This document shows, in pieces, positions 1 through 64,000 of a DNA stretch of 64,000 nucleotides. The first letter of the stretch is position 1. Each line of letters begins with the position of its first letter. Source of the DNA: Melieria omissa (lineage: Eukaryota; Arthropoda; Insecta; Diptera; Ulidiidae). Location of the stretch: NCBI GenBank assembly GCA_963971225.1, contig OZ020268.1, positions 61,503,900 through 61,567,899 of the forward strand, written 5' to 3'. The notes below the pieces were generated by a model, which ran no database searches, was not told the DNA's origin, and saw only the letters and a program-made list of their open reading frames with translations. The translations under genes and the position numbers were made by a program.

Positions 1-141
1 CAGAAATTGTGACAAAAGTAATCGGTTTTGCGAAAGAAATTTCCTGGCCACCTCGTTTACAAAATTTTTTAGCTTTAAGAAAATTTTAATTGCAAAAATG
101 GAATTTGATTTTTAATCACAAACAAATTTTAACCCAGCACA
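1..141 (-). repeat. 3' LTR of RING-Gag element 1, partial
   Basis: These bases match the inner end of the 5' LTR (7778-7918) and the start of the solo LTR at 19090, reverse-complemented. The LTR begins on the minus strand with TGTGCTGGG at position 141. The rest lies left of the window. No clear polypurine tract is visible next to it. Confidence 0.9.
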
Positions 142-197
142 GGGCAAATTACGCGTCACAGATGCGGAAATTGAAAAAGGGTTAAAATAATTATTGT

Positions 198-964
198 TTA
201 GGAATTTCTTCGCTGCATGTCTTTAGCGTGGTATATGCCTAATTTGCCTGTTTCACCATCTTTCAGCTCGTACATGCAGCTGCCTTTAATTGCTGTTACT
301 GTTGCTTTAACAAACACTGGAGCAAACTTTGCGCAGAATCTTTTGCTAGCATCACTTAAAACAAAATTTCTTCGATATACCTTGTCGCCAATTGCAAATG
401 GTTTGTTTCTGCTACGAAGATTGTAGCGCTTAGCAGAATTTTCAAATGCCTTCTTAATATTTTCGACTATTTCAGCGCGAATAATTTGCAAGCGATCGGG
501 GCTCGAAATTTCAATATTGCTATTTTCAAGAGATGATAATTTTCGTAGTAGTGCGTATTTGGCTCCATGGCTTAGCATTTGTTGACCAAATAAAGCATAA
601 TATGGACTACATCCAATCGTTTGATGATGTGAGCTTCTCAGAGATTCGGCAATATCTTGCAAATGCTTATCCCACAAGGTTTGATCTTTCGCTAAATAAG
701 TGCGTATACCAACTACGACAGAACGATTCACTCTTTCGCTCGCATTTGCTTGCGGCGAATATAGTGCTGTGAATTTGTGCTCAATTCCACGCTCTTCTAA
801 GAATTTGTTGAACTGGACACTTTTGAACTGACTACTATTATCGGAAAGAATAATTTCAGGTACTCCAAAAATTGGGAATATTGATTCTTTTAAATGCTCA
901 CAAATTACGGACGAACTAAACCTTTTGATGGCTTTGAGAAAAACAAATTTAGTAACGTGATCAA
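198..964 (-). pseudogene. Integrase, C-terminal part (element 1)
   Basis: The minus-strand frame is open from the SINE junction to a stop at 198. It encodes the second half of the integrase catalytic core, with the second Asp in a SDNSSQF motif and the Glu in an ASERVNR motif. A C-terminal region with YxLRSRNK and a DKVYRRNF stretch typical of Ty3/Gypsy integrase tails follows. The first Asp (IDLLGP) is on the far side of the SINE, so no functional integrase can be made from this copy. The protein would splice the 3' ends of element cDNA into the host genome. Confidence 0.85.
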
Positions 965-972
965 GTACAATA

Positions 973-1380
973 GGTTAGGTTAGGTTGCGGTGGCTGCCTC
1001 TATAAGAGACACACTCGGAGGCCTGAAAGGCCCATTGTGATACCACATGTTTCACCCGCTTTTGAAATGCGTATGCAACACTGTTTTTCCAACATATGTT
1101 ACAGCACACATTTCAAGCGGATGGGGAAAGGGAGGGGAGGGGACCTACAGTTTAACGCCGAATCCGAACGGCAATTGGCAGTTTTTCGTTCACACTTGGA
1201 GGTTTTGCCATTGCCTGCCAAGAGCGCACTTGTGCGATTCTTGTAATTCTCATTCCCTTCATGTGGATAGCGATAGAAGTAGACGAGTTGTTCACCAGCC
1301 CGAGCCAGGAATCGAACCTGGAGCCTTTGGTATGAGAAGCCAGCGCGCTACCCGCTGGACTATCGAGGCCGGCCGGCCTC
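973..1380 (-). mobile_element. tRNA-derived SINE inserted in integrase
   Basis: A 408-bp insertion is flanked by an 8-bp direct repeat GTACAATA (965-972 and 1381-1388). On the minus strand it starts with the palindrome GAGGCCGGCCGGCCTC, followed by a tRNA-like head. The head has a pol III A box TAGTCCAGCGG (1352-1362) and a B box GGTTCGATTCC (1308-1318). The predicted anticodon arm does not pair, so this is not a tRNA gene. A tRNA-unrelated body follows, and the 3' end is a short AACCT repeat tail. TSD, A/B boxes and simple-repeat tail together identify a SINE. Its LINE partner is not evident. Confidence 0.85.
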
Positions 1381-1388
1381 GTACAATA

Positions 1389-2191
1389 AGAATTCCTATG
1401 TTACCGGACTTAGATCGGGGATAAGGGCCTAACAGGTCTATGTACAATTTTTGAAATGGACGACGAACGACGTATTGAGCTGACATTGGCGGCCGAAGTA
1501 TGAAGTTTGGTGACTTGTTTTTATGGCAATCTTCACACTTGGTTATATAATCTTTGACGTCAACGGACATGGACGGCCAATAAAAATTGATTCGGAGCCT
1601 TTCCAAGGTTTTTGCAACTCCACCGTGGCATTTATTAGGTGGGCAGTGTGCGTTTTGAATACATTCGTATACCAATTCCTTTGGGAGCCATAATTTCCAA
1701 TTGAACTGCTCTCTCACTTCTTCACCATTCGTATATTCTGTGCGTTTGTACACCTTACCGTCAATGACTTGAAGATCCGGCAATTTTGCTTGGTTATCGG
1801 AAATGTGCTTAATAAGCTTGACGTATTCATCGGACAAAAATGATTCAGACTGTAAATTAACGGACGGAAAATTTGATAATTCAGCAATTTCATCTTCGAA
1901 ATTTTGGCGAGAAAGAGCATCAGGTACAACGTTCTGCGTACCTCGTCGGTGTACGATCTTGAAGCGATAACCCTGCAGTTTAAGGGACCACCGAGCAAGC
2001 CTGCCATTTAAGTCAGTTTGACGCATAAGCCATTGCAGACTAGCATGGTCAGTTACAATCGTGAAATCTTGACCCTCGACATACGATCGAAACTTTTTAA
2101 GAGCAAGGATTGCTGCTAGACATTCAAGTTCAGTCACGCTGTAATTAGACTGTGCTTTGTTAAGTTTCTGCGAAAAGAATGCGACAGGCAT
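1389..2191 (-). pseudogene. RNase H C-terminal part and integrase zinc domain (element 1)
   Basis: This frame resumes pol after the frameshift near 2195. It covers the RNase H motifs TELECLAAI (Glu), TDHASLQWL (Asp) and PDALSR. Then come the integrase HHCC zinc domain (HCPPNKCHGG...CEDCHKNK) and the first catalytic Asp (YIDLLGPYP), and the SINE interrupts it. The order RNase H then integrase supports Ty3/Gypsy. The frame runs into the SINE for about 30 unrelated residues and stops at 1292. Confidence 0.88.
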
Positions 2192-3966
2192 TTCAACATT
2201 TTCCTATTAACTTGGGATAATACGGCTCCTACGCCAAATTTTGAAGCATCACACTGGATAAGAAAAGGTTTTGAGTAATCAGGATTTACTAAATTTGGAG
2301 CAGAACACAGTTGAGATTTTAATTGTTCGAAAGCTTGTTGAGCTTCGTCATTCCAACGAAATCCTTTGGACTTTTTGAGCAGGTTTGTCATAGGGGTGGT
2401 AACAGTTGCATAGTTTGGCAAAAAACGTCTATACCATCCCGCCATCCCAAGACAACGTCTCAACTGTTTGACAGTTGTAGGAGGAGGATAATTTAATACT
2501 GCTGAGATTTTTTCAGGATCTGTTCTCAGAGTTCCGTTACCTACGACATAACCCAAATATTTTACTTCTCTCAAACAAAACTTACTCTTCTCAACATTTA
2601 TAGTTAACCTTGCCATTCTCAAATGATGTGCTACTTCAGCCAGAACACGCATGTGCGAGTCAAAATCTTCAGAAACGATAAGTAAATCGTCAAAGTAAAC
2701 AAAAACTTTGTCTTTCAGATGGGCCGGAATAACGCGATCCATCAATCTGCATAATGCTTGTGGAGCATTACAAAACCCAAACGGCATGACAATGTACCTA
2801 TATAATGGTCGATTAGGTACAGTAAAACAGGTATAATCTCTCGAATTCTCGGCCAAGGGTATTTGCCAGAACGCTCGTTTAAGATCAAGCGATGAAATAA
2901 ATTCGGCTTTTGGCAAGCGACTCAAAATTCCATCGATATGAGGAAGTGGATAAGCATCTTTGATAGTGAAACTATTCACTTTCCGTGAATCTAGGCACAG
3001 ACGGACTTTGGAACCTTTCCTAACTAAAACTACCGGACTGGACCAAGGACTATTTGGAGCTTCCTCAATTACCCCCATGCTTAACATTTCATGGATCTCT
3101 TGGTGTACAAGTTTTTCAATTGCTGGCGATATTGGAAAATAGCGTTGTTTCACCGGACGGACGTTGGACTCGAGTTCGATGACATGCTCAATCAAATTGG
3201 TTTTCCCCAAACCGTCTTTAGTATAGGACGGAAATAAGCTCTTAACTTTTTCTAGACGGACTGACTGTTCTTGTGACAAACAATGAGCGTTTGGCGGTTC
3301 TTCCTTGCCATCGTCGACATTTTCAAGCAACGCAATAACATTCGGCGCAATTCTGAATTTGGACCAGAAATCAACCCCTAAAATTAAATTTTGAGATAAA
3401 CTCGGCACTATATAAAACAAAATATCTTCCGACAAAGCTTTAAATTTGACTTGAAGGTTTACCGTTCCAAAAACGATTTGTTGTTTACCGTCAGCTGTAC
3501 GTATTGATGTTTTGTACTTCGCTACATTTTCATTTAAGCATACTGTCTTGGCAAGTTTACCACCAATACAAGAAATAGCAGCTCCACTATCCAACAAGCC
3601 CAAATGTCGTTCATTTAAGAGCACGACTTCTGCGTAAGGGCGCAAATCAAAACCTTTCCGGCTAATCGAACCGATAATATTTAGAACATTTCTACGCGTG
3701 GTTTTAACCTTATTCCAAAATTCCCTTATTCTGTTCGCTGATCGTTTCTTTGAACATTTTGCTACCTCAAAACCGTGGTTTTTGAAAATTTCCGCTTTAT
3801 TTTCCTTATAAATTCTCATTCGCTCTTCAACTGGTATAATTTTTAATTCGCCATTTCGACTTTCTTCAGCCGCTGGGTCCCGGTGACGTATGAGTATCGT
3901 ACATCTACTAGCATTTGGTCCTAGGGAGGAATCAGATTTGCTCCCTCGCTCGCTATCCCGTTTCCC
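2134..3966 (-). pseudogene. pol: Pol: protease, reverse transcriptase, start of RNase H (element 1)
   Basis: The minus-strand frame is open from the slippery site at 3960-3966, through an ATG at 3819, to the frameshift near 2195. The retropepsin motif LLDSGAAISC is near 3590. Reverse transcriptase follows with RLCLDSRKVN, SLDLKRAFWQIPL and the catalytic YFDDLLIVSEDF (YxDD box intact). RNase H begins at LIQCDASKFGVGAVL. Translation most likely enters by -1 frameshifting from gag, because the pol frame has no stop between the heptamer and the first pol ATG. The frame breaks where its sister element reads through, so full Pol cannot be made. Confidence 0.9.
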
Positions 3967-5516
3967 GGATTACACTTAGCACAATTGGGTTTAAAAGTGT
4001 CAGCCAGGCCACAACCATAGCAAAATACTGTGCGAGGCTCTAAGCACTCGGTAAAACGATGACCTTCTTTGCGGCAATTCCAGCAGATGAGTTTGTTAGT
4101 CAAGCGACGCGTCAACTCATCTACTTCTATATCAACTACCCCAGCATTTTCTATGTCTGCATCTAAATTCACTTCGCTAACTTGTCGTCTAGTCGCCATT
4201 GGACGGCCGAAATGCGAAACTGCAGCTGTATTGGTCTTCGAAATCTCGTTTAGCAGACATTCTCCTTTAAGACAAAGCATACGCAACTGAGCTGTTGAAT
4301 GTATGGGAACATACAAGAGTTGTTGGCGTATCCTTGGTCTCAAACCTTTTTGCAAAATTTCGACAAGTTCTGACTCTTGAATTGGGGTTTGCAAGTTCTC
4401 CGAGATTTTCAAAATCGCATTCTTGTACTCGTCAAAAGTTTCGTTAACCCCTTGCTTACGTGCGCGCATGGCTTCTTTAATATCGGTGTCTGAGCGATGT
4501 TCTTGAAAATTGATACGCAAGGCTTGGCATAAACTTGGCCACGTTATCCTATCCACTGAGCGTCGGTAACGCCAATACCAATCTTTCGCATCATGTACAA
4601 ACAAGCTCTGCACATGCTCACACAATAAGTTAAAATTTCCCCCAAGTGTATCTACGACTTGTGACTCAATTCGGTAAATGAAGTTTTCAACCGATAATTT
4701 GTTAGTACCGTCAAAGCGAATATCCCAATTCGAAATTAGACTAGCTATTCTCCCTGAATGGCTCACTACAGAGGAACTACTTGCTCTCGGTTCTTGTATA
4801 AATGCATCTGCTCTGTGCAGATTATTATGCTCTTCGGCGTTTCTCAAAAACGATGGCTCTTCGCGAAGCCAATCAACTGTTGGTTGTTGTTGTACTGCAG
4901 CAGCACGCGAATCTTCTTGCTGTTGCACTTGAACTCTTTGCAAGCGATCTACAATAGTATTTAAGGAAGACTCTAGTCGTTGTTCGAAAATTTGAAAAAT
5001 GTGCTGGTCTAAACTCTCAAGCATTGCGGCTTGTCGGGTGGTAAAAACTGAACTAATAACGTCGTGAAGTCTACGATCATCAGCTACTCTGTTATCACCT
5101 TCGTCATTTTGAGTGGTGTTTGAAGTTTGTTGTGGTAAGGCACTTGGTGGTTGTTCGTGCTGTAATTGTGCTTGCGCGAGAGAATCTTGAGCGTGTGCTT
5201 GCGAAGTTGCAGCGGTAGTCACAGGTATTGAAAGACGGTTACGTTCAGGTGGATTGTTGCGAGGGACAGCACCTCTCGATCTGGTGTTCATGCCTCCTCG
5301 AGGAGTATTTGTACCACTAAATTCTCGAGCAGTACAAGTCGACCTACACTGTGGACAAGTGTTATTTTGTCTTAACCACGACAATAAACAGGTGCGATGG
5401 AAACTGTCATTACACCTTGTTTTTAAAATGTCCCCACTCTCAGAAAAATTCTCTCTACAAATTACACACGAGGTTTGAGAACTACTCAAATTCTCATTAC
5501 TATGTCTGAGAGACAT
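3921..5516 (-). CDS. gag: Gag with N-terminal RING-H2-like finger (element 1)
   Basis: The start is chosen at the ATG at 5516 (MSLRHSNEN), giving 531 residues. The upstream open frame is AT-rich and corresponds to no domain. Residues 17-57 form a RING finger (CVIC...C-NDSF-H-RT-C...CPQC, 5346-5468). The fourth metal ligand is Asp37 where the sister element has His, which could still bind zinc. A Gln- and Ser-rich linker follows (about residues 70-270). Next is a capsid-like retrotransposon Gag region (about 290-440; KDWYWRYRRS, ARKQGVNETFDEYK). The end holds a CCHC knuckle (CWNCRKEGHRFTEC) and a second Cys cluster (CYGCG...NCAKC). Gag packages element RNA; RING domains are commonly E3 ubiquitin ligases or oligomerisation modules. 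The reading frame is intact. Confidence 0.85.
   Translation of the reverse strand: MSLRHSNENLSSSQTSCVICRENFSESGDILKTRCNDSFHRTCLLSWLRQNNTCPQCRSTCTAREFSGTNTPRGGMNTRSRGAVPRNNPPERNRLSIPVTTAATSQAHAQDSLAQAQLQHEQPPSALPQQTSNTTQNDEGDNRVADDRRLHDVISSVFTTRQAAMLESLDQHIFQIFEQRLESSLNTIVDRLQRVQVQQQEDSRAAAVQQQPTVDWLREEPSFLRNAEEHNNLHRADAFIQEPRASSSSVVSHSGRIASLISNWDIRFDGTNKLSVENFIYRIESQVVDTLGGNFNLLCEHVQSLFVHDAKDWYWRYRRSVDRITWPSLCQALRINFQEHRSDTDIKEAMRARKQGVNETFDEYKNAILKISENLQTPIQESELVEILQKGLRPRIRQQLLYVPIHSTAQLRMLCLKGECLLNEISKTNTAAVSHFGRPMATRRQVSEVNLDADIENAGVVDIEVDELTRRLTNKLICWNCRKEGHRFTECLEPRTVFCYGCGLADTFKPNCAKCNPGNGIASEGANLIPP
3960..3966 (-). promoter_or_regulatory. Putative -1 ribosomal frameshift heptamer, gag-pol (element 1)
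   Basis: On the minus strand the gag frame reads ccG GGA AAC, so GGGAAAC lies in phase as X XXY YYZ. A -1 slip enters a frame with no stop through to the pol ATG. About 16 nt downstream AGGGAG can pair with CTCCCT around a 12-nt loop. The same heptamer, in the same place and phase, occurs in the related element at 56533-56539. Confidence 0.7.
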
Positions 5517-6294
5517 AATTAAAACCAAAAATTGTAATCGCAAAAAAAAAAAGGGAAAATCAAAGTGTTTGGCCTTTGAAAATTGAAAATTGGTTGCGTA
5601 AAACAACCTCCGCGTAACAGGTTGTGAATTATTAACCAAATAAGAGGTAACCAAATAAAATAGAAAACCACAAACGATATAATAAATCACTCAATCAAAA
5701 TTGATAATTTCCAAAATCATAATACAAAATAAGCCAAATATCAAAAAGAGAAAAAAAATCAAAATATGATAACAAAGACATGGTCTTACTCGTTAGTAAG
5801 TAGGAAGATATGTATCGGCACATGTGCATGCAAGGCGAGTAAGTATCTGAAATGCTTTAGCAATGGTTTTTAATTACCAAGTTTAGCTGAAATTATTTGG
5901 CAACAACTAAATTGTTTAGTTCCAAAAATAATAACACAAAACTGCATAGAAACAAAGCATCCGGTTTTCAGAGTAGGCGAAAGTGATTGAAATTGTTTAT
6001 TGGCCAGTAAAACTTGCATATAGCATATTTTCAACTGTATTCCTAATAAACAAATCAAAAATATCACAAACTGAAAGAAAACGTGACATCACGAAATTAT
6101 GAAAGCAAGATATGTACTTGAGTATCGGTCAAATTGACTGACATATAGTCGAATCGAAATTGCAAATCCAGATACTCTCATGTCTCGAATCTCATTCCGG
6201 TTCACAGCTATAATTGGGTGTCTGCAGGTGTAATGGACAAATCTTGGAACTTGAATTAATCTGACCGCACTATGCGACCAAACAGATTAATCAG
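5517..6294 (-). other. 5' untranslated leader of element 1
   Basis: AT-rich leader between the primer-binding site and the gag ATG. The longest frames (for example 5870-6067 minus) are short and resemble nothing I recognise. I see no gene here. Confidence 0.6.
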
Positions 6295-6312
6295 GCCCCA
6301 CGTTGGGCGCCA
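6295..6312 (-). promoter_or_regulatory. Primer-binding site, tRNA-Lys(CUU) type (element 1)
   Basis: The minus strand reads TGGCGCCCAACGTGGGGC, complementary over 18 nt to the 3' end of insect tRNA-Lys(CUU) including CCA. It lies 66 bp from the LTR end at 6379 instead of directly next to it, which is unusual. The LTR end itself is supported by the solo LTR, which ends at the same CCATAACA. Confidence 0.8.
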
Positions 6313-6378
6313 TTTTCTTCATTCAACCCTCCACCTTCTACGTCCTAACAGTGTCTGTGTTTTTATATATCTATAATC

Positions 6379-7918
6379 TGTTATGGAATAAACCGGAAGA
6401 TTTGGCCTACAGAAGAATTCATGGCTGACCGTGTACATCTGGCTTTTGTCCCGAAGCTCAGTCTGGGGTGGGTTATGTAGACAGCCATAAATTCGAAAAT
6501 CTTCGATACCGTAAAGGTCTAGGAGTAGAATGAGAGAGAGAGAAAGAAAAAAAAATTATGCACACGATAATAAAAAAAAAGTTATATTTACCAAGAACGT
6601 AGACTGAAAAAAAAACTTATTATAGGCTATGACGATGCAACTTCCGAACGCCCTCAAACACTTACACATACCTTTTAGCGACATGTTGCCGACACATGCA
6701 GCGCAGTTAAATTTATTGTGCTGCTCTATACCCGCCCTTCCATGACTTTCATAAGGTGTTACCGAAAGTCCCAAATACTCCCCCTCTCACTAACTTTCAG
6801 ACCATTAATAGTTTTCAAATTAACAAATCATTTTAATATAAATCATTGAACCGCATTAGGAATATATGTACATAGCAAAAAATTTAAGTGGCAAAAAAAA
6901 TAATAGCAAATGGGGTAAACGTATGCAAGTGAACATGTTGCATAGCAAATGTTGCGCGAGAACAAATGTATATACGGGATGTCAACTTGTTTGTGTATGC
7001 ATTTATGTAGTTGGTTGACAAACCGTATGAGAAAATAATATTGAGGCGAAAATATGCACAATGGAAACAAAGAGAAAAGAGAAAAGCAACTTACATAGGA
7101 ATTCGGCAGCGCGATCAGATGAAGGCCTCCAGCTGAGTCGATGCTTAGTTGCTGAGCTAAAAAAAAATGTTATTGGCACATATTCGCCGCTCTATTCATT
7201 TCTCGCGAATGACAATTTAGACCAAATTACGAATTAAGTTACAAAAGGGAAAATTATAAGCTAATGATAATTATGTACATAAAGTGAGAGTGAGTGAGAG
7301 TGGTTATAATGACACGGCATAATGAAGTTTGGCGAATAGTAATTAATAACGTTTAGTCCCGAGGCACAGTGGTGGAGTAGAAATTAAGCCGATGGCGAGA
7401 TTGAAGAAGAAGCTAGGTTGTTTTCGTCGGCGGAGTTCACAATCTGATGAGATGATGCATAGTTGGCATTCTTTTAGGGTGGTTCTTCTTCGCTTAAATT
7501 TTGCTCTCCGGTTACAGCCACGGCCATGCGGCCAGCACAAGCAGCACCGCAAATGAAAACACCCAATGCACTGCAAATTTATTTGCATGTAGAAAACTAA
7601 ATGCGCAAAATGGCAAAATGGACAACTAATTAGACTCTTACCGATTAAGGTGTACGTATGCTGCACTTAAAATTCTCTGCAAATACCGCGACGGCGATAC
7701 CGTCAACTTGCGATCCTGCGAGCAGAGTCGATGATTGTAATGCCCCCTTTCTACTTTTATCGTGCATGCATTTCTGACAGAAATTGTGACAAAAGTAATC
7801 GGTTTTGCGAAAGAAATTTCCTGGCCACCTCGTTTACAAAATTTTTTAGCTTTAAGAAAATTTTAATTGCAAAAATGGAATTTGATTTTTAATCACAAAC
7901 AAATTTTAACCCAGCACA
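6379..7918 (-). repeat. 5' LTR of RING-Gag element 1 (1540 bp)
   Basis: On the minus strand it runs from TGTGCTGGG (7918) to CCATAACA (6379). It matches the solo LTR at 19090-20966. Compared with that copy it lacks about 270 bp near 7772 and about 165 bp near 7285, but it carries an extra 71 bp at 7571-7641 with intron-like ends. A TC-rich simple tract lies at about 6531-6557. Confidence 0.9.
7571..7641 (-). other. Putative 71-bp spliceosomal intron inside the LTR
   Basis: On the minus strand this segment begins GTAAGAGTC and ends AAATTTGCAG. In the solo LTR the flanking sequences join exactly (ACCTTAATCG directly to TGCATTGGG, at 19620/19621). Length, donor and acceptor all fit a small fly intron, and its clean absence fits loss through a spliced RNA intermediate. 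Confidence 0.75.
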
Positions 7919-9483
7919 GTAGGCTGATACCCCTGTAGTTGGCGCATATTGTTGGGTCGCCTGAGGCAAAGGGCACTGAGGTTCCAATCGTTGGGCATTC
8001 GTTCCTCCAGCCATATTTTGCAAATGAGCTGATGCATGCACCCAATCAGCTCACCGCCGCCGGCCTTGAACAATTCAGCTGGTAGCCCATCCGGCCCTGC
8101 AGCTTTGTTGTTCTTGAGTCGCTGGATAGCGACCCGGACCTCGTCATGGCTGGGCGGTGGCACATCCACACCGTCGTCGTCGATTGGTGCCATCTGGACA
8201 TCTTCACCACTGGCGGTATTGTTCCTTTCGTCGCCTGCGAGCAGCTTGGTGAAGTGCTCCTTCCACAACCTCAGCACACCCTGCGCATCCGTAACCAGAT
8301 CCCCGTTTTCGTCTCTGCAAGAAGATGCCCCATGCTTAAATCCTTCCGTAAGACGCTTAACTTTTTGGAAGAATTTTCGGGCGTCATTCCTGCTCCTGCA
8401 CTCCTCGATTTCCTCACGCTCGCGCCTTTCTTGCTCCCGTTTCTTGCGTCTAAAAAGGCACCTCTCTTTCTTCCTCTCCTCCCGGTATTTTTCTGTCATG
8501 GCTCGCGTGGCGGCCGACTGCAGGGTCTTCTTGTAGGCAGCATTCTTCACTGCAGTGGCTGCGCGACACTCTTCATCGTACCATTGGTTTTTTGGTGGTG
8601 GGCGTCGAAAACCAAGGACATTTTCTGCGGCGGCGCGCATAGAGTGGGATTAGTGAGCCCATAATCCGCCGATGTCATCAGGTGGAGAGGGGGAGCGACC
8701 GAGCTGGTTGGAGAGTTGAGCGGAGTAGGCTTCGGCTACCCCTTGTGATCGCAGCTTACTGATGTCCAGCTTTCTTCGCAAACTAGGTTGTGCGGTCTTC
8801 GCTGCGCAAAGACGCATGCGTACCTTGGCTGCAACAAGGTAGTGGTCCGAGTCGATGTTGGGTCCTCGGAACGTGCGCACATCTAGAATGCTAGAAGCAT
8901 GCCTTCCATCAATCACAATGTGATCAATCTGGTTGCGGGTGGATTGATCGGGAGATAACCAGGTAGCCTTGTGGATATCGAGGTGCTGGAATCTGGTGCT
9001 ACTAACTACCATGTTTCGTGCCACGGCGTAATCGATCAGCCTCAGACCGTTGTTCGAAGTGGTCCCATGGAGGCTGAACTGCCCGACTGTGGGGCCAAAG
9101 ATGCCTTCTCGCCCGACCTTTGCGTTGAAGTCCCCGAGGACAATTTTGACGTCATGGGCCGGGCACCTGTCGTAGACGTCCTCGAGCTTCGCATAGAAGG
9201 CATCCTTGGTCGCATCGTCCTTCTCTTCCGTCGGGGCGTGCGCGCAAATTAGGCTGATGCTAAAGTATTTAGCTTTGATGCGGATCGAAGCCAGCCGTTC
9301 GTTCACCAGAGTGAACCGAGAGACGTGGTGGCGAAGTCTCTTGCTGACCACAAATCCGCAGCCAAATTCGCGCTTCTCCGCATGGCAGCTGTAGTAGATA
9401 TCGCAGTCTGCTCGCTTGGAGCAACCTTGCCCTGTCCATCGCATTTCCTGGATGGCGGTGATGTCAGCCTTACATTTCGTGAG
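7919..9483 (-). pseudogene. RTE-type LINE fragment (endonuclease and start of RT)
   Basis: About 97% identical by eye to part of the full copy at 36096-39349. It contains most of the AP-endonuclease domain (WTGQG, LGDFNAKVG, IDHIVIDG, SDHYLV) and the region leading into reverse transcriptase (AGPDGLPAELFKAGG). A TTA-to-TAA change makes a stop at 8650-8652, and about 15 bp are missing near 7962. The 5' end is truncated at 9483, where piggyBac sequence resumes. The 3' part is cut off by the Gypsy element and presumably continues left of the window. Confidence 0.92.
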
Positions 9484-10664
9484 CCCACAATATAGTAAAA
9501 GGAAGGACCAACAAGGTAGTTCTTCCACCAGGACGCTGCAGACTGCTGCAGACACATTCTCGCTCTTTTTTGATAGCAACGTGGTAGATCTCATCGTGAA
9601 TTTTACAATTTTGAATGTCAATAGAAAGCTCGACGCAAAATGGAAGCTCACTGACGACGTCGAAATTCGTGCATATATTGGGTTATTGATCGATGCAGGA
9701 GCGAAAGAATGGCATAGCTGGCTATAAAGAGTTTTGACCCTTTATATGGCACTTTATTGTATCCCGCTTGTGTGTCGAGGCAGAGATTTGTAGACTTATC
9801 ACGTTACTTGAGACTTGATGACATGGCTACAAGATCCATTTGTAGATCACAAGATAAATTTGCACCAATCAGAGATCTCTGGGACATGATAAATATTAAT
9901 TTGAAGAAGCACTACATTCCTGGCATAAGTTTGACTATAGACGAACAATTTCTTCCATTTACATACAATCAAAACCGGATAAATATGGTATGAAAAATTG
10001 TTGAATTTGCGATAATGGAAACAGCTACCCCTTATTCCGAATACCATACTTGGGCAAGGAAGGTAGAAGCAGAGGATCAAATCTAGCGCAAAATGTTGTA
10101 GATAAGCTTTGTGAACCTTATGAATAAACATGCAAAAATATAACTTTTGACAACTATTTTACCAGCTTGGAATTGACACAAAGCTTGCTATCAAAAAAAT
10201 TGATTTGTGTTGGCACAATGCGCAAAAATAAAGCGTGAATTCCATCTAATTTCCTTGTTAACAGAAAAAAAGAAGTCATAAGCAGCATTTTCGGATTTCG
10301 AAAAATCTCAACTTTAGTAAGTTATGTGCCAAAGAAAAATAAGGCTATTCTCCTATCAACAATGCACCATTCAACGGAAGTTGATGCCGAAAATCAAAAT
10401 AAGCCACATTTAAATCTCTTCTACAACGCAACGAAAGGTTGCAACGAGCATTCTAAAAAGACTGTTATTTGCATGAATTGTGTTCAAAATCAAGAAATAA
10501 ATTTTGTTTTTGTAAAAATTGTTATTGTTTTTATTGCATTTTGAATTATTACAGGCATATGTAAAAAATACGAACACGAATACAAAAAATGAGCTTTTTC
10601 CATATAGTGACTCTAAGTCACTACATGGTACTTTATGTTACAAAATAATGTGGTACTAATAGGG
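9484..10664 (+). pseudogene. piggyBac-type transposase relic
   Basis: Fragments of a DDE piggyBac transposase are readable in changing frames: FFDSNVVDLIVNFT and EIRAYIGLLIDAG (about 9565-9700), RQRFVDLSRYLRLDD and SLTIDEQFLPF (9780-9965), KNKAILLSTMHHS with KPHLNLFYNATK (about 10330-10437), and a C-terminal Cys/His cluster (10440-10495). The 3' end is AGGG directly followed by TTAA (10665-10668), and TTAA is also the satellite sequence at this point, as expected for piggyBac. The 5' part is displaced by the RTE insertion. Many stops and indels mark it as old and inactive. Confidence 0.85.
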
Positions 10665-11669
10665 TTAATAATTGACCCCTTAAAATTTAGCCAGAGTCTT
10701 ATGTTTTCTAAATTGGTCCCTAACTTTTCATTATCCTTCAGGAATAATGAGCATATCGATGCGCAAGGATAACATTGAAAAACTGCCTATTACAAAATAC
10801 ACACTCACCACTAAAGTGCTTATAGATTCCAAACGGTATGGGCTACGTCAATAAACAACCCCTTCAAATGTAGCTATAGATCGCAGCTTTATCAAATTAA
10901 ACCAATAATTTGATTACTATTCGGCAATCATGACCAGATCGATGCGCTAGAGTGACATTAAATGACTGCCTACTGCAAAATCGATAAAATGCTTGTAAAA
11001 TATGATGATTCTAGGTTTATAGAAAAAATAATAACCTTAAAACCTAGCTGGAGTTTTGAGCTTTCATAAATGGGGTCAATCTTCTTGCTATCTCAAATAA
11101 TGCAGGAGAATTTCGTTGTGGAAAAGTGATATCGACCACATGATACATCTATATCAGGGGTGCCCAAAATCTTCCTATGGAAAAGCAAAAACCAATACAT
11201 GTAAAGTTGCCCAAAAAAATGCAACAACAAATTATTTCATTAATTGAATTAGTTGAAAGCACACTGTGCATTTCGCTTGACCCTTAAAATTATAAGTGAA
11301 AACAATATAATGTTCCCATTTGTCATTGCCGAAAGGCCAACCAATCGCCAAAACAAAAACTACAACAACAAAAGCATCTAATTTTTTTTCATACATACAA
11401 TTTCTTGAGGCAACAAAACAAAAATCCGCGCAGCCCCCACACGTGTTGCTGTCGCAACAACGACTGATTGAAAGAATGCACCTCTGATCTATATAACCAA
11501 TCAAATGCTTGTGGAACCTAAGTACGCACAACCACTTTAATCAAAATGGCGTCAAAATTAAGCCAGAGTGACCACCTTTCACCAATTTGTTAAATAAAAA
11601 AAATATCCCACCGGCAGCATGATCGAAATTATGACTGTTAAATCTCGACCCGTTAACGGATTTTAATAA
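10665..11669 (+). repeat. 1.18-kb satellite array, block 1
   Basis: Begins at the TTAA shared with the piggyBac end and runs through most of one monomer to the left TSD of the next LTR element. Landmarks used throughout are the CCACCGGCAGCATGATCG box (11611 here) and the four sub-repeats containing GAGCATATCGATGCGCAA or close variants. Minus-strand frames such as 11232-11531 are not conserved in frame across copies. Confidence 0.9.
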
Positions 11670-11818
11670 TGTCAAAATATTGTCCGAGTTAATTTATTTA
11701 TTTTATTGAGCTTCTGTTACTTGTCCCGCGACACGTCCGCGCCGACTCAATCGAACATAAGAACTAAAAACATGACCACAGAACGAAAACAGTGTTGCCA
11801 GATTTAGCAGTGATGACA
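11670..11818 (-). repeat. 3' LTR of mdg3/micropia-like element
   Basis: 149 bp, differing from the LTR at 15831 at only a few positions, which implies a fairly recent insertion. A purine-rich stretch AGGAAGGG on the minus strand at about 11825-11832 is the probable polypurine tract. Confidence 0.93.
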
Positions 11819-11851
11819 GCTCGGCCCTTCCTGATATTAACTCGTCCCGAG

Positions 11852-12763
11852 TTACGGCTGGCTCTCAGATGTTTCTTGATCGTCGTCGTAGTCATCATCG
11901 ATTTCCGGAAACAGCACACACCATGGCTTGATTTTGTCGCTGCTGACAACGGTGCTGAACCTCTTCTGTTTTGTATGGAGCCCGTCGACGTTTGCAACTA
12001 CGTATCGGTCGAACCGCAGCACTTTGGCAACCACGTAAGGACCACGGTAGCTTAAGTCCAGCTTGCGTGATTCACCGGTGCTTGGTGGCGGACATTCGAT
12101 GAGGACCAGGTCTCCTTCGGCGTACTTGCGTGGCTGGGCGTGTTTCGCGTCAAACCTTGTTTTCCACGATGCACGCGCTGCTTCGACGTTCTTGATCGCA
12201 TCTTCGCGCTTCTTGTTCATATTCAGGTTGACGTTATCATCATGCAATGCTGCTAGCATCCTGTTGCCATTTTTATCTCGGAGAGGAAAATCAAAAACGA
12301 GATCGATTGGCGCAAACTTCGTTGTAGTGTTGACATTAGTATTCAGCGTCCACTGGAGGTCACTTAGTCTGTCGTCCCAGCGCTTGTTATCTGTTGTCGT
12401 CGGCTTCAAGAACGAGAGGATTGATTGATTGACTCGCTCGGCGAGGCCGTTGGATCGTGGCGTACGCACAGCTACTTTCACGTGTTGAATGTTGTGGTCT
12501 GCACAAAACTCTGCGAACTGCGCCGACGTGAATGCTGTACCTCTGTCGGTGACGACGCGCTGTGGTGACCCGAAATACTGCATCAGGCTTTTCAATGCGT
12601 CAACGACCAGCTTTGACTTTGTAGACTTGACTGCTATGATGACGACGTATCTGGTTAGCGCATCCACGATCACCAGGATATGCTCATTTCCTCGTTTGCT
12701 CTTTATGAATGGTCCCAGATGGTCCATATGGAGTACCTCGAAGGGAAGTTGGGGTATCTGCAT
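11852..12763 (-). pseudogene. Integrase core and C-terminus (mdg3/micropia-like)
   Basis: An open frame of 303 residues carries the DDE triad as HMDHLGPF, VTDRGTAF and NGLAERVN, with FDAKHAQPRKYAEGDLVL in the C-terminal region. The HHCC zinc domain is partly on the preceding frame (CHDDVGHPAVD, about 12930) and a frameshift near 12790 separates the two. The catalytic core itself looks intact. Confidence 0.88.
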
Positions 12764-14117
12764 CCCGTACAGCTCACACTCCTTACGACCTGGATTGCGC
12801 GTGAAACTGCACTCTGCAGATAGCTCTTGACGAAATTTCTCAATCGCGGGAACCAGAAGTGCTTCAGAACTCGTTTCACCCTACCGTCGACCGCTGGATG
12901 CCCTACGTCGTCGTGGCATTGCCTGACTATTCGCCACCGCATCCCCTTGGGTACCATCAACAGTAATGTTTTATCTGTGCTCACCTTGAATAGTCGGTTC
13001 TTCTCTAAAACAAACTGAGATTCGTAGTTTTTCTTCTGATCGGAAGCCACCTGTCCCCTGATGACGGCCACTATATTCCTTATTTCGGGGTCCTGTTGTT
13101 GCATCGATGCCACCCAATCATCTGAAGATAAGGTGATTGCTAAGATATTCATGCTGACATCTTCAGAATCCATTGGCGGGTCGACCGGCGCCCGACTCAG
13201 CGCGTCGACGTGCTGCATCTGCTTTCCAGCGCGGTGAATGATGTCGTAGTCATACTCCATCAGCTTTAGGAACCATCGAGCAATGCGGGGAATCAGCGGT
13301 TTCGATAATTTAGCGCTCGACACGGCTTGACAGTCCGTCACAATTATGAAGTGCTTTCCGAGAAGGTACATTCGGAAGCGCTGGCACGCTTCGACGATGG
13401 CCAACACTTCAAGTTCGTAACTGTGGTAGTTACGTTCACAGCTGTTGCACATCCGGCTGTAGTAGGCGAGCGGCTTCCAGGATCGATCTGGTTCTTGTTG
13501 CAGTAAAATTGCAGCCAGCCCAAGGCTGCTGGCATCCGTGTGCACTTGATGCTCCTTTGCCGTATCGTAAATACCCAGCACCGGACTTTCCGTCAAGATT
13601 TGGAGCAAGTGACGATACGCGCTGTCACATTCGGCACTCCACTCGAATGCAACATCGTTTTTGGTTAGATGCGTAATCGGCGCAGCAATATGCGCATAGT
13701 TGGCCACAAACTTGCGGAAGAAGCCTGTGAGCCCCAAGAATCTGCGTACCTCCGATGAATTGGTCGGCACTGGAAACTGAGAGATAGCACTTGTTTTGAT
13801 CTTACCCGGCGTCAGCCCATCAGCGTTGAGTTCATGTCCTAAAAACGTCACATTTCTCTTCAGAAATGAGCATTTCGATAGTCGTAGAGTGAGCCCCTCT
13901 TGCTTGATTATTTCAAAGAACTCGCGCAGGGTCTGCAACCCTTCTTCGACGCTAGATGACGCAACGATGACTTCGTCGACGTAGCTGACGATCTTGCCTC
14001 CCAGTGGCCTAACTACGTCGGCCATCATTCGCTGAAACACACACGGCGCGTTGCGCAGGCCGAAAGGCATGCGGTTAAATTCAAAATGTCCGTGGTGTGT
14101 CACGAAAGCCGTTTAGT
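12703..14117 (-). pseudogene. Reverse transcriptase (partial), RNase H, integrase zinc region
   Basis: The frame starts in mid-RT (FEFNRMPFGLRNAP). The catalytic box is YVDEVIVAS, so the second Asp of YxDD is Glu, a change expected to abolish polymerase activity. RT connection (GLTGFFRKFVANYA) and RNase H (HTDASSLGLAAIL, YELEVLAIVE, VTDCQAV, DALSRAP) follow. The first RT motifs, including the motif A Asp, and the whole protease are absent through deletion. Confidence 0.9.
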
Positions 14118-15738
14118 ATCGTGGCCCGTACGATTACACTTTGCGCATCTTGGTTTCTGTGGTTGTGGACAGTTCTTCGATATGTGTCCACGCTCACGAC
14201 AGTTGTAACACACCGGTCCACTTTTGTTTTCATCTTTATAGTTCGGCACCGATCTGCTTTCTGCGTTATATGCTCGCGTATTTACGTGCTGTTGCCCGAC
14301 CGCGTTTTCAACATTTTTATTATTTGACATGCTCAAGAGTGATTGCAATAAATCCGGACACTTTTGGAAACACATTGCAGTTAAAGTGTTCTTCAATCCA
14401 CCATCATTAAGCCCGTTCACGATATACCGAATTATTGAAATATCGTCCACATATCCGCGTCTACCAATCGCCAAAATTCGGTAATAATATTCGACATAAC
14501 TTTAATTTTTTCTCACACGCGCATTCGTCAGCTTAATGTGTATGTCCGCCGCATTCTCTTTACACGGAAAGTCATTCAGAAATTCACCCACGAACTCTGC
14601 CCACGACCGGAAAATCGGCTGCGCGTCGGCCCATGTCTTCACGGCGCCTTTCACTTTGCCCAGAATCGCATTGAGCAAAATCTGTTCGTCCCACCCGTAT
14701 GCACTTTTTAATCGCTCGACGCGTTCAATAAATTGAATCGAGGTGACGTCACCAACACACGGGTCAAATTTAGGCAAGATCGCCATTATGTCACGTACAT
14801 GACACATGTTGCCCTGCCACACATTTGAATCAACCGTCGTCGACGGCCGTGCATTCGCTGCACCCAAATTTCCCTGAATTCCAATTTGATTTCCCCGTTG
14901 CCACGCGTCGAACATTGGTTGCGGGGCAGACGAGTAAACCGCAGCACTCGTCCGTACCGGCTGCAAGACGGTACCGTACGCCGGCTGATAGTGATTCGGC
15001 TGCAAAACGGCAGCGAATCCACCTGACTGTCTGTTAAACGGCTGCGCAACTGCAGCGCAGCCCGGCTCGTATGTATTCGGCTGCAAAGCGGCAGCAAATC
15101 TCTGCGGCTGCGTGGCGGCAGCGGAGATTTGTGGTCGCACACCAACAGCAACTTCCCCTGGTCGTGTACACATCGGCTGCGGAACGGCAGCGTACACCGG
15201 CTGAAGCAAATTCGGCTGCGGAACGGCAGCTATTTCCCCTAATCGTGCACTCGTCGGCTGCGTGACGGCAGCGTACACCGGCTGAGGCAAATTCGGCTGC
15301 AGGACGGCAGCAATTCCCCATAGTCGCGTACTCGTCGGCTGCGTAACGGCAGCGTACACCGGCTGAGGCAAATTCGGCTGCGGAGCGGCAGCTATTTCCC
15401 CTAGTCGTGCACTCGTCGGCTGCGTAACGGCAGCGTACACCGGCTGAGGCAAATTCGGCTGCGCAACGGTGGCGTACACTGACAGCAACTCGGCCGCGTA
15501 ACCACCCGTCGTTGTTTGCATGAACATGTCATGTCTTGTCGGCGGCGTCGGACTGTCGTTGACTTGCTCGTTGGAGGGCGATTGATTTGAGACTCCGTGC
15601 GAGGACGCCAAGAGCGTTTGAATTTGCGCCGACAACGCCTCCACGGTTCGCTGAAGAGATGTCGTCACGCATTTTCTCGGCCGCTTCCTCATCCTCCACC
15701 TCGTCCATCGCTCTGTCTGCGTCCTGAAGTCGCGCCAC
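14100..15738 (-). pseudogene. gag: Gag with 27-residue repeats and CCHC knuckle (mdg3/micropia-like)
   Basis: A probable start at 15738 (MARLQDADRAMDEVEDEE) shifts frame near 15665 into a long frame (15692-14502). That frame passes one in-frame TAA at 14502 and reaches the zinc knuckles (CYNCRERGHISKNC, CAKCNRTGHD) ending at 14100. The middle holds about four tandem copies of a 27-residue, 81-bp unit (QPNLPQPVYAAVTQPTSARL plus seven residues; about 15160-15480). Further diverged Ala/Gln/Pro copies follow, and then a capsid-like segment (VGDVTSIQFIERVERLKSAY). Two disruptions make it a pseudogene. Confidence 0.85.
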
Positions 15739-15813
15739 TATTTCTGACTTCGCGCCCGTCGTTTTTAACTTTTTTTCCCGGCACTTTTCGTGAGCGCGCT
15801 TAGGTTTCGTATC

Positions 15814-15826
15814 ATCCCACTTCTGA
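15814..15826 (-). promoter_or_regulatory. Probable primer-binding site, tRNA-Leu type
   Basis: Four bases inside the 5' LTR the minus strand reads TCAGAAGTGGGAT, complementary to the acceptor and T-arm region of insect tRNA-Leu (…ATCCCACTTCTGA). An offset tRNA-Leu primer is known in mdg3/micropia-like elements. Confidence 0.55.
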
Positions 15827-15830
15827 TTTT

Positions 15831-15979
15831 TGTCAAAATATTGTCCGAGTTAATTTATTTATTTTATTGAGCTTCTTTTACTTGTCCCGCGACACGTCCG
15901 CGCCGACTCAATCGAACATAAGAACTAAAAACATGACCACAGAACGAAAACAGTGCTGCCAGATTTAGCAGTGATGACA
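15831..15979 (-). repeat. 5' LTR of mdg3/micropia-like element
   Basis: 149 bp, TGTCA…TGACA, nearly identical to 11670-11818. It is followed by the right TSD ATAA (15980-15983). Confidence 0.93.
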
Positions 15980-16944
15980 ATAATATTATGCCGTATTATT
16001 TAGCTAGACTTGTATGCTTTCTATAATGGTATCAATCATCCTTCTATACCCCAAGATTCGAAAGCAAATCGATTTGGAACGGTGACTTTGAAAAAATTGC
16101 TACTTGGGTGCAACCACTAAAATGCTTGTCAACACCAAATGCATAAGTGCATATTAATAATTGACCCCTTAAAATTTAGCCAGAGTCTTATGCTTTCTAT
16201 ATTGGTCACTAACTTTTCATTAGCCTTCAGGAATAATGAGCATATCGATAAGCAAGGATAACATTGAAAAACTGCCTATTACAAAATACACACTCACCAC
16301 TAAAGCGCTTATAGATTCCAAACGGTATGGGTTACGTTAATAAAAAACCCCTTAAAATGTAGCTAGAGATTGCAGCTTTATCAAATTAAATCAATAATTT
16401 GATACTATTCGGCAATCATGAACAGATCGATGCGCAAGAGTGACATTAAATTGCTGCCTACTGCAAAATCGATAAAATGCGTGTAAAATATGATGATTCT
16501 AGGTTTATAGAAAAAATAATAACCTTAAAACCTAGCTGGAGTTTTGAGCTTTCATAAATGGGTTCAATCTTCTCGCTATCGCAAATAATGCAGGAGAATT
16601 TCGTTGTGGAAAAGTGATATCGACCACATGATACATCTATATCAGGGGTGCCCAAAATCTTCTTATGGAAAAGCAAAAACCAATACATGTAAAGTTGCCC
16701 AAAAAAATGCAAACAAATTAATTGAATTAGTAGAAAGCACATTGTGCATTTCGCTTGACCCTTAAAATTATAAGTGAAAAAAATATAATGTTCCCATTTG
16801 TCATTGCCGAAAGGCCAACCAATCGCCAAAACAAAAACTACAACAACAAAAGCATCTAATTTTTTTTCATACATACAATTTCTTGAGGCAACAAAACAAA
16901 AATCCGCGCAGCCCTCACACGTGTTACTTCGTTACTGTCACAAC
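15980..16944 (+). repeat. 1.18-kb satellite array, block 2
   Basis: Continues the monomer interrupted at 11669 and ends in GTCACAAC (16937-16944), the left TSD of the next element. Confidence 0.9.
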
Positions 16945-18167
16945 CAACGATTAAAGGCTTGATTACACGTAACGAGTAGAGTGAGAAGACAGCAACTCGA
17001 ACGAGTACTCGTTTCATCTAAACGGTAAGGCGAGTTCTTGATTGAGTCAGTGATCGATGAAAGTGGCGAGAGAGCCACTAGAATCACATTTTGTTTGCTA
17101 GGCCGAGCGACCACTACTTTACCGTTATATTTTTCTCTTTTCGCAGCGATTCGTGCAATCGCTCGTCACATGCGGCATCGCTCGTGACATGCGGCATCGC
17201 TCGTGACATGCGGTATGCGTCACACACCACTTTTCGCTCGGTTGAGTTTAATTGCGCGAGTTGCTTAGTTCATTTTGTGCATTGTAAAACCGAACTGACT
17301 CGCCGCGTGTCGAAATACGTTTGAACAACTTGTCGCTTTTGCTCGCTATCCCAATTCTTTCGGCCTAGTACCATTTTGGTGTCTCGTCACTCGACTCGTT
17401 ACGTGTAATCAAGCCTTAAGCGATGTGAAACTGGGAGAGTAAGCAGATTTTTGTGCGTTTTTTGCAATTCACGTACACAGTCCGTGTGTGTTGGCAGTGA
17501 TCAGCTCTTCACTGTGTCTGCTCTTTTCCCGATATTAGGGATTCCTTACAATTATTTGCCTTTTAAAGTATGTTCTCATTAATTTTCTGAATTAAATGCC
17601 AACACATGACCTTTTTTGGTTTAATTATGTAAATATTAATGAAAAATATACCAAAGAAAACAAAGCTAAATGCATTGAATATGACGGGGTCAATTGTCGT
17701 CCTTTGTATTTCGCATTTCTTCATTTAGCGAATCTCTAACGATCAGGTATGCTTTTTTTCCTAAATGCTGTAGTTTGACCGCAGGGTTGTTTTTTGAATG
17801 CAGCTTATAAAATCTTAATTTAATTGAATTAAAGTCATACCCAAAGATTATTTTGACGCTTTTGGGCAATAATATATTTTTCTAGTCAATTTTATACAAA
17901 CGTATTACAAAATGGCACCAAAAATATACAAATAAAAAGAGAAATTTCTTTGGTCACAAAAAATTACTCACACCAGCTACACTGGCAATTTGAAATCAAC
18001 TAGAACAACAACCCCGTTTTAGAAATTTATATGGAGGAAAAAGTACCTTCCTGATCAAGCTTGGGCCCTACTAGTAGGCCCCAAGGTTGCAATTTTGCAA
18101 TAATATTAGTGTAATTCTGTGCATGTGTTTCTACCGGCTCTCCCAGTTTCACATCGCTTAATCGTTG
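16945..18167 (+). mobile_element. hAT-like non-autonomous DNA transposon
   Basis: If the nested MITE is removed, the left end (CAACGATTAAGCGATGTGAA, then ACTGGGAGAG) is a perfect 30-bp inverted repeat of the right end (18138-18167). Flanks are an 8-bp TSD GTCACAAC (16937-16944 and 18168-18175), which fits the hAT pattern nTnnnnAn. No transposase is readable in the AT-rich interior (17420-18137), so it depends on an autonomous relative. Confidence 0.85.
16955..17416 (+). mobile_element. Harbinger-type MITE nested in hAT-like terminal repeat
   Basis: A 462-bp element has 23-bp terminal inverted repeats (AGGCTTGATTACACGTAACG… and its mirror) and a 3-bp TSD TAA (16952-16954, 17417-17419), the TWA duplication of PIF/Harbinger. 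The interior has about three copies of CGCTCGTGACATGCGGCAT-like units at 17158-17215. It has no coding capacity. Confidence 0.82.
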
Positions 18168-19089
18168 GTCACAACAACGACTGATTGAAAGAATGCACCT
18201 CTGAACTATATAACCAATCAAATGCTTGTGGAACCTAAGTACGCACAATCACTTTAATCAAAATGGCGTCAAAATTAAGCCAGTGTGACCACCTTTCACC
18301 AATTTGGTAAATACAAAAATATCCCACCGGCAGCATGATCGAAATTATGGCTGTTAAATCTCGACCCGTTAACGGATTTTAATAATATTATGCCTTATTA
18401 TTTAGCTAGACTCGTATGCTTCCTATAATGGTATCAATCATCCTTCTATACCCCAAGGTTCGAAAGCAAATCGATTTGGAACGGTGACTTTGAAAAAATT
18501 GCTAAATGGGTGCAACCACTAAAATGCTTGTCAACACCAAATACATAAGTGCATATTAATAATTGACCCCTTAAAATTTAGCCAGAGTCTTATGCTTTCT
18601 ATATTGGTCGTTAACTTTTCATTATCCTTCAGGAGTAATGAGCATATCGATGCGCAAGGATAACATTGAAAAACTGCCTATTACAAAATACACACTCACC
18701 ACTAAAGTGCTTATAGATTCCAAACGGTATGGGTTACGTTAATAAAAAACCCCTTAAAATGTAGCTACAGATTGCAGCTTTATCAAATTAAATCAATAAT
18801 TTGAAAACTATTCGGCAATCATGAACAGATCGATGCGCAAGAGTGACATTAAATGACTGCCTACTGCAAAATCGATAAAATGCTTGTAAAATATGATGAT
18901 TCTAGGTTTATAAAAAAAATAATAACCCTAAAACCTAGCTGGAGTTTTGAGCTTTCATAAATGGGGTCAATCTTCTCGCTATCTCAAATAATGCAGGAGA
19001 ATTTCGTTGTGGAAAAGTGATATCGACCACATGATACATCTATATCAGGGGTGCCTAAAATCTTCTAATGGAAAAGCAAACACCAATAC
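18168..19089 (+). repeat. 1.18-kb satellite array, block 3
   Basis: A partial monomer from the GTCACAAC duplication to ATAC (19086-19089), the left TSD of the solo LTR. Confidence 0.9.
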
Positions 19090-20966
19090 TGTGCTGGGTT
19101 AAAATTTGTTTGTGATTAAAAATCAAATTCAATTTTTGCAATTAAAATTTTCTTAAAGCTAAACAATTTTTTAAACGAGGTGGCCAGGAAATTTCTTTCG
19201 CAAAACCGATTACTTTTGTCACAATTTCTGTCAGAAATGCATGTTACCAACTGCAGCAAGTGTCAAATGTACACCATGCGGACTACCCTCGTTGCATTTC
19301 CGCGGAAGTTCGGTCTTTTCTATTTCCAACTCTCGAGCAGATCGGTCGACAAATAAGGACCATAAAAATATATTCTACTTCGGTATTGAAGTGCAAAAGT
19401 TCAGTGAGTGAATTGTGTTATAGCCCCAATTGGGAAACAAAACAAAATTAAAACGAAGAAACAAAAAAACCCCAAAAATATACTTTGTGAAGCGCACCAC
19501 GATAAAAGTAGAAAGGGGGCATTACAATCATCGACTCTGCTCGCAGGATCGCAAGTTGACGGTATCGCCGTCGCGGTATTTGCAGAGAATTTGAAGTGCA
19601 GCATACGTACACCTTAATCGTGCATTGGGTATTTTCATTTGCGGTGCTGCTTGTGCTGGCCGCATGGCCGTGGCTGTAACCGGAGAGCAATATTTAAGCG
19701 AAGAAGAACCACCCTAAAAGAATGCCAACTATGCATCATCTCATCAGATTGTGAACTCCGCCGACGAAAACAACCTAGCTTCATCTTCAATCTCGCCATC
19801 GGCTTAATTTCTACTCCACCACTGTGCCTCGGAACTAAACGTTATTAATTACTATTCGCCAAACTTCATTATGCCGTGTCATTATAACCACTCTCAGAAA
19901 ATTTGTTTCTAAATTATATTTTATATACTTACTAAATCCTTATCTTAACTATCTTAAACTTAATCCTAAACTTAAATATCACAGTTCTTAAATCAAAAAA
20001 ACAAAAAAAAAAAAAAAAATGTAAAGTCTTGGCTATTGCACTATTTTTTTGTAGTTCTAAGTTTATGTACATAATTATCATTAGCTTATCATTTTCCCTT
20101 TTGTAACTTAATTCGTAATTTGGTCTAAATTGTCATTCGCGAGAAATGAATAGAGCGGCGAATATGTGCCAATAACATTTTTTTTTTAGCTCAGCAACTA
20201 AGCATCGACTCAGCTGGAGGCCTTCATCTGATCGCGCTGCCGAATTCCTACGTAAGTTGCTTTTCTCTTTTCTCTTTGTTTCCATTGTGCATATTTTCGC
20301 CTCAATATTATTTTCTCATACGGTTTGTCAACCAACTACATAAATGCATACACAAACAAGTTGACATCCCGTATATACATTTGTTCTCGCGCAACATTTG
20401 CTATGCAACATGTTCACTTGCATACGTTTACCCCATTTGCTATTATTTTTTTTGCCACTTAAATTTTTTGCTCTGTATATATATTCCTAATGCGGTTCAA
20501 TAATTTATATTAAAATGATTTGTTAATTTGAAAACTATTAATGGTCTGAAAGTTAGTGAGAGGGGGAGTATTTGGGACTTTCGGTAACACCTTATGAAAG
20601 TCATGGAAGGGCGGGTATAGAGCAGCACAATAAATGTAACTGCGCTGCATGTGTCGGCAACATGTCGCTAAAAGGTATGTGTAAGTGTTTGAGGGCGTTC
20701 GGAAGTTGCATCGTCATAGCCTATACTAAGTTTTTTTTTCAGTCTACGTTCTTGGTAAATATAACTTTTTTTTATTATCGTGTGCATAATTTTTTTTTCT
20801 TTCTCTCTCTCTCGTTCTACTCCTAGACCTTTACGGTATCGAAGATTTTCGAATTTATGGCTGTCTACATAACCCACCCCAGACTGAGCTTCGGGACAAA
20901 AGCCAGATGTACACGGTCAGCCATGAATTCTTCTGTAGGCCAAATCTTCCGGTTTATTCCATAACA
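19090..20966 (+). repeat. Solo LTR of the RING-Gag element 1 family (1877 bp)
   Basis: Runs from TGTGCTGGG to CCATAACA, with a 4-bp TSD ATAC (19086-19089, 20967-20970). It is left by recombination between two LTRs. It retains segments missing from the 5' LTR at 6379-7918 and lacks only the 71-bp intron-like segment, at the 19620/19621 junction. Short frames inside (for example 19639-19848) are not convincing genes. Confidence 0.92.
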
Positions 20967-21179
20967 ATACATGTAAAGTTGCCCAAAAAAATGCAAACAT
21001 ATTATTTAATTAATTGAATTAGTTGAAAGCACATTGTGTATTGCGCTTGACCCTTAAAATTATAAGTGAAACAAATATATTGTTCCCATTTGTCATTGCC
21101 AAAAGGCCAACCAATCGCCAACACAAAAAAGCATACACACAAAAACTACAACAACAAAAGCATCTAATTTTTTTCATAC
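20967..21179 (+). repeat. 1.18-kb satellite array, block 4
   Basis: Short spacer-region segment between two solo LTRs, ending in ATAC (21176-21179). Confidence 0.88.
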
Positions 21180-21582
21180 TGAAACGAAAAGGCACTCTTT
21201 GCTGTGCATGAACGCTTTTGCAAGCATACTTTTAGGCATGTACATTGAAGTACAGCAAAACTGTTATAAATTCGCTTGGTATAGTCCGATATGGCATGGA
21301 TGGTTCTCGAAGAAATGGGCTGTGCGAGAATGGTCGAGCGCTTTCCAATTAGAAGTTGCAAGAAACTTCGGCGCGATAAGAAAACTGGTATAAAAGCAGC
21401 AGTGCGCAGCGCAATGGGTCGAGTCTGTGTTGAGCAAGCAAAGTGGTAACAATTGTAGATACAAGCGAAGTGTGAATCTGTAAATAAAGTGATTGTTGAT
21501 CTTTGCTGAGTAATTGAAGTTGTTTTATTTTCAAATACAATCAAAACGAACCTCGGAAGACGAGTTTGGAATTTTCGTAACA
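21180..21582 (+). repeat. Solo LTR, unidentified LTR family (403 bp)
   Basis: Starts TGAAACG and ends CGTAACA, with a TSD ATAC (21176-21179, 21583-21586). It has a TATA box (TATAAAAG, 21389-21396) and a poly(A) signal AATAAA (21483-21488) in the right order for U3-R-U5. No internal sequence of this family is in the window. Confidence 0.82.
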
Positions 21583-23102
21583 ATACATACAATTTCTTGA
21601 GGCAACAAAACAAAAATCCGCGCAGCCCCCACACGTGTTGCTTCGTGGCTGTCACAACAACGACTGATTGAAAGAATGCATCTCTGATCTATATAACCAA
21701 TCAAATGCTTGTGGAACCCAAATACGCACAATCACTTTAATCAAAATGGCGTCAAAATTAAGCCAGAGTGACCACCTTTCACCAATTTGGTAAATGAAAA
21801 AAATATCCCACCGGCAGCATGATCGAAATTATGGCTGTTAAATCTCGACCCGTTAACGGATTTTAATAATATTATGCCTTATTATTTAGCTAGACTCGTA
21901 TGCTTTCTATAATGGTATCAATCATCCTTCTATACCCCAAGGTTCGAAAGCAAATCGATTTGGAACGGTGACTTTGAAAAAATTGCTAAATGGGTGCAAC
22001 CACTAAAATGCTTGTCAACACCAAATACATAAGTGCATATTAATAATTGACCCCTTAAAATTTAACCAGAGTCTTATGCTTTCTATATTGGTCCTTAACT
22101 TTTCATTATCCTTCAGGAGTAATGAGCATATCGATGCGCAAAGATAACATTGAAAAACTGCCTATTACCAAATACACACTCACCACTAAAGTGCTTATAG
22201 ATTCCAAACGGTATGGGTTACGTTAATAAAAAAACCCCTTAAAATGTAGCTAGAGATTGCAGCTTTATCAAATTAAATCAATAATTTGATTACTATTCGG
22301 CAATCATGAACAGATCGATGCGCAAGAGTGAAAATAAATGGCTGCCTACTGCAAAATCGATAAAATGCTTGTAAAATATGATGATTCTAGGTTTATAGAA
22401 AAAATAATAACCCTAAAACCTAGCTGGAGTTTTGAGCTTTCATAAATGGGTTCAATCTTCTCGCTATCTCAAATAATGCAGGAGAATTTCGTTGTGGAAA
22501 AGTGATATCGACCACATGATACATCTATATCAGGGGTGCCCAAAATCTTCTTATGGAAAAGCAAAAACCAATACATGTAAAGTTGCCCAAATAAATGCAA
22601 AAATATTATTTAATTAATTGAATTAGTTGAAAGCACATTGTGCATTGCGCTTGACCCTTAAAATTATAAGTGAAACAAATATAATGTTCCCATTTGTCAT
22701 TGCCAAAAGGCCAACCAATCGCCAACACAAAAAAGCATACACACAAAAACTACAACAACAAAAGCATCTAATTTTTTTTCATACATACAATTTCTTGAGG
22801 CAACAAAACAAAAATCCGCGCAGCCCCCACACGTGTTGCTTCGTTGCTGTCACAACAACGGATGATTGAAAGATCTATATAACCAACCAAATGCTTGTGG
22901 AACCTAAATACGCACAATCACTTTAATCAAAATGGCGTCAAAATTAAGCCAGAGTGACAACCTTTCACCAATTTGGTAAATAAAAAATATTTCCCACCGG
23001 CAGCATGATCGAAATTATGGCTGTTAAATCTCGACCCGTTAACGGATTTTAATAATATTGTGCCTTATTATTTAGCTAGACTCGTATGCTTTCTATAATG
23101 GT
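21583..23102 (+). repeat. 1.18-kb satellite array, block 5
   Basis: More than one monomer (landmark box at 21811 and 22996, 1185 bp apart), ending in ATGGT (23098-23102), the left TSD of the BEL element. Confidence 0.92.
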
Positions 23103-23352
23103 TGGCTAAATGAGTGCTTTTTCTAGTGATCTGTCGATCCCACCTCTAATCCCTTCCTTTCCTTGTCCCTTTGTACTCATGTTTCCCCCTATTTTCTGCT
23201 CCCCGGCTTCGGCCGTTCGTCTCGTTTAATGTTCATTGTATTCTCTGTACATTCGTGTGTTATCTAGCAAATAAAGCGCACGCAATTCCGCAAAACTCCC
23301 CGCGTCTCATTATTTCCCCAGCGTTCCGCCGACGGCTCAGAGATCTCGTTCA
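23103..23352 (+). repeat. 5' LTR of BEL/Pao element
   Basis: TGGCTAAATG…TCGTTCA, with a poly(A) signal AATAAA near 23269. It matches the 3' LTR closely for the first 160 bp and less so at the end. Confidence 0.9.
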
Positions 23353-23366
23353 TGGTCCTTCGAGCC
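23353..23366 (+). promoter_or_regulatory. Primer-binding site, tRNA-Tyr type (BEL/Pao)
   Basis: TGGTCCTTCGAGCC directly follows the 5' LTR and is complementary over 14 nt to the conserved tRNA-Tyr 3' end (GGCTCGAAGGACCA). Confidence 0.75.
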
Positions 23367-24875
23367 ATTCGCGAGTGAGCCGCGAATGTTTAACTCACAA
23401 ATAATAAACAGAAAACATTTACAAACTAAACTACAAACCACAAACGTGAAAAGTGAAACAAACAAAAGAGAAAAAACCAAATTGAGTGACAATATACAAA
23501 ACAGTGAAATCAACAATTAGAAACAGTGACACAACGATTAACAAGTGAACGAAACTAAAAAGTGTAACTACAAATATTAAAAGCCATCCTCGGCCCCCCC
23601 TTTCTCAAAAAAAAAAAAACACAAAAGCCGTCCCCGGCCCCCTGTTCGAAACAAAATACAAATTTAAAAGTTAAGTGCAGTGCAGAACAAAGCATAAAAG
23701 CACACAGTGCAGTGCAGTGCAACACAAACAAATTCAACACCCAAACGAGAAACCATCAAACAACAACAACACACAAACCCTACACAGGCGAAACGAGAAG
23801 AGACAGCAAAAAACAAAAGGGCATACATGATCAGCGGCACATCACAACGTTGGACAGACAACAACCAACAACATATCGAAGAAACCCTCATTCTCGGGCA
23901 CTGGGCCCTAATAAGATAAGCCCGAAAATTTTTAATAACAATTAACAATCACATTCACTAACACCCACATACACTTACACTTTGCAAATAACAAAAAAAA
24001 AATTATTTTTGTGAAGTCAATTTTAAATACCCATATTCCCATACATATATACCCACAAAATTATTTTGCCGTTGAATATTGTACATATATACAATATTCA
24101 ACTGGATCAAAAATCCCGCAAAAGCAGTTCGGCTACTGCCAAGTTATATTTTGCACATTTCCCGTGCACATAAAAATCAGCCGCTTATCCCCATTTCCAG
24201 CGCTCCTCCGTGTGCGCACATATTGCCCATTTCCTCAGCAGCAAACTGCCCAGCTGCTTTTTACATTCTGCGCGTCCACTTGTGCACATATTCACGCACT
24301 TTTCCTTGTGCTAAATTCGCACACACCAGTTGCCCACTTTGTCTTTGCGCTTGTACATAAGATCAGCAGCGACAGCCCAGCTGCTGTGTACACTCTGCGC
24401 GCCCACTGCTGCACTTATTTCCGCATTTCTTTTTGTGCTATATTCGCACGCACTTGGCAGCACGCATTCCCGCTGCTTGGCCCAAGTGCATATATATAAA
24501 CAAGAAAGCACAAAGCGGATACAGTGGGACAAACTTCTCATTTTCATTGCCCATTGAAAATTTTCTCCGACTTAGAAAATTTTCAATCGTGCATATATAT
24601 ATATATATATACTCATACACACACTTATATTTAAAATACACATTCAATTCAATATATACAGTGGGACAACAATAATAATTTAAAGTACATTGAAAATTTT
24701 CGACTTAGAAAATTTTCAATTGTACATAACAAACATTCACTGCACATTCGCTGCCATCCCAAGTGCATACAGTGGGACAGATATCGCCCACTCGCACCCA
24801 AAACTTTTTGTACATACAATTATTTTTACACTTTTTTACGTTCACTGACACAATAACACAAATACTCACATACAC

Positions 24876-24906
<31 letters not shown>

Positions 24907-25360
24907 TACATATATACACAAATATATATATATACACACAAATTTATACACATACACATACATACGTATATATTCACACACATTCACATTCCCATACAAA
25001 AAAAATTCACTTTTTCACAAATAAAAACAAATTTTCATACATATTTGACTACACATTTGTTATACATATTATAATAATTTCAACATACATTCCCAATTCC
25101 CACATACATTCACATTTATTTATTACCCATACATATATATCTCCCTACACATTTACACACACAAGTGTAAAATTTTGTATTTATTTATTTATTTGTTGCT
25201 CGACTAGAAATACAAATTCGTTTTAACGAATTGCCCCATTCTCAACTCTTCCCATTTTCAAATATCGTTCGCGCGGACGCGGTTAGACTTCACGTCTATT
25301 TTACAATACCCTACATATATTTATTTAAACTTTTACCCCTGTCGAGCTTTTTTATACACA
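23367..25360 (+). other. Long BEL/Pao leader with hairpins and simple repeats
   Basis: About 2 kb without a convincing gene. Two copies of a hairpin, TTGAAAATTTTC…GAAAATTTTCAA, lie at about 24553-24587 and 24688-24721. The phrase ACAGTGGGAC recurs at about 24521, 24658 and 24769. Two diverged units of roughly 125 bp rich in GCGC and TTGTGCTA occur at about 24230-24450. TA/CA microsatellite fills 24589-24612 and about 24860-24980. Confidence 0.7.
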
Positions 25361-27864
25361 ATGCCTATGGAGCGATCCCCCAAACGTCAACTCGTCACAA
25401 TGGAGACTCCTTCCTCCAGACACACAAAGTTATCCAATGCACGTTTGACAGTTCATGTCACTCGGGAGCCACCAAACACTCGCTCCAAACTCTCTAGTCC
25501 GAAAGCAACCGATCCCAGTGTTGCCAAATTTACTTTCGAGTACGATAGACTCGTGCAATTATGCACAAAATTTTCATCGGCTCCCATTGAGGATTTGACC
25601 AAATCCCTGGGCAAGCCCAATGGGAGAGGCTTATGTGCGCACATGAGGCAGTCTTCGTTGCTGAAGACAACAGCCAGCCCGACGGTTTCAAAGAGTCGGC
25701 TAGGCAAAAAATCGACGCATGCACAGACCAGTACGAGTTGTGCATGGCTCAGATGTCGGACATCATTGAGATGCTCCAAATTCAGTCCCCCCAGCCCGCT
25801 GCGCATATGGAACCGGTTCGACCCCTAGAATCAGCAAATACACCTTACATTTGCCTACAAGTTCCACCTTGTGATACCGAAACCTTTTTCGGGGGCTATG
25901 AGCAGTGGCCGTCCTTTCGGGACATGTTTACGGCAGTTTACATTAACCACCCCCAGCTCACTCCAGCCCAAAAATTGTATCACCTCCGATACAAGACGCA
26001 AGGTAAAGCCGGTGCTATTGTAAAGCAATACGCATTAACCGATGAGAATTTCGGACTCGCGTGGGAAGCTCTAAGATCCCGCTTCGAAAATAAACGCATA
26101 CTCGTTGACACTCAGATCCGATCCCTTTTAAATATCGGTCCTGCCCACACTGAAAATAGTGAGGCGCTACAGCGGATCCAAAGCACTATAAACAATTGTC
26201 TGTCTGTTCTCAATTCTCAGGCCGTAGACACTGACAATTGGGATCCGCTATTGGTTTTCATATGTTGTACCAAATTGCCCCAAGAGACACTCGCTCTATG
26301 GGAGCAATCACTGACATCCCGGAAGGATCTGCCACCCTGGTCGCAAATGGATGAGTTCCTGACCGGCAGATATGAGGTACTTGAACGGCTGCATAGCATT
26401 CGCCCTGCTAAGCCGAAACCGTCTCAACCTTCGACTTCCAATGTCCTCCCAAATCGGCCACACAAATCCCTTAACTATCACACTCAAGTGAAAAGGGACT
26501 TCGCGTGCAAACTCTGCAACGCAAATCATCCCATACGGACTTGCCAGAACTTCAAAGGACTCACCCCCCAGAGTCGATTAAAATACGTTCAGAAGCACAA
26601 TCTCTGCGTAAATTGTCTTGCTACCTCGCATCTCACTAAAGATTGTACAAGCAATTTTACGTGCTTATATTGCCAAAAGAAGCACCATTCTATGCTTCAT
26701 TTCCCTAAAGGCAATGCGCAACCCTCTCATACTCTCAACTGGTCACATTCGACCACTCCACAGGTCGCAACAGCTCCAAAACGAACGCACAACAACTCTG
26801 CTACTCATTCTCCCCTTTCGGATGCGCAACCCCGCACATCGTCCAGGCAAAGTACGCCCAAAGTACAAGCCCTACGCTCTAATAATGGCGCTCAATCCCT
26901 TCTGCCTACGGCACTGGTGTCTATTGAGCACGCAGGAAAGTTGTTCAAAGTTCGAGCGTTGATCGACCAAGCCTCTCAGCGTACCTTCATTTCCTCGAAG
27001 GTCCAGAAACGCCTCAAATTGCCAATCGAGAAAACTCCTTTCCAAATCTCGGGCATGGGCGGTCAGATTGTGCAAAATGCCAATCATACATGCTTCTTTA
27101 CATTGGCAGTCCCCCAATCGAGCACGAAACTCCCCGTGCAAGCAATCGTGCTCCAAGAGCTTACGAATTCGCTCCCATCTTCCCACATAAACGCTCCCAA
27201 TATGAAACATTTCGCCATGCTAGAACTCGCTGATCCAAATCCCTTCGAGACAGCGCAGATTGATATAGTGATTGGCAGTGATCTCATCCCGCAGATCATG
27301 CTCGAAGGTATCCACCGGAATGTATGTGGCAGCTTACTTGCTCAGCATACAGTATTCGGTTGGGTATTAAGCGGTCCAGTACCCCGTTCTTCGCATTTGA
27401 CATGTGCCACAGTGGTACCAGGTCGCCATATGCATACTGGACACGCCCTTCGAAATAATCTTCCTGCCCTAAAGGAAGCTCTTTCGCAAGTGATTGCCGC
27501 CCTCAATCCCGCAGGGTTTCCACCTCAGGAAATAATGGAAAATCACTTCGAGCCCACCACTCCTGCAAACTCATGCTCAAACTGGCAAATTTCCCCCTTA
27601 GTTGCCAAACGTTTCGACCCCGCAGGAGGGCTTTCGCCTCCAATGAAGGCTCCCAAAAGGGTTCGACAAGAGCGTTGGCGTGACGCCACTCGTTCTACAC
27701 ATTCACAGCAACTGACGGAAATTGCATTTCCCCGCAATTCCTCACTGCACCGACTCCATCCCGGGTCCAAAAAGAGGACAGTCGCCACTCCAGTGCGACT
27801 TGCTCCAAACGCTGCAAATCCCGCAGACGTCGGACTGATCGGGTATAAACTCCAAGATCTATAA
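25361..27864 (+). pseudogene. gag: BEL/Pao Gag and aspartic protease
   Basis: The start is at 25361 (MPMERSPKRQ), with a frameshift at about 25620-25640 into a frame open to 27864. The Gag region (DUF1759 type) has PPCDTETFFGGYEQWPSFRD and the conserved WDPLLVFICCTKLP. Zinc knuckles follow (CKLCNANHPIRTC, CVNCLATSHLTKDC, CLYCQKKHHSML), and then a BEL-type protease (DUF1758 type) with ALIDQASQRTFIS and VFGWVLSGPV. The residues after the catalytic Asp are Gln-Ala, not Ser-Gly. The C-terminal 120 residues past about 27520 drift into unrecognised sequence, and RT is deleted. Confidence 0.88.
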
Positions 27865-28460
27865 GATCTCCCTCTCGGGTGGAACGGCTTCAGCCATTCC
27901 TAAAGCCTAAGGTTATGCTCGTACAAGTCCAACCCCGGACCAAAGAGCGGTTGACTGCCTACACCCTCTCGAAGAGCAAACCGGCATCCTCGATCGGTTC
28001 CCTTGCTTCTCTCGAGCCCTACAAACATATTTATTATGACGTGCAAAATAATTCCTCATAACCCTCTCGAAATTCTCATTCTCCCTAAAGAAATGAAATG
28101 GCAATACAGCCAAAAATGTGTAAAAATATGTATCTTTTCATATTCCCTTGGCTCTGGCTTAAGCGAACCCCGCAGCTCAGCCACGTTTTCTCATTCCCAC
28201 GATGTCAGCCTCAATACTGTAATTTCCAATCATCTGACATCTACCTCCTTTGCAGATCGTACGCTAGCCGACCATCGCAGCAGCTGCCTTCAAGTTTATC
28301 CCGCATGGCAGCAAGGAGGCTCCAACGCACTCTCCAGGGTTTCATCATCAAGGATCGACGACAACTCCTCAGCCGTCAGCCCATCCTGCAGCCGTCCGCC
28401 GCAGTTCATCGCCAACTCTTCGCAACTTTAATAAATTGCAATATGCAATGGCGGCCGCGA
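27865..28460 (+). other. BEL/Pao 3' remnant without recognisable domains
   Basis: Sequence between the end of the protease frame and the 3' LTR. Only short frames exist, and I recognise no RT, RNase H or integrase motif. It probably joins the far 3' end of the element after a large deletion. Confidence 0.55.
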
Positions 28461-28707
28461 TGGCTAAATGAGTGATGTTTCTAGTGATCTGTCGATCCCA
28501 CCTCTAATCCCTTCCTTTCCTTGTCCCTTTGTACTCATGTTTCCCCCTATTTTCTGCTCCCCGGCTTCGGCCGTTCGTCTCGTTTAATGTTCATTGTATT
28601 CTCTGTACATTCGTGTTTTATTAACCCAATAAAGCGCAAGCACCGAACCGAACTTCCGCGCCTTTCCATTTTTTAAGCGTACCGCCGACGGCTCCAAGAG
28701 TTCTTCA
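28461..28707 (+). repeat. 3' LTR of BEL/Pao element
   Basis: 247 bp, preceded by GGCGGCCGCGA and followed by the TSD ATGGT. Confidence 0.9.
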
Positions 28708-30395
28708 ATGGTATCAATCATCCTTCTATACCCCAAGGTTCGAAAGCAAATCGATTTGGAACGGTGGCTTTGAAAAAATTGGTTCTTGGGTGCAACCACT
28801 AAAATGCTTGTCAACACCAAATGCATAAATGCATATTAATAATTGACCCCTTAAAATTTAGCCAGAGTCTTATGCTTTCTATATTGGTCCCTAACTTTTC
28901 ATTATCCTTCAGGAGTAATGAGCATATCGATGCGCAAGGATAACATTGAAAAACTGCCTATTGCAAAATACACACTCACCACTAAAGTGCTTATAGATTC
29001 CAAACGGTATGGGTTACGTTAATAAAAAAACCCCTTAAAATGTAGCTAGAGATGGCAGCTTTATCAAATTAAATCAATAATTTGATTACTATTCGGCAAT
29101 CATGAACAGATCGATGCGCAAGAGTGACATTAAATGGCTGCCTACTGCAAAATCGATAAAATGTTTGTAAAATATGATGATTCTAGGTTTAAAGAAAAAA
29201 TAATAACCCTAAAACCTAGCTGGAGCTTTGAGCTTTCATAAATGGGGTCAATCTTCTCGCTATCTCAAATAATGCAGGAGAATTTCGTTGTGGAAAAGTG
29301 ATATCGACCACATGATACATCTATATCAGGGGTGCCCAAAATCTTTTTATGGAAATGCAAAAACCAATACATGTAAAGTTGCCCACAAAAATGCAAACAA
29401 ATTATTTCATTAATTGAATTAGTTGAAAGCACATTGTGCATTTCGCTTGACCCTTAAAATTATAAGTGAAACAAATATAATGTTCCCATTTGTCATTGCC
29501 GAAAGGCCAACCAATCGCCAATACAAAAACTACAACAATAAAAGCATCTAATTTTTTTTCATACATACAATTTCTTGAGGCAACAAAACAAATATCCGCG
29601 CAGCCCCCACACGTGTTGCTTCTTGGCTGTCACAACAACGACTGATTGAAAGAATGCACCTCTGATCTATATAACCAATCAAATGCTTGTGGAACCTAAG
29701 TACACACAATCACTTTAATCAAAATGGCGTCAAAATTAAGCCACAGTGACCACCTTTCACCAATTTGGTAAATAAAAAAAATATCCCACCGGCAGCATGA
29801 TCGAAATTATGGCTGTTAAATCTCGACCCGTTAACGGATTTCAATAATATTATGCCTTATTATTTAGCTAGACTCGTATGCTTTCTATAATGGTATCAAT
29901 CATCCTTCTATACCCCAAGGTTCGAAAGCAAATCGATTTGGAACGGTGACTTTGAAAAAATTGGTTCTTGGGTGCAACCACTAAAATGCTTGTCAACACC
30001 AAATGCATAAGTGCATATTAATAATTGACCCCTTAAAATTTAGCCAGAGTCTTATGCTTTCTATATTGGTCCCTAACTTTTCATTATCCTTTAGGAGTAA
30101 TGAGCATATCGATGCGCAAGGCTAACATTGAAAAACTGCCTATTACAAAATACACACTCACCACTAAAGTGCTTATAGATTCCGAACGGTACGGGTTACG
30201 TTAATAAAAAAACCCTTAAAATGTAGCTAGAGATTGCAGCTTTATCAATGATGATTCTAGGTTTATAGAAAAAATAATAACCTTAAAACCTAGCTGGAGT
30301 TTTGAGCTATCATAAATGGGGTCAATCTTCTCGCTATCTCAAATAATGCAAGAGAATTTCGTTGTGGAAAAGTGATATCGACCACATGATACATC
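28708..30395 (+). repeat. 1.18-kb satellite array, block 6
   Basis: Resumes exactly where block 5 stopped. The monomer around 30240 lacks about 115 bp between TTTATCAA and GATGATTCTAGG. Ends in ACATC (30391-30395), the left TSD of the next element. Confidence 0.92.
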
Positions 30396-30433
30396 TGTAG
30401 AGTAGGCTGTTTATAAATCTATGTATGTATGCC

Positions 30434-31576
30434 CATGATGAAATAAACAAGGTGGTGTAAATATTGACACGTCGCTTTTGACACTCCCTTGTTTAGTGGT
30501 TGCGTTAAAAGGGAGTGGAAAAGGGGAATTATTTTGAGCTTTTTCACTAGATGGCGCTAATAATTTAGTACTTATTTCATACTAATGTAAATATACTAGG
30601 TGTGCGTTATTACAACCGGAAGCAGTCTCAAAAATATTTTTTAAGCGTTAATTTGAAAATATTGAATCAAAATTATTCCACATTTCCATCCATCAGGTTT
30701 CAGTAGCCATACAAGGAAGTTATTCGAGTTGTATTTCAATATAAGCCAACCAACTATATAATGCTGGACTTTGAACCGCTAAGCCAGTGCCATTAGTACT
30801 TCAATATTTTTATTCATTCATGCTGATGCAAACATATTAATTGCACTGTCTTGCGCAATCGCTCGTTTTCGAGATGCAATGCACTTTCGGTGAATGGACT
30901 GCAAAGGTAATGCGCTAACATAAACATTTGAATATCATTCAAGTTTTTATTGGGCTCACTCTGTTTGCATGGAGCCGTCTTGGGTGTGAGAAATTTCGGC
31001 ACACTCATCCCAAGAAACAAGGCTATCATTGCTATTGGGATAGCGTTTTTTCCCAACCGCCGTTTCTTCTCGCCTGGCTCAGAGCAAAAGTCCTGCGTTG
31101 AAAAATGAAGAGCACACACCTTCGCGGTGGGCGTGAAGTTCACTCCACAAGCCTTGCTCCATTTTTCCCTCGTAACCATATTCTGCGGCACATGAAACAG
31201 GGACACATTTTCGTGCGTCCAAATTCGATGGCACAAACTGCAGCTGGATTTCGGCATCGCAAATTGAAGCAAACACAATTAAAGAAAAACGACACAATAT
31301 ATTTGTTTGAAAATAACTGATTTTGAAACATATGCCAATATGTCTTTGGCTGAGAATCAATTCCATTGAATCAAATTGAACATACGCCATTTGTTTTCTG
31401 AGGTGATAAAATTCAAATTAGAGACAATGTTGTTCGTTATGTTTTCTGCTAGAAAGTACTATTTTTTGACTACGCAATTTTTTTTTGCTAAGGAAAAAAA
31501 AAGTATTTTTTAAAAGAAGCAACAATGTTTTTTCCAAGGGAGCATGAGCTTACACCACCTTGTTTATTGCATCATG
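30434..31576 (+). mobile_element. P-superfamily DNA transposon, 1143 bp, internally deleted
   Basis: Terminal inverted repeats of about 27 bp start CATGATGAAATAAACAAGGT at 30434; the 3' end (31550-31576) is the mirror with one mismatch. The outer bases CATGATGAAATAA are the same as those of the Drosophila melanogaster P element. Flanks carry an 8-9 bp duplication, (A)TGTATGCC, at 30425-30433 and 31577-31585; 8 bp is normal for P. A subterminal hairpin (ACTCCCTT…AAGGGAGT) lies at about 30483-30516. The only coding part is a THAP ORF on the minus strand, and the catalytic RNase H-like region is gone. Confidence 0.88.
30814..31278 (-). CDS. THAP-domain protein of the P-like element
   Basis: 154 codons; the second Met (MPKSSCSLC) is the likelier start, giving 147 residues. 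A C2CH THAP zinc finger fills about the first 75 residues: CSLC, then FHVPQ, REKWSKACG, and CALHF, ending near KNAIPI. THAP is the DNA-binding domain at the N-terminus of P transposase. The C-terminus has a short leucine-rich segment (ALHLENERLRKTVQLICL) that could form the dimerising coiled coil found next in P transposase. With no catalytic domain, the product could bind ends but not cut, as in the KP repressor of Drosophila. Expression is unknown. Confidence 0.75.
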   Translation of the reverse strand: MCLLQFAMPKSSCSLCHRIWTHENVSLFHVPQNMVTREKWSKACGVNFTPTAKVCALHFSTQDFCSEPGEKKRRLGKNAIPIAMIALFLGMSVPKFLTPKTAPCKQSEPNKNLNDIQMFMLAHYLCSPFTESALHLENERLRKTVQLICLHQHE

Positions 31577-31659
31577 ATGTATGCCTACCTTAGAATCGAA
31601 TGTCATATACCCTTTTTATAAAATAAATCATTCATCAACTTGCCCTGGAATATATCACA

Positions 31660-31674
31660 TTTGGCGACGAGGAT
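31660..31674 (+). promoter_or_regulatory. Probable primer-binding site (mag-like), tRNA-Ser type
   Basis: TTTGGCGACGAGGAT begins right after the LTR. TGGCGACGAGG is complementary to a tRNA-Ser acceptor end (CCTCGTCGCCA), and this motif is common in mag-like elements. Confidence 0.6.
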
Positions 31675-31860
31675 AAAACTTTTTTTTGTCAAAAAAAGAA
31701 AAAAATTTTTTTTTCTTCCCAATTTTTTTTTGTTTTTTTTTTCCTCATAAAAAAATTAAATTTTCCTGGAAATCATACCGAAGGGATTGCATCACCAATT
31801 TCATCGTCAATTCAGGAGTTCCGGCCAAACAGGGACAACTGGAGAAATTGGAAAGAAGTC

Positions 31861-33233
31861 TTGGATGCACATTTCAAAGCAATATCCTGCAATGAGGATA
31901 GGCGCAGGACTTCAATTTTATTGAAGACAATAGGGTTGGAGGCGTATGGATTGCTACGCGATCTTTGCGATCCAGTTTTGACCTCAATAAAAAAGTATGG
32001 CGATTTGTGCCTTTTACTCGAGCGCCATTATGCGCAGCCAGTAATAATTTTTCGCGAGCGCCAAAAATTTTTTGATGCTGTGAAGACGGCTGAGGAATCG
32101 GTTACTGCATGGTTTGCTCGGATAAAGAAAGTTGCAAAAGAATGTAAGTTCGGACAGCAACTTGACGCGTTCGTCCTTAATAAATTTGTAACGGGTCTCG
32201 ATGGCAAAATTTTTGAACGTCTTTGTGAAGAAGATGAAAATTTCACGCTGGAAGATGCGGTAAGAAAGGCCATGATGACGGAAGCCAGAATTCTGAGACA
32301 ATATGCTGACACGGACGTTAACATGATTGCAAGACGTAATCGCCAGCAAAACGAAAACTTCAACAACAACAACGATAAATATCACTACAAAAGCTACAAC
32401 AACAACAATCAAAATACCTACAACAAAAATAATTACCACAACAATAAAAACAAGGAAAAGAATAACAACACGCAAAAGAAGAAATGCAGCCATTGCGGAT
32501 GGAAAACACACGAGAGTGATAAGTGCCGATACAGAGGAAGTACCTGTCACAAGTGCAGCAAAGTGGGACACCTGGCGAATATTTGCACCAGCAAAAACGT
32601 TAATTTAGTATCAGAATCAAATGTTGATATTGATGCTGTTTGTAAAAGTAATTCTAACGATTTTCATACTATTACAGATTTTTCGGTCTACAGTGTTGCG
32701 ACCAAGCAGGCGTCTCCTCCATTTACCATTTCAGTGGAAATCAATAAAATTTCATTGGATTTCATTTTGGATACTGGTGCAGGTTGTTCAATTGTGCCGT
32801 AAGCAACATTTGATAAATATTTTATCGAAACACTTTGAAACCCTGTAAGGAGAAATTTTGTACTTACAACGGTGCTGATATCGAAGTGTTGGGTGAGTTT
32901 TATGCAACGATTAAGGTTCGTGGTCAATCGCATATTTTACGATTGATTGTTAGTAACACGTGCAGTCCACCAATTTTGGGACGTGATTTCATGTCACTAT
33001 TTGGTATTGGTTTTTCGCAAGTAAATTCGCTCACACAATATAATGACATTGTTTCGGAAATCAAAACAAAGTTTCAAAAAGTTTTTGAAGAATCACTGGG
33101 TACCTACAATGGTAGTAAGGTCAGTCTACACCTTTTAGATAACGTCAAACCGATTTTCTGCAAACCAAGACCAGTTCCACTTGCTTGGAGAGCAACAATT
33201 GAAAAACAGTTGCGAGAGTTAGTTGATAAATGA
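31861..33233 (+). pseudogene. gag: Gag, protease and RT N-terminus (mag-like)
   Basis: The 313-residue first frame has a capsid-like region (LLERHYAQPVIIFRERQKFF, SVTAWFARIKKVAKEC), an Asn/Lys-rich tract (about residues 160-205) and two zinc knuckles (CSHCGWKTHESDKC, CHKCSKVGHLANIC). The protease active site FILDTGAGCSIVP is in the same frame, so Gag and Pol were one polyprotein. A TAA at 32800 ends it. After a further frameshift near 32835 the frame resumes (NGADIEVLGEF, LGRDFMSLFG) and reaches the RT entry (PRPVPLAWR), stopping at 33233. It is non-functional as it stands. Confidence 0.87.
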
Positions 33234-33239
33234 GTTTTA

Positions 33240-34037
33240 GTGCAAGTTGACAACTCAGACTGGGGAACACCCTTGGTTCCGTTGGTCAAACCAAATGGTG
33301 ATTTGCGTATTTGCGGTGACTATAAATTCACCGATTTTAAATTCATCGAATTCAATCGATTTTTGTCTACATATCACATCAAACATACCTTAACAGCTCC
33401 TGGCCATCCCGCTACTAATGGTCAAGCTGAAAATTTTGTGAAAACATTTAAGAAGTCGATATATGCTAACCTTAACTACGCTTCAGATAATATAAATAAA
33501 ATTCTAGATAACTTTCTGTTTGATTATCGGTGCACAAAACATTGTGCAACGGGAGAATCCCCTGCAAAATTATTACTAGGAAGAGAAATAAAAAACCACT
33601 TAAGTTTACTTAAACCCCCCTTAATAAAAGAACAAATTTGCAAAACTCAACGGTCAAATATTAAAAGCCATAAAGGGAAGAGAGATGTGAGTTTTGAGAA
33701 AGGTGCAAACGGTTTTGTGCGTGATTATACCAATCCAAATAAGGCAAAGTGGCAACAAGCTACAGTTTCAGAACGAATTGGTCCACGAACTTACAATTGC
33801 ATTTTAACTCACAACAAGAAAGGTATAAAAAGACAATTAGATCAAATTATCCATGGTACTACAATTGACCATAATCAAGGTGTCGCTAACAATGCCATAC
33901 AGGACAGTAGCACGCTCTTAACAACTACGTCAGTATCCTCAAATGAAAATGAATCCAATCGAGACCTGAATGTGGATGGAGAAGCGCGTGTTCTGCGAAA
34001 ATTGCAAAGAATTAACTATAAAGAGAAGTATGTTTAG
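33240..34037 (+). CDS. Chimeric RT-stub/integrase C-terminal frame (mag-like)
   Basis: A 265-residue frame starts in RT (WGTPLVPLVKPNGDLRICGDYK), then jumps within the same frame to the end of the integrase core (HIKHTLTAPGHPATNGQAEN, containing the catalytic Glu), followed by the integrase tail (FEKGANGFVRDYTNPNKAKW). RT palm, RNase H and the first two integrase Asp residues are lost. The frame is preserved across the junction, but there is no sign of a function; coincidence is the simpler reading. Confidence 0.7.
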   Translation: MQVDNSDWGTPLVPLVKPNGDLRICGDYKFTDFKFIEFNRFLSTYHIKHTLTAPGHPATNGQAENFVKTFKKSIYANLNYASDNINKILDNFLFDYRCTKHCATGESPAKLLLGREIKNHLSLLKPPLIKEQICKTQRSNIKSHKGKRDVSFEKGANGFVRDYTNPNKAKWQQATVSERIGPRTYNCILTHNKKGIKRQLDQIIHGTTIDHNQGVANNAIQDSSTLLTTTSVSSNENESNRDLNVDGEARVLRKLQRINYKEKYV

Positions 34038-34119
34038 TAATAATAATAATAAGTTTTTATATACATTCTACAACATATGTTTTCCAATACACGTTGCGTA
34101 TCAATCTTTAGTGAGGAGT

Positions 34120-34231
34120 TGTAGAGTAGGCTGTTTATAAATCTATGTATGTCTGCCTACCTTAAAATCGAATGTCATATACCCTTTTTATAAAATAAAT
34201 CATTCATCAACTTGCCCTGGAATATATCACA
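34120..34231 (+). repeat. 3' LTR of mag-like element (112 bp)
   Basis: TGTAGAGTAGG…ATATCACA, uninterrupted copy, followed by the TSD ACATC. Confidence 0.9.
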
Positions 34232-36095
34232 ACATCTATATCAGGGGTGTCCAAAATCTTCTTATGGAAAAGCAAAAACCAATACATGTAAAGTTGCCCA
34301 AAAAAATGCAAATAAATTATTTCATTAATTGACTTAGTTGAAAGCAAATTGTGCATTTCGCTTGACCCTTAAAAATTATAAGTGAAAAAAATATAATGTT
34401 CCCATTTGTCATTGCCGAAAGGCCAACCAATCGCCAACACAAAAAAGCATACACTCAAAAACTACAACAACAAAAGCATCTAATTTTGTTTCATACATAC
34501 AATTTCTTTTCCCCCACACGTGTTGCTTCGTTGCTGTCACAACAACGACTGATTGAAAGAATGCACCTCTGATCTATATAACCAATCAAATGCTTGTGGA
34601 ACCTAAGTACGCACAATCACTTTAATCAAAATGGCGTCAAAATTAAGCCAGAGTGACCACCTTTCACCAATTTGGTAAATAAAAAAAATATCCCACCGGC
34701 AGCATGATTGAAATTATGGCTGTTAAATCTCGACCCGTTAACGGATTTTAATAATATTATGCCTTATTATTTAGCTAGACTCGTATGCTTTCTATAATGG
34801 TATCAATCATACCCCAAGGTTCGAAAGCAAATCGATTTGGAACGGTGACTTTGAAAAAATTGGTTCTTGGGTGCAACCACTAAAATGCTTGTCAACACCA
34901 AATGCATAAGTGCATATTAATAATTGACCCATTAAAATTTTGCGAGAGTCTTATGCTTTCTATATTGGTCCATAGCTTTTCATTATCCTTCAGGAGTAAT
35001 GAGCATATCGATGCGAAAGGATAACATTGAAAAAGTGCCTGTTACAAAATACACACTTACCACTAAAGTGCTTATAGATTCCAAACGGTATGGGTTACGT
35101 TAATAAAAAAACCCCTTAAGATGTAGCTAGACATTGCAGCTTTATCAAATTAAATCAATAATTTGATTACTGTTCGGCAATCATGAACAGATCGATGCGC
35201 AAGAGTGACATTAAATGGCTGCCTACTGCAAAATCGATAAAATGCTTGTAAAATATGATGATTCCAGGTTTTTAGAAAAAATAATAACCTTAAGATCTAG
35301 CTGGAGTTTTGAGCTTTCATAAATGGGGTCAATCTTCATGTTTTTCATACATACAATTTCTTGAGGCAACAAAACAAAAATCCGCGCAGCCCCCACACGT
35401 GTTGCTTCGTTGCTGTCACAACAACGACTGATTGAAAGAATGCACCTCACATCTATATAACCAATCAAATGCTTGTGGAACCTAAGTACGCACAATCACT
35501 TTAATCAAAATTAAGCCAGAGTGACCACCTTTCACCAATTTGGTAAATACAAAAAATATCACACCGGCAGCATGATTGAAATTATGGCTGTTAAATCTCG
35601 ACCCGTTAACGGATTTTAATAATATTATGCCTTATTATTTAGCTAGACTCGTATGCTTTCTATAATGGTATCAATCATCCTTCTATACCCCAAGGTTCGA
35701 AAGCAAATGGATTTGGAACGGTGACTTTCAAAAAATTGGTTCTTGGGTGCAACCACTAAAATGCTTGTCAACACCAAATGCATAAGTGCATATTAATAAT
35801 TGACCCCTTAAAATTTAGCCAGAGTCTTCTGCTTTCTATATTGGTCCCTAACTTTTCATTATCCTTCAGGAGTAATGAGCATATCGATGCGCAAGGATAA
35901 CATTGAAAAACTGCCTATTACAAAATACACACTCACCACTAAAGTGCTTATAGATTCCAAACGGTATGGGTTAAGTTAATAAACAACCCCTTCAAATGTA
36001 GCTATAGATCGCAGCTTTATCAAATTAAATGAATACTTTGATTACTATTCGGCAATCATTAACAGATCGATGCGCAAGAGTGACATTAAATGGCT
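34232..36095 (+). repeat. 1.18-kb satellite array, block 7
   Basis: Two monomer copies with deletions: about 40 bp are lost near 34507 (the GAGGCAACAAAAC segment), and a larger deletion near 35338 joins TCAATCTTCATG to TTTTTCATACATAC, shortening that monomer. Ends in CATTAAATGGCT (36084-36095), the RTE target duplication. Confidence 0.9.
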
Positions 36096-39000
36096 TACTT
36101 ACTTACTTAACTGGCCATAACAACCCGTTATCGGGTTACGGCCTGCCGCAAAACTTCTCTCCAGGCGCCTCTGCTTCGCGCGCGCCTTCTCCAGTTGGTC
36201 ACACCAAGAGATACCAGGGCCTCTTCCACTTGGTCCTTCCACCGGAGACACGGCCTCCCTCTTCGCCGTCGACCTCCAACCATCGCATCGAATACCTTTT
36301 TCGCCGGAGCTTCGTCGTCCATGCGGCAGACATGACCGAGCCAGCGTAGCCGCTGGATGTTAATTCGCTGCGCTACGTCCATGTCCTTATACAGCTCATA
36401 CAGCTCGTTATTGGTTCGTATGCGATAGTCGTCACCAACCCGAACAGGGCCGAAGATTTTGCGAAGCACCTTCCTCTCGAACACTCCAAGGGCCGCTATG
36501 TCGTTTCGTGTCATTGTCCATGCTTCAGCGCCATAGAGGAGCACGGGCAAGATAAGCGTCCTATAGAGTGAAAGTTTTGTCGGTCGAGAGTGGTCTCTAC
36601 TTCTCAATTGCCTACCGAGACCGTAGTAGCACCTGTTGGCAAGAGTTATCCTTCGCTTTATCTCCAGACTGACATCATTGCTGCTGTTGATGGCGGTGCC
36701 AAGGTAGACGAATTCCTTGACAACTTCAAAAGCATACCTGTCGGCCTCGACGTGAGACCCTAGCCGCTGCGAGTCCCTGCGTGTAGACAGCATATACTTC
36801 GTCTTGCCCTCATTTACCACCAGACCCATTTTGGCAGATTCTCTTTCGATAGCCGCAAAGGCAGCGGTGACATCTCGCTTGTTACGTCCGATGACATCAA
36901 TATCATCAGCGTAAGCAAGGAGCTGGACACTTTTGTTGAAAATTGTGCCATTACGATGTACACCGGCCTTGCGCAGCACACTCTCCATGGTGAAGTTGAA
37001 GAGGTCGCAGGACAAAGGATCGCCCTGTCTGAAACCTCGAACGGTATCAAAGGGGTCGGAGAGGTCACTTCCAACCTTGACGGAGCTGCGCGTATTGCTC
37101 AACGTCGCTCTGCAAAGTCTAACGAGCTTTGCAGGGATACCAAGTTCAGACAATGCGGCATATAGGCGATCCCTTATCGGGCTATCGAATGCTGCCTTGT
37201 AATCGATGAAGAGATGGTGTGTATCGATTTGGTTCTCATGGGTCTTCTCCAGGATTTGGCGTAGAGTGAATATCTGGTCGATGGTGGACTTACCAGGTCT
37301 AAAGCCGCACTGATAAGGTCCAATCAGCGCCTTGGCGAGTGGCTTTAGTCTTTCACATAATACGCTCGTCAGGACCTTGTATGCAATGGGAAGTAGGCTG
37401 ATACCCCTGTAGTTGGCGCATATTGTTGGGTCGCCTTTCTTCAGCACAGGACAAAGGGCACTGAGGTTCCAATCGTTGGGCATTCGTTCCTCCAGCCATA
37501 TTTTGCAAATGAGCTGATGCATGCACCCAATCAGCTCACCGCCGCCGGCCTTGAACAATTCAGCTGGTAGCCCATCCGGCCCTGCAGCTTTGTTGTTCTT
37601 GAGTCGCTGGATAGCGACCCGGACCTCGTCATGGCTGGGCGGTGGCACATCCACACCGTCGTCGTCGATTGGTGCCATCTGGACATCTTCACCACTGGCG
37701 GTATTGTTCCTTTCGTCGCCTGCGAGCAGCTTGGTGAAGTGCTCCTTCCACAACCTCAGCACACCCTGCGCATCCGTAACCAGATCCCCGTTTTCGTCTC
37801 TGCAAGAAGATGCCCCAGGCTTAAATCCTTCCGTAAGACGCTTAACTTTTTGGAAGAATTTTCGGGCGTCATTCCTGCTCCTGCACTCCTCGATTTCTTC
37901 ACGCTCGCGCCTTTCTTGCTCCCGTTTCTTGCGTCTAAAAAGGCACCTCTCTTTCTTCCTCTCCTCCCGGTATTTTTCTGTCATGGCTCGCGTGGCGGCC
38001 GACTGCAGGGTCTTCTTGTATGCAGCATTCTTCACTGCAGTGGCTGCGCGACACTCTTCATCGTACCATTGGTTTTTTGGTGGTGGGCGTCGAAAACCAA
38101 GGACATTTTCTGCGGCGGCGCGCATAGAGTGGGATAAGTGAGCCCATAATCCGCCGATGTCATCAGGTGGAGAGGGGGAGCGACCGAGCTGGTTGGAGAG
38201 TTGAGCGGAGTAGACTTCGGCTACCCCTTGTGATCGCAGCTTACTGATGTCCAGCTTTCTTCGCAAACTAGGTTGTGCGGTCTTCGCTGCGCAAAGACGC
38301 ATGCGTACCTTGGCTACAACAAGGTAGTGGTCCGAGTCGATGTTGGGTCCTCGGAACGTGCGCACATCTAGAATGCTAGAAGCATGCCTTCCATCAATCA
38401 CAATGTGATCAATCTGGTTGCGGGTGGATTGATCGGGGGATAACCAGGTGGCCTAGTGGATATCGAGGTGCTGGAATCTGGTGCTACTAACTACCATGTT
38501 TCGTGCCGCGGCGAAATCGATCAGCCTCAGACCGTTGTTCGAAGTGGTCCCATGGAGGCTGAACTGCCCGACTGTGGGGCCAAAGATGCCTTCTCGCCCG
38601 ACTTTTGCGTTGAAGTCCCCGAGGACAATTTTGACGTCATGGGCCGGGCACCTGTCGTAGACGTCCTCGAGCTTCGCATAGAAGGCATCCTTGGCCGCAT
38701 CGTCCTTCTCTTCCGTCGGGGCGTGCGCGCAAATTAGGCTGATGCTAAAGTATTTAGCTTTGATGCGGATCGAAGCCAGCCGTTCGTTCACCACAGTGAA
38801 CCGAGAGACGTGGTGGCGAAGTCTCTTGCTGACCACAAATCCGCAGCCAAATTCGCGCTTCTCCGCATGGCAGCTGTAGTAGATATCGCAGTCTGCTCGC
38901 TTGGAGCAACCTTGCCCTGTCCATCGCATTTCCTGGATGGCGGTGATGTCAGCCTTACATTTCGTGAGGGCTTCCGCCAGTTGGATAGAGGCACCTTCCC

Positions 39001-39349
39001 TATAGAGGGTCCGGACATTCCAGGTGCATATCCTCAAATCATGGTCCTTGAATCGTTTGCTGTGGTCGTCAACATTGTGGGTTCCTTCCGAGGCTTGCTT
39101 TTTGGCTTTCATTGGTATTTGGTTTTCCGTGGCGGGCACCAAACCCTGCGCACAACCCAAATTTTAAGTCCTGGGGATAGGACTCGCTGCACACATTAGT
39201 TCACTATTCAGCGGATGCCAAATAGCTATCCAGAAGGGCCGCGCGGAGGCTGTGCATCAGCTTGGATTGGACAGGGACAAGGATCGTTCTGGCGTTCGCC
39301 AGGTTGAACGCAATCAGAGACTTTGCCTTGTATGTCCGCTCCCTTCCTT
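36096..39349 (-). mobile_element. RTE-type LINE, full length with one stop codon
   Basis: 3254 bp on the minus strand with a 12-bp TSD CATTAAATGGCT (36084-36095, 39350-39361). The 3' end is a short TAAG-type tandem repeat (36096-36111), and there is no poly(A) tail. One long frame encodes an AP-endonuclease followed by reverse transcriptase, and about 190 bp of 5' UTR precede it. Length, domain order and repeat tail fit RTE-like LINEs. Confidence 0.9.
36128..39160 (-). pseudogene. RTE polyprotein: AP-endonuclease and reverse transcriptase
   Basis: About 1010 codons from MGCAQGLVPA (39160) to 36128, broken only by TAG at 38453-38455, where the fragment at 7919-9483 has AAG (Lys). Endonuclease motifs: CTWNVRTL, AIQEMRWTGQG, HAPTEEKDD, LGDFNAKVG, IDHIVIDG, SDHYLV. 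RT motifs: AGPDGLPAELF, PVLKKGDPT, GPYQCGFRPGKST, FIDYKAAFDS, GFRQGDPLSCDLF and the catalytic LAYADDIDV. The C-terminus has the RTE-typical RLRWLGHVCRMDD and RRRRGRPCLRW. The enzyme nicks target DNA and primes reverse transcription there. This copy is one base from intact, so its insertion is recent. Confidence 0.92.
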
Positions 39350-39434
39350 CATTAAATGGCTGCCTACTGCAAAATCGATTAAATGCTTGTAAAATATGAT
39401 GATTCTAGGTTTATAGAAAAAATAATAACCTTAA
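39350..39434 (+). repeat. 1.18-kb satellite array, block 8
   Basis: 85 bp between the RTE and a piggyBac element, ending in TTAA (39431-39434). Confidence 0.85.
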
Positions 39435-41101
39435 CCCTCATCCTGAATAAAAAAAAGTAACGAATCTTGTATTTTGGGCAAATTTTGCCCAGTATAATTT
39501 TACTAGTTGTATTACTTTTTGTTGCAAGTATTGCATATAATTTCTACACAAGAATGATTTTTGCACACAAATAAGTTACAATTCTTAAATTTTTGTTTAT
39601 ATTTAGTACTGTTAGACTTGTTTTCAAAAAAGTGACAACGGCCTCTTTTTGTATTTTTCTCTCCTCTCTCACAAAAGCATTGCATGCGGAGACATCAAGC
39701 ATATTTGCGAATAGAGCTACAGGCCACCTATTGGTCTTCCGCTTGCAAGTATATGTGGCAACCGGTTGGTCGATTGTATCCTCCCCTGACTTTGTATGGT
39801 TACAATACTGTATTTTCTCTGGTTTCTTCGACTGGTTATCCTGTATTTTTGCGTCTAGGTGCAATGTGCTTATTAGATCGTGTGCTTAGATATCCGTTCG
39901 TATATATTTCTTTGAAACTCCGAGTAAAAGGCAGGTTTTTTTCTCATATCCAAAATATGTGTGGCAATCTAAAATAAGCCTTCAAGGATGCATGGTTAAT
40001 TTCCTTCCAAGCTTCTCCAAACACTTTGATACCTATGTAATAATGTATAAATATGTAATGCGCAAAGTTTTCGAAAATACGATGAAAGCTGCCTTCAATA
40101 TTTGTCATCCTGATAATAATAGTTTGCATGTCCTTTGTCATACATGTCAACAATGCAATGGCATATTGAGTTGGTCCTGGAGTAGTAGTAATAACGTTTT
40201 CATCCGTTTTTCAACCAACCAATGAGCTGCCACATTTGTCATACAAAATTGTTTTTTGGTCTTAGTAAGAAAACCAAAAGGTGGGTCTTCTTCTTGCGCA
40301 GTAGCAAATATTTTCTCCTTCGGATATGGCAATATATGTTACTGATCCTTCATCTGAAGAAATTTAAAAATGTTCAAGACAGCTTTCGAGTTGCTGGTAC
40401 AGTTTACGCCCTTCAGCCTCACTGTCTGATTCGCTCAGTAGCTTTTCTATTTGGCGTCGAGTAAGCACGTGCGACTTATTGAATTTTATTCATACAGACA
40501 CTTTACGGAAAAGTATAGGCACACTTTTATACATACCCTTTGTGACATGGTTTTTTCTTTTCCTGAGTAAAGTTGCTGTAAAAAAATAATTTATTTTGAC
40601 TTTCACACTTCACATCCCGCGACTGCAATGTAGGCAACTACGTACGCCCAAAATCGAAACTTCACTGAAAAATTTCAAATATCTTCCTCTTTCTAATGTT
40701 TTTGGATAAAACAGGAGTACATAAGTTGAAAATTCCCCGAATTCCAAAAATAACGCATATAGTGCAGCCGTTATTGTCGCAAATGTTGAAAAATCAATAA
40801 AAAAAAAATGTATGCAGATAAGGGATTCCACGGGCAACAAAAAACAGAACACACAGTCTAAATGTTGCTTGCAGAAATAATGGAAAATTGTATTGGCAAA
40901 ATTTGCCCAAAATACAAGATTTGTTACTTTTGGTATGGAGGAGCCCCTGGTGGAGCAAGAACATACATTTTCGCAACGCTGCTAAATATATGTAAAAAAA
41001 TAATTGTCAAGAAATTTCATACCGATATCACTAAATACACGCCAGATACGCTGAGCTAAAAACGCGTTTGGGCAAAATTTGCCCAAAATACAGGATTAGG
41101 G
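39435..41101 (-). mobile_element. piggyBac-type element, degenerate
   Basis: 1667 bp flanked by TTAA (39431-39434, 41102-41105). The ends are CCCTCATCCTG and CAGGATTAGGG, an 11-bp inverted repeat with one mismatch. The palindrome GGGCAAATTTTGCCC follows near both ends, though 22 extra bases separate it from the left tip. The minus strand keeps a C-terminal transposase piece (39544-39864; DTIDQPVATYT, RWPVALFANMLDVSACNAF) and a broken piece at 40147-40332. It is inactive. Confidence 0.87.
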
Positions 41102-41531
41102 TTAAAGCCTAGCTGGAGTTTTGAGCTTTCATAAATTGGGTCAATCTTCTCGCTATCTCAAATAATGCAGGAGAATTTCGTTGTGGAAAAGTGATATCGA
41201 CCACATGATACATCTATATCAGGGGTGCCCATAATCTTCTTATGGAAAAGCAAAAACCAATACATGTAAAGTTGCCCAAAAAAATGCAACAACAAATTAT
41301 TTCATTAATTGAATTAGTTGAAAGCACATTGTGCATTTCGCTTGACCTTTAAAATTATAAGTGAAAACAATATAATGTTCCCATTTGTCATTGCCGAAAG
41401 GCCAACCAATCGCCAAAACAAAAACTACAACAACAAAAGCATCTAATTTTTTTTCATACATACAATTTCTTGAGGCAACAAAACAAAAATCCGCGCAGCC
41501 CCCACACGTGTTGCTTCGTTGCTGTCGCAAT
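41102..41531 (+). repeat. 1.18-kb satellite array, block 9
   Basis: Resumes at TTAA. From 41183 it forms the start of duplication copy 1. Ends with GTCGCAAT (41524-41531), the left TSD of the hAT-like element. Confidence 0.9.
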
Positions 41532-44500
41532 CAGTGACTATGTGACGCGAAACTGGCAGGGGAAATGATTTTCACACCATTTTTTGCTTTTTACAATCGT
41601 CCGATAGTGTACGGGTATTTTTACTCAAACATTCGCACAGCACCGGTTACCAGTCAATTGTATGCATCTTAAAGTGATAACTTTTCTTATTTGCTGTAAA
41701 TGTAACGTTGCGAACCACCTTGTTTTACTGGTCGAAGTAATTTTGATTGTTACCCGTACCAACAAAAAGCAGAAATAAATTATTTTATATGCTGAAGTCA
41801 GCAGATATTCGGTTGCTTTTTCCTTCAGTTCATGTTTCATTGAGTTTGCCGTTTCTAGTGCAGCAAGAAACAGTGTTGACGAGTTTGAACCATTTCCTAA
41901 TGCAGAGTTGCAATTTAGAGGGAAAGTACAAGAAAAATTCTTTACGAAAAAGTATTAAATATTTCATGTCATTATTATTGTTAAATTTTTTGTAATTATT
42001 TTGACTGTTAGTTTTTTTGTATTAGGTTTCATAGTTATATTAAATTAATTATTATATTATTTCATTTTTGTTATTTTTTATTATTATTTTATATATAAAT
42101 TTTTATATTAAAATGCATACAGGGAGCAACATATTTTGCATTTTCCACACCACCACTGAGGTATGCAAAAAGGTGCGTTACCGATTTTTTTGGGTGTTCG
42201 GTTCCCCAGTAGGCCTATTATCACCCATTTATAATTACATTAAATAAACATTACATTAACAAATAAAAAAGGCAAAATAAATATAATTGCATTTCATTAA
42301 GTAATAAAATTAATTTACAATATTAAATTAAACAATTAACAAATACAAACATCAATGAATAAATACAAAATAAAACATAAAAAATGCGAAAATGCAAAAT
42401 AAATACAAATATCAAGATACGAAATATACAAATAATTATTCTAATACCACATCTACACATTGCACAGATTATCACAAAATGGTGGAGATTTCTAAATCTA
42501 ATATATGCAGAGGAAAACGAACGAGAAAAAGTTTGCAATGCGCGGAATGTTAACATTTTAAACTAATTTAAAGAGAAAATAAAATGCAAATAAATGTTGA
42601 AATGCGTTTGTGTCCCCAAATCGGACAAATACAGATTTGGACAACACTTCGCGCTCTTTTGTTTATACAAACAAGAAGAAGACGACTGCAAAATATCACA
42701 AATCAGATATGCTTTTAGTGTTCATTGCTATATTGTAGTCACGGGGTTGCCGTCTTGAAGGGCAATCATAAAAAACTGAAATAAAAACATTGTAAAACAC
42801 TTCGAGACTTGCTTATGAAGTTTTTCAGTAACAATGTATTTTTTCAAACAGTTTTCTATAAAAATACCACGACATAAAAACAAAAAAAAAGCAAATTAAA
42901 ACACATTAGTTTCTAAACAAATAAACATCGAACGCAACAGCAACCCGTACCCTGGCGTTTGTATGGCGAATCTCTTGTACGAATCCTAATCAACTCTGGG
43001 GCCTGGTTTGACCGAATTTGCGACTCTGGGGCCTGGTTTGACCGAATTAGCAACCGTGACCCCTTTCAGTTTCGCGTCACATAGTCACTGGTCGCAACAA
43101 CGACTGATTGAAAGAATGCACCTCTGATCTATATAACCAATCAAATGCTTGTGGAACCTGAGTACGCACAATCACTTTAATCAAAATGGCGTCAAAATTA
43201 AGCCAGACCACCTTTCACTAATTTGGTAAATAAAAAAAATATCCCACCGGCAGCATGATCGAAATTATGGCTGTTAAATCTCGACCCGTTAACGGATTTT
43301 AATAATATTATGCCTTATTATTTAGCTAGACTCGTATGCTTTCTATAATGGTATCAATCATCCTTCTATACCCCAAGGTTCGAAAGCAAATCGATTTGGA
43401 ATGGTGACTTTGAAAAAATTGGTTCTTGGGTGCAACCACTAAAATGCTTGTCAACACCAAATGCATAAGTGCATATTAATAATTGACCCCTTAAAATTTA
43501 GCCAGAGTCTTATGCTTTCTATATTGGTCCCAAACTTTTCATTATCCTTCAGGAGTAATGAGCATATCGATGCGCAAGGATAACATTGAAAAACTGCCTA
43601 TTACAAAATACACACTCACCACTAAAGTGCTTATGGTTCCAAACGGTATGGGTTACGTTAATAAAAAAACCCCTTAAAATGTAGCTAGACATTGCAGCTT
43701 TATCAAATTAAATCAATAATTTGATTACTATTCGGCAATCATGACCAGATCGATGCGCAAGAGTGACATTAAATGACTGCCTACTGCAAATCGATAAAAT
43801 GCTTGTAAAATATGATGATTCTAGGTTTATAGAAAAAATAATAACCTTAAAACCTAGCTGGAGTTTTGAACTTTCATAAATGGGGTCAATCTTCTTGCTA
43901 TCTCAAATAATGCAGGAGAATTTCGTTGTGGAAAAGTGATATCGACCACATGATACATCTATATCAGGGGTGCCGAAAATCTTCTTATGGAAAAGCAAAA
44001 ACCAATACATGTAAAGTTGCCCAAAAAAATGCAACAACAAATTATTTCATTAATTGAATTAGTTGAAAGCACATTGTGCATTTCGCTTGACCCTTAAAAT
44101 TATAAGTGAAAACAATATAATGTTCCCATTTGTCATTGCCGAAAGGCCAACCAATCGCCAAAACAAAAACTACAACAACAAAAGCATCTAATTTTTTTTC
44201 ATACATACAATTTCTTGAGGCAACAAAACAAAAATCCGCGCAGCCCCCACACGTGTTGCTGTCGCAACAACGACTGATTGAAAGGATGCACCTCTGATCT
44301 ATATAACCAATCAAATGCTTGTGGAACCTGAGTACGCACAATCACTTTAATCAAAATGGCGACAAAATTAAGCCAGACTGACCACCTTTCACCAATTTGG
44401 TAAATAAAAAAAATATCCCACCGGCAGCATGATCGAAATTATGGCTGTTAAATCTTGACCCGTTAACGGATTTTAATAATATTATGCCTTATTATTTAGC

Positions 44501-46149
44501 TAGACTCGTATGCTTTCTATAATGGTATCAATCATCCTTCTATACCCCAAGGTTCGAAAGCAAATCGATTTGGAATGGTGACTTTGAAAAAATTGGTTCT
44601 TGGGTGCAACCACTAAATGCTTGTCAACACCAAATGCATAAGTGCATATTAATAATTGACCACGTAAAATTTAGCCAGAGTCTTATGCTTTCTATATTGG
44701 TCCCTAACTTTTCATTATCCTTCAGGAGTAATGAGCATATCGATGCGCAATGATAACATTGAAAAACTGCCTATTACAAAATACACACTCACCACTAAAG
44801 TGCTTATAGATTCCAAACGGTATGGGTTACGTTAATGAAAAACCCCTTAAAATGTAGCTAGAGATTGCAGCTTTATCAAATTAAATCAATAAGTTGGTTA
44901 CTATTCGGCAATCATGAACAGATCGATGCGCAAGGGTGACATTAAATGGCTGCCTACTGCAAAATCGATAAAATGCTTTTAAAATATGATGATTCTAGGT
45001 TTATAGACAAAATAATAACCTTAAAGCCTAGCTGGAGTTTTGAGCTTTCATAAATGGGGTCAATCTTCTCGCTATCTCAAATAATGCAGGAGAATTTCGT
45101 TGTGGAAAAGTGATATCGACCACATGATACATCTATATCAGGGGTGCCCAAAATCTTTTTATGGAAAAGCAAAAACCAATACATGTAAAGTTGCCCAAAA
45201 AAATGCAAACAAATTATTTAATTAATTGAATTAGTTGAAAGCACATTGTGCATTTCGCTTGACCCTTAAAATTATAAGTGAAAAAAATATAATGTTCCCA
45301 TTTGTCATTGCCGAAAGGCCAACCAATCGCCAACACAAAAAAGCATACACACAAAAACTACAACAACAAAAGCATCTAATTTTTTTTTATACATACAATT
45401 TCTTGAGGCAACAAAACAAAAATCCGCGCAGCCCCCACACGTGTTGCTTCGTTGCTGTCACAACAACGACTGATTGAAAGAATGCACCTCTGATCTATAT
45501 AACCAATCAAATGCTTGTGGAACCTAAGTACGCACAATCACTTTAATCAAAATGGCGTCAAAATTAAGCCAGAGTGACCACCTTTCACCAATTTGGTAAA
45601 TAAAAAAAATATCCCACCGGCAGCATGATCGAAATTATGGCTGTTAAATCTCGACCCGTTAACGGATTTTAATAATATTATGCCTTATTATTTAGCTAGA
45701 CTCGTATGCTTTCTATAATGGTATCAATCATCCTTCGATACCCCAAGGTTCGAAAGCAAATCGATTTGGAACGGTGACTTTGAAAAAATTGCTACTTGGG
45801 TGCAACCACTAAAATGCTTGTCAACACCAAATGCATAAGTGCATATTAATAATTGACCACTTAAAATTTAGCCAGAGTCTTATGCTTTCTACATTGGTCC
45901 CTAACTTTTCATTATCCTTCAGGAGTAATGAGCATATCGATAAGCAAGGATAACATTGAAAAACTGCATATTACAAAATACACACTCACCACTAAAGTGC
46001 TTATAGATTCCAAACGGTATGGGTTACGTTAATAAACAACCCCTTCAAATGTAGCTATAGATCGCAGCTTTATCAAATTAAATCAATAATTTGATTACTA
46101 TTCGGCAATCATGAACAGATCGATGCGCAAGAGTGATATTAAATGGCTG
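41183..46149 (+). repeat. Segmental tandem duplication, copy 1
   Basis: Corresponds base for base to 46155-51121 at an offset of 4972. I count about nine substitutions (for example near 42549, 42576, 42862, 43531, 43638, 43831, 44456, 45008). The junction (46150-46154, GAAAA) joins AAATGGCTG of one monomer to GTGGAAAAGTG of another, so the breakpoint lies inside the satellite. Confidence 0.92.
41532..43090 (+). mobile_element. hAT-like non-autonomous element (1559 bp), copy 1
   Basis: Perfect 24-bp terminal inverted repeats start CAGTGACTATGTGACGCGAA, with an 8-bp TSD GTCGCAA(T/C). The interior is AT-rich, with no transposase. A 29-bp unit starting CTCTGGGGCCTGGTTTGACC is present twice near the 3' end (about 42994-43050). 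Confidence 0.9.
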
Positions 46150-46503
46150 GAAAAGTGGAAAAGTGATATCGACCACATGATACATCTATATCAGGGGTGC
46201 CCATAATCTTCTTATGGAAAAGCAAAAACCAATACATGTAAAGTTGCCCAAAAAAATGCAACAACAAATTATTTCATTAATTGAATTAGTTGAAAGCACA
46301 TTGTGCATTTCGCTTGACCTTTAAAATTATAAGTGAAAACAATATAATGTTCCCATTTGTCATTGCCGAAAGGCCAACCAATCGCCAAAACAAAAACTAC
46401 AACAACAAAAGCATCTAATTTTTTTTCATACATACAATTTCTTGAGGCAACAAAACAAAAATCCGCGCAGCCCCCACACGTGTTGCTTCGTTGCTGTCGC
46501 AAT
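43091..46503 (+). repeat. 1.18-kb satellite array, block 10
   Basis: Landmark boxes at 43244, 44417 and 45612 (spacings 1173 and 1195). Contains the duplication junction at 46150-46154. Confidence 0.93.
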
Positions 46504-48062
46504 CAGTGACTATGTGACGCGAAACTGGCAGGGGAAATGATTTTCACACCATTTTTTGCTTTTTACAATCGTCCGATAGTGTACGGGTATTTTTACTCAA
46601 ACATTCGCACAGCACCGGTTACCAGTCAATTGTATGCATCTTAAAGTGATAACTTTTCTTATTTGCTGTAAATGTAACGTTGCGAACCACCTTGTTTTAC
46701 TGGTCGAAGTAATTTTGATTGTTACCCGTACCAACAAAAAGCAGAAATAAATTATTTTATATGCTGAAGTCAGCAGATATTCGGTTGCTTTTTCCTTCAG
46801 TTCATGTTTCATTGAGTTTGCCGTTTCTAGTGCAGCAAGAAACAGTGTTGACGAGTTTGAACCATTTCCTAATGCAGAGTTGCAATTTAGAGGGAAAGTA
46901 CAAGAAAAATTCTTTACGAAAAAGTATTAAATATTTCATGTCATTATTATTGTTAAATTTTTTGTAATTATTTTGACTGTTAGTTTTTTTGTATTAGGTT
47001 TCATAGTTATATTAAATTAATTATTATATTATTTCATTTTTGTTATTTTTTATTATTATTTTATATATAAATTTTTATATTAAAATGCATACAGGGAGCA
47101 ACATATTTTGCATTTTCCACACCACCACTGAGGTATGCAAAAAGGTGCGTTACCGATTTTTTTGGGTGTTCGGTTCCCCAGTAGGCCTATTATCACCCAT
47201 TTATAATTACATTAAATAAACATTACATTAACAAATAAAAAAGGCAAAATAAATATAATTGCATTTCATTAAGTAATAAAATTAATTTACAATATTAAAT
47301 TAAACAATTAACAAATACAAACATCAATGAATAAATACAAAATAAAACATAAAAAATGCGAAAATGCAAAATAAATACAAATATCAAGATACGAAATATA
47401 CAAATAATTATTCTAATACCACATCTACACATTGCACAGATTATCACAAAATGGTGGAGATTTCTAAATCTAATATATGCAGAGGAAAACGAACGAGAAA
47501 AAGTTTGCAATGCGCGGAATGCTAACATTTTAAACTAATTTAAAGAGGAAATAAAATGCAAATAAATGTTGAAATGCGTTTGTGTCCCCAAATCGGACAA
47601 ATACAGATTTGGACAACACTTCGCGCTCTTTTGTTTATACAAACAAGAAGAAGACGACTGCAAAATATCACAAATCAGATATGCTTTTAGTGTTCATTGC
47701 TATATTGTAGTCACGGGGTTGCCGTCTTGAAGGGCAATCATAAAAAACTGAAATAAAAACATTGTAAAACACTTCGAGACTTGCTTATGAAGTTTTTCAG
47801 TAACAATGTATTTTTTCAAACAGTTTTCTATAAAAACACCACGACATAAAAACAAAAAAAAAGCAAATTAAAACACATTAGTTTCTAAACAAATAAACAT
47901 CGAACGCAACAGCAACCCGTACCCTGGCGTTTGTATGGCGAATCTCTTGTACGAATCCTAATCAACTCTGGGGCCTGGTTTGACCGAATTTGCGACTCTG
48001 GGGCCTGGTTTGACCGAATTAGCAACCGTGACCCCTTTCAGTTTCGCGTCACATAGTCACTG
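46504..48062 (+). mobile_element. hAT-like non-autonomous element (1559 bp), copy 2
   Basis: Same length, ends and target site as 41532-43090. It arose by duplication of the surrounding DNA, not by a second insertion. Confidence 0.9.
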
Positions 48063-51000
48063 GTCGCAACAACGACTGATTGAAAGAATGCACCTCTGAT
48101 CTATATAACCAATCAAATGCTTGTGGAACCTGAGTACGCACAATCACTTTAATCAAAATGGCGTCAAAATTAAGCCAGACCACCTTTCACTAATTTGGTA
48201 AATAAAAAAAATATCCCACCGGCAGCATGATCGAAATTATGGCTGTTAAATCTCGACCCGTTAACGGATTTTAATAATATTATGCCTTATTATTTAGCTA
48301 GACTCGTATGCTTTCTATAATGGTATCAATCATCCTTCTATACCCCAAGGTTCGAAAGCAAATCGATTTGGAATGGTGACTTTGAAAAAATTGGTTCTTG
48401 GGTGCAACCACTAAAATGCTTGTCAACACCAAATGCATAAGTGCATATTAATAATTGACCCCTTAAAATTTAGCCAGAGTCTTATGCTTTCTATATTGGT
48501 CCCTAACTTTTCATTATCCTTCAGGAGTAATGAGCATATCGATGCGCAAGGATAACATTGAAAAACTGCCTATTACAAAATACACACTCACCACTAAAGT
48601 GCTTATGGTTGCAAACGGTATGGGTTACGTTAATAAAAAAACCCCTTAAAATGTAGCTAGACATTGCAGCTTTATCAAATTAAATCAATAATTTGATTAC
48701 TATTCGGCAATCATGACCAGATCGATGCGCAAGAGTGACATTAAATGACTGCCTACTGCAAATCGATAAAATGCTTGTAAAATATGATGATTCTAGGTTT
48801 CTGGAAAAAATAATAACCTTAAAACCTAGCTGGAGTTTTGAACTTTCATAAATGGGGTCAATCTTCTTGCTATCTCAAATAATGCAGGAGAATTTCGTTG
48901 TGGAAAAGTGATATCGACCACATGATACATCTATATCAGGGGTGCCGAAAATCTTCTTATGGAAAAGCAAAAACCAATACATGTAAAGTTGCCCAAAAAA
49001 ATGCAACAACAAATTATTTCATTAATTGAATTAGTTGAAAGCACATTGTGCATTTCGCTTGACCCTTAAAATTATAAGTGAAAACAATATAATGTTCCCA
49101 TTTGTCATTGCCGAAAGGCCAACCAATCGCCAAAACAAAAACTACAACAACAAAAGCATCTAATTTTTTTTCATACATACAATTTCTTGAGGCAACAAAA
49201 CAAAAATCCGCGCAGCCCCCACACGTGTTGCTGTCGCAACAACGACTGATTGAAAGGATGCACCTCTGATCTATATAACCAATCAAATGCTTGTGGAACC
49301 TGAGTACGCACAATCACTTTAATCAAAATGGCGACAAAATTAAGCCAGACTGACCACCTTTCACCAATTTGGTAAATAAAAAAAATATCCCACCGGCAGC
49401 ATGATCGAAATTATGGCTGTTAAATCTCGACCCGTTAACGGATTTTAATAATATTATGCCTTATTATTTAGCTAGACTCGTATGCTTTCTATAATGGTAT
49501 CAATCATCCTTCTATACCCCAAGGTTCGAAAGCAAATCGATTTGGAATGGTGACTTTGAAAAAATTGGTTCTTGGGTGCAACCACTAAATGCTTGTCAAC
49601 ACCAAATGCATAAGTGCATATTAATAATTGACCACGTAAAATTTAGCCAGAGTCTTATGCTTTCTATATTGGTCCCTAACTTTTCATTATCCTTCAGGAG
49701 TAATGAGCATATCGATGCGCAATGATAACATTGAAAAACTGCCTATTACAAAATACACACTCACCACTAAAGTGCTTATAGATTCCAAACGGTATGGGTT
49801 ACGTTAATGAAAAACCCCTTAAAATGTAGCTAGAGATTGCAGCTTTATCAAATTAAATCAATAAGTTGGTTACTATTCGGCAATCATGAACAGATCGATG
49901 CGCAAGGGTGACATTAAATGGCTGCCTACTGCAAAATCGATAAAATGCTTTTAAAATATGATGATTCTAGGTTTATAGAAAAAATAATAACCTTAAAGCC
50001 TAGCTGGAGTTTTGAGCTTTCATAAATGGGGTCAATCTTCTCGCTATCTCAAATAATGCAGGAGAATTTCGTTGTGGAAAAGTGATATCGACCACATGAT
50101 ACATCTATATCAGGGGTGCCCAAAATCTTTTTATGGAAAAGCAAAAACCAATACATGTAAAGTTGCCCAAAAAAATGCAAACAAATTATTTAATTAATTG
50201 AATTAGTTGAAAGCACATTGTGCATTTCGCTTGACCCTTAAAATTATAAGTGAAAAAAATATAATGTTCCCATTTGTCATTGCCGAAAGGCCAACCAATC
50301 GCCAACACAAAAAAGCATACACACAAAAACTACAACAACAAAAGCATCTAATTTTTTTTTATACATACAATTTCTTGAGGCAACAAAACAAAAATCCGCG
50401 CAGCCCCCACACGTGTTGCTTCGTTGCTGTCACAACAACGACTGATTGAAAGAATGCACCTCTGATCTATATAACCAATCAAATGCTTGTGGAACCTAAG
50501 TACGCACAATCACTTTAATCAAAATGGCGTCAAAATTAAGCCAGAGTGACCACCTTTCACCAATTTGGTAAATAAAAAAAATATCCCACCGGCAGCATGA
50601 TCGAAATTATGGCTGTTAAATCTCGACCCGTTAACGGATTTTAATAATATTATGCCTTATTATTTAGCTAGACTCGTATGCTTTCTATAATGGTATCAAT
50701 CATCCTTCGATACCCCAAGGTTCGAAAGCAAATCGATTTGGAACGGTGACTTTGAAAAAATTGCTACTTGGGTGCAACCACTAAAATGCTTGTCAACACC
50801 AAATGCATAAGTGCATATTAATAATTGACCACTTAAAATTTAGCCAGAGTCTTATGCTTTCTACATTGGTCCCTAACTTTTCATTATCCTTCAGGAGTAA
50901 TGAGCATATCGATAAGCAAGGATAACATTGAAAAACTGCATATTACAAAATACACACTCACCACTAAAGTGCTTATAGATTCCAAACGGTATGGGTTACG

Positions 51001-52567
51001 TTAATAAACAACCCCTTCAAATGTAGCTATAGATCGCAGCTTTATCAAATTAAATCAATAATTTGATTACTATTCGGCAATCATGAACAGATCGATGCGC
51101 AAGAGTGATATTAAATGGCTGCCTACTGCAAAATCGATACAATGTTTGTAAAATATGATGATTCTAGGTTTATAGAAAAAATAATAACCTTAAAACCTAG
51201 CTGGAGTTTTGAGCTTTCATAAATGGGGTCAATCTTCTCGCTATCTCAAATAATGCAGGAGAATTTCGTTGTGGAAAAGTGATATCGACCACATGATACA
51301 TCTATATCAGGGGTGCCCAAAATTTTCTTATGGAAAAGCAAAATCCAATACATGTAAAGTTGCCCAAAAAAAGCAAACAAATTATTTCATTAATTAAATT
51401 AGTTGAAAGCACATTGTGCATTTCGCTTGACCCTTAAAATTATAAGTGAAAAAAATATAATGTTCCCATTTGTCATTGCCGAAAGGCCAACCAATCGCCA
51501 AAACAAAAACTACAACAACAAAAGCATCTAATTTTTTTTCTTACATACAATTTCTTGAGGCAACAAAACAAAAATCCGCGCAGCCCCCACACGTGTTGCT
51601 TCGTTGCTGTCGCAACAACGACTGATTGAAAGAATGCACCTCTGATCTATATAACCAATCAAATGCTTGTGGAACCTAAGTACGCACAATCACTTTAATC
51701 AAAATGGCGTCAAAATTAAGCCAGAGTGACCACCTTTCACCAATTTGGTAAATAAAAAAAATATCCCACCGGCAGCATGATTGAAATTATGGCTGTTAAA
51801 TCTCGACCCGTTAACGGATTTTAATAATATTATGCCTTATTATTTAGCTAGACTCGTATGCTTTCTATAATGGTATCAATCATCCTTCTATACCTCAAGG
51901 TTCGAAAGCAAATCGACTTGGAACGGTGACTTTGAAAAAATTGGTTCTTGGGTGCAACCACTAAAATGCTTGTCAACACCAAATGCATAAGTGCACATTA
52001 ATAATTGACCCCTTAAAATTTAGCCAGAGTTTTATGCTTTCTATATTGGTCCCTAACGTTTCATTATCCTTCAGGAATAATGAGCATATCGATAAGCAAG
52101 GATAACATTGAAAAACTGCCTATTACAACTGCTTAGGTTTATAGAAAAAATAATAACCTTAAAACCTAGCTGGAGTTTTGAGCTTTCATAAATGGGGTCA
52201 ATCTTCTCGCTATCTCAAATAATGCAGGAGAATTTCGTTATGGAAAAGTGATATCGACCACATGATACATCTATATCAGGGGTGCCCAAAATCTTCTTAT
52301 GGAAAAGCAAACACCAATACATGTAAAGTTGCCAAAAAAAAAGCAAACAAATTATTTAATTAATTGAATTAGTTTAAAGCACATTGTGCATTTCGCTTGA
52401 CCCTTAAAATAATAAGTGAAAACAATATAATGTTCCCATTTGTCATTGCCGAAAGGCCAACCAATCGCCAGAACAAAAACTACAACAACAAAAGAATCTA
52501 ATTTTTTTTCATACATACAATTTCTTGAGGCAACAAAACAAAAATCCGCGCAGCCCCCACACGTGTT
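48063..52567 (+). repeat. 1.18-kb satellite array, block 11
   Basis: Landmark boxes at 48215, 49389, 50585 and 51766 (spacings 1174, 1196, 1181). The last monomer is shortened near 52128 (CCTATTACAACTGC joined to TTAGGTTTATAG). It stops at ACACGTGTT, where RING-Gag element 2 is inserted. Confidence 0.93.
49443..50115 (+). repeat. Representative set of four satellite sub-repeats
   Basis: One monomer's sub-repeats are about 49443-49620, 49621-49803, 49804-49978 and 49979-50115. Each begins with TTAATAA or a variant, then CCTTAAAA…TAGC(T/C)AGAG, a TTTCTATA-like word and TCATTATC/CTATCTC. Most also have an (A/C)ATATCGATGCGCAA-type box or derivative, a GTGACATTGAAAA-like word, and an ACTAAA(G/A)TGCTT or equivalent end. 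They are diverged from each other but conserved between monomers. Confidence 0.7.
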
Positions 52568-52734
52568 TGTGATGGTTGCCCTGTGGTGTAATGTAAAAGA
52601 TTATAAAATGCAACCCTGCGAGCACTCTAGGCTAGTAATAGACGAACACAAAACTGGCGGACGGCTGACGTGGCAACCACTGAACTGTAACAAACGAACT
52701 GCGGAGGAGACGGTGACGAGCTAGAGAACGACGC

Positions 52735-53310
52735 GGTCGACAAGTTGCCTGAGAACCACCACGCGCGGTGCCAGCAGCAGCAGCCAGCCACGTGAGCACC
52801 AGCTTGGCCGCACCAGCACGCGCTCGAGAAGTTGCCTGATAGCCACCACGCGCGGTGCCAGCAGCAGCAGCCATCCACGTGAGCACCAGCTTGGCCGCAC
52901 CAGCACGCGCTCGAGAGGTTGCCTGATAGCCACCACGCGCGGTGCGAGCAGCCAGCCAGTCACGTGAGCACCAGCTTGACCGCACCAGCACGCGCTCGAG
53001 AAGTTGCCGGAGAACCACCACGCGCGGTGCCAGCAGCAGCCAGCCACGTGAGCACCAGCTTGGCCGCACCAGCACGCGCTCGAGAAGTTGCCTGAGAACC
53101 ACCACGCGCGGTGCCAGCAGCAGCAGCCAGCCACGTGAGCACCAGCTTGGCCGCACCAGCACACGCTCATGAAGTTTCCTGATAGCCACCACGCGCGGTG
53201 CGAGCAGCCAGCCAGTCACGTGAGCACCAGCTTGACCACACCAGCACGCGCTCGCGGCAGTCTCATCCTAGCCACCACGCGCGGTGCCAGCAGCAGCAGC
53301 GTTCGGGCTA
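52735..53310 (+). repeat. GC-rich tandem repeat in LTR, about 84-88 bp x 6-7
   Basis: Units centred on CCACCACGCGCGGTGC and CACGTGAGCACCAGCTTG recur about every 84-88 bp. All six frames are unusually open because the unit length is often a multiple of 3 or lacks stops; none looks like a protein. Its GC content contrasts sharply with the AT-rich surroundings. Confidence 0.85.
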
Positions 53311-53595
53311 CTTCCACCACAGCGGCTCGATTGCCGACGCGAGAACCCCCCCCCCTTGTGCGGTATCCCATACCATTTGCGATGTTTGAATTATTATATT
53401 AGTAACTTTAATTTCCCTTTTGTTATTGGCGCCTCTGTGCAGCAGCAACAGAGAAACGGAAGCAGGTCCAGCACTCCACGAATTCACCCGAGCTTCGCCG
53501 TATCGCCGAATTGTTTGCGCAAACAACGAGGGATCGCCGATCAGGACACGTGAGTGTGACAGAATCCTAAGTAAGTGAACTTATTCGTATCTCTC

Positions 53596-53790
53596 TTTTG
53601 CTGCTTTCGCCTTCTAAATATTAGTCCGAATACCAAATGTATATATTTTTTGCGGCTTCCGCTCCCGAATCAATATTTTAAGTCCGGGTTGTTAAATTTC
53701 TCTTTGGCGGCTTCCGCCTCCTCATTAATATTTAAGTCGGAACTGTAAAATGTCTTTTGCGACTTCCGCTTCCTAATCAATATTTTAGCT
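53596..53790 (+). repeat. Four diverged repeats of about 50-60 bp in LTR
   Basis: Units resemble TTTTGCGGCTTCCGCTCC, then AATCAATATTTTAAGTCCG. A possible splice donor, AAGTAAGTG, lies just upstream near 53570. Confidence 0.65.
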
Positions 53791-54307
53791 TAAGCATCCA
53801 ATGAATAAAATGTAAATAGATATTCAATGTGATCAGCGTCGTTGCCATATGGATGGGTCGGGAGAGACGGTCGCTAAGGTTGGGAAGGGGAGAGCCGGGG
53901 GCCATTGACCACCTTAGGTCCCCCTCTGGTTGTTGTCACCTCGGTGTTGTCGCTTCACTGCTGCTTGCGTGAACTTATACTCTACACCGGCGGGGTGGAC
54001 GAGTAGGTTCGTAAGTAGTATTGTCCGTCCGATTGTCCGTACGTCAAGTTGCATGGCCGGTTGATAGGTAGAATTGTCCGCGGTGTGAGAATATCATCCT
54101 CTTCTTTTACGGGTGTTTTCTAGTAAGAAAAACCCACGTGCATGAATAACTTTGTGTATTGTTGGTAGGTAGCGGCAGGTGCTCGAGCAAGAACCCCCCC
54201 CCACACCCGAAGAGCTTAGACCTGGTACCCAGCTAGCATGCACACCCGCTCGGCATTGCAGTACATTAAATACCAGCAGGTCCTTTTGGAAGGGCACATT
54301 ACATAAA

Positions 54308-54355
54308 TGGCGCCCAACCAAGGATCCATTACATAAATGGCGCCCAACGTGGGGC
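54308..54355 (+). promoter_or_regulatory. Primer-binding site region, duplicated (tRNA-Lys type)
   Basis: TGGCGCCCAAC at 54308-54318 is followed by a 30-bp-offset copy at 54338-54355 reading TGGCGCCCAACGTGGGGC, the full 18-nt complement of tRNA-Lys(CUU). A third partial copy (CCAACGTGGGGCCCACAAAA) starts at 54382. Only the second gives the full match. Confidence 0.75.
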
Positions 54356-54951
54356 CCACAAAACCTGTGGGATACTCACAACCAACGTGGGGCCCACAAA
54401 AGTGGGATACTCAACTAAAATTTATTTTCTTTTTTTTTTGAAAAGGTTTTGGAAGGTGTCGGAATTAGTCGTGAATGCTTTGTAGACGTTCAGCTAACCA
54501 ACCGGAAGAAATCGTAACGAACTCTCTCCTGAACATTGGTCTTTTAGGCTTTAATTTATTTCGGAATAGAGTTGAAGTATCTGTCTTAAAGGTACACTCT
54601 ACCATTATTTTATACCTACAAACCATTGTTTTCCTTTTGAAGCTGTTATCCTTTATGAGTACAAAGTCGACTTAAGGTAGTTGCGTAGCTCATAAATAAT
54701 AGCAGTAGCCCGCTCTTCGACACCAAATTAATTTCTCTGTACACTTCGTGAGGTGAATGCAGAGTGGCAACAACATTTCTCTCTTTGGCAACGACGCCTG
54801 ATCACATTTAGACCTTTTATTTAGAACTCTTTCGAAAAAAAAACAAGAGAAATTTTTTCTATTTTTTTTGAGTACAACAAACATTTTTTTTTGGAAATCA
54901 TCATTTGACATTTTATCGGATTTTGAGAAAGAAAAAAAATTAAATTTAAAC
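54356..54951 (+). other. 5' leader of RING-Gag element 2
   Basis: AT-rich leader between primer site and gag. Frames such as 54475-54675 are short and show no domain. Confidence 0.55.
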
Positions 54952-56611
54952 ATGGCTGTTCGTCGTAGTGAGGAAAATTTGCCTCAGCTGGTTACACCAG
55001 GAGGTTTGTGTTCTATTTGCGATGAGGCAACCACGGAGGCGAATTGCTCCACTACACCGTGCAACCATGAGTTCCACCGCACATGCATTTCAATCTGGTT
55101 GCATGACAATGACACCTGTCCGTTGTGCCGTCGCGTAATCGACACACACTCAATAAATGACTTTAATGAACAAGGCTCGCGGCCAGAAGTACACCCACCA
55201 ATGGCATCTGGAGCTATTCCGCGAACAACAAAGGTTGGCGAAGGCCCTGTTACACGCTCACACACAACCGGAGCTGAAATCCTTAATCGACCTTCCTTTG
55301 GAACCGCTAACCCGGCCACGAACAGTGCTCGTCGTCGGGGCAGACGTCCAAAAACCTCGAACCTACACAATAACCCAACAAGACAAAACTCTAACTCGGA
55401 CTCGACGCGCCTACAAGAACTTGTAGAAACCACGATACAAAGACAGCAAGAAGCTCATACCCGCGCAATCCAAAACACCGTTGAGCAGTTGGTCACCAAC
55501 TCCTTAGAGCAATATTTCCGTGCATTAAATGTTAATCGGGTACAATCGAATACTGAGGGAAACCCGCGGGAAAACCTAGCTGAGCCGGATTGGCCTCAAC
55601 AGGAACCCTTTTCTGGTAGAAACTTAAACCAGGCTAGGCTGAATAGTGATGAGAGTCGCGCGCGGTCGAGAATCCAGCGTAGTTCAGCACAAAGTGGTAG
55701 CTCCCGCGCTCCGCAAAGGCTCGGTGAGGCTACTAACCATCCCCTTAGTTCTGTTGCAAAAATCATTTCTGATTGGAAGCTCGTATTTGATGGGTCAATC
55801 GAAGGGGTTTCTGTGGACGAATTTATCCATCGAGTCAATGCTTTGACTGTCTCTTCCTTACGCGGTAACTTTAGTGCACTATGTCAAAACGCGCACATAC
55901 TATTTGAGGGAAAAGCTAAAAGTTGGTATTGGCGTTATCACCGTACTACCCACAGATTAGACTGGTTTGATATATGTGAGGCATTACGTAGACAATATAA
56001 AGATTTTCGGTCTGACTACGATATCAAAGAATCGATACGCAATCGCAAACAAAAGGCTAATGAGAACTTTGAAAAGTTTTTAGAATCCATTATGACACTG
56101 TGCGATGCACTAAGTTCCCCTTTGACAGAAGAAGAGCTGATCGAAACAGTTATCCGCAATCTTCGACCCGAAATCAGGTTTGAGCTATTGCACCTTAACA
56201 TCGGCACTCTGTCAGATTTACGTCGTGCTTGTCGTAGGCATGAGAATTTCTTTGAACATGTGCAGGGTACTCAGATCTTTCCTGCAAAAAACTGCTACCG
56301 CTACTAGGAGGTATATTTCCGAAATTGACGAGGTAGGGACCAATTCTGAGGATAATGACAGCGAATCCTTCGCTGAGAGGGATGCGGTTAATGAAATTAG
56401 TGACATGAAATGCTGGAATTGTGAGGAGGTAGGCCATCGTTATAAGCAATGCGTAAAACCGCGTCGTGTATTCTGCTATGGATGCGGTCTTCTAGCATTT
56501 TTCCTTCCCAATTGCCCCAATTGCAACCAGCAGGGAAACCCGCTAAGGGGTGCTCGCAACAACACCAGCAAGCCCCCACAACAAATGTCAAATCGACGAC
56601 CGAACCTATAG
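54952..56611 (+). pseudogene. gag: Gag with N-terminal RING-H2 finger (element 2)
   Basis: The start at 54952 (MAVRRSEENLPQL) is preferred over the upstream in-frame ATG at 54868 because it aligns with the element 1 start. Residues 20-59 are a canonical C3H2C3 RING-H2 (CSIC…C…C-N-H-EF-H-RT-C…CPLC; 55009-55128). A charged, Gln/Asn-rich linker follows, then a capsid-like region (about residues 260-420; KSWYWRYHRTTHRLDW, NRKQKANENFEKF). A one-base indel in an A6 run at about 56286 shifts frame. The next frame holds the CCHC knuckle (CWNCEEVGHRYKQC) and a Cys cluster (CYGCG…CPNC), ending at 56611. The indel could be a mutation or an assembly error. Confidence 0.87.
56533..56539 (+). promoter_or_regulatory. 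Putative -1 ribosomal frameshift heptamer, gag-pol (element 2)
   Basis: Gag reads caG GGA AAC; GGGAAAC is in slippery phase. A -1 slip gives GGG AAA and enters the pol frame, which is open from 56449 to about 58146. Six bases downstream GGGG…GCT can pair with AGC…CCCC (about 56547-56580). Confidence 0.72.
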
Positions 56612-58093
56612 CCATTCGCAAGCCTCAGTTTTCTTTTGATACCCCGGGACTTACGAAATTACACCTTATTAAACCATTCCACCAACGGTTGGATGAATAT
56701 AACACTCGGCGTAGGCAAATTTTTAACCAAACTGACTCTCGCGCGGCTTTACGCGCAAGTGAGTATTGGCGAAGGATGAAGTTCAAGCGCATCGACCTAA
56801 TATCTTCTATTTTATGCAGACCTGGTGACGTTAGGCCGTACGCCTCAATTAGGCTACTGGACACTTCTATGTTAGGCTTGCTCGACTCGGGGGCAACGAT
56901 TAGTTGTATAGGAGGAGAGCTGGCTCAAAGTATACTCCAGCGCAAGCACGATCTAGGCCTTAAACCGCTTAAACTGCAAGCCCGCACCGCAAACGGGGCG
57001 GCACAGGAAGTTGTAGGTGTTGTTGAATTAGAAGTATCTTATCAGAACGGCACGAAACCGGTGGAGTTTTATGTTATTCCGACGTTGTCTCAAAACGTTT
57101 ATCTAGGAGTAAATTTTTGGAGGTTGTTTAAGTTAGCAACTCACATTATCGGGGAGGTTAACGTCGAAGATCAAGAGTCAAATTCACATAACCTGACACC
57201 GGAGCAAAGGCGAAAGCTAAACGCAGCCATCAGTTGCTTTCCATCTTACGAGGAGAATGGCCTCGGGAAAACTTCGCTCCTGGAGCATGTGATCGACGTG
57301 GGATCAGCGAAGCCGATCAAGCAGAGGCACTTTCCCATTTCACCAGCAGTAGAAAAGTTAGTGGGTCAGGAGATAGACCGAATGATTCAGATGGGCGTAA
57401 TCGAGGAGTCACCTAGCGCCTGGTCTTCACCGGTTGTGCTAGTGAGGAAGCCAGGAAAAGTGAGGCTTTGTTTAGACAGCCGTAAAGTTAATTCCGTAAC
57501 GGTAAAGGACGCGTATCCCCTGCCACACATTGAGGGACTTCTAAGCCGACTTCCTCGCGCAGAATTTATCTCAAGCTTGGACTTGAAAGACGCCTTCTGG
57601 CAAATTCCATTGGAGGCGAGCTCTCGTGAGAAAACGGCTTTCACAGTGCCAAACCGGCCTCTTTACCAGTATAAGGTAATGCCATTTGGCCTGTGCAACG
57701 CTCCACAAACAATGTGCCGGTTAATGGATAAAGTGATCCCTTATAATTTGAAAGAGCGCGTATTCGTATATCTGGATGATCTTTTGCTAGTGTCGGAAGA
57801 TTTCTCTTCGCATATTCAGCTGTTGCAGGAAGTAGCTTACCATATACAAAAAGCCGGCCTGACGATTAATATAGCCAAGAGTAAATTCTGTTTAAAGCAA
57901 GTTAGCTATTTAGGCTATGTAGTTGGTAACGGTACTCTACAGACTGACCCTGATAAGGTTTCCGCCATTGTTGATTACCCACCACCTAAAACGGTACGCC
58001 AACTCCGCAGATTTTTGGGCATGGCAGGGTGGTACCGGCGCTTTATTGCGAACTTTGCCGGTTTGACACATCCGCTAACAGAATTACTAAAAA
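56533..58093 (+). pseudogene. pol: Pol: protease, reverse transcriptase (element 2)
   Basis: The protease active site is LGLLDSGATISCIGG (about 56875). RT follows with RLCLDSRKVNS, SLDLKDAFWQIPL, the catalytic VYLDDLLLVSEDF (YxDD intact) and FLGMAGWYRRFIANFA. A one-base deficit in the A6 run at about 58088 moves the frame, and RNase H continues in the 58029-59093 frame. Apart from that indel the protein looks healthy. Confidence 0.9.
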
Positions 58094-59012
58094 ATCTAGG
58101 TCTTTTGACTGGTCTGAGGAGGCACAGAGAGCATTTAACGAACTGAAGGAGCGGTTGACATCAGCACCCTTCTTAGCAAACCCCGATTTTACAAAAGCGT
58201 TCATCATTCAATGTGATGCAAGTCAGCATGGAGTGGGGGCAGTATTAGCCCAGCTAAATGAAGAAAACATTGAAGTCCCTGTGGCTTATATGTCGCAGAA
58301 GCTGAACAAAGCACAGCGCAACTATTCCGTGACTGAGCAGGAGTGTTTAGCAGCAGTGCTGGCAGTCAAAAAGTTCCGGCCTTATGTAGAAGGGCAGGAA
58401 TTTAAAATCATCACTGATCACGCTAGTCTTCGTTGGCTCATGCAACAATCAGACCTTAACGGACGGCTAGCGCGCTGGGCACTTAAGTTACAAGGTTTCA
58501 AATTTACAATTGAACATCGTAAGGGTAGTACTAACGTGGTTCCGGACGCTCTCTCTCGTGCGTGCTCCGACAGTTCAGAAAATGTAGCTGCGCTGCAAGT
58601 TGACTATGTACCAGATATCGATCTCGCATCACCCCATTTTAATGACTCAGACTATGTAGAGTTGCGGGAGAAAATTTTAGCCGATTCGGACAAGCATCCT
58701 GATTTGCAAGTTCGTGAGAATTTCATATACCACCGGACGGAACCTTATTCAGGCGATATCGAACAACAAGAGTCGACATGGAAGCTAGTCGTACCGAAAG
58801 CCTTACAGGAAAAAGTGATTCACGACGCTCATGACGTACCGGTAGGGGCCCACGGCGGCATAGCTAAAACTGTCGATAGAATTAGGCGGTTCCTTTTCTG
58901 GCCAGGACTTTCGTTATCTGTACGCGAGTACGTTTCCAAATGCGTAATATGTAAGTCTACTAAACATCCGACAAAAGTCATAAGACCACCCATGGGAAAT
59001 TTCGTACCAACG
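58094..59012 (+). pseudogene. RNase H and integrase zinc domain (element 2)
   Basis: After the frameshift: IQCDASQHGVGAVLAQ, TEQECLAAVLAVKKF, ITDHASLRWLM and VPDALSRA (RNase H). The HHCC-type integrase zinc domain follows (HDVPVGAHGG…CVICKSTKH). The frame enters the Transib at 59013 and stops inside it at 59093. Confidence 0.88.
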
Positions 59013-59980
59013 CACAGTGATTCGTTCCATAGACAAAATTCAAAAAATTTATGGTCTCAGAATTTAACGATTTTGATGTCATTCGAAAGGTAAAACTCCA
59101 ACTAAGAAAACCCCAAAAAATCTGTGCAAAAAATTAATTAGCGTGGCTGCAAAAGCTGCTCAAAGTTGAAACTTTTTTCACGAAAAAATGCAAACACATA
59201 TTTTCTGTTTTTTGTGTATTGAGTAAAAAAAATCGTAAAAATACATGTTTAACAAGAACTTTCTGAAACTTTCAACATAGATTAAAAATTGGTGTGGGCA
59301 TTTTCGCTTTTAATGTTTTCTCAAAATTTGCCAAGCTGAGGTTTTTACTTCACTTTTAATTTAAAATATTTTTTAAAATTAAAAATCTGAAAATTGGCAA
59401 AATTTAGAGGAAAATATCTAAAAAGTATGTGAAAGTATGTTCCTGGATTTTGGCTTATTTTAAGAAGCACTCTTTCTTTGTCGGAAAATGTATTCACATC
59501 CTCCGATATCTTCCGATCTCAGAAAATAATTCAATTTGAAAAGTGGTCTAAACACCAATTTTTCGACAAAAAATGTATTTAAATTCAGTAGCCTAAAAGT
59601 ATGCAAAAAAATCATTCTTCACATATTTTCCCTTTTAACCCATTCAAATATTTTGTCATCGATATGAATTGTGAAGGAACTACTTAATTATACGTTTACT
59701 TTTACTTCCTTGAAGACAAATAGAATGTACCTACAAATATATATATATATGAGTGAAATGTGATTAGCGACTCATCTCATAGTTTTTAAAGTGTTCAGTG
59801 TAAATTTTTTAGGTATGAAACTGAAAATGAAAAACAAAATTTCGGTTAGGGTTTTAGGAGGTTAAAAAATATAACACCCTAAAAGTAGGTAACGGAAAAA
59901 GTCGTGAATTTTGAACAATTTGTTTGTTTGGCAATGTCAGAATTCATTCGCAAAAGAGCAGTTTGGTGAAATCGTTTGAA

Positions 59981-62649
59981 ATGGCTGAAATAATTACAAA
60001 TCGCGAATTAGCTTTTTGCTGGATATCGGCAGCTCCTTCGGGGAAATATTGCGCAGTGTTAAACTTTTTAAAGACTAAACTTAATGTTAATAGTTTTGGT
60101 GCATTTAAATTTATTACAAAAGCGAAACTATTTAATGTAGAAATGAAGAACAAATGGAAAAAGTGCAGCTACAAAAAAGACATTTTAGAAAAAAGATATT
60201 CAAATTGGCTAACGTGGAATGTGTATTTTGAAGATGATTCGCAAAACGTAAGTTGTATCGTTAATGTTTTTGAATAAGATAAAGTTGTTGTAATTTGTTG
60301 ACAAAAAACATAACAACTGAGGTCAAGAAACAGGTGATTTCTTAACAATCAACAGAAAACATACTAATTATGGGAATACCCTCTTTCATTTTGATTCCTT
60401 CTTGTGTTTTTTGTTGCTTTTTGCTTGGTATTGCTTTCAAAATATTGTTCACTATTTAGAGGTTTGCAATTTTCATTTGGCGAAGTTTTATTTCATTTTT
60501 TTTAGAAATTCTAGATTTTCCTACATTGTACTTCACTGCTAGTTGGCGAAGTGACTTTCCTCGACTTAATTTGTTTAGAATTTTTCCATCGTTAAGATTG
60601 TACGTGCTTTCTTAACTATAAGTGCCATTATTAATATTTGATTTAGTTTACACAGTTAGATTAAAATTTAATAATTAGAAAAAAGCAGATAAAAATTAGT
60701 GTCCGGATTTTTGAGGTAAATAAAATGTGTGGTGTCCGGATTACAGAGTCAACAATAGAAAGCAGTAGGGTGTCCGGATTACCGCGTTGGCCGTATTAGC
60801 GAGTATCCGCATTATCGAGATTGTACTGTATATAAAAAATTTATCCACATCTACTGTTAGACAAATTAAACAAATCATATGCTTTGTTATAAAAAGTTGT
60901 ATTAGCACTAAAGTCTATCTGAGTGGTAATATTTACAAACATTATAGCAACAGAGTACTAGCACGAAAGCTGGAAGACGTAAAACAGAGTTTCAAGGATC
61001 GTCGAAGAAAACAAAGTTGCGAAGGGTAGCCACGCTACTGGAACACGAAGGAGATGAGCTCAGTTTTGCAGCTGAAAAGAAGAAATGCGACCGTAGAAAT
61101 CATGACTGCTTATCACCCGCCGATGCCTTGTCACTCTGTTTGGACTTAGATCTTTCGGATGAAAAATACACTGTTTTGCGAAATGCTGTGAATAAAGTTC
61201 ACGAAAACTGTTTTCCGACATTATATGCATTGCGAAATTTAAGGAAGTCATTAGTCCCAGAAGTGTCAGCTACAGAATGCTCAGCACAAGTAGAATTACA
61301 AGAACTACTGAGAACAACGGCAAGCAGTGTGCTGAAGCTTTCCGACAAAGAAAATCTGCCTCAAAAAACCACCCTCATATGCCAATGGGGTATGGATGGC
61401 AGCTCTGAGCAGTCGGATGAGTTTATGTTTCTTGTGGCAATGGTTCCGATAAAGTTAGTTTCCACTTATATACACATTATAACATTTCTATTTAGTTATA
61501 TTTCCGTTATTCATTTGTCAAAGGCTTGTTGATTCAGCAACAAAAATGGATGTGTGGACAAACAAAAGACCTTGCTCAACATTGTTTTGTAGGCCAGTAA
61601 AAATCATAATGGCAAAAGAAAATAAAAGTGTTATTACTCACGAAAACGACATAATGAAAAGCAATATAGCAAAGTTGCAGCCTGATATATTTGAGGATCA
61701 TGGGAATGCAGTGGAGGTCTTCTACGTGATGCACTGCACCATGATTGACGGCTCAGTTGCTAATGCTTTGACGGACACGAGAGCATGCAGTAAGTGTTTC
61801 ATTTGCAAGGCCAACCCAACAGAAATGAATCGCGTTGATTTGGTCAAAACTCCAAATGTTAACAATTACGAGTATGGGTTATCTACTCTTCACTGTTGGA
61901 TTCGTTTTTTTGAGTGCTGCCTTCACATTTCATATCGACTGCAATTCAAATGCTGGCAAGTTCGTGCCGAAAATAAAGCCATATATTTGGAAAACAAGAA
62001 GCGAATTCAAAACGAATTCAGAGTCAAAATGGGTTTATTGGTAGATCACGTCAAGCCAAGCGGCGGCAACATGAACGACGGAAATACCGCTCGCAAATTC
62101 TTCGCAAATATTGAGGTTGCAGCTGAAATAACTGGCCTCAATAAAAACTTACTCTTTAATTTTTCAATAATATTGAGAGTCCTGTCGTGCTGCAGAAACA
62201 TTATTACGGACCGCTTTTCGGAGTTGCTGGACAAGACCAGAAATGACTACATACAACACTACAGCTGGTACAATATGCCAAGTTCTGTGCATAAAGTATT
62301 GGTACACGGATGCGACGTAATAAAATACTTTAATATTCCTATAGGTAATACATATAAATGTCAAATGACTTATTCCCTTCATTGTAAATATTTAATTTTT
62401 CAAGGAAGCTTATCTGAAGAAGCATTAGAAGCTCGTCACAAAGACATACGCAACACGCGCTTACATCATACACGAAAAACATCTCGAGTGGCCACAAATA
62501 CGGACCTTCGGATCCCCTGTTCTACGGATCCCCTGTTATCATCCAGAAGAAAAATCCAAACAAAAACCGGGTCGCCAATGGATTCAACCGTGAATTATTA
62601 CATTCATGATGGCGATAAGGATGATAATTGCAATCACTTTGCTGGATAG
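59981..62649 (+). CDS. Transib (RAG1-like) transposase, four exons
   Basis: Proposed exons are 59981-60247, 60948-61453, 61524-62344 and 62405-62649. Each intron starts GT and ends AG, the phases agree, and the total of 1839 nt is exactly 612 codons plus stop. The chemistry is a DDE-type cut by the RNase H-like core. First Asp in GMDGSSEQ (residue about 239), second Asp in MIDGSVANAL (about 333). Zinc ligands are CFIC (about 354) and HKVLVH (His514, His519). The Glu lies in LSEEALEARHKD (536-540). STLHCWIRFFECCLHISYRL and GGNMNDGNTARKFF are Transib/RAG1-family signatures. No stop or frameshift is visible, so it may be active. Exon 1 is the least certain. Confidence 0.85.
60371..60828 (-). mobile_element. 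pogo/Tigger-type fragment in transposase intron 1
   Basis: The right end is a pogo-like terminus: the minus strand starts CAGTACAATCTCGATAATGC next to TA (60829-60830). TGTCCGGATTA-type words recur at about 60701, 60732 and 60771. Further in, the minus strand encodes a CENP-B-type helix-turn-helix (NKLSRGKSLRQLAVKYNVGK, about 60525-60590). The left limit is unclear and the rest of the transposase is missing. Confidence 0.7.
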
Positions 62650-63451
62650 AGTGCCAACCGGCCCTACTCCACACCTGACGGTAACGGACTAGACTGACAA
62701 AAAACTAACGATTGAACTATAATGCTCTAGACGGTCTCCCGACGAAATACTTAGCGGAAGTTTATGGAACAACTATCCGTCGGACAAGAGGAGATGTTTA
62801 GCGGGTTGAAGTCTCGCACTGACTTGGGCTTTCGATGCTTTTACTCCTCATAAAAAACAACAAAAAAAACAAAATCTAAACCAGTTTTAAGTTATCTACA
62901 CACACTCTTGTAATCGGCAAATATTTATACTTTCATTATTTTACTCATAGCGTTTACTATAAAATATGTATTGTAAGCCAAAACAGCTTCAATCATAGGT
63001 GTACGTTTATTTCTCTTTGTAACCAAAATAAATTATGAAACATGAAAAACAAAAATAAATTTTATTCATCCCTAAAAGTATGCAATCAGCATGAAAAATT
63101 GAGAAAACTGCAAAAATGCAAAACAACATCTATTATAATCGTTTTTATTGCAATACCAGAGGGTCCTAAGACAATTTCTGTTACTCTTTGGAATAATCAA
63201 TGATGACGTTATCGATTAAATGTAAAATCTGAAAAATCTAGCCAACACACTTGGTACTATAGCTCTCCAAAAACGACGAAATTTGAAAATTCAAGACCCT
63301 GGCATTGCTAAACTACAAAAGTTTAAGAAAAAAAAAATGGAGATTTCAGTTCAGCTGACCATGATTAACTAGTATACAAAATTTTATGAAGAACAGACCA
63401 CTCCTTCTAATTTTGTCCCGCGGTTGTATGGAGTCGAATCACTGTGCAACG

Positions 63452-64000
63452 GAAAGGATTTTTCAACGACTGTACGTTGACTTAATCGGCCCGTTTCCCC
63501 GGTCGAAAAATGGACATATTGGCATTTTAATCGTCTTAGACCAGTTGTCTAAATTTACCTTCCTTTGCCCCTTAAAGAAATTTAGTTCAACACCTATAAT
63601 AAACTTTCTCAAAGAGCATGTATTTGACGTTTTTGGTGTGCCAGAGTGTCTCGTGAGCGATAATGGTAGCCAATTCAAATCCGGGGAATTCAAATCGTTT
63701 CTAACCAAGTGCGGTATAAAACATATATGCGCCGCTGTGTATTCACCGCAAAGCAACAGTTCCGAAAGAGTTAATCGCTCAATTAATGCTGCCCTCCGAG
63801 CGTACATAAAAGAAGATCAGCGCGAATGGGATGTTCACTTAAGCAGTGTCAACTGCGCATTGCGCAACTCGACTCATCAGTCCACATCCAAAAGTCCGTA
63901 TTTTACTGTCTTTGGACAGCACATGGTTACGCATGGGGATAATTATGAGCTTCTGAGGAACATTAACATGATCGAAGAAGGGTGTATACGGAATCAAGAA
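63452..64000 (+). pseudogene. Integrase catalytic core (element 2), cut by window end
   Basis: Immediately after the Transib TSD the element 2 frame resumes: RLYVDLIGPFP (first Asp), CLVSDNGSQFKS (second Asp) and SNSSERVNRS (Glu), so the DDE core is intact in this part. Gly/Tyr-rich YFTVFGQHM matches element 1. The frame is open to the window edge. Confidence 0.9.

Follow-up and report, generated by a model that had tools for sequence, protein, structure and literature searches.

A RING finger under purifying selection at the N-terminus of Gag in Gypsy-type retrotransposons of the fly Melieria omissa

Two Gypsy-type elements with a RING finger in Gag

The window analysed here is the whole 64,000-nucleotide (64-kb) stretch of Melieria omissa contig OZ020268.1 (GenBank assembly GCA_963971225.1, positions 61,503,900 to 61,567,899 of the forward strand). 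It holds two Gypsy-type elements, element 1 on the minus strand and element 2 on the plus strand, each with a Gag protein that starts with a RING finger (Table 1). The parts of Gag are ordered as a RING-H2 finger, a disordered linker, a predicted long helix, the capsid, and a CCHC knuckle with a second cysteine cluster. In element 2, positions 54952-55128 (+) run from the ATG to the last RING cysteine, and the helix is modelled with block pLDDT of 81-89 for residues 151-190, lower toward both ends. The capsid lies in the same frame as the RING in both elements, with Retrotrans_gag above and Ty3_capsid below the Pfam cut-off, and the CCHC knuckle of element 2 falls in a second frame because its Gag frame is broken near the end. 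The second cluster (C[YF]GCG, 6-7 residues, PxCxxC) sits directly 3' of the CCHC in both window copies and in all 15 database Gags that were compared, a set that excludes P0013 and includes RING-less relatives.

Table 1. Features of the two RING-bearing elements, in window coordinates
Feature	Position	Strand	Basis
Element 1: 5' LTR region, ~1.6 kb	6313..7919	-	first 142 bases recur 100% at 1-142
Element 1: primer binding site	6295..6312	-	18/18 to tRNA-Lys pattern
Element 1: Gag, open, 531 aa	3921..5516	-	open frame, Pfam
Element 1: RING finger, Asp at ligand 4, with linchpin Arg	5343..5468	-	ligand reading, Pfam, sequence match, model
Element 1: predicted long helix in Gag	4893..5087	-	model, residues 144-208
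Element 1: capsid domain	4233..4760	-	Pfam
Element 1: CCHC knuckle and second Cys cluster, in the frame of the RING	3972..4085	-	motif
Element 1: protease and reverse transcriptase frame, overlapping the Gag end	2134..3969	-	open frame, Pfam
Element 2: primer binding site	54338..54355	+	18/18 to tRNA-Lys pattern
Element 2: Gag, first open part, 451 aa	54952..56307	+	open frame, Pfam
Element 2: RING-H2 finger, C3H2C3, with linchpin Arg	55009..55131	+	ligand reading, Pfam, sequence and structure matches
Element 2: long helix predicted between RING and capsid, possibly a coiled coil	55393..55545	+	model, residues 148-198
Element 2: capsid domain, dArc1/PEG10/Ty3-like	55738..56274	+	Pfam, structure search
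Element 2: CCHC knuckle and second Cys cluster, in a frame other than that of the RING	56411..56524	+	motif
Element 2: protease and reverse transcriptase frame	56449..58146	+	Pfam

Beyond the protease and reverse transcriptase frames, pol continues in pieces, at 1382-2203 and 198-974 in element 1, and in element 2 at 58068-58997 and, past an interruption, at 63449-63988. A tRNA-Glu-like sequence at 1296-1370 (-), perhaps a tRNA or a tRNA-derived SINE insertion, lies within the pol interruption of element 1. Scanning the window with what we take to be the 18-base tRNA-Lys primer pattern, with up to 3 mismatches allowed and 0.04 chance matches expected, we found two sites, both exact. The start of the site in element 2 sits in a 29-base direct repeat (54290-54348), its first 8 bases occurring twice, 30 bases apart. 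Repeats with ~1 kb spacing at 50000-52567 and a shorter array at 52688-53254 stand immediately upstream of this element.

At 32% identity between their Gags (151 of 479 columns, E 6e-66), the two elements are not the product of one recent duplication. A first-pass annotation had described them as two copies with unrelated LTRs, which could be checked in part: a blastn comparison of the sequence leading up to the element 1 primer site with 52001-54400, which precedes that of element 2, gave nothing significant (best E 0.48). A 3' LTR of element 2, sought within the 64-kb window, was not found (best E 0.13), pol continuing to 63988. The inner end of the element 1 LTR is not fixed, and its partner LTR continues beyond the window edge.

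Other elements share the window. A third Gypsy-type element (-), which serves as a control within the window, has a CCHC at 14100-14474 and, at about 12104-14085, pol pieces of about 25-33% identity; its upstream frame at 14502-15692 has no Pfam match, and no RING is reported there. The frame at 25633-27864 (+), with DUF1759 and weak DUF1758/aspartyl protease matches, is presumably a BEL/Pao-type Gag-protease. LINE-like frames (-) encode an endonuclease and reverse transcriptase at 36128-39160 and an endonuclease at 8650-9651.

Zinc ligands, structure and E2-facing residues

All eight zinc ligands of a RING-H2 ligase are present in element 2, spaced C-x2-C, C-x-H-x2-H-x2-C and C-x2-C (C3H2C3), and element 1 has the identical layout at 5346-5468 (-) except that Asp replaces the first His (ligand 4). 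The Pfam profile zf-RING_2 matches both Gags (E 8.5e-11 and 9.8e-13), and against a cut-off of 27.3 bits it scores 42.4 and 48.6 for the two RING fragments and 41.0 and 45.6 for the two whole Gag frames. These results agree with the first-pass annotation, which had read C3H2C3 in element 2 and a His-to-Asp change at ligand 4 in element 1, and had placed a RING-H2 finger at the start of Gag, ahead of a capsid-like region and a CCHC knuckle.

The closest solved relatives by sequence are RING ligases, namely RLIM, RNF126 and RNF38 for element 2 and RNF4, RNF126 and RNF38 for element 1. In the structure search with the element 2 model, the RING part matches solved RINGs at Foldseek E values of 0.004-0.02 only, one of these being the complex of RNF12/RLIM with an E2 (49% identity and rmsd 1.4 across 45 columns, E 0.01). 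All eight PDB matches at E <=0.001 are capsids, the RING matches having higher E values, and the VIA-align rows mainly cover the capsid part, residues 265-445. The RING of element 1 is modelled more weakly (block pLDDT 47-75), and the full-length models have pTM of 0.28 and 0.27, at which the placement of RING relative to capsid is not predicted. Although alike in RING sequence and predicted fold, none of the host RING-H2 ligases RLIM, RNF126 and RNF38, to our knowledge, has a retroviral-type capsid.

Four RING positions (Ile/Leu, Trp, Pro and the linchpin Arg/Lys) are, we assume, those that hold the E2 and ubiquitin, and all four residues are present in both window copies. This fits the earlier suggestion of an E3-like RING, and so does the retention of Pro and linchpin Arg across the copies in the same genome described next.

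RING-bearing Gag copies in the Melieria omissa genome

Of 471 candidates from a search of the 490-Mb genome with a RING-bearing Gag query, 94 were scored, and the matches obtained numbered 138, several per locus. We examined 69 loci, made up of element 1 and 68 fetched loci (one of which is element 2), hand-picked across similarity bands with many near-identical small-contig copies omitted. At 51 of the 69 loci the RING is complete and shares its frame with the capsid, two of these loci (L006 and L046) having a truncated capsid; the 51 were selected by their six Cys, with both His sites left free. RING-coding DNA is retained at the remaining 18 too: in 15 the match is full-length, with no lost Cys, and not in one open frame with the capsid, and in three (L055, L058 and L061) only the later part is left. 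No RING-less Gag family was seen among the 69 loci, given a RING-bearing query and the scored fraction of candidates. On three small contigs (C36, C78 and C138 of G000), RING-Gag copies of equal score recur every ~6.12 kb, a pattern suggestive of tandemly arrayed members of one element family.

The 51 complete copies form seven families at 70% identity. Ligand 4 is His in 50 of them, including L009 and L010, the siblings of element 1, and a family-wide His-to-Asp variant is thereby rejected; as far as seen, the change is private to element 1. Of the E2-facing residues, Pro and the linchpin Arg are each kept in 51/51, and the first two positions are Ile and Trp in 41/51 and Leu and Tyr in 10/51.

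Purifying selection on the RING

For the selection analysis we estimated dN/dS by the Nei-Gojobori method from 17 independent within-family pairs, using each copy once, with copies <0.3% apart set aside and the loci restricted to those whose RING is complete and in frame; the open-frame requirement pushes dN/dS down somewhat. The RING gave a dN/dS of 0.18 (25 synonymous and 18 nonsynonymous changes; binomial p 1e-7 against neutrality), far from the value near 1 that the first-pass annotation had named as telling against its claim; the capsid stands at 0.12 and the segment separating it from the RING at 0.36. Leaving out the ligand codons raises the RING value to 0.21 (p 3e-6). Three divergent pairs contribute 17 of the 25 synonymous and 11 of the 18 nonsynonymous changes; without them it is 0.23 (p 0.005), and without both them and the ligand codons 0.29 (p 0.04). 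The ratio thus stays <1 in every reduced set tried. Between-family estimates were discarded as saturated (pS 0.79-1.09). This analysis shows that the RING is under purifying selection and that the finger matters to the element.

RING fingers among database relatives

A first protein search returned 14 Gag relatives, and a profile search returned 88 matches, of which 14 were Gag relatives (one of them, P0019, new) and 74 were others carrying precomputed Pfam RING families without Retrotrans_gag, mostly named host RING proteins. By ligand pattern, 10 of the 15 Gag relatives (P0005-P0019) have the RING, P0015 and P0017 scoring 24.8 and 23.0 bits with RING_2, under the Pfam cut-off of 27.3. The five without it (P0011, P0013, P0014, P0016 and P0018) were kept outside the RING counts, and P0013 also outside the second capsid tree. 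Four of them start inside the linker or capsid and are hence uninformative; P0018 differs in having the N-terminus of the family and no RING. A host-annotated protein of Drosophila gunungcola (LOC128265316, P0153), 995 aa long, combines RING, capsid, CCHC-type cluster, protease and reverse transcriptase in one chain, as the window elements do across their frames, and differs from them in having Leu and Tyr instead of Ile and Trp on its E2 face.

In midpoint-rooted capsid trees, the deepest split has RING bearers in both of its branches, suggesting that the finger is old in this Gag group. P0018 is nested among RING bearers with support of 95 in the second capsid tree, and its lack of a RING looks like a loss. 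The first-pass annotation had called the RING a stable family trait, and its presence in the 10 relatives, in P0153 and at the 51 loci of the fly's own genome is in keeping with that; the RING extends well beyond the two window copies. None of the three outcomes that it had named as refuting (no RING by profile or structure, Ka/Ks near 1, a RING confined to these two copies) was observed. A chance or private fusion is rejected on these relatives and own-genome copies together with the low dN/dS.

Among 11 aligned Gags chosen without regard to ligand pattern, seven of the eight ligand columns do not vary, and His makes up at least 90% of the other. A further set of 13 diverse RINGs was chosen by a pattern that fixes six Cys and one His and accepts either His or Asp at ligand 4, no relative being dropped for a damaged RING and five others lacking the region; its 103 of 104 ligand cells are largely matched by construction, because the ligand pattern selected them. 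Majority identity over these 13 sequences is 0.44 in the other RING columns, 0.31-0.39 in the linkers and helix, and 0.61 in the capsid. Their E2-facing residues are more varied: the first position is Ile in 10, Leu in one and Ser in two; the second is Trp in nine, Tyr in one, and Ala, Glu and His in one each; Pro is kept in 12 and Arg or Lys in all 13. P0015, P0017 and P0019 are the sequences with Ala, Glu and His in place of Trp, P0015 and P0017 also being those with Ser for Ile, and all three keep every ligand, so the zinc fold can persist without the standard E2 face, and some relatives outside the fly's own genome look like fold-only versions.

Viruses yielded no counterpart within the searches made. 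In a scan of viral contigs, 81 stretches fit the pattern and none was confirmed as a relative. A fold search against viral proteins brought up no obvious protein combining RING and capsid among the best 50 of 261 matches: the top match, a fungal metavirus ORF1 (A0A0S2KPW8, E 2.7e-05), has an rmsd of 23 and is not informative, and most of the others are RING proteins of large DNA viruses.

Relation to the Osvaldo lineage

Both elements are best explained as degraded Osvaldo-type Ty3/Gypsy retrotransposons. The tRNA-Lys primer is not exclusive to the Osvaldo lineage, since gypsy also uses Lys. Three features of that lineage were compared: the tRNA-Lys primer site is present in both elements at 18/18; the ~1.6 kb of element 1 between the LTR start and the primer site agrees with the long LTRs of the lineage, which span about 1 kb up to 2.6 kb; and the RING in Gag, found in Osvaldo and an Isis-like element and absent in Isis, is present by Pfam. 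Among the best 120 of 1052 pol matches, any names given are those of species rather than of element lineages. The papers cited from here on were available in part, and what we say of them refers to those parts. The tRNA-Lys primer is invariant in mosquito Osvaldo-like elements and is also used by Osvaldo (PMC3286476), so that the exact sites and the LTR region of element 1 agree with the lineage as described there. The Isis LTR is 742 bp, and long LTRs are thus not a strict feature of the lineage (PMC3630058).

The first-pass annotation knew of no described Gag with this layout, and here it has to be corrected, as a RING finger in the Gag of an Osvaldo-lineage element, the Isis-like element of Calliphora vicina, was in print in 2013, with the RING given as present in Osvaldo and absent in Isis (PMC3630058). 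That Isis-like element resembles ours in being a Ty3/Gypsy element with a 531-aa Gag bearing a RING, 2.6 kb LTRs, Gag and Pol frames, and a CCHC domain marked in the supplement legend; it differs in that its RING is covered in a sentence or two, without alignment, selection test or function, and we compared it by description only (PMC3630058). Osvaldo of Drosophila buzzatii, likewise compared by description only, shares the Gag RING (PMC3630058) and the tRNA-Lys primer (PMC3286476). Two further mentions come from figure or supplement legends: Pao_Cv1 of C. vicina, known by legend only, is an LTR element with a marked RING finger domain that belongs to another superfamily, BEL/Pao (PMC3630058), and an element-structure legend for D. 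virilis includes 'RING - ring finger domain' (PMC12910113). In the partial texts searched, PMC3630058 was the only report found of a RING in Osvaldo-lineage Gag, the Osvaldo passages of PMC12992720, PMC7334843, PMC5408442 and PMC3286476 making no mention of it, and no experiment on the ligase activity of a Gag of this kind was found. The layout is known; the evidence of constraint on the RING is new.

Possible function of the finger

We favour an active ligase over a purely structural finger, because the E2-facing residues are kept in the fly's own genome, less well among the 13 diverse sequences. Judged from its residues, the RING of Osvaldo-type Gag is a little more probably than not an active E3 ligase, which would bind a host E2 and gain activity with assembly. 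The finger would bind the E2 enzyme as RLIM, RNF126 and RNF38 do, making Gag a ubiquitin ligase, and many RINGs would come together on each particle as capsids assemble, raising their activity. The targets may be Gag itself, with effects on particle number, turnover or trafficking, or host proteins held at the particle. Counting against an active ligase are the loss of Trp in P0015, P0017 and P0019, the absence of the RING in P0018 and in Isis (PMC3630058), and a selection signal that leans on three divergent pairs.

The same relatives give substance to a less probable, still quite plausible reading, in which the RING serves Gag as a structural or protein-binding module, for assembly or for the binding of RNA or partners, with no ligase activity and only the zinc fold mattering. 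Three relatives that keep eight ligands with Trp lost (and Ile lost in two) speak for it, as does the modest constraint outside the ligands over the 13 diverse sequences; on the other hand, the own-genome RINGs all keep Pro and the linchpin Arg, with Trp or Tyr at the Trp site, which a purely structural zinc site does not obviously need.

If the finger is a ligase, it might ubiquitinate host proteins of piRNA silencing, host silencing factors being the target that the first-pass annotation had put forward, and other viruses do deploy RINGs against host defence; nothing beyond the E3-like surface points that way here, self-modification of Gag needs fewer assumptions, and we consider such a target improbable. 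A passive relic or chance fusion without function is very improbable: the loss of the RING in P0018 and in Isis (PMC3630058) and the broken state of both window elements would suit it, and the selection result (dN/dS 0.18, p 1e-7, and <1 in every reduced set) and the occurrence of the RING in both of the deepest branches of the midpoint-rooted capsid trees stand against it.

With an active, assembly-dependent ligase as the preferred reading, the nearest arrangement in other proteins deserves comparison. TRIM5-type proteins have a RING followed by a long helix, and their activity is raised by gathering on a capsid lattice. The Gags described here share the order of RING and then long helix, predicted in this case, and differ in having the capsid in the same chain; the TRIM order of RING, B-box and coiled coil was not found, as Pfam at E 0.01 detects no B-box in either Gag, and the linker between RING and helix in element 2 contains no Cys. 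Tentatively, Osvaldo-type Gag might be a built-in, capsid-linked ligase switched on by assembly, an equivalent of the TRIM5 arrangement that the element makes for itself. Selection would have maintained it in the flies seen, with loss or catalytic relaxation in a few branches.

Should the RING be active, an insect retrotransposon lineage would have a ubiquitin ligase of its own in its shell protein, tying particle assembly to the host ubiquitin system in a simple, testable way. Even without ligase activity, the selection result shows the importance of the finger to the element, a point that goes beyond the brief earlier report (PMC3630058).
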